Positions 1-23,089 of a stretch of DNA of 23,089 bases are shown piece by piece. The DNA is taken from the IMG/VR virus record IMGVR_UViG_3300034096_000864, positions 1 to 23,089 of that record, one strand, 5' to 3'. The stretch's first letter is position 1. The number at the start of each line of letters is the position of its first letter. The translations under genes and the position numbers were made by a program. Origin of the DNA: a virus. The notes beneath the pieces were generated by a model that worked only from the letters and a program-made list of their open reading frames with translations, ran no database searches and was not told the origin of the DNA.

Positions 1-1518
1 CGCCAGCGTGGCCGCAATACCAGAAGACACGGCGTCATCCGCAAAGCGCACCGCCTGCGTCACGCCCGCGCCGTCAGCCAGTCGCGCCAGCTTCCGCGTG
101 ATCTCCGGGTTGTCGGGGTTTTTGGCCACACGGCCCAGCGTGCTTTCCACGCCATTGGCGTAGGGTCGCATGTAGGCGGCGTATTGTGGCGGCACGGTGC
201 CGGTGCGCAGCAAATCATCAGCCGCCGCCTGACGCACGGCACCAATATTGCCGGCGCGCATCTCGCGCAGCACCATGGCGCCAGTGCCAGCGGCTTGGGA
301 GGTCTTGCGGATCGTCCCGCCGACCAGCTTGTAGGCTGGCACAATACCGCTTACCGCTGCGACCGGCAGCAGCACGCTGTCCATGCCATCCGTATTGGCC
401 GCCAGCAGACCTGCGCCGCCGCTGACCGCAGCAAGCGAGGCCACCTGTTGCGTTTTGCTAAGTCCCGTCTTGTCGGTAACGCGCGCAGCGACCCTAGACC
501 CAAAGTCTTCCATGCCGTCCGCAACTCCAGCCAAGCCGCGCTCAACTGCCGGTAACGGCATTCCAGTCACTCGAGACAGGCGGCGCAGCACGCGCAGCTT
601 GGAGAATATGCCGGCGCCCATTGGCAGTGCGTTGGTAATATCTAGGCCCATTGCCCCAATCGTTGACACCGCCTGCATGGGCTGCTGCCCCAAGACCGTT
701 GTCTGCTCGTTGGGGAAGGTCATTGTCTTCCCGCCCATCGTGGCCTCAGTAATGTTGCCAGCGTGCGAGCGGGCGTAGCTGTTCTGCTGCAGATAGCGCT
801 CGTAGTCCTGCTCCTTATCCGGGCCGAACGGCGTCTCCTCAAACACACCCTCGTCGCGCGCCTTGGCGATGGCCGCCATCACGTTGTCGCCATCGACTCT
901 TTCGTTGCCAGTCTTGGGAACTGCGGCGGCGATTTCGCGCATCTTGGCGTCATTGGCGTTGCCGCGCTGGATGGTGTCGGCGACTTTGTTTTGCCCCCAA
1001 TTAACAAGCTGCAGCAACTGCACGCCAGCCTTGCGGCCAATCTCCATGCCAGTGGCTAGGTTACGCGCCGCAAAACGATCTGGGCGGAACATGTTTTCAA
1101 ACCAGTTTTCGCGCAGCTCTGTGCCGGCATCCATGCCGAGACTTAGGAGGTTGCCCGGGACATCCTCGGCGCCTTGAAAGAATCGCGCCACCGCATCATC
1201 CTGCTGCTGCCGGTGATCGTACAAGAGCGAGTGCTCCGTATTGGTCAGAATGCGCTGCGGGTCGCGGCTGGCGACCTCGAGGTCTTGGTAGAACTGCTGC
1301 TCTTCCTGCTCCGAGATAGGCTGCGCCGTTGCCGGATCAAACGGCTCATCCAGAGTCGCCGTCTTCCAGTCAAACTCCGTGTCGATATTGACCGGACCCT
1401 GCGTTGGGGCTGGCATTGACCGCTGGCCAAATGTGGTAGCGGTCAGAGTCGCGGAGGGTTTGTCCTCCTCAACCGGCTGCGCTGTCGTCCAATCGAAATC
1501 GGGGTCGGCTTGGGCCAT
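1..1518 (-). CDS. Large internal virion/ejection-type protein, N-terminal part (runs off left edge)
   Basis: An open frame starts at an ATG two bases after the stop of the previous gene and stays open for exactly 506 codons to the left edge, so the C-terminus is missing. The N-terminus carries a short repeated motif (FDWTTAQP near residue 8, FDWKTA near residue 50, then PATAQP), like a repeated docking peptide. The middle is charged and helix-rich. A stretch from about residue 345 onwards has several Ala/Gly/Val-rich hydrophobic segments. Large proteins of this kind at the end of a podovirus structural operon are usually ejected internal virion proteins, sometimes carrying a lytic transglycosylase or a very large C-terminal domain. 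No catalytic motif is visible in the part present. The role is inferred from position and composition. The open frame itself is certain. Confidence 0.8.
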   Translation of the reverse strand, partial: MAQADPDFDWTTAQPVEEDKPSATLTATTFGQRSMPAPTQGPVNIDTEFDWKTATLDEPFDPATAQPISEQEEQQFYQDLEVASRDPQRILTNTEHSLLYDHRQQQDDAVARFFQGAEDVPGNLLSLGMDAGTELRENWFENMFRPDRFAARNLATGMEIGRKAGVQLLQLVNWGQNKVADTIQRGNANDAKMREIAAAVPKTGNERVDGDNVMAAIAKARDEGVFEETPFGPDKEQDYERYLQQNSYARSHAGNITEATMGGKTMTFPNEQTTVLGQQPMQAVSTIGAMGLDITNALPMGAGIFSKLRVLRRLSRVTGMPLPAVERGLAGVADGMEDFGSRVAARVTDKTGLSKTQQVASLAAVSGGAGLLAANTDGMDSVLLPVAAVSGIVPAYKLVGGTIRKTSQAAGTGAMVLREMRAGNIGAVRQAAADDLLRTGTVPPQYAAYMRPYANGVESTLGRVAKNPDNPEITRKLARLADGAGVTQAVRFADDAVSSGIAATLA

Positions 1519-1520
1519 TG

Positions 1521-2693
1521 CTAAATCTTGTCGAAGGTTGGTTTTCCTTGTGCATCGTATCCGCGGAACCTTGCAGGGCGCCCCTGGCCGTCACGATAGA
1601 TTTTGCCGGGCTGGAATCCCGGCGCGGCAGCAGCAGGTGCTGGCTGCGCTGATGGCGTTGACTGGGTTGCCGCCGTGGGGGCGCTTTTGTTGGGGCTTGC
1701 GATTGCTTTTTGTTCCTCTGCCTTATTCTTAAACATGTCGTACATGCTCTCAAAAATTTGAGCATAAGACTCATCGTCGCGGCGATAGTTGAGACCACCC
1801 GTTGCGGCAGAACGAAGCATGGCGCGTTCTGTTTCGGTGAAGTTGCCCTGTCCTCGGTTTGCCTGAGCTTCGGCCAATGCGAGCGTGGACTCTAAAGTGT
1901 CATGGTCAACGTACCATCCCACTCGATCTCCCTTTCCACTGCCAAAAACGCTGGCAATCATGCCGCTATCGAACGGCCCAACGCGCCCAAAATACTTCGG
2001 CGTCTTTTTCTCAGAATCCTTTTCGCCCTTCTTGAATCCGCGCAGGCGGTCCATGATCGAAAGAATGTCGTTCGACATTTCCACCGTCTTTTGCGCCTTT
2101 TCGGCTTCCACTGTTTTAAGCGCCCGCGCCTGCGGTGTCTGCTCCTGCGTTGCAACCCGGTCTTGCTGCGCGTGCCAATCTTGCACCAGTCCCGCCGCAT
2201 ATTTCGGATCAACCTCTGCGTATCCCTCCGTGCGCTCGTAGACATGGCGCTGCGCTGGAGACCAAGACTGCGCGATGGGCTTGACCATCTCAACGGCCTT
2301 GGCCGGATCGCCGGTCTGCTGGAGCGCCTGCTGGTAGGCTTGGCGGAAGTCGTTGATGTAGCCGAGGTCAAAGAACGAGCCTTCGTTTTGCAGCGCCGGA
2401 GTAGCGCGGCGGACTTCTGTCTCCTGCGTTGTTGAGGGAGCCTGTCCTGCGGTGTCGTCAATGACGGCCTGGGGCGTGATGCCGGCTTCCTGCTGCGCTC
2501 GGGCATACGCTTCGTCATAGGACATTCCGCCCCTAACCAAGTCGTCCACCATCTGATTGATGCCGTTCATTTGGCTTATGGCGTCAAGTTGGTCCTGCGA
2601 CATCACCGGCATGTCCGCGCCCTCACCATCGTCCACCGGCAGTGGCGCGAGGACCGTCATCGGAGGAGTCGTTCTGTTGTTTGTTAGTCCCAT
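1521..2693 (-). CDS. Putative internal virion protein (390 aa)
   Basis: The 390-residue protein starts at an ATG seven bases after the previous stop. I do not recognise a named family. It is helix-prone with many Gln and Ala, has a charged Lys-rich stretch near residues 220-235 (KKGEKDSEKK), a Pro/Ala/Thr-rich low-complexity linker near residues 335-360, and a compact C-terminal module (GKIYRDGQGRPARFRGYD, then KPTFDKI). Short Gly/Asp-rich C-terminal modules of this kind are common on phage internal and lysis-related proteins. It sits between a small Met/Gly-rich protein and the very large left-edge protein, so an ejection or internal head role is the best guess. No enzyme motif was found. 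Confidence 0.75.
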   Translation of the reverse strand: MGLTNNRTTPPMTVLAPLPVDDGEGADMPVMSQDQLDAISQMNGINQMVDDLVRGGMSYDEAYARAQQEAGITPQAVIDDTAGQAPSTTQETEVRRATPALQNEGSFFDLGYINDFRQAYQQALQQTGDPAKAVEMVKPIAQSWSPAQRHVYERTEGYAEVDPKYAAGLVQDWHAQQDRVATQEQTPQARALKTVEAEKAQKTVEMSNDILSIMDRLRGFKKGEKDSEKKTPKYFGRVGPFDSGMIASVFGSGKGDRVGWYVDHDTLESTLALAEAQANRGQGNFTETERAMLRSAATGGLNYRRDDESYAQIFESMYDMFKNKAEEQKAIASPNKSAPTAATQSTPSAQPAPAAAAPGFQPGKIYRDGQGRPARFRGYDAQGKPTFDKI

Positions 2694-2699
2694 GGCTGG

Positions 2700-3167
2700 T
2701 TAGTTTCCGGTGCCGAAGATTGCGCTGGCGGGAGGAAGGTCGACGCGCGACGTTCCTGGGCCGCCCTGACTTGCGATATTGGCCGTATTCTTCGTGATTG
2801 CGCCGAACACAGGCGCATTTTGCTGCACACCAAGCCGCTGCTTCCCAAGCTGCGCGTTGGCCATCGCCGGCATCCACGATCCGAAGTTGTCGAGCATCAT
2901 GCCGGCGTCGTAGTCGTCCATGTCGCCGAACATTGAGCCGTCCATGCCAAAGGTCTCTCCGGCCATGCCCATGAACTTTTTGAAGTTCTTGCCCTTGGCT
3001 TTGGTGCCCTGCATCTGCCCATAAGCCCCAGCCAAGCTAACCAAAGCCCCGCTAATGTCATTAGCCAGTTGGACCTTCGCCTGCGCATTCATCTGCGCCG
3101 AGTTGACAATTCCCTGTCCGCGGATCGCTCCGCTCGTATCGTTAACTGTTGGATTGTAAGCAAACAT
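2700..3167 (-). CDS. Small Met/Gly-rich putative virion protein (155 aa)
   Basis: I chose the start at 3167 (MFAYNPTVN) because GAGGAA lies seven bases upstream. A longer in-frame extension to 3233 overlaps the cysteine-cluster gene and reads Arg-rich and shadow-like. The 155-residue product has a hydrophobic Ala/Gly helix (ISGALVSLAGAYG) near residue 40 and a Met/Gly/Asp-rich middle (FGMDGSMFGDMDDYDAGMM). The N-terminal half resembles small internal proteins encoded beside podovirus ejection proteins. It follows the YkgJ-type gene by four bases and precedes the 390-aa protein by six. Function is inferred from position only. Confidence 0.7.
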   Translation of the reverse strand: MFAYNPTVNDTSGAIRGQGIVNSAQMNAQAKVQLANDISGALVSLAGAYGQMQGTKAKGKNFKKFMGMAGETFGMDGSMFGDMDDYDAGMMLDNFGSWMPAMANAQLGKQRLGVQQNAPVFGAITKNTANIASQGGPGTSRVDLPPASAIFGTGN

Positions 3168-3171
3168 AGTT

Positions 3172-3462
3172 TTATTCCTCCGAGATTCCCGCCGCAGCCC
3201 GTGCCTCAAGGCACAGTTGTGATCCCGCCACAAACGCGCGGCAGGCGTTTGGTCGGTTGTTGTAAATTGAGCAAGAGACGCCGCATCCGACTTCGCCGGC
3301 CAGCGCCACGCAGCGGTTGTTGGTCGTCTTCATCAAAGGGTAGTCGTCTCTAAGCATCCATTGCGGGATGCCAGCAGCGTCAGATCGGTCTCGTTGTAAG
3401 ACTGGCCAGCTCCACTTGTGACTGCAGCATGCGCCACACCGTTGACAGTCGAATCGCTCCAT
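3172..3462 (-). CDS. YkgJ-type CxxCxxCC cysteine-cluster protein (96 aa)
   Basis: The product opens with FDCQRCGACC (Cys6, Cys9, Cys12, Cys13) and has a second cluster at CGVSCSIYNNRPNACRAF (Cys60, Cys64, Cys74), with Cys51 and Cys84 also available. This is the signature of the YkgJ/UPF0153 family, annotated as putative metal (zinc or iron-sulfur) chelating proteins of unknown biochemical role. The start is set at 3462, just before the conserved cluster. The first 130 bases overlap the 3' end of the upstream PP-loop gene in another frame. The cluster falls inside the overlap, so this frame is under clear protein-level constraint. An upstream ATG at 3540 is possible but less likely. The pairing suggests the two products act together, perhaps with the cluster protein providing a metal or Fe-S centre. 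Confidence 0.85.
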   Translation of the reverse strand: MERFDCQRCGACCSHKWSWPVLQRDRSDAAGIPQWMLRDDYPLMKTTNNRCVALAGEVGCGVSCSIYNNRPNACRAFVAGSQLCLEARAAAGISEE

Positions 3463-4292
3463 GTCGGGCGGAAGCCCTGCGCGTCGCTCTGCAGGTCGAT
3501 GTATGGTGCTAGATGGCTGATGTTGTTCGTCTCGCATTGATTCTTTGGGCAATAGACGGTGCCTCCGAGGTGCCGGTTCACGCAGTTCCAGCAGACAGGG
3601 TAGTAGTCGCTGTTCGCGCTCTTGTCCTTCCGGTGGCGCCACACGCCGTCCGCTTTCTCGTAGCGGGTTTCGTCGTTGGGCACGCCTTCGGCTTCCAAGT
3701 AATTCCACACGTCCGCATCGCTCCAGTGGCGCATGGGGTAAAATTGAGTCGGAATGCCGGCCTGCACCAAAACGTCCTGCGCAAGCGGCACATGGCCTTT
3801 GATGAGGTCCACATCGGCAGACTTTTGGCCGTGGAAGGCGGCATCCCACGGGAAGTTAAACGTGCCGGTCGGGCGCTTCAGAGCGTCCAGCCCGCACAGA
3901 TAGCGTCCGCTGGCCAGCTCCTCCGGCTGCGGTTCTTCAGTGCCAAGGCAGAGTGACATGACCTTGTTCGGCGCCATTTCGTAAAACTTTACAAAGTCAA
4001 AACGCGGGCTGCCGGTTTCGATGTCGTGTCCATCGGTGAGGGCGTATCCGCTTGGAGCGTAGTCATACATCTCTAGGTCCCATTGCGCCGCCAGCCGGTC
4101 GCTGTGGACATACCGAGTGCGGAACCGCGGTTCCCGCCACTGCACAACCGGCGTCTTGGCGCCGACCTTAAAGCGGATCATGTGCAGCATTGCTGTGCTG
4201 TCCTTGCCGCCACTCCAAAAAACGACAGGGTTGGTGCAGCCGTCCAGCCACAGCTCAACCTTACGACACGTCTCTGCGACTAGGTTTGTCAT
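3333..4292 (-). CDS. PAPS-reductase-like PP-loop ATPase (319 aa)
   Basis: The PP-loop SGGKDST at residues 27-33 binds ATP pyrophosphate. YPMRHWSDADVWNYLE at 185-200 matches the conserved PAPS reductase/adenylyl-transferase motif. Four cysteines (CWNC at 234-237, Cys248 in YCPK, Cys253) form a probable metal site. The protein belongs to the PAPS reductase/DndC/3'-phosphoadenylylsulfate-like superfamily, whose members activate or transfer sulfur or adenylate nucleotides. Phage members are common but their substrates are mostly unknown. The start overlaps the stop of the previous gene (TAATG), indicating coupling. The last 43 or so residues, after the recognisable core, overlap the YkgJ-type gene and look non-conserved. 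Its position among virion genes, far from the queDC genes, is odd for a metabolic enzyme. Confidence 0.85.
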   Translation of the reverse strand: MTNLVAETCRKVELWLDGCTNPVVFWSGGKDSTAMLHMIRFKVGAKTPVVQWREPRFRTRYVHSDRLAAQWDLEMYDYAPSGYALTDGHDIETGSPRFDFVKFYEMAPNKVMSLCLGTEEPQPEELASGRYLCGLDALKRPTGTFNFPWDAAFHGQKSADVDLIKGHVPLAQDVLVQAGIPTQFYPMRHWSDADVWNYLEAEGVPNDETRYEKADGVWRHRKDKSANSDYYPVCWNCVNRHLGGTVYCPKNQCETNNISHLAPYIDLQSDAQGFRPTWSDSTVNGVAHAAVTSGAGQSYNETDLTLLASRNGCLETTTL

Positions 4293-5296
4293 TAGATGGC
4301 AATGCCCACAACGGCCAGACCCGCCGCGGCACCAACGCCACTTCCGATCATGCCCATTGTAGCCGAGTTGTTGGCCGCGCCGGCCTGCATCCGCGCCGAT
4401 TGCAGCGCTGACCGGTTGTTCATGAAACTGTTGTAGCGGCTGTCAACCATGTTTGCGTTAAAGGTTGCGGCGCCGCCGGCCAGCTCTTGCGCTCCGCGCC
4501 ACGTCTGGCCCATCGCTGAAGTCAGGTTTTGTCCGATCCCGCCGCCGATACCCGCGTAGCCTAGCGCACGATATTGCGGGTCAATGTTCGCCCGCATCTG
4601 CGCGGCGCCTTGGTCAATGTTCGCGCCCTGTGCATAAGCATTAGCCGCGGATTGCTGCACCTGTGCGGCGCTGCCCAATAGTCCGGCGGCCTGACCGTAA
4701 CGATTGAACACGTTGCCGGTCACCATTTGGTTGGTGCTGGCAGCGAAGTTCCGGCGGGCGCTCTCGCGGGCCTGTGCGGCGGCGTCACGGTTGAGAATTT
4801 CTGCTGCGGCGCTTCCCATCGAAGTGCCAAGGCCGCGAGCGGCGAAGGCAGAGCGTGCCGACTGCTGGGCATCGCGAGTCTCTTCGGCAGACAGCGAGCG
4901 GCCGAGAGCAAGTTCAGCTTCGGCTTGCTGGCGTAGAGTGCGCTCAATGGCCGTCTCACCGGATTGAGCTTGGAGCGAGCGGCCAATGCCTCCGATCTCA
5001 CCGGCCATGCCGCGCATGTCGGCGCCAAGGCCACGAATGGTTGAGGCGTCACCGACAGTGCGGTTCACGCCAGCGAGCGCGTCACGGGTATATTGGTTGT
5101 CGAGGTTGGCGGCAATTTTCTGGACTGTTTCCAGTTGCAGCCGCTCTTGCTCAGGATAAGCCGCGACAGACGCCTGCACTTGCGCCGCCGCCGCTTCAGC
5201 CGCACCTTCGTTGGACGCACGCATGAGCGCGACGTAATCCAGCGGCTCCGCCTGTGGTGGCTCTGATCTTTTCTTAGATTTTTTCTTCTTTGCCAT
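4292..5296 (-). CDS. Putative internal virion (ejection) protein (334 aa)
   Basis: The start at 5296 has a strong ribosome site (AGGAGA, about five bases away). The protein begins with a Lys-rich tail (MAKKKKSKKR), followed by an almost wholly Ala/Gln/Arg-rich helical body. It ends in a Gly/Ala-rich hydrophobic segment (residues about 310-334) that could insert in or cross a membrane. This composition is typical of podovirus internal proteins that are ejected and form a channel across the envelope. It comes after the fibre-like gene at 5308-5982 and its stop overlaps the start of the PP-loop gene. The role is inferred from composition and place. Confidence 0.75.
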   Translation of the reverse strand: MAKKKKSKKRSEPPQAEPLDYVALMRASNEGAAEAAAAQVQASVAAYPEQERLQLETVQKIAANLDNQYTRDALAGVNRTVGDASTIRGLGADMRGMAGEIGGIGRSLQAQSGETAIERTLRQQAEAELALGRSLSAEETRDAQQSARSAFAARGLGTSMGSAAAEILNRDAAAQARESARRNFAASTNQMVTGNVFNRYGQAAGLLGSAAQVQQSAANAYAQGANIDQGAAQMRANIDPQYRALGYAGIGGGIGQNLTSAMGQTWRGAQELAGGAATFNANMVDSRYNSFMNNRSALQSARMQAGAANNSATMGMIGSGVGAAAGLAVVGIAI

Positions 5297-5307
5297 AATT
5301 TCTCCTC

Positions 5308-5982
5308 TTATTCATACATGACGTTAACCGATCCGGCGTCGAAGGCGTCGGTGCCGTTGACAGTGGTGACGAGCACTTGCGTAAGCGTGTCCGACAGCGT
5401 CTTTACGCCAGCGGTTTGAGACGTGCTTGAAGTGTTGTTGTCTGTCACAATTCCATGCGCGACCCATTTGTTGCCGCCCATTGAGTTTATAATCAAGGCG
5501 CCTGTTCTATTAGACCCTATGGTTCCGTAGCCTAGCGGAAAACCGGTTGTGAACGGACTTGTCCCGCTGACGGTTGGGCTGGCGGATTCTGTGGTCTGTA
5601 TCACGCTTGAGACGTAGCCTGTCGCTTCAACGCCTCCAGCATCCCCTAGCTGAACTTGCACTCTGGTTGTGCCATTCGTGCTTACGCCGTCGAACATGAC
5701 AGTGATTCGCTTCACCCATGACGGAATGCTTGAGAACGTAAAGCTGGTGCCGCTTGTGGTAGCTTGCGCGGTGCGCAGAGTGAGCGGCTGAGAAAGTTTT
5801 GCGGGTGTAACGTTGGCGTCCAAAATCTTTGCCGTGGTCACGCTGTCTGCCGAAAGATCGGCGGCCACGATGGTCCCGGCCGTCAGCGCCACGGTGGACT
5901 GCGCAAGATCATTAAGTTTCGCCGGGGTAACAGTCTCGCCAGAGATGAAAGTTTTGATCGGAGTGATAGTCAGGGTTGCCAT
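5308..5982 (-). CDS. Fibre-like tail/adsorption protein (224 aa)
   Basis: The N-terminal 65 residues contain repeats of the kind VTPAKL/VTTAKIL (VTPAKLND, SVTTAKILD, NVTPAKLS), a motif that recurs in trimeric phage tail fibres. The remainder is Ser/Thr/Gly-rich and predicted beta, resembling a small C-terminal sandwich or knob domain. There is no clear Shine-Dalgarno sequence at the ATG at 5982, which lies six bases after the stop of the large tail protein, so translation may be coupled. It is probably a short fibre or receptor-binding accessory. No enzymatic (depolymerase) motif is visible. Confidence 0.7.
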   Translation of the reverse strand: MATLTITPIKTFISGETVTPAKLNDLAQSTVALTAGTIVAADLSADSVTTAKILDANVTPAKLSQPLTLRTAQATTSGTSFTFSSIPSWVKRITVMFDGVSTNGTTRVQVQLGDAGGVEATGYVSSVIQTTESASPTVSGTSPFTTGFPLGYGTIGSNRTGALIINSMGGNKWVAHGIVTDNNTSSTSQTAGVKTLSDTLTQVLVTTVNGTDAFDAGSVNVMYE

Positions 5983-5988
5983 AGTGTT

Positions 5989-8016
5989 TTAAGATGAATG
6001 TCGTGTTTCTGTTTGCGGCAGGCTTGCCATAGCGGCTTCAACCGAGACGTTGCGAATCTCGACGCCCGTTCCGGGGGCGCCCGTCACCGCGTCTCCGGTC
6101 GCCATCTCCATTTCGATGTAGTGCGCCTTTTTCCGAATCGGATTTTTCAGCGTGTAATCTTCAGATAGTCCGCTGGTGTTGGTTTGCCCCGGCACCAAAA
6201 CAATCTCTTGGTCTGGGTTAAAAGTGTTGGCCTGCACGGAGATTTTCGCGGTGGCCGGGATGACCACATCGGCCAGCGAGCGAACGAAACGCTTGTTGTG
6301 CATGGTTCCCATGCCGTAACGCCGCGTAACAATGCGCCCCGGCACGCTCGACACGGTCGGCACAGAGGCATCGACATTCTCGTCGCCCGCTTCGACTTCG
6401 TTGAGCAGCATCAGCTTGCCGGCGCGGTTGCTAATCATCAGCCGGCGCTCGTTGGCCACATTGCTGACCAAGAAATCCCCGATGCCAAAGCCATAAATGT
6501 CCTGAGTCTCCCATTGCTCGTTGAGCTGATTGTAGATGAAGACGCCGTCCAGCGTGTCGCCGCCGGCCATCGGGACGGCGAGGTAGTAGCGGTTGTCGTG
6601 GTAGACAGCCACAGACTCCTCAATGAGGTTGGCGTTGAGCGTTTGAAGCTGGTTAGCAATCGGGTCGGAAAGCGGCAACGTCTGCCCGCGCAACTTGAGG
6701 TCAAGTTTGGCGTCAAGCCGGTAGACGCCGCTGTCAGAAAGAAAGTAAATAAATTGCCCCGCCGTGGCGATTGTCCGACGCGCCGCGCAGCCAATTTCAT
6801 CGGTCAGCAAATCCAACCGGCTGACCGGAGTGTCGATGCTGAAGTCAGTGCCGTCCGTGCTGGCAAACTGATTGATCTGCGCCAACCACACCGACTTGCG
6901 GCAGAAGACCAAGAAGCTGTTGTCCACCCAAGGATGCACCGCAACGACTAGGTCGTTGCCGCCCTTGCCTACGCGGAAGCTGGACCAAAAGGGATCGTAG
7001 AGGTCTGGGTCAAGAACGTCCGAGATCATCACGTTCTGGCGGCCGTCAGGGATGATGAGGCGATTGTTGATGTAGCTTGCCCACGGCGTTGACCGCATGC
7101 GCCGGTAGGTCGGACCTTCGGCCGGCACGCCTGCGTCTGCCCGCACAAAGTCGCTGGCGGTCTCACCATCCCAATACAGCGGCGGCTTGACTCGGCGCAC
7201 CTCAATGTCTGCCGCCGCCTCGCTTAACGTCCCGCTCGGCACCGTAATAGTGAAGCGGTCACTGTCAACGATGCTCTCAACGCGGTATTCGTGACCGGCA
7301 AAGGCCGCGACCGATCCGCCCTCAATGCGCACCGTGGCGCCCGTCAGATAACCGTGGGACGCCACATGCACCGTGGCCGTGGTGCCGCTTACGGCGATGC
7401 CTTCGGCCGTTGTGAAGCTAGTGCCCCATCCCGGCTGATTCCGGTCGGCCTCGCGCAGCAGATAGAGTCGGTCGTAGGCTTGCACCATGCTGACCGCGTC
7501 AGTCGGCTCAATGGTCTCGTCGGGAGAAGACGGGTAGGAAAGTGTTGGCGGAAGCACGATCACGAACAGCTCGTCGCCCAAGTCAGTCACCAAAGAGTCT
7601 GCGTCGCTCGCGCCTAGCACGGCGCCGGCGCCGGCCGCCGATACGCTGAGGGCGCTGTCAGTAATGTAGGTGTAGGCTGCGTCAGGTCCAGCCAGCACCA
7701 CCGCTTCTGTCGCAATGCTCTCTTCCTGCATCAGCATGACCGCCGAGGCAAAGATGCCGCCGCTGTAGACCGCTCGGACGACAGGTTCATTCGGCGCGGG
7801 CTTTAGGTCGAAGTCCAAGCATAACGGCGTGCCGCTCACGCTGATGTCGCTGGCCAGCCGCTTGGCGCCCTTGCGCGTCACGGCTACGCCACGGTCCAAC
7901 CGCATGTTCTGCGAGAGCTGGAGCATTCCAGCGGGCAGGGAAACAGGATTGATCCGCGAGGCATAGCCCGCGAATCCCATGTCGCCGTCGCGGATGACTT
8001 GGTCAGAGAGAGGCAT
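5989..8016 (-). CDS. Large beta-rich tail (nozzle/stabilisation-type) protein (675 aa)
   Basis: The N-terminus (GFAGYASRINPVSLPAGMLQ, then LSQNMRLDRGVAVTRKGAKRL) is the recurring opening of a phage tail protein family found in podoviruses and some siphoviruses. In that family a Gln/Asn/Arg-rich segment precedes a large beta-propeller-like body. Later motifs such as YHDNRYYLAVP and GVFIYNQLNEQWETQDIYG look like propeller blades. Its length is right for a tail nozzle (T7 gp12-like) or tail stabilisation protein. It is flanked by a head-fibre-like gene upstream and a fibre-like gene downstream with 3-6 base gaps, within one operon. The family match is by eye. The exact structural position (nozzle or hub) is inferred. 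Confidence 0.8.
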   Translation of the reverse strand: MPLSDQVIRDGDMGFAGYASRINPVSLPAGMLQLSQNMRLDRGVAVTRKGAKRLASDISVSGTPLCLDFDLKPAPNEPVVRAVYSGGIFASAVMLMQEESIATEAVVLAGPDAAYTYITDSALSVSAAGAGAVLGASDADSLVTDLGDELFVIVLPPTLSYPSSPDETIEPTDAVSMVQAYDRLYLLREADRNQPGWGTSFTTAEGIAVSGTTATVHVASHGYLTGATVRIEGGSVAAFAGHEYRVESIVDSDRFTITVPSGTLSEAAADIEVRRVKPPLYWDGETASDFVRADAGVPAEGPTYRRMRSTPWASYINNRLIIPDGRQNVMISDVLDPDLYDPFWSSFRVGKGGNDLVVAVHPWVDNSFLVFCRKSVWLAQINQFASTDGTDFSIDTPVSRLDLLTDEIGCAARRTIATAGQFIYFLSDSGVYRLDAKLDLKLRGQTLPLSDPIANQLQTLNANLIEESVAVYHDNRYYLAVPMAGGDTLDGVFIYNQLNEQWETQDIYGFGIGDFLVSNVANERRLMISNRAGKLMLLNEVEAGDENVDASVPTVSSVPGRIVTRRYGMGTMHNKRFVRSLADVVIPATAKISVQANTFNPDQEIVLVPGQTNTSGLSEDYTLKNPIRKKAHYIEMEMATGDAVTGAPGTGVEIRNVSVEAAMASLPQTETRHSS

Positions 8017-8019
8017 ATA

Positions 8020-8757
8020 TTAGGCAGCAACAGCCTTAATTACCGCAAAGTTGATGTCGGGAGTGTCAGACGCCGTGCCCCCGGTTGTGCGGAAGGTGAT
8101 CTCAAAACCGCCAGATGACACGGTCGTCACGTCTAGCAGGTACCTGTTCGTGCCAGCGCGCTGGTTGACAATGACGCAGTCGTTGGGGCCGACCGTGCTG
8201 TTGTTGACTGAGAAATTCGCCGCTGTTGCCGATCCCGCCGCCGTGAACATCGTGATGCTGCCGCACGTTTTGTTGATGGTCACAGGTGTGGTCCGACTGG
8301 TGGCCTGCGTCACCGTGCCGCCTGCACCAGTGGCATAGCCAACGCCAGACGAGCCGCTGCTGGTCACCGCTCCAGTGCTGGCCATTGAGGCAACGCTCGT
8401 TGCACCAGCGGACACGGCGCCGCACGTCAGGGCGCCGCCTGTCAGATTTAGCGGAGTGTTGCCCGCGCCTGATGCAATGAGTCCGACCTCCTGTAAGCTG
8501 TCGAGCAGGTCCGCTGTCACCGCCGGCTGATCGACCGGGGTGGCGTTCCAGAAGCCGAGGAGCTGGTTGGCGTCAGTTCCGATTCGCGTGCCAGTGCTGC
8601 TGCTGAGTGCGTTGTTTTTCTGCGCCCGCAAGCAGTCGCCCTTGAGTTGGCCGGCAGTGACCTTCTTGGTCACGCCGCTGTCGTCAATAACGAGATTGTC
8701 GCTGTCGTCCGGGGTGGCGCCGAGCGCGGTCAGTTGGTCGATTGTTTTGGTTGCCAT
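8020..8757 (-). CDS. Head-fibre/tail-fibre-like structural protein (245 aa)
   Basis: The N-terminus (TKTIDQLTALGATPDDSDNL) is a common virion attachment segment. The C-terminal half, starting GYATGAGGTVTQATSRTT and ending in INFAVIKAVAA, is a widely shared phage beta-sandwich domain found in head-fibre and tail-fibre proteins. The middle is Ser/Gly/Ala-rich, as in fibre shafts. It lies directly downstream of the L,D-transpeptidase-like lysin and three bases before the large tail protein. It probably decorates the virion surface or helps adsorption. The C-terminal domain match is fairly sure; whether it sits on the head or tail is not. Confidence 0.75.
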   Translation of the reverse strand: MATKTIDQLTALGATPDDSDNLVIDDSGVTKKVTAGQLKGDCLRAQKNNALSSSTGTRIGTDANQLLGFWNATPVDQPAVTADLLDSLQEVGLIASGAGNTPLNLTGGALTCGAVSAGATSVASMASTGAVTSSGSSGVGYATGAGGTVTQATSRTTPVTINKTCGSITMFTAAGSATAANFSVNNSTVGPNDCVIVNQRAGTNRYLLDVTTVSSGGFEITFRTTGGTASDTPDINFAVIKAVAA

Positions 8758-8762
8758 AAGAT

Positions 8763-9308
8763 TTAATCGTTGTTGACTAGAACGTAGCTGAGAGTTTTGG
8801 CGTTGTTGCGTTTGAGTTCGGACTCAGTGAGGGCGATGAAGGCGTCCCACTGTTGAGGCGGGATCGTCTGGCAGCCCTCCGAGCTGGTTGTCGTGCGGCC
8901 GCCTTTGTGAATGTTAATGGCGAAGTGTCCGGTCTCTTCCTTGTCGCCACGCATGACCGTCACTGGACCAGCCTGCACTAACGCCTTGTAGGGATTGCCG
9001 CGACTGATGCCGTGCTGCCCTATTTTGTAGCGATAGACACCGGCCTTGAGCTGGGCCATGGGCTTGCGGGCGTTGGCGTTCCAGCCGAGGCGGGACGGAT
9101 CAACGTTGGCGTTCCAAGCAACGTGCGCGTTGGGCGAAACAAGGATGATAGCATCATCATACAAGCCAACGTCATTGCCCTTGGCGCCCATCGTGTTGCT
9201 GTAGTAGCCACGAATGCCGACCAAGCACACCGGATCGCTGACACCAGCGGACTTTAACTGCCGCTCGGTGTCTTGCCGTTGCTGCTGTGGCCGGTCTTTT
9301 GGAATCAT
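8763..9308 (-). CDS. L,D-transpeptidase-like putative endolysin (181 aa)
   Basis: Residues 129-148 read FAINIHKGGRTTTSSEGCQT. This contains the His...Ser-x-Gly-Cys arrangement of the L,D-transpeptidase (YkuD) fold, with His134 and Cys146 as likely catalytic residues. The spacing is a little shorter than in cellular enzymes and Glu replaces the usual His before Gly. No signal peptide is seen, so export would need a holin. The ATG overlaps the stop of the hydrophobic upstream gene (ATGA), placing it in the lysis block. It probably cleaves or rearranges peptidoglycan cross-links as the lysin. No muramidase or amidase is visible in the window. A virion-associated role is also possible. Confidence 0.75.
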   Translation of the reverse strand: MIPKDRPQQQRQDTERQLKSAGVSDPVCLVGIRGYYSNTMGAKGNDVGLYDDAIILVSPNAHVAWNANVDPSRLGWNANARKPMAQLKAGVYRYKIGQHGISRGNPYKALVQAGPVTVMRGDKEETGHFAINIHKGGRTTTSSEGCQTIPPQQWDAFIALTESELKRNNAKTLSYVLVNND

Positions 9309-9652
9309 CGCGTCTTCAGTTCAGCACCGGCCAGATCAACGGTCTTGGGGCCAACAAAGCCGTCCACCGCGAGCTGGGTGCTCTGGCTGTAGGCATTGAG
9401 CATCTTTTGTAGCTGTGTGCCGTAGTCTTTAAGTATGTTCGCTGGTAGCTTGGTCACAGCGATGTCAATGACCGCCCAGATAATCCCGGCGAGGACGGCT
9501 TCATTCAGGCCGAGGGCCGCGACATTAAGGCCCAGCTTTTGCGAGACGTAGGTAATTGCCGCTGCGGCCAGCGCCGTGACGGCTTTTTGGACGATGGGGC
9601 CGCCGCGACTAAGCAGCAGTTTGACTAATTGTTTTTCGATAAAAGATTTCAT
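9305..9652 (-). CDS. Hydrophobic lysis-block protein with peptidoglycan-binding-like C-terminus (115 aa)
   Basis: The ATG at 9652 overlaps the stop of the lipoprotein gene (ATGA). A longer in-frame ORF reads back through the lipoprotein gene and is a shadow. Residues about 20-70 hold hydrophobic helices (VTALAAAAITYVSQKL, VLAGIIWAVIDIAV). The C-terminus (LQKMLNAYS, then LAVDGFVGPKTVD) resembles the second half of a PG_binding_1 repeat, where VDGxxGPKT is typical. A membrane segment joined to a wall-binding tail would suit a holin or a spanin-like partner of the lysin, whose start it overlaps. The role is inferred. Confidence 0.7.
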   Translation of the reverse strand: MKSFIEKQLVKLLLSRGGPIVQKAVTALAAAAITYVSQKLGLNVAALGLNEAVLAGIIWAVIDIAVTKLPANILKDYGTQLQKMLNAYSQSTQLAVDGFVGPKTVDLAGAELKTR

Positions 9653-9846
9653 TCGGGTTTTCTCCATTCCTTGTAGCTGTCGATTAGATTGCCCACGTTC
9701 GGGACGTAAGTGACCATGACTTTGATGCTGCCCCAGTCGCCCGGTTCCGCGCTGGCCGTCTTGACCGGCGGCAGCGGTATGCTCACGCAGCCACCAAGCA
9801 ACAGCGTGGCGGCCAGCGTAAGCGCAAAACTCGGGCGGCACGTCAT
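9649..9846 (-). CDS. Small lipoprotein in lysis block (65 aa), possible o-spanin
   Basis: The N-terminus is a textbook lipoprotein signal: positively charged start, hydrophobic core (FALTLAATLLLG) and lipobox LLGGC with the modified Cys at residue 19. The mature peptide is about 46 residues with a Pro-rich start (VSIPLPPVK). That matches Rz1-type outer-membrane spanin subunits in size and composition and implies a Gram-negative host. The ATG overlaps the stop of the 57-aa membrane protein (TAATG) and the stop overlaps the next start (ATGA), so the block is translationally coupled. Signal and lipobox are seen directly. The spanin role is inferred; no partner with an obvious Rz architecture was found. 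Confidence 0.8.
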   Translation of the reverse strand: MTCRPSFALTLAATLLLGGCVSIPLPPVKTASAEPGDWGSIKVMVTYVPNVGNLIDSYKEWRKPE

Positions 9847-10019
9847 TAGAGGCGGGCGTTGTTGTCCTTGGCCTGCACCAAGCCCCAGCCGGCAAGGATC
9901 GAAGTGACGATCAGCCCTAGGTCAGGCAGTGCGTCAGTGGCGAGGTATTCTTTGGCGCCGGTGGCGACGGCAATGATGATCGTCAGCACGCCGATGGTCG
10001 TAGTTTTCCAGTTACGCAT
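9846..10019 (-). CDS. Small two-helix membrane protein, holin candidate (57 aa)
   Basis: The ATG at 10019 gives MRNWKTTTIGVLTIIIAVATG. The longer frame upstream is Arg/Ser-rich and shadow-like. There are two hydrophobic segments, about residues 7-22 and 31-47, joined by a short polar loop. The protein ends in a charged tail (AKDNNARL). The WKTT...G start and KD end are common in small phage holin-like proteins. It lies one base after the stop of another membrane peptide and overlaps the lipoprotein start. It is probably a holin; its 66-aa neighbour could be a second holin or an antiholin. Confidence 0.7.
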   Translation of the reverse strand: MRNWKTTTIGVLTIIIAVATGAKEYLATDALPDLGLIVTSILAGWGLVQAKDNNARL

Positions 10020-10020
10020 A

Positions 10021-10221
10021 TTATTTTTGCTTCTTCTTTTTGAGGTCGTGAAGGACCGAAAGTAATGTGACAACGCCGACCGCGAGGCCGACACAAAGAC
10101 CGGCGACTCGGAGGTAGACCTCAAGCTGCGAGACCATAGAGACGGCCGCCGAGCCGAGGCTGGCAAATGTCCCCAGCACTCCGCGCTCAACCGTGCTCAT
10201 GTGGCTATGCAGCAGGCTCAT
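10021..10221 (-). CDS. Small membrane protein, second holin/antiholin candidate (66 aa)
   Basis: The peptide has an amphipathic N-terminus, a moderately hydrophobic stretch (LGTFASLGSAAVSMV) near residue 20, a strong transmembrane helix (VAGLCVGLAVGVVTLL, about residues 40-56) and a basic tail (KKKKQK). Starts are possible at 10221 (MSLLHSH) and 10200 (MSTVERG), seven codons apart. A dual start of this kind is known from holin/antiholin genes, though here it is only a possibility. It opens the lysis block and precedes the 57-aa membrane protein by one base. Confidence 0.65.
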   Translation of the reverse strand: MSLLHSHMSTVERGVLGTFASLGSAAVSMVSQLEVYLRVAGLCVGLAVGVVTLLSVLHDLKKKKQK

Positions 10222-10223
10222 GG

Positions 10224-10481
10224 CTATTTGCGGTAGGCAATGACTGTGCCCGAGTGCAGCTTGATCGCACTGAAGAAGCCGTCGATGGTCGTGCCAGCCT
10301 TGATCGTGTGCGCGGAGCCTGACGAGGCATTGGCAGCTCCCGTGAGGTTGCCGGTGAGGACTTCAAACTTAGTGTCGGTCATCACGTCGATAGAGACGAA
10401 GTCGGCGCTGACTTGGGTTGTGTCGGCGATGCTGACGGCGCCGGACGTGCGGTTCGTGATGCGTGAATTAGGGAATCCCAT
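10224..10481 (-). CDS. Small putative structural protein (85 aa)
   Basis: The peptide is Ser/Thr/Gly-rich and probably all beta. It starts MGFPNSRITNRTSG and ends in FFSAIKLHSGTVIAYRK. Short beta proteins of this style are common between podovirus adaptor and lysis genes and are thought to be minor virion or fibre-associated components. It follows the head-tail adaptor gene by 12 bases and precedes the first lysis-block gene by two. I do not recognise a named family. Confidence 0.6.
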   Translation of the reverse strand: MGFPNSRITNRTSGAVSIADTTQVSADFVSIDVMTDTKFEVLTGNLTGAANASSGSAHTIKAGTTIDGFFSAIKLHSGTVIAYRK

Positions 10482-10493
10482 AGTGTTGGTTAG

Positions 10494-11111
10494 TTAGTAT
10501 TGGTTGACGCGAGCCGTCCATGTGGATGGCTGGCCCTGCTGGAAATAGTATTTGTCGCGCTGGGAGATCAGCTCGGACTCTGCGAGCTGTTCCATGGCGA
10601 GTGCTTTGTCGGTCTGTCCGTCCTCTTGGAGCAAATCTGCACTCAGCATCAGGCCGACTGCTTTTGCGATGACGCTAGGAACTGTCGCGGAGAGGTTGCT
10701 CGCGCTGTATTCGGTCGGGCGGATGCGGAAGTTGACGTAGACGGTGGTCGGCAGGTCGGTGCTTTGCGGGAAACGGACGTTGTCGCCAAGGAGCGTGTAG
10801 CCGATGGCGCGGGGTGAAACGTGTGTCGCGGGGTTGTCGCGGAGGACACCAAACACTTCGCCCATGGCGGTCTGGCCGCTCTGCTCGTAGGGAATGAAGT
10901 AGCCGGTCGTGTCGTTGCCCTCGACGGTGCGTTCCTCGACGCGCATAAGCTCTGGCCAGTCAGCCCACTCCCAGCAGTCGCTGATGCGCTCGTTGGCGGC
11001 GGCGACCATCATGGTGCGGGCGCCGGAAGGGATGGCGTCGATGGTGGACGCATCGTTGCCGACACGCTGCCATGCGCGGAGCAAGATAGATTGGAGAGTT
11101 ACTGTGCGCAT
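10494..11111 (-). CDS. Head-to-tail adaptor (tail tubular A-like) protein (205 aa)
   Basis: The N-terminus (TLQSILLRAWQRVGND, followed by RTMMVAAANERISDCWEWAD) matches phage connector proteins in which helices packed under the portal are followed by a beta domain. VTFPQST-like beta segments and a helical C-terminal half (SVIAKAVGLMLSADLLQEDG, then AMEQLAESELISQRDKYY) complete the usual T7 gp11-like pattern. At 205 residues it is of typical adaptor size. The start overlaps the stop of the 145-aa gene (TAATG). In podoviruses this protein seals the portal and carries the nozzle, matching the 675-aa tail protein downstream. Recognition is by pattern, moderately sure. Confidence 0.7.
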   Translation of the reverse strand: MRTVTLQSILLRAWQRVGNDASTIDAIPSGARTMMVAAANERISDCWEWADWPELMRVEERTVEGNDTTGYFIPYEQSGQTAMGEVFGVLRDNPATHVSPRAIGYTLLGDNVRFPQSTDLPTTVYVNFRIRPTEYSASNLSATVPSVIAKAVGLMLSADLLQEDGQTDKALAMEQLAESELISQRDKYYFQQGQPSTWTARVNQY

Positions 11112-11548
11112 TAGCTGTTGAGTGCGTTCATGGCCGACTGCACGGCGGCTTCAAAGGTGACGCTGGGATTCGGCCACGATGCTTGCGGCGCCGGATTGGC
11201 GGCGAACATGGTGAGGATTGTTTGCAAGTAGGCTTCGACGGCGTCCAGCTCGGCGCAGGTTTTGCCTGCGGCGGCGAGGGACTGGCGCAGATACAAAAGC
11301 GTAGGCTGGCGGTTGCCGCCGAGGCCGACTGCATCGAGGTGTTCTTCGGCGGTGACGCTGGGCGGCGGCGTGGCGATAAGCGTGCGGCTGGCGGCGTCCC
11401 AGATAAGAGTGCCGTTTTGCAAGCCTTCGCCTTGCGCGTCAGTGAGCGGGAGCGCGGTGATGCCTGCGGGGAGCGGATCGGCGATGACGGTGCCGATGCT
11501 GACGCTTTGGCCGCTTTCGGTGTTATAGAGGAGGTGCCAGTTGTTCAT
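11111..11548 (-). CDS. Hypothetical protein, tail-fibre-assembly-like N-terminus (145 aa)
   Basis: The first 60 residues (NNWHLLYNTESGQSVSIGTV, then ADPLPAG and LIWDAASRTLIA) resemble the N-terminal beta domain seen in some tail-fibre assembly or accessory proteins. The C-terminal half is helical and Ala/Gln-rich, with LRQSLAAAG and AVQSAMNALNS. It lies between a duplicated-domain structural protein (two-base gap) and the head-tail adaptor (overlapping TAATG). Function unknown; an accessory or chaperone role in fibre assembly is a guess from resemblance. Confidence 0.6.
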   Translation of the reverse strand: MNNWHLLYNTESGQSVSIGTVIADPLPAGITALPLTDAQGEGLQNGTLIWDAASRTLIATPPPSVTAEEHLDAVGLGGNRQPTLLYLRQSLAAAGKTCAELDAVEAYLQTILTMFAANPAPQASWPNPSVTFEAAVQSAMNALNS

Positions 11549-11550
11549 GG

Positions 11551-12396
11551 TCAGACTTTCGGAACGGCGATGATGCAGGCGTCGTATTTGCTGGGGTTCG
11601 CCCCGATGTTGTGGCGGATGGCGAGGCGGCTGCCGGTGGGGATTTCTCGGCCGAAGGTGTTGAGGCGCAGGGCTGGCACGCTGAAGTTTTCAGTGGCGCC
11701 GAAGGCGAAGTTCAATTCGCCAAAACGGACTTCGCTGCCAGCGGCGCCGACGCCGATCTCGTAGACGGCATCGCCTTGCGAGGCGGTGTCGGTGTCGCTG
11801 GCGGACGGGGCGATAACGAAGGCGGTGTAAGGTTGGCTGGTGCTGCTGACGATCTGGACCCAAGTGCCCGATGCGCCGCTCATGGCGGTGCCGGTGCTGG
11901 TGGCGGTGTCAATGCCGAGAACATCCACAGTGGTCGGGATGAGGGCGGCGTCGGTGGCGTTGAGGCACTGAAACTCGCGCACACCAAGGGTTGCGGTCTG
12001 CGAGGCTCGGACGCCTTGGACGCGGGCAGCGATGCGGCTTCCTGATGCGATTTTGACGGGGATACGAAACGTCATGCTGGAACATCCGCCGACAGCGATG
12101 TTCGGCACGATGACTGTCTCGCTGCCAGCGGCACCAACGCCGATGTCGAGCAGGGTGGCGCTGTCGGCGGTGGAGACGTTGACGCTACTAACGGCGAAAT
12201 TTAGCATCGTGGTCTGCGCGCTGGTGGAGGCGATGACCTGCGACCATGAGCCTTTGGTGTGCGGCGTGGCCGAGGCGGTGAGCGTGACGCCGCTGGTGTT
12301 GTAGCCTGCGTTGGTGAACTCGTTGCCGTAGAACCACGGCTTGTCCGCGAAGAGCGGCGTGGCACCGAGGTAGGCTTTTTGCAGGCTCAAGGACAT
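11551..12396 (-). CDS. Structural protein with internal tandem domain duplication (281 aa)
   Basis: Two related beta-rich domains are visible. Residues about 49-127 begin GSWSQVIAST and end SGSRIAARVQ; residues about 177-264 begin GTWVQIVSST and end TGSRLAIRHN. Both contain the identical IGVGAAGSE (85-93 and 214-222) in the same relative place. A short N-terminal segment (LQKAYLGATPLFADKPWFYG) may anchor it to the virion. Such repeats suit a fibre or decoration protein. It lies three bases after the 178-aa protein, within the structural operon. I do not recognise a named family. Confidence 0.7.
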   Translation of the reverse strand: MSLSLQKAYLGATPLFADKPWFYGNEFTNAGYNTSGVTLTASATPHTKGSWSQVIASTSAQTTMLNFAVSSVNVSTADSATLLDIGVGAAGSETVIVPNIAVGGCSSMTFRIPVKIASGSRIAARVQGVRASQTATLGVREFQCLNATDAALIPTTVDVLGIDTATSTGTAMSGASGTWVQIVSSTSQPYTAFVIAPSASDTDTASQGDAVYEIGVGAAGSEVRFGELNFAFGATENFSVPALRLNTFGREIPTGSRLAIRHNIGANPSKYDACIIAVPKV

Positions 12397-12399
12397 GGC

Positions 12400-12936
12400 T
12401 TACGAGGGGTCGGTGATGAGGTAGAGGGTGGTGGCGTCGGGGCTGCCGATGGCGGCGTATTCGGCGGTGGTGAGGCTGACGATGTTTGTGACTACGTCGC
12501 TGCCGCTGCCTGCGGAGGTGTCGCTGACTACGTTGACGCCGGAGCGGTCGGCGGCCGTGAGCGTGCGGGTCGTGCCGGTGGTGATGCCGGAGAGTTGGAA
12601 CTTTAGATTCTTGGTGGCGTCTCCGTCGTCGTAGATAAGGAACGAGCTGTCGCTCATCACGTCGAAGAAGGACGTGTCGGTGAGCTGGTAGTCGTTGTCG
12701 CGGGAGGCGCCGACGATGGCTTTGCGCACATAGACGCCAGCCTGTTTGTAGGACGAAAAGGGCCACGTTCCGGAATTCGACCGGACCAGCCAGCGGCTAT
12801 CCAGCGCGGCCGTGCCGTCGAGCGGGAGATCCGCATAGGTTGCCACTTCGCCTGCGAAGAAGGCAGATCCGCCGCCGCCTCCACCGGAGCCGGTGAAGTC
12901 GAAGTTGCCTGTCAGCGGATTGAACTTAATGGCCAT
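12400..12936 (-). CDS. Fibre-associated structural protein with Gly-rich linker (178 aa)
   Basis: The N-terminus MAIKFNPLTGNFDFTG followed by SGGGGGGS is a recurrent virion-anchor peptide with a flexible linker. The C-terminus contains the LTTAEYAAIGSPDATTLYLI motif, a common end module in phage fibre and minor structural proteins (LTxAEYxAL...TLYLITD). The middle is beta-rich. The start overlaps the stop of the 69-aa gene (TAATG). It is likely a fibre or capsid-surface component. The motifs are well known but do not settle which. Confidence 0.65.
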   Translation of the reverse strand: MAIKFNPLTGNFDFTGSGGGGGGSAFFAGEVATYADLPLDGTAALDSRWLVRSNSGTWPFSSYKQAGVYVRKAIVGASRDNDYQLTDTSFFDVMSDSSFLIYDDGDATKNLKFQLSGITTGTTRTLTAADRSGVNVVSDTSAGSGSDVVTNIVSLTTAEYAAIGSPDATTLYLITDPS

Positions 12937-13145
12937 TAGCTGCGGGTCACTGTGGCGATCTTGGCGTCATCCGAGGACGGCGTGCCGCCGACATAAGTGA
13001 ATGTCAATGTGGCGACTGTCTGGCTGCCTTCTTTGTAGACTACCGTGGAAAGATTGTTTGTCGTGGAGACGTAATTCAGCTCAACCGCGTTGTGCTGCGG
13101 GATGTTTAGTCCGGCGATGTTTCTGACTGAGACGTTGGGATGCAT
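12936..13145 (-). CDS. Small beta-rich structural protein (69 aa)
   Basis: The peptide contains PQHNAVELNYVSTTNN followed by TVVYKEG and TVATLTFTYVGG. This pattern (PQHDxxxLTY...VxYKxGG...VATLTxTY) recurs in short phage proteins encoded beside portal and fibre genes. It starts 28 bases after the portal stop, with TTAGAGAG as a possible ribosome site, and overlaps the next start. It is probably a minor virion component. The family has no assigned function that I know of. Confidence 0.6.
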   Translation of the reverse strand: MHPNVSVRNIAGLNIPQHNAVELNYVSTTNNLSTVVYKEGSQTVATLTFTYVGGTPSSDDAKIATVTRS

Positions 13146-13173
13146 GGGCTAAACTCTCTAATTTCGCTATAAA

Positions 13174-15282
13174 TTAGGCGGCGGGTTGGGCGGTCATGCC
13201 GAGTTGCTGGTCTTGGGCCATCTTTTGGAGCGCGGGTTGCGCGCCGGTGCGGCCGATGACGGCGTTTTGCTGTTGTTGCAACTGGAATTGGAAAGCCTGT
13301 GCGCGGGCGTCGATCATCTTGCGGAAGATTTCGTCCTGCTGGTAGCGCTGCTGGACGGCGGGGTTGGACTGAATGATTTGCTGCAAGGTTTGCAGGCGGA
13401 CTTGGGCGTTTTGTCCGCCTTCTTTAAGCGGCGGCTCGGTGCCTGCGGCGATTTTGGCGAAGGCGGTTTGTTCGTCTTCTTGCTCGGCCTGGGTAGCGGC
13501 GCCGATGTCCTTGATGAGGATGCCGGCGAGATTTGGGTCTACTGCCTGCATCATATATTGGACCAAGCCAACTCGATCGATAACGCCGAAGCTGTCCAAG
13601 GGAACCAAGACTTTGGCGAGGTAGTCTAATTTGGCGCCGAGGGCTTCGGAGTCGAGCAACCGGGCGTCGAACTCGCAGGTCACATCGAAGCGGCCGCGGA
13701 TGTCGGCGGGGCTGGCAGTGAGCGGGAGATTGGGGTTGCCGGTGACGCGGGCGACTTCTTCCGCGGTCATATACTGCTGACAAAGAGCGAGCGTCTGGAC
13801 GAGGCAGAGCTTCATATCGAGGAGCCACGAATCGACCAACTCCTGGGTGTGCAGCATGTAGCGTTGCGGCGGGACGGCTTCGCTGATGCGGCCGAAGTAG
13901 TTGTCCACATCGTTGCGGATGGACATCTCGACTTCGATGCTGCCGGCGTCGGGCTGCGGCGGGTTCATCCAAGTGATCTCGCCGGGGCGGCGCTCGGGGA
14001 TCTGCACGCCCGGTCCCATGATGAGGTCCATCTTGCCGCGCGCGGCGGGGGTTTTGAGCGGGGGCAAGGTGACAATGCTGGCGCGGTCGCCTCGCATGTC
14101 GCGTTGGATTTTGACTTCTTCCTGGGCGGTCTGGACGATCTCCGGCACGCCGCGGGACTCCAAGATGGGGCGTGAGGCGCGTTCGCGGGGCAGCTCGACG
14201 AAGGGATAGAGCGCGTGGGCGTAGGGCAGGATGTCGTGGACGGCGGTGCGGTCGGGAACGTGGTAGCTGAGGACGGTGCGGGTGACGCGCATCGCTTTGG
14301 TGCGGTCGTCGTGTTCCTTGCGGTAGACGTGCCAGATCTCGATCATGTCGCGCTGGTGGTCGTAGAGGAACTGGTCGCTGCGGTGGAGGTTCAGCGAGAT
14401 GCGGCGAATGTCGCCTTTCTTCTCCACGACTTGCTCAACCCATTTGTCGTCCCAGCCCTCGACAGCGGCACGCTCGCGCAACTCCGGTTCGGTCATTAGC
14501 TCGCGTCGGGCAACGAACGCGGCACGCTGTAACGAGTAGGTCTGGGCGGGGAAGATGATGTCTTCCCATGGCTCAAGCGCGGTCCACTGGGGCCGGCTTT
14601 CAAAAACGTAGGGCTGCTCCCATTCGACGAAGCCGCGTTCGCGGAACTGTCGGACTTTGGCGGTGCTGCCGAGTTCCGGGATGACTTCGCCCATGAGCTG
14701 CGCGGCGAGTTCTTCCTGCTCGGGGTCGAGGACGACCTCGAGGAGGGCTTGCAGGTTGGGGTCTTGGGACTCCTGCAGCATGGCCATGGCGCCTTCCATG
14801 GAGAATGACTTGATCTCGGTGCGGGTGGTCTTGATCCAATCGACGGCCATGACGGCCAAGCCGTAGGTCTCGCGGAAGTTGGCGGCGAGCTGCACTTCGC
14901 GCCGGAGGTCATCCAAGACGTGCTGGAAGAGGAGCCACTTGAGGACGGACTCCGCGGCGCTGCGCTTGTCGATGTCCATGGACTCGACGGGCTGGACCTG
15001 GACGCGCGCCTTGAAGAAGGCGTTGGTGAGCATGGCAACGTGGTCGCGGACGATGGTGTCGGCCATGCGCACGCGCGAATCGAGGGACTTGTCCCATGGG
15101 AATGGGCGCTTGCCGAGGGCTTCTTGGTGTTTGCGGCCGTCGTCGGTCTGGCCGGCCCAGATGCAGAAGCGGGTGTTCCAGTTGCGGAGCTTGCGCTGGA
15201 CGTAGCCGCTGCCATCGGCGTCGGCCTCATCGATGTCCGAGAGGATCTCGGAGATTTTATCGCGGTCAGGTGCTTTGATCAT
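13174..15282 (-). CDS. Portal protein (702 aa)
   Basis: The length, an acidic helix-rich N-terminus (DRDKISEILSDIDEADADGS), a conserved-looking core with PWDKSLDSRVRMADTIVRDH and LTNAFFKARVQVQP, and a Gln-rich helical C-terminus (AFQFQLQQQQ) fit large podovirus-type portal proteins (dodecameric DNA entry/exit channel at the capsid vertex). The C-terminal helices would form the barrel. The ATG directly abuts the stop of the 111-aa gene (TAA|ATG). It lies downstream of the scaffold and major capsid genes rather than between terminase and scaffold, which is unusual. The portal call rests on overall pattern and the absence of any other candidate. Confidence 0.8.
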   Translation of the reverse strand: MIKAPDRDKISEILSDIDEADADGSGYVQRKLRNWNTRFCIWAGQTDDGRKHQEALGKRPFPWDKSLDSRVRMADTIVRDHVAMLTNAFFKARVQVQPVESMDIDKRSAAESVLKWLLFQHVLDDLRREVQLAANFRETYGLAVMAVDWIKTTRTEIKSFSMEGAMAMLQESQDPNLQALLEVVLDPEQEELAAQLMGEVIPELGSTAKVRQFRERGFVEWEQPYVFESRPQWTALEPWEDIIFPAQTYSLQRAAFVARRELMTEPELRERAAVEGWDDKWVEQVVEKKGDIRRISLNLHRSDQFLYDHQRDMIEIWHVYRKEHDDRTKAMRVTRTVLSYHVPDRTAVHDILPYAHALYPFVELPRERASRPILESRGVPEIVQTAQEEVKIQRDMRGDRASIVTLPPLKTPAARGKMDLIMGPGVQIPERRPGEITWMNPPQPDAGSIEVEMSIRNDVDNYFGRISEAVPPQRYMLHTQELVDSWLLDMKLCLVQTLALCQQYMTAEEVARVTGNPNLPLTASPADIRGRFDVTCEFDARLLDSEALGAKLDYLAKVLVPLDSFGVIDRVGLVQYMMQAVDPNLAGILIKDIGAATQAEQEDEQTAFAKIAAGTEPPLKEGGQNAQVRLQTLQQIIQSNPAVQQRYQQDEIFRKMIDARAQAFQFQLQQQQNAVIGRTGAQPALQKMAQDQQLGMTAQPAA

Positions 15283-15618
15283 TTAAGGGACAAGCACCGT
15301 GGTGCGGCGCGGGGTGTAGTGGACGGCGGTCTCGGGGTGGCGCTTTTTGAAGTCATCGCGCCAGCCTTTGTCGGCCCAGCACCCGGGTTCGGTTTTTTCC
15401 CAAGCCCAGTAGACATCGGCGTCGATGCTCATGGTGTGCTGGCCGATGCCTTCGACGGCGCATTGCTCGAGGCGCTCGTTGGCCTGCGCGATGCGCTGCT
15501 GCTCAAGGCCGGCCATGACGGCCTTGGCGTTCCAACCTGTGAGGAGTTCCTCTTTGACGAGGTGGGCCATCTCATCGCCCAGGTCGTTGGCGATGCCGGT
15601 CCAGAGTGAGTCGGCCAT
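15283..15618 (-). CDS. Hypothetical protein upstream of portal (111 aa)
   Basis: I chose the ATG at 15618 (MADSLWTGIANDLGDEMAHL). The longer frame up to 15747 runs into the head-protein gene and across a strong hairpin, and reads Ser/Arg-rich. The product is mainly helical (NAKAVMAGLEQQRIAQANER) with a Trp-rich C-terminal part (VYWAWEKTEPGCWADKGWRD). The hairpin at 15627-15661 ends eight bases before the start, leaving only AAGTTAGG as a weak ribosome site, so expression may be held low by RNA structure. It abuts the portal start. Function unknown; a portal or virion accessory is possible. Confidence 0.7.
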   Translation of the reverse strand: MADSLWTGIANDLGDEMAHLVKEELLTGWNAKAVMAGLEQQRIAQANERLEQCAVEGIGQHTMSIDADVYWAWEKTEPGCWADKGWRDDFKKRHPETAVHYTPRRTTVLVP

Positions 15619-15626
15619 CCTAACTT

Positions 15627-15661
15627 CTGCCGTCCGACCCGCTACGCAGTGCGGACGGCAG
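15627..15661 (-). promoter_or_regulatory. Strong RNA hairpin between head-protein and portal-side genes
   Basis: A perfect 10-bp stem (CTGCCGTCCG / CGGACGGCAG) with a 15-base loop sits in the 64-bp gap. On the transcribed strand no U-run follows, so it is not a standard intrinsic terminator. It ends eight bases from the ATG of the 111-aa gene. It could limit read-through or translation, or stabilise the upstream capsid mRNA. The structure is seen; the role is inferred. Confidence 0.65.
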
Positions 15662-15682
15662 TGTGTTAAGACTTGGTCTGAC

Positions 15683-16144
15683 TTAGAGCGCGTTGACGTT
15701 GGCGATGTGGAGGAAGACCTCCAGCTCGCCGGCGTTGTGATCCGCAAGGCTGTCGCCAGTAGTGCAAGCGAAGGCCGCTTGGATATACTTGGGCGAGGCT
15801 GCCGTGCCTTCCGTGAACACGAACGGGGTCGCAGAGGGGTTGACCTTGTAGAACACTTCGTCGCCGCTCGGGTTCAACTCCTGAGACGCGATGAACGCAT
15901 CGTCGTCAGCGGTCGCGTCGTTGTGACCAATCTTCACCGTGGTGGTGATGGTCGCAGCGTCCGAGCTGTCGAACACAGCGGTCAGGCTTGTCGCCGCGGC
16001 TTTGACAACCGTGCCAGCAACCACAGGGATGAGGTTAATGGTCTGGGCCGCGTCGGTGTCGGTGAGGTCGTTGTGGTCAAGGATGACCTTGTGCGTGTAG
16101 CCGAAGGCGGCTTTGGTTTCGTAGGGCAGTTCGTAGACTTTCAT
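15683..16144 (-). CDS. Head structural/decoration protein, intact copy (153 aa)
   Basis: The product is a beta-rich protein beginning MKVYELPYETKAAFGYTHKV, with DHNDLTDTDAAQTINLIPVV and a C-terminal AGELEVFLHIANVNAL. Proteins of this pattern are commonly encoded immediately after DUF5309-type capsid genes and are taken to be head decoration or minor head proteins. The ribosome site AAGGA lies about 11 bases upstream. The first 150 bases, with the upstream spacer and the last bases of the capsid gene, are tandemly duplicated immediately upstream, where a truncated copy lies. Structural role is inferred from place and pattern. Confidence 0.75.
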   Translation of the reverse strand: MKVYELPYETKAAFGYTHKVILDHNDLTDTDAAQTINLIPVVAGTVVKAAATSLTAVFDSSDAATITTTVKIGHNDATADDDAFIASQELNPSGDEVFYKVNPSATPFVFTEGTAASPKYIQAAFACTTGDSLADHNAGELEVFLHIANVNAL

Positions 16145-16197
16145 TTTAAGTTTGTTCCTTGGTTAATGATTAGGCTGCGAGCGCCACGTTGGCGGTG
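15991..16197. repeat. Tandem 207-bp duplication, unit A
   Basis: This unit contains the start of the intact head-protein gene, its 5' spacer and a copy of the last bases of the capsid gene. It is exactly adjacent to unit B (16198-16404). The right-hand 81 bases (16117-16197) are identical to 16324-16404. The left-hand 126 bases differ from unit B at 20 positions by my count. Confidence 0.9.
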
Positions 16198-16351
16198 TCG
16201 CTGCGGCTTTGACAACCGTTCCGGCAACGACAGGGACCAAATTGATCGTCTGGGCGTCATCGGTGTCGCTGAGGTCGTTGTGGTCAAGGATGACCTTATG
16301 GGAGTAGCCAAAGGCCGCTTTGCTTTCGTAGGGCAGTTCGTAGACTTTCAT
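16163..16351 (-). pseudogene. Truncated, fused copy of the head/decoration gene (62 codons)
   Basis: The first 52 residues match the intact downstream protein with five substitutions (T10S, T17S, T28S, A32D, I39V). The frame then runs through the duplicated capsid-gene tail in another frame, adding PPTWRSQPNH before a stop. The copy keeps the same ribosome site and spacer as the intact gene, so a 62-residue peptide could be made in quantity behind the capsid gene. The substitutions are conservative, which suggests descent from a working gene rather than decay. I call it a pseudogene, but a functional short form cannot be excluded. Confidence 0.8.
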
Positions 16352-16404
16352 TTTAAGTTTGTTCCTTGGTTAATGATTAGGCTGCGAGCGCCACGTTGGC
16401 GGTG
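16198..16404. repeat. Tandem 207-bp duplication, unit B
   Basis: Second unit of the tandem duplication. It contains the true 3' end of the capsid gene, the spacer and the beginning of the truncated head-protein copy. The switch from divergent to identical sequence occurs at 16323/16324, inside the 5' coding part, about 27 bases before the ATG end of the copy. Confidence 0.9.
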
Positions 16405-17393
16405 AACTTGCCTTGGGACTGCGGGGCCAAGCAGGTAACCGAAGCGATAGCATCGATCAGCGCGCGAGGGCCGCCGCCGAGGTCAGGGAGTTCGCGCATG
16501 GCCGGACGCTTGGCGAAGCGGACTTCGCACTGATCCATGTTGAGCACGAGGCCGGACGAGTTTTTCGCCGTGTCGCTGGAGTTGTTCTGACGCAGATACA
16601 GCGAGGGCAACAGTCGGAGCGTGCCGAAGTCGCCTTCAAACACATTCACAGCGCTGACGATCTTCTTGGCATCAGCCGAGGTGTTGAACGTGCGGATCGA
16701 CAGGCCAGCGCCAGCCGAGCCGGTGCTGAAACGAGTGTACTCGGTGAAGGTGCGCTTGAGCGAAGGTCCGCAGAGGAGCACCATGTCGTCGATCTGGCCG
16801 GTCTGCGAGTAGATGCTCTGGAGGAGCGTCTGCACGGCGGACTCGGTCGGCGCGGCGTCGGTGTTGATGCTGGCGGTCGGAGTGCGGTAGGCAGCCGGGA
16901 CCGGGAGGTCAGTTTGTGCCGCGCTATCCACGAAACGGAACAATCCGCGGGTGCGATACGGGTTGTTGCCGCTCTGCTCTTGGCTTTCGCGGTCGGAGCA
17001 GAAAGCACTTTCCATGTCGCGCTTGGTCTCCAAGAGAGCCTTGGAAACGCCAACGGCGAGCTGCTTCTTGCGGCCGATGCCGGCGATGTCGCTCGCCTCT
17101 TGGACGAACGTATCGACCTTAACGGCACGGCGGAACATCTGCCCGCGGGCGCTCAGGAGGGCGCGGTTTTTGGAGGGATCGTCGAACGAGGAAACGTCCG
17201 AGTTGCTCAAGACGCCGTCGAAGGACGGGTCGTTGTATTTGTCAGCTTGGAAGCTGTAAACGGCAGCGTTGGTGATGTCGGCGCCTTTGCGGGCGGCCGA
17301 AACGAAGGGCGTGTTTTTTGCATCAACGATAGTGATAACGTCGCTCAGGTCTTCACGCTGACCTGTCACTGGGAAAATTGATCCAGTAGGCAT
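16377..17393 (-). CDS. Major capsid protein, SU10/DUF5309 type (338 aa)
   Basis: The opening GQREDLSDVITIVDAKNTPF (about residues 10-29), followed by VSAARKGADITNAAVYSFQA, is characteristic of DUF5309 (SU10-like) major capsid proteins with the HK97 fold. The 338-residue length is typical. The C-terminal part (LDQCEVRF-like strand, then KRPAMRELPDLGGGPRALID) fits the family ending. It lies 26 bases after the scaffold gene, whose product should template its assembly. Its last bases are duplicated in the tandem repeat that follows. A possible ribosome site is AAAGAAAG, further from the ATG than usual. Confidence 0.9.
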   Translation of the reverse strand: MPTGSIFPVTGQREDLSDVITIVDAKNTPFVSAARKGADITNAAVYSFQADKYNDPSFDGVLSNSDVSSFDDPSKNRALLSARGQMFRRAVKVDTFVQEASDIAGIGRKKQLAVGVSKALLETKRDMESAFCSDRESQEQSGNNPYRTRGLFRFVDSAAQTDLPVPAAYRTPTASINTDAAPTESAVQTLLQSIYSQTGQIDDMVLLCGPSLKRTFTEYTRFSTGSAGAGLSIRTFNTSADAKKIVSAVNVFEGDFGTLRLLPSLYLRQNNSSDTAKNSSGLVLNMDQCEVRFAKRPAMRELPDLGGGPRALIDAIASVTCLAPQSQGKFTANVALAA

Positions 17394-17419
17394 GATGGTT
17401 GATTCTTTCTTTGTTTGGG

Positions 17420-18433
17420 TTAGCTCAGAAGACTCTCGGCGAAGGCTTCCAGCGATTGGCGGTCGCCTCGTTCGTAGAGTCGTTTTGCAGCGTCTTTGCT
17501 GCTTGTCTTGGTGGCAGATTTGGCTGCGCTAACCGGGGATGCAGGTGTGGGAAGTTTGGCTTCTGATTTTGCTGACGAGACTTTCTTGGCGGCGCTGGCT
17601 TTGGCTTTTTGGGCTTCTTGCTTTTGCATGAGCTGCTGCTCGCCGTAGAGAGCGAGGCCGACCCAGTATTCGACTTGGGGCAGTTTGAGCAGTTCGGGCG
17701 CTTGCTTCACGGTCGCTTGGTAGGCCGTGTTGAGCGCGGTGCCTTTGGTGAAGATGTCGGGGAACAGGTTCTTGGCTGCTTCGACGGCCGGCTGGCGTTG
17801 GGCGAGCCATTGCTGGCGCGCGGGGGCATAGGTCACGATGACATCGTCTGCCTTGATAAGGTAATTTTTCACCTCATCGGCATCGACGTAGACCTCAGTG
17901 CCGTCTGGGCGCCTTACGGTGGCGCCGTCCGAATTGCGCAAAGCCCATCGGCGAACCTCTTGGGCGCTCTTGATTTTGGCCTCGAGCGCTTCCGGGGTAT
18001 CGACATCAGCCAGCGGGTTGTCCGCGGTTGGCTGAAGGACGGGTCGGCTGGCCTCGTTGACCTGCGCCTCTAGTTCGGCGAGCTTGGTCTTGGCCGCGCT
18101 GTATTCGGTCTCCAGCGTCTGCGCCTTTTCCTCGGCCTCCTTGCGTTTTGCCGTCAGCTTGTCGATCCGCTTTTGGACTTTCTCCTGCGGAACCGGGGCG
18201 TCGTCGTCCTCGGGCTCTTCGTCCTCGGCATCTTCATCTTCGGAATCCTCCGCGGGCCTTTCAGCCTCGGATTCATCCGACTCGTCATTGTCAGAGAGCT
18301 TTTCTTCTTCGGCGTTGGTCTTTTGATCAGCTTCGGTCGGCGCCAGTTCATCTAGCCCGACTAGTTTCTCGCTGATCGACATAACGTCGAAATCTTCCAC
18401 CTCTGCGGCCGGAGCCGCTTCCTCTGTCGCCAT
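17420..18433 (-). CDS. Capsid scaffolding protein (337 aa)
   Basis: The gene lies directly before the capsid gene. The protein has a very acidic stretch (about residues 40-82, runs of Glu/Asp such as EDEDAEDEEPEDDD), a coiled coil (about 83-130, RIDKLTAKRKEAEEKAQTLE), a less charged middle, and a basic, Ala/Lys/Ser-rich C-terminal tail (about 280-325) that could bind the capsid protein. This order is typical of phage scaffolds. The ATG at 18433 has GAGAGG about nine bases upstream. A leader with two small hairpins and possible promoter elements precedes it. No protease motif is visible. Confidence 0.85.
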   Translation of the reverse strand: MATEEAAPAAEVEDFDVMSISEKLVGLDELAPTEADQKTNAEEEKLSDNDESDESEAERPAEDSEDEDAEDEEPEDDDAPVPQEKVQKRIDKLTAKRKEAEEKAQTLETEYSAAKTKLAELEAQVNEASRPVLQPTADNPLADVDTPEALEAKIKSAQEVRRWALRNSDGATVRRPDGTEVYVDADEVKNYLIKADDVIVTYAPARQQWLAQRQPAVEAAKNLFPDIFTKGTALNTAYQATVKQAPELLKLPQVEYWVGLALYGEQQLMQKQEAQKAKASAAKKVSSAKSEAKLPTPASPVSAAKSATKTSSKDAAKRLYERGDRQSLEAFAESLLS

Positions 18434-18541
18434 GAGCTTAACCCTCTCAAGTAGGAACCAGGCTGTGCGTCAGCCAGACCGATCAAACCTCGCGTGCCAT
18501 GAGGGCACTACTCCACTTTGATACTACTAGTATAACGACTA

Positions 18542-18557
18542 CTGGACAAATGTCCAG
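18542..18557. promoter_or_regulatory. Inverted repeat CTGGACA-AA-TGTCCAG in promoter region
   Basis: Perfect 7-bp arms flank two bases. On the minus strand the dyad occupies roughly the -35 zone of the possible -10 at 18529-18534, so a bound regulator would cover the promoter. A second palindrome (18521-18533) overlaps the -10 itself. Confidence 0.5.
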
Positions 18558-18616
18558 CAAAAAGTTGAGGGTTGAGAGATGACGGTTTAGAGAGGGCGGG
18601 AAAGTGATCGGCGACT

Positions 18617-18646
18617 TGTAAGAAAAACAGGGCTGTTTTTCTTACA
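18617..18646. promoter_or_regulatory. Perfect 14-bp inverted repeat, operator or terminator
   Basis: TGTAAGAAAAACAG, two bases (GG), then CTGTTTTTCTTACA. The near-absence of a loop and AT-rich arms suit a protein-binding site more than an RNA hairpin. No U-run follows on either strand. It could also end transcription from the terminase side. Symmetry is certain; role is inferred. Confidence 0.6.
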
Positions 18647-18754
18647 GATTTCGTTACAAATACAGACCGTTTCTATAACAGGGTTCCCGAGCGGGGATAA
18701 ATACCGGGAAAGCGGCCGGATTATACCCGAAGGGGTGCGAGCGGGAACATGGCT

Positions 18755-19045
18755 TTACACTAAGCGCGAGGCTTCGGCGCGGCGCTGCTCAAGGGTGTCC
18801 CAGAGTTCCTGCAGGGCGTTGAGCTGGCCGGCGGCGTGGGCGAGGTAGCCGGGTTCTTTGGCGGTGGCCATGGTGGCGACCAAGGTGCTGGCGTCAGCGA
18901 TGCGGTCCTGCAGCTCGAGCATGACGGCGAGGTAGGCGGGCGGTGCTTGCTCCCGGCTAAAAGCCAAAGCGCCCTCGCGGTCGAAGTCTTCTTGAACGCG
19001 GTAGATGTCGACGGGGATGGTTTTGGTTTTTTGCGTGAATAGCAT
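18755..19045 (-). CDS. Small helical hypothetical protein (96 aa)
   Basis: The peptide starts MLFTQKTKTIPVDIYRVQED and is mainly helical, Ala/Leu/Glu-rich (YLAVMLELQDRIADASTLVA, then LNALQELWDTLEQRRAEASR), suggesting a coiled coil or small oligomeric helix bundle. It is followed by the 321-bp regulatory region, so it is the last gene of the terminase-side transcript. Upstream is a 109-bp gap with an imperfect 40-bp repeat. No ribosome site is obvious. Family not recognised. A small-terminase role is conceivable by size and helicity but not supported by any motif. Confidence 0.65.
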   Translation of the reverse strand: MLFTQKTKTIPVDIYRVQEDFDREGALAFSREQAPPAYLAVMLELQDRIADASTLVATMATAKEPGYLAHAAGQLNALQELWDTLEQRRAEASRLV

Positions 19046-19080
19046 AATGTTTAAGCTGTTTTGTGTTCGGTATTCTTGAA

Positions 19081-19158
19081 TGGCGAATGCAGTCGTTCGT
19101 ATGGGTTAACTCGTCATTACTGGCGAATTGTCACGGTCTATGTGCCCTAATTCGTCAT
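19081..19158. repeat. Imperfect tandem repeat of about 40 bp
   Basis: Two units (19081-19117 and 19121-19158) share TGGCGAAT at the left end and TAA(C/T)TCGTCAT at the right end with diverged middles. The second unit reaches into the last bases of the zinc-ribbon gene. It could be tandem regulator sites before the 96-aa gene. I see no good promoter. Confidence 0.45.
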
Positions 19159-19364
19159 CCTCGGCGCATTATGATGATCTCAAGGGCGTGGATGGCGTTC
19201 TGCAGGTGCGGGCCGCACTCGCGGCAGATGGGGCCAAGGTGAGCATCGTGCCCGTGGATGTCTTGGATACGAAGCGGCTTGGCACAGATGCCGCAGCGTG
19301 GAATATCACTGCCGCGGCGGCCAGGGCGCAGGCGGCTAGGCGGAGATGGCGGCGATTGCGTCAT
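19155..19364 (-). CDS. Four-cysteine zinc-ribbon small protein (69 aa)
   Basis: After a Pro/Arg/Ser-rich N-terminal tail come CGIC (Cys24, Cys27) and CREC (Cys47, Cys50) with a His-rich loop (IHGHDAH) between, a zinc-ribbon-like fold with a 19-residue spacing, then a helix (LQNAIHALEIII). The ATG overlaps the stop of the 68-aa gene (ATGA). The longer frame upstream is a shadow. Phages often encode such small zinc proteins near the terminase; some bind DNA or host proteins. Function unknown. Confidence 0.7.
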   Translation of the reverse strand: MTQSPPSPPSRLRPGRRGSDIPRCGICAKPLRIQDIHGHDAHLGPICRECGPHLQNAIHALEIIIMRRG

Positions 19365-19567
19365 TTCGCGGCTCCGAAGATTTGCGAGAAGATGTCGGCG
19401 CCGGCAGATTTTGGCATTGACCGAGCAATGTTGTAGCCGTGGTTCCACGCCTTGTCGTAGACCGCATCAAAAAACTTGCGCATGCTCTTGGTGGTGAAGT
19501 GTGGATCTTTTAGCAGGCGCGGGTTTTTGCGCGTCAGCTCACTCCAGAAATAATCTTTGTCGCTCAT
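19361..19567 (-). CDS. Hypothetical protein after terL (68 aa)
   Basis: The ATG at 19567 shares a base with the terminase stop (TGATG). The longer frame upstream is a shadow of terL. The product (MSDKDYFWSELTRKNPRLLK, then FFDAVYDKAWNHGYNIARSM) is short, basic and helical. The stop overlaps the start of the zinc-ribbon gene. Tight coupling to terL suggests a packaging or virion accessory. Family not recognised. Confidence 0.65.
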   Translation of the reverse strand: MSDKDYFWSELTRKNPRLLKDPHFTTKSMRKFFDAVYDKAWNHGYNIARSMPKSAGADIFSQIFGAAK

Positions 19568-21189
19568 CAGTAGCTGCCTCCTCCGTGGCTGCGCAGGATG
19601 TCGCCCTCGACGTTGATGGCGTCGGAAAGGCAAACGTAACGAATTAAATCTACAAAGTCCTTGTTTGCTGAACGCTTGCCGTCCGCACCCGTATACGTCT
19701 GGATGCAGTGAATGACGTTCTTGCAGTTTTCGCTGATGTAGAGCTTGGGCTGGTTGCGCGCGTCCACCGGCTTCTCAGGGTTGTATGACAGCGCATCGTT
19801 GATCATGCTGACGCCTTCATCGATGCTGTCGCCCGGTGTCGCCGTGAAGAGCATGCCGAGATCGGCCATTTCGTCGATGAGGGTCGTTGGGGATTCCTTG
19901 CCGAGCGTGCGGGCGTTGCCGTAGCGGCTGTCCATCCAGCGCTCAAAGATCTCCTCACCGCCTTCGACGCGCAGAATCTCGTCTTTGTAGCGCTCAAGGC
20001 CAAAGCCGAAGTCCTGCTGCGCGGGTCCGGGCTTGCCGTCGAGCTTCTTGCCATCCGGCAGCGCCCACTCGCCGGCATAACCAATGCCCTCGATGTAGGA
20101 CGTTTGGTCGGGCCACTCGCGGTAGACGACAATGCGGCCAGATGTGTCATGCACTGTCCAGATCATGGCCCAGTTCTTGCCAGACGCTGGATCGACCCAG
20201 TGGTAGCGGGTGCCTTGCGGGACATCCGAGGCGCGGATGACGTGGACCTTGGGATTGAACAAAGGGAACCGGCCGCTGATGGCTTTGGTCGGGACACCGT
20301 AAGCGCGGCAGAGGATTTTTTCTTTGGTCTCGCTCTGCAACTCCTTTTTCATCCGCGACCAGCCGGCCCAGGGATTGCTTTGGGTGTGGAAGTAAAGGAT
20401 CGGGCGACCTTTCGGATTGATCTGCTCGATGGGCACTTTGTCGTAGCCGGAGATCTCGCCTTTGTCGTTTTTGAGCGGGAGCAGCTCGGCGTCCGTATCG
20501 GTGATGGTCTTGGCGCCGCTTAGGTAGTCGGCGACCGTAGGACTCCAGCCTTCGACCGGCGTGAAGGTCACGGCCAACTTGCCGTTGCGGTCAACCAACC
20601 GGAAGCGGAGGGTTTCGAGGACATCAAGGGGCACCAGCTCGTCTGCCCAAGCGAAATCGATCTCGCCGCCCTCGAGCGTGGACGGATCTTGCGCGTAGTT
20701 GCGGAAAATGCAGATCGATTGGTTCGGTGCAACGAATTTTGCCTCGGTGAATCCGCCTTTGACGCTGTAGGTGATGTTCGTGACTTGGCCTTTGCGCGCG
20801 TTCCTCCACTCCGGCGGCATGTATTTCCAAATTCTGGGTTGCTGCAGCTCAATGGAGTTGGGCGCAGTAGTTTGAAAGCACCAGACAACTGCTCCGGGCT
20901 TGGAATACATGGTCTTGATGACCTCCTTGGCCGCCCATTCGGTCTTGCCGCTGCGGTTTCCGCCCATGACGAGGATCTCGCGGTGCTTTTCCAGCAATTC
21001 GGACGCGCGCTTCCAGACCGGCGGGATGTAGCCATAGCGGAATGGGTCTGATGCCTCGCGCGCGATCAGTTCTTCGCGTGTTTTGAGATACTTCCAGCCT
21101 TCGTCCGGTCCCAGTTTCTCGAGCAAGTCGAGATCGACCTGCATGACAGGGTGCAGCGTGGGCTTGAAGCGTTGTGCGTGCTCGTTCAC
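19567..21189 (-). CDS. terL: Terminase large subunit (540 aa)
   Basis: The ATPase has Walker A GGNRSGKT (residues 76-83), a Walker B-like IDFAWADE (177-184) and a coupling-like TFTP (208-211). The RNase H-type nuclease has WVDPASGKNW (Asp333), a second acidic site near WMDSRYGN (Asp420) and KDFVDLIRY (Asp511/Asp514). This is the full ATPase-nuclease layout that cuts and pumps DNA into the prohead through the portal. The start is GTG, sharing a base with the stop of the DpdA-like gene (TAGTG), so translation is coupled to the DNA-modification genes. No small terminase was identified in the window. Confidence 0.93.
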   Translation of the reverse strand: MNEHAQRFKPTLHPVMQVDLDLLEKLGPDEGWKYLKTREELIAREASDPFRYGYIPPVWKRASELLEKHREILVMGGNRSGKTEWAAKEVIKTMYSKPGAVVWCFQTTAPNSIELQQPRIWKYMPPEWRNARKGQVTNITYSVKGGFTEAKFVAPNQSICIFRNYAQDPSTLEGGEIDFAWADELVPLDVLETLRFRLVDRNGKLAVTFTPVEGWSPTVADYLSGAKTITDTDAELLPLKNDKGEISGYDKVPIEQINPKGRPILYFHTQSNPWAGWSRMKKELQSETKEKILCRAYGVPTKAISGRFPLFNPKVHVIRASDVPQGTRYHWVDPASGKNWAMIWTVHDTSGRIVVYREWPDQTSYIEGIGYAGEWALPDGKKLDGKPGPAQQDFGFGLERYKDEILRVEGGEEIFERWMDSRYGNARTLGKESPTTLIDEMADLGMLFTATPGDSIDEGVSMINDALSYNPEKPVDARNQPKLYISENCKNVIHCIQTYTGADGKRSANKDFVDLIRYVCLSDAINVEGDILRSHGGGSY

Positions 21190-21836
21190 TAAGCGGCAAT
21201 CGCCTCCATGACCATTTGCATGGGCTTATCGTTGCGCGTAGACAGCCTCAAATACCTGCGCAGTCCCTCAATCTGCTCTTGGTCGCCGCGCATCCAGCCG
21301 GTGCCGTCACAGGATTCCACGCCATGCTCGTGGCACTGCCAAAGGCGGCGCTCGGTATTGACGCGGCCGACATGGACGCGCTTCCAATGCTTTGCCCAAA
21401 CCCCAAGCGTAGACCACTTCCAGTCGGTTGATCCTCCGACAAAAATGACTTCAGCGTCGGTCGGCACATCGTGAGGCTCCATGCCATCTTGGACGACAAA
21501 AGCCAGCGGCACATGGGGCGCGGCGGCGCGAATGCGGGCTGACCATTCTGGCCACAGCGCTTTTGTTGCCTCCTTGTCAGCAACCACGTCTGGAGCCGCA
21601 ATCCACCTCGGGCGCTGATGTCCGCGTGCTCTGTCGATAAGTTCAAGAAAAGCGCCTTCGTCCCATCGCTTGTTATTTTTCCAAGCAGTGAATGCTCCGT
21701 TGTCCAAGGCGTATGGCAGCCAGCTCGGCGGTCGGCGCCATCCACCCGGGCTAATGAGCCATCCGATTCTGCCCTCGTGCTTTCCGGCCAAGTAGCCGAT
21801 TTCGATGCCCGAGTTATTGGATGGCATTACCAGCAT
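21189..21836 (-). CDS. DpdA/TGT-like 7-deazaguanine transglycosylase, compact (215 aa)
   Basis: Motifs fit the tRNA-guanine transglycosylase superfamily (TIM barrel): LDNGAF at residues 44-49, APDVVAD at 81-87, VVQDG near 114-118, FVGGS at 132-136 and HVGRVN at 155-160. Phage DpdA paralogues of TGT exchange guanine in DNA for a 7-deazaguanine such as preQ0. At 215 residues it is far shorter than bacterial TGT and lacks the CxCxxC...H zinc site; only Cys168 and Cys176 remain. I chose the ATG at 21836. TTG at 21842 and ATG at 21827 are alternatives. It overlaps the end of queC by 23 bases and shares a base with the terL start. Adjacency to queC and queD strongly supports the DNA-modification role. 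Confidence 0.75.
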   Translation of the reverse strand: MLVMPSNNSGIEIGYLAGKHEGRIGWLISPGGWRRPPSWLPYALDNGAFTAWKNNKRWDEGAFLELIDRARGHQRPRWIAAPDVVADKEATKALWPEWSARIRAAAPHVPLAFVVQDGMEPHDVPTDAEVIFVGGSTDWKWSTLGVWAKHWKRVHVGRVNTERRLWQCHEHGVESCDGTGWMRGDQEQIEGLRRYLRLSTRNDKPMQMVMEAIAA

Positions 21837-22428
21837 CGGCAATCGCTTTCAGTCTGACTTGGCACGCCCCGCATTGACCGCACGGCTCGTCGCCGCCCGC
21901 GTAGCATGACCACGTTTCTTCCAGCGGCACGTTTAGCCGCCATGCAATATCGACCACCTTGGCCTTGGTGCGCACAATGTACGGAACGTGAACCTCCATG
22001 CGCCGCGTGTGGCAGCACCGCAGGGCAAAATTGAGGTGCTTTATAAAGTCGGCGCGGCAATCGGGATAAACCTCGGCATCGTCGCCATTCACCGCGCAGG
22101 AAACCGCCGTGCATCCGTGCGAGAGCGCATAGCTTGCCGCCATAGCTATCAGCACCATGTTGCGGTTTGGCACTACGGTTGGTTTCCCGACCAGCGGTTC
22201 GGTTCCTGTGGTCAGCGCCGACCGCTCAAATAGCTGCGGCGGCAGGGTAATTTTGTCGTAAGCCACGCCCAGCTTGGCGCAAGTCGCCTCGGCAAACGTC
22301 AATTCTTTGATGTGCCTCTGCCCATAGTCGTAGAGCAGGCAATGGGCTTTGTGGCCTTGATGCAGAAGGTCGTAAAGCAGGGTGGTGCTATCCAGCCCGC
22401 CCGACATGAGATGAGTGAATTTAGCCAT
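21814..22428 (-). CDS. queC: 7-cyano-7-deazaguanine (preQ0) synthase QueC (204 aa)
   Basis: QueC converts 7-carboxy-7-deazaguanine to preQ0 using ATP and ammonia. The PP-loop SGGLDST is at residues 9-15, VPNRNM at 86-91, DAEVYPDCRADFI at 117-129, and the zinc cysteines at 175, 183, 186 and 189 (SCYAGGDEPCGQCGACQ). All signature residues are present and the length is slightly short of cellular enzymes. The start lies one base after the queD stop, and the end overlaps the DpdA-like gene, indicating one coupled unit. Confidence 0.95.
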   Translation of the reverse strand: MAKFTHLMSGGLDSTTLLYDLLHQGHKAHCLLYDYGQRHIKELTFAEATCAKLGVAYDKITLPPQLFERSALTTGTEPLVGKPTVVPNRNMVLIAMAASYALSHGCTAVSCAVNGDDAEVYPDCRADFIKHLNFALRCCHTRRMEVHVPYIVRTKAKVVDIAWRLNVPLEETWSCYAGGDEPCGQCGACQVRLKAIADAGNAIQ

Positions 22429-22429
22429 A

Positions 22430-22783
22430 TCAGTTCTTGGTCAGAATCACGTTTGAGGTTGGCGTTTCGCGGACTTCGACGCGGGAAAGCAGCGGCAATC
22501 GCGGCTGCAATTCGCGCCAAAGCCACGCAGCAAGGTTTTCGGCAGTGGTCGCGCATGGTAGGATGTCGTTGAGGTTGCGGTGATCAAGGGACGCCACGAT
22601 CGGTTTCACCACGGCGCTGATGTCCGCGTAGTCCTGCACCCACTCGCCGTCGATTGGGCCGGATACGCCAATCAGCACTTCGTAGCTATGTCCGTGCAGG
22701 CGATGGCATTGATGGTCTGCCGGGAGATGTGGCAGCGAGTGCGCGGCCTCAAAGCGGTAGGTTTTAGTAATTTCGTATTTCAT
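22430..22783 (-). CDS. queD: 6-carboxytetrahydropterin synthase QueD (117 aa)
   Basis: QueD turns 7,8-dihydroneopterin triphosphate into 6-carboxytetrahydropterin, the precursor for QueE. Zinc ligands His15, His30 and His32 (FEAAHSLPH; CHRLHGH), catalytic Cys26, the LDHRNLND motif (66-73) and Glu106 in VRETPTS are all present. The start at 22783 gives the normal N-terminus MKYEITKTYRFEAAHSL; the longer frame upstream is a shadow of the neighbour. There is no clear Shine-Dalgarno sequence; a large inverted repeat lies directly upstream. QueE and GTP cyclohydrolase I are not in the window and may lie further right or come from the host. Confidence 0.95.
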   Translation of the reverse strand: MKYEITKTYRFEAAHSLPHLPADHQCHRLHGHSYEVLIGVSGPIDGEWVQDYADISAVVKPIVASLDHRNLNDILPCATTAENLAAWLWRELQPRLPLLSRVEVRETPTSNVILTKN

Positions 22784-22791
22784 TAAATAGA

Positions 22792-22860
22792 TTGGGCGCT
22801 GGCTGGTTGGCGCTCGGACCCTCCCCAGGGCCGATTTTGTCAAGCCGAGCCAGCGCCCAA
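22792..22860 (-). promoter_or_regulatory. Large structured leader upstream of queD
   Basis: A perfect 13-bp inverted repeat (TTGGGCGCTGGCT at 22792-22804, AGCCAGCGCCCAA at 22848-22860) encloses a smaller hairpin (TCGGACCCT / AGGGCCGA around a CCCC loop). On the mRNA it ends eight bases before the queD ATG and would control access to the start. The outer arm doubles as the last codons of the 69-aa gene. It does not match the preQ1 riboswitch consensus I know. A terminator-like reading (hairpin plus TTTT) exists on the plus strand, where no gene lies. Confidence 0.6.
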
Positions 22861-23049
22861 AATGTCCAAAGTCGGATTCTCCGCAGCAGCGAGCTGGTCG
22901 ATGCGCGCAGTCAGCCACCGGCCGTTGTCTTCGCGGCAGACGGTGACGTAGTCGTTTTCAAGGCCACCCTGCGCGACAACGTAGAGCACGCGGCAGGTGC
23001 CGATGCCGTCTACCTCGACGCGGAAGTTTTGCGGGGGCCAGGAGATCAT
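22840..23049 (-). CDS. Small conserved-looking phage protein upstream of queD (69 aa)
   Basis: The product (NFRVEVDGIGTCRVLYVVAQ, followed by GGLENDYVTVCREDNGRWLT and RIDQLAAAENPTLDI) resembles a short phage protein pattern with QGGLENDxxTV...DGR...FxxxQL. It has no assigned function. An in-frame stop lies upstream of the ATG at 23049, so the gene starts here. The ribosome site is poor. It ends 56 bases before queD, with its stop inside the queD leader structure. Family resemblance is moderate. Confidence 0.6.
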   Translation of the reverse strand: MISWPPQNFRVEVDGIGTCRVLYVVAQGGLENDYVTVCREDNGRWLTARIDQLAAAENPTLDILGAGSA

Positions 23050-23089
23050 ATGAAAAAACGAGACAGGGCCACCGGCATTTCAGTGCCCA

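Follow-up and report, generated by a model that had tools for sequence, protein, structure and literature searches.

The phage DNA analysed here carries a compact unit of three genes, namely queD, queC and a gene for a short protein related to the tRNA-guanine transglycosylase (TGT) and DpdA enzymes, which likely constitutes a minimal mobile 7-deazaguanine DNA-modification cassette. The preQ0 base, generated with assistance from the host, would be inserted into phage DNA as dPreQ0 and/or dADG, thereby countering restriction. The third protein belongs to a large uncharacterised family of phage proteins, and several independent gene partners connect this family with 7-deazaguanine DNA modification.

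Organization of the locus

The window, i.e. the whole stretch of 23,089 nucleotides that was analysed, is one entire IMG/VR record. Its three cassette genes and terL follow closely upon each other (Table 1): queD and queC are separated by a 1-nt gap, queC and the TGT-like gene overlap by 14 nt, and the TAG stop of the latter and the GTG start of terL have one base in common (TAGTG, at 21189). This confirms an earlier reading made from the sequence alone, in which the que genes and a TGT-like gene were described as abutting terL via overlaps or one-base gaps. The same reading placed the TGT-like gene at 21189-21836; the gene itself stands but its start does not, as the ATG chosen lies 9 nt upstream of the start conserved in the family (21827). 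The order queD-queC-tgt-terL is kept in every close relative covering the region (L002-L008), and comparisons of the window with two of these (L006 and L008) yielded a dN/dS of 0.04 for the TGT-like gene, indicating strong purifying selection, as well as values of 0.13-0.15 for queC and queD and 0.09-0.11 for terL.

Table 1. Coordinates of the genes and loci considered in this study
Feature	Location	Strand	Description and support
queD	window, 22783 (ATG) to 22430 (stop)	(-)	6-carboxytetrahydropterin synthase, 117 aa; PF01242 1.6e-29; TIGR03367
queC	window, 21814..22428	(-)	7-cyano-7-deazaguanine (preQ0) synthase, 204 aa; PF06508 9.2e-51; TIGR00364; canonical motifs
Short DpdA-like transglycosylase (predicted)	window, 21189..21827	(-)	212 aa; phrog_15826, hhalign to DpdA, AF2 model, residue conservation
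terL	window, 19567..21189	(-)	large terminase; phrog_2 4.8e-10; neighbour outside the mobile cassette
Mobile three-gene cassette (homology extent)	window, 21198..22786	(-)	blastn and sliding identity, window vs L026-L034
PAPS-reductase-domain protein	window, 3333-4292	(-)	PF01507 4e-7
C5-cytosine DNA methylase	L078, 11879-13066	(-)	PF00145, 3.2e-33
Canonical DpdA and short DpdA-like gene in tandem	L264, 8001-9517		one phage
YhhQ-type transporter (StevieRay gp53)	L012, 4436-4966		PF02592; annotated hypothetical/membrane protein
YhhQ-type transporter (ReqiPine5 gp04)	L013, 4411-4944		PF02592; annotated hypothetical/membrane protein
YhhQ-type transporter (Aoka gp38)	L015, 3092-3619		PF02592; annotated hypothetical/membrane protein
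Burkholderiaceae Sbc/DpdA-like/DndC-like loci	L164, 4232-6553; L168, 4183-5988; L174, 650-2029; others in L163-L189

Identity of QueD and QueC

Judged from their sequences, QueD and QueC are canonical. Both pass the cut-offs of the corresponding NCBIfam equivalog models, with QueD scoring 90.3 bits against TIGR03367 (cut-off 89.25) and QueC 163.8 bits against TIGR00364 (cut-off 150.3). The zinc-binding and catalytic residues of QueD (C, HxH, DH, E) are present in the motifs CHRLHGH, SLDH and RET, and QueC displays SGGLDS, YGQRHIKE, VPNRN, YPDC and CY-x6-CxxCxxC, which together with the equivalog scores bears out the previous statement that the signature residues of the two enzymes are intact. 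All the motifs listed for true preQ0 synthases in a 2026 study, namely SGGxDS, YxQxHxxE, VPxRN, YPDC and C(x)8CxxCxxC (PMC13329287), were found in QueC, with a zinc loop that is one residue shorter (C x7 CxxCxxC). Two other identities considered for this protein were rejected: the QatC model gives 13.9 bits against a cut-off of 280, and the first Cys is followed by Y, as against the CE(x)6CxxCxxC zinc motif of Cap9.

A short subfamily of the TGT/DpdA superfamily

The third protein recovered no Pfam family at E<=10, no TGT match in NCBIfam and no significant match in a sequence search of the PDB. Among the PHROGs it matches phrog_15826 (annotated as "unknown function"; 7e-37) and, over a part of its length, the TGT family phrog_887 (2.6e-6). 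An hhalign comparison between an alignment of 58 relatives from the phrog_15826 family and one of 83 canonical phage DpdAs yielded an E-value of 1.1e-5 and a probability of 82%, with the alignment spanning the length of the protein, while controls with reversed or shuffled templates gave E-values of 0.18-0.65; a comparison with the single E. coli TGT lent no support (probability 0.3%). As the similarity to DpdA is remote, it supports an assignment at the superfamily level rather than membership in a subfamily. The motifs of the short family and DpdA are nevertheless in register along the alignment, in the order DNGAF/DSGAF, PDVVxD/LDGIGD, VGG/LGG, RVHVG/KVHGF and SCDGTGW/SCDSSSW, with H152 and D174 aligning respectively with H196 and D215 of the 9g DpdA. 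D42, D80 and H152 are kept in all 58 family members and Q113 and D174 in 57, and the CxCxxC zinc site of the tRNA TGTs, which is present in the E. coli enzyme, is found in none of the 58.

The AF2 model of the protein is confident (pLDDT 90.1, pTM 0.87) and recovers 15 matches below 1e-3 among viral folds, of which five are named as queuine tRNA-ribosyltransferases of viruses. Its best match among PDB folds is at 1.3e-3, with none passing 1e-3, and these matches are intermixed with generic TIM barrels, a TGT (3blo) and the TGT-family Cap10 (9ntn) being within the best four. The closest viral fold match (BFVD A0A0F7L9Z1) comes from an uncultured marine virus and, at 499 aa, has over twice the length of the present protein, which suggests that the short enzyme also exists in a fused form.

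Taken together, the profile alignment, the model and its fold matches, the conserved residues and the absence of the zinc motif place this predicted enzyme in the TGT/DpdA superfamily, as a member of a short, distinct subfamily that is neither tRNA TGT nor DpdA2. An identity as a tRNA TGT was rejected on account of the missing PF01702 match and zinc site, and one as a DpdA2 of the nt-1 type on account of the universal presence of the His196 equivalent. The sequence-only reading had called the gene TGT-like, and the profile comparison places its product inside the superfamily; the accompanying dpdA-like label holds at that level but not in the sense of a 9g-type DpdA, the short phrog_15826 subfamily having been missed. 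Among the matches listed (40 of 236 records) in a tblastn search with the 9g DpdA, the sole carrier of a short-family gene was Vibrio R29Z, which was matched at its canonical DpdA. In 2023, Cui et al. reportedly described additional types of DpdA together with new phage deazaguanines, and the short subfamily may already have a name in that work.

Phyletic and contextual diversity of the short family

A profile scan of the short family recovered at least 551 viral loci, of which the best 80 were kept, and 53 bacterial loci. The recurrent partner of the family is queD, not terL: queD occurs in 22 of the 34 non-redundant viral members (within 1.5 kb in 21 and within 60 bp in 13), queC in 10 and a nearby canonical DpdA in one, and Pfam confirms the PTPS (QueD) and QueC calls in the sampled loci. 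YhhQ-type (PF02592) transporters lie beside or near the family gene in actinobacteria, Chloroflexia and Saccharibacteria, and in mycobacteriophage, Rhodococcus phage and Arthrobacter phage members (StevieRay, ReqiPine5, Aoka), with further instances in L193, L196 and L198-L200. This neighbour suggests that a 7-deazaguanine precursor is imported in cases where the host is unable to synthesise it. YhhQ homologues have been reported from some phages, uncorrelated with any group (Hutinet et al., PMC6884629).

In Burkholderiaceae a DndC-like gene is directly downstream of the family gene in 24 loci, and its product in the one locus scanned matches the PADLOC DndC model at 5.8e-41. This neighbourhood, which combines an SbcD-like phosphoesterase, an upstream SbcC-like ATPase, the short DpdA-like enzyme and the DndC/PAPS-reductase-like protein, resembles a DNA-modification or defence system that has yet to be described. 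We tentatively consider a broader possibility, namely that phrog_15826 represents a distinct and widespread group of short 7-deazaguanine transglycosylases, operating with partial pathways (queD by itself, queD and queC, or a YhhQ-type importer) and, in Burkholderiaceae, with an SbcC-like ATPase and a DndC-like protein, and using a base or step unlike that of canonical DpdA. If this were true, modified guanine would be present in hundreds of phages that are currently not regarded as modified.

Mobility of the cassette

In a second set of phages (group B; L026-L031 and L034), queD is 93-97%, queC 92-98% and the TGT-like protein 66-69% identical to those of the window. DNA homology sets in at the start of queD and extends through the TGT-like gene up to its end. 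Identity drops from ~95% to ~60% at the border between queC and the TGT-like gene, and the flanks are unrelated (blastn and sliding identity, L026-L034). The queD-queC-tgt cassette is mobile and travels as a single 1.59-kb unit.

Genome context and the predicted pathway

Over positions 1-14222 and 20983-23089 of the window, a second record (G002) shows 99.99% and 99.95% identity, respectively, and the two records close a circle of about 41.5 kb. Neither record has a radical SAM (QueE), FolE, QueF, ArcS-domain or YhhQ gene, under searches that matched control genomes, and QueE, FolE, QueF, the ArcS domain and YhhQ are likewise missing across eight or nine relatives. There is also no second DpdA, as phrog_887 matched the TGT-like gene alone on each contig. 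The lack of QueF and ArcS noted earlier for the window extends to the whole closed genome, and the genome-wide search for queE, folE and queF proposed along with it found none, just as QueE and FolE had been found missing from the window. The same genome also codes for DnaB, an integrase, a C5-cytosine methylase and a PAPS-reductase-like protein, and its nearest terL from an isolate is that of Phage C75C1 (34% identical). The PAPS-reductase-like gene is situated among virion genes and its product has weak DndC similarity. Given the C5-cytosine methylase, two types of modification may be present in the DNA of this phage.

As QueE and FolE are absent, preQ0 would be made by the phage only with the FolE and QueE of the host, CDG being host-supplied. 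We infer a scheme that covers what the enzymes do, DNA as the target, the base made and the protection it gives. Host FolE would yield dihydroneopterin triphosphate, and phage QueD would turn this into CPH4, increasing the flux through the first committed step; CDG would then be formed by host QueE, and phage QueC would convert it to preQ0 via ADG. The short DpdA-subfamily transglycosylase would exchange guanine in phage DNA for preQ0, with D174 as the predicted nucleophile, equivalent to D280 of TGT and D215 of the 9g DpdA. Virion DNA with dPreQ0 and/or dADG at some guanines would resist host restriction enzymes. Through such a route the cassette probably swaps some guanines of phage DNA for a 7-deazaguanine base, evading host restriction. 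With neither QueF nor ArcS present, it is reasonable to expect dPreQ0 or the corresponding amide, dADG; the initial expectation of dPreQ0 is thus supported, with dADG admitted as well. For phages without amidotransferases dPreQ0 or dADG has been predicted (PMC6884629), and MED16, in which dpdA is the lone gene of this kind, carries dADG (PMC8306585).

The capacity for modification would accordingly spread with a three-gene unit of 1.6 kb, the host providing the remaining steps of the pathway. On this basis, DNA modification is predicted for many uncultured phages and for some in culture, such as the mycobacteriophage StevieRay, in which the transporter gene adjoins the enzyme gene, and the cultured relatives make the prediction directly testable.

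Alternative interpretations

The short enzyme might act in the deazaguanine pathway at another step, by inserting a different base (CDG, ADG or DG), recognizing other sites, or removing or editing bases. In Sonali (gp81, alongside the canonical gp87), phiG7, Vibrio R29Z, L264 and L123 it occurs together with a canonical DpdA (the loci holding both being L011, L014, L016, L264 and L123), and from this co-occurrence it may perform a different step. Many family members also have queD but no queC nearby, and the short family has a TGT-like VQDG at the position of the CFH of DpdA. Against this, it is the sole TGT-like gene at most loci, with 33 of the 34 viral representatives having no canonical DpdA nearby, and the present cassette includes a canonical QueC, whose product is preQ0. 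We regard this alternative as unlikely.

That the cassette instead boosts queuosine in host tRNA as an aid to translation, with the TGT-like enzyme acting on tRNA, appears improbable. Such boosting has been proposed where phages have Que genes and lack DpdA (Hutinet 2019, PMC6884629), but the present protein is about half the length of TGT, belongs to a family devoid of the CxCxxC zinc site, has no match to the Pfam TGT family and aligns best with DpdA, and QueF is absent.

According to the sequence-only reading, translation couples the pathway to packaging. In such an arrangement the modification enzyme and the terminase would be co-translated, timing modification to packaging, and the TAGTG junction with GGAGG upstream is indeed preserved in 6 of the 6 relatives of the window's own group (group A) that cover it. 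Overlapping starts are common in phages. The group B cassette has the identical end point and then passes into unrelated DNA without terL downstream (L026-L034), and terL adjoins the short dpdA-like gene in just one of the 34 non-redundant viral members. Since the cassette recurs with unrelated flanks and without such a terL, the coupling is local to one phage group; it was rejected as a feature of the system, the position beside the packaging gene being a local accident, and a functional junction is very improbable.

Finally, it is extremely improbable that proteins are the substrates of QueC and the TGT-like enzyme, as with the type IV CBASS pair Cap9/Cap10 (deazaguanylation), or that the two counter that defence, for although Cap10, a remodelled tRNA-transglycosylase-family enzyme (PMC11996544), is among the best PDB fold matches, the cassette has QueD and no CD-NTase, its QueC is neither Cap9-like nor QatC-like in the above comparisons, and the catalytic Asp is conserved.

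Comparison with known systems

The preferred reading, a cassette for 7-deazaguanine modification of phage DNA, is in line with the DpdA systems of phages such as 9g and CAjan (Hutinet et al. 2019, PMC6884629), which likewise combine queD and queC with an inserter of the TGT superfamily. The conserved His (H196 in 9g) and catalytic Asp are in register with the 9g DpdA, and the lack of an amidotransferase is shared with the group of CAjan and Rosebush, for which preQ0/ADG is predicted (PMC6884629). Unlike the 9g and CAjan systems, the putative inserter is ~100 aa shorter and only remotely similar, folE and queE are absent, and the genes form a 1.6-kb mobile three-gene unit. The DpdA2 of Vibrio phage nt-1 is comparable as a divergent TGT-superfamily inserter accompanied by preQ0 genes; it lacks the conserved His (PMC6884629), in contrast to the short family. 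With the bacterial and archaeal TGTs (PF01702) the enzyme shares the order of active-site motifs (D, PD, Q, GG, D) and the barrel fold, but differs in having no zinc site, no Pfam match and a length of ~212 as against 375 aa. Described counterparts also include the short actinophage proteins annotated as "DpdA-like tRNA-guanine transglycosylase" (StevieRay gp54, Sonali gp81, Aoka gp40 and ReqiPine5 gp03), which also belong to the phrog_15826 family and show 28-38% identity to the present protein with the same invariant residues. These differ in having no adjoining queD-queC pair, several of them instead being beside or near a YhhQ-type transporter.
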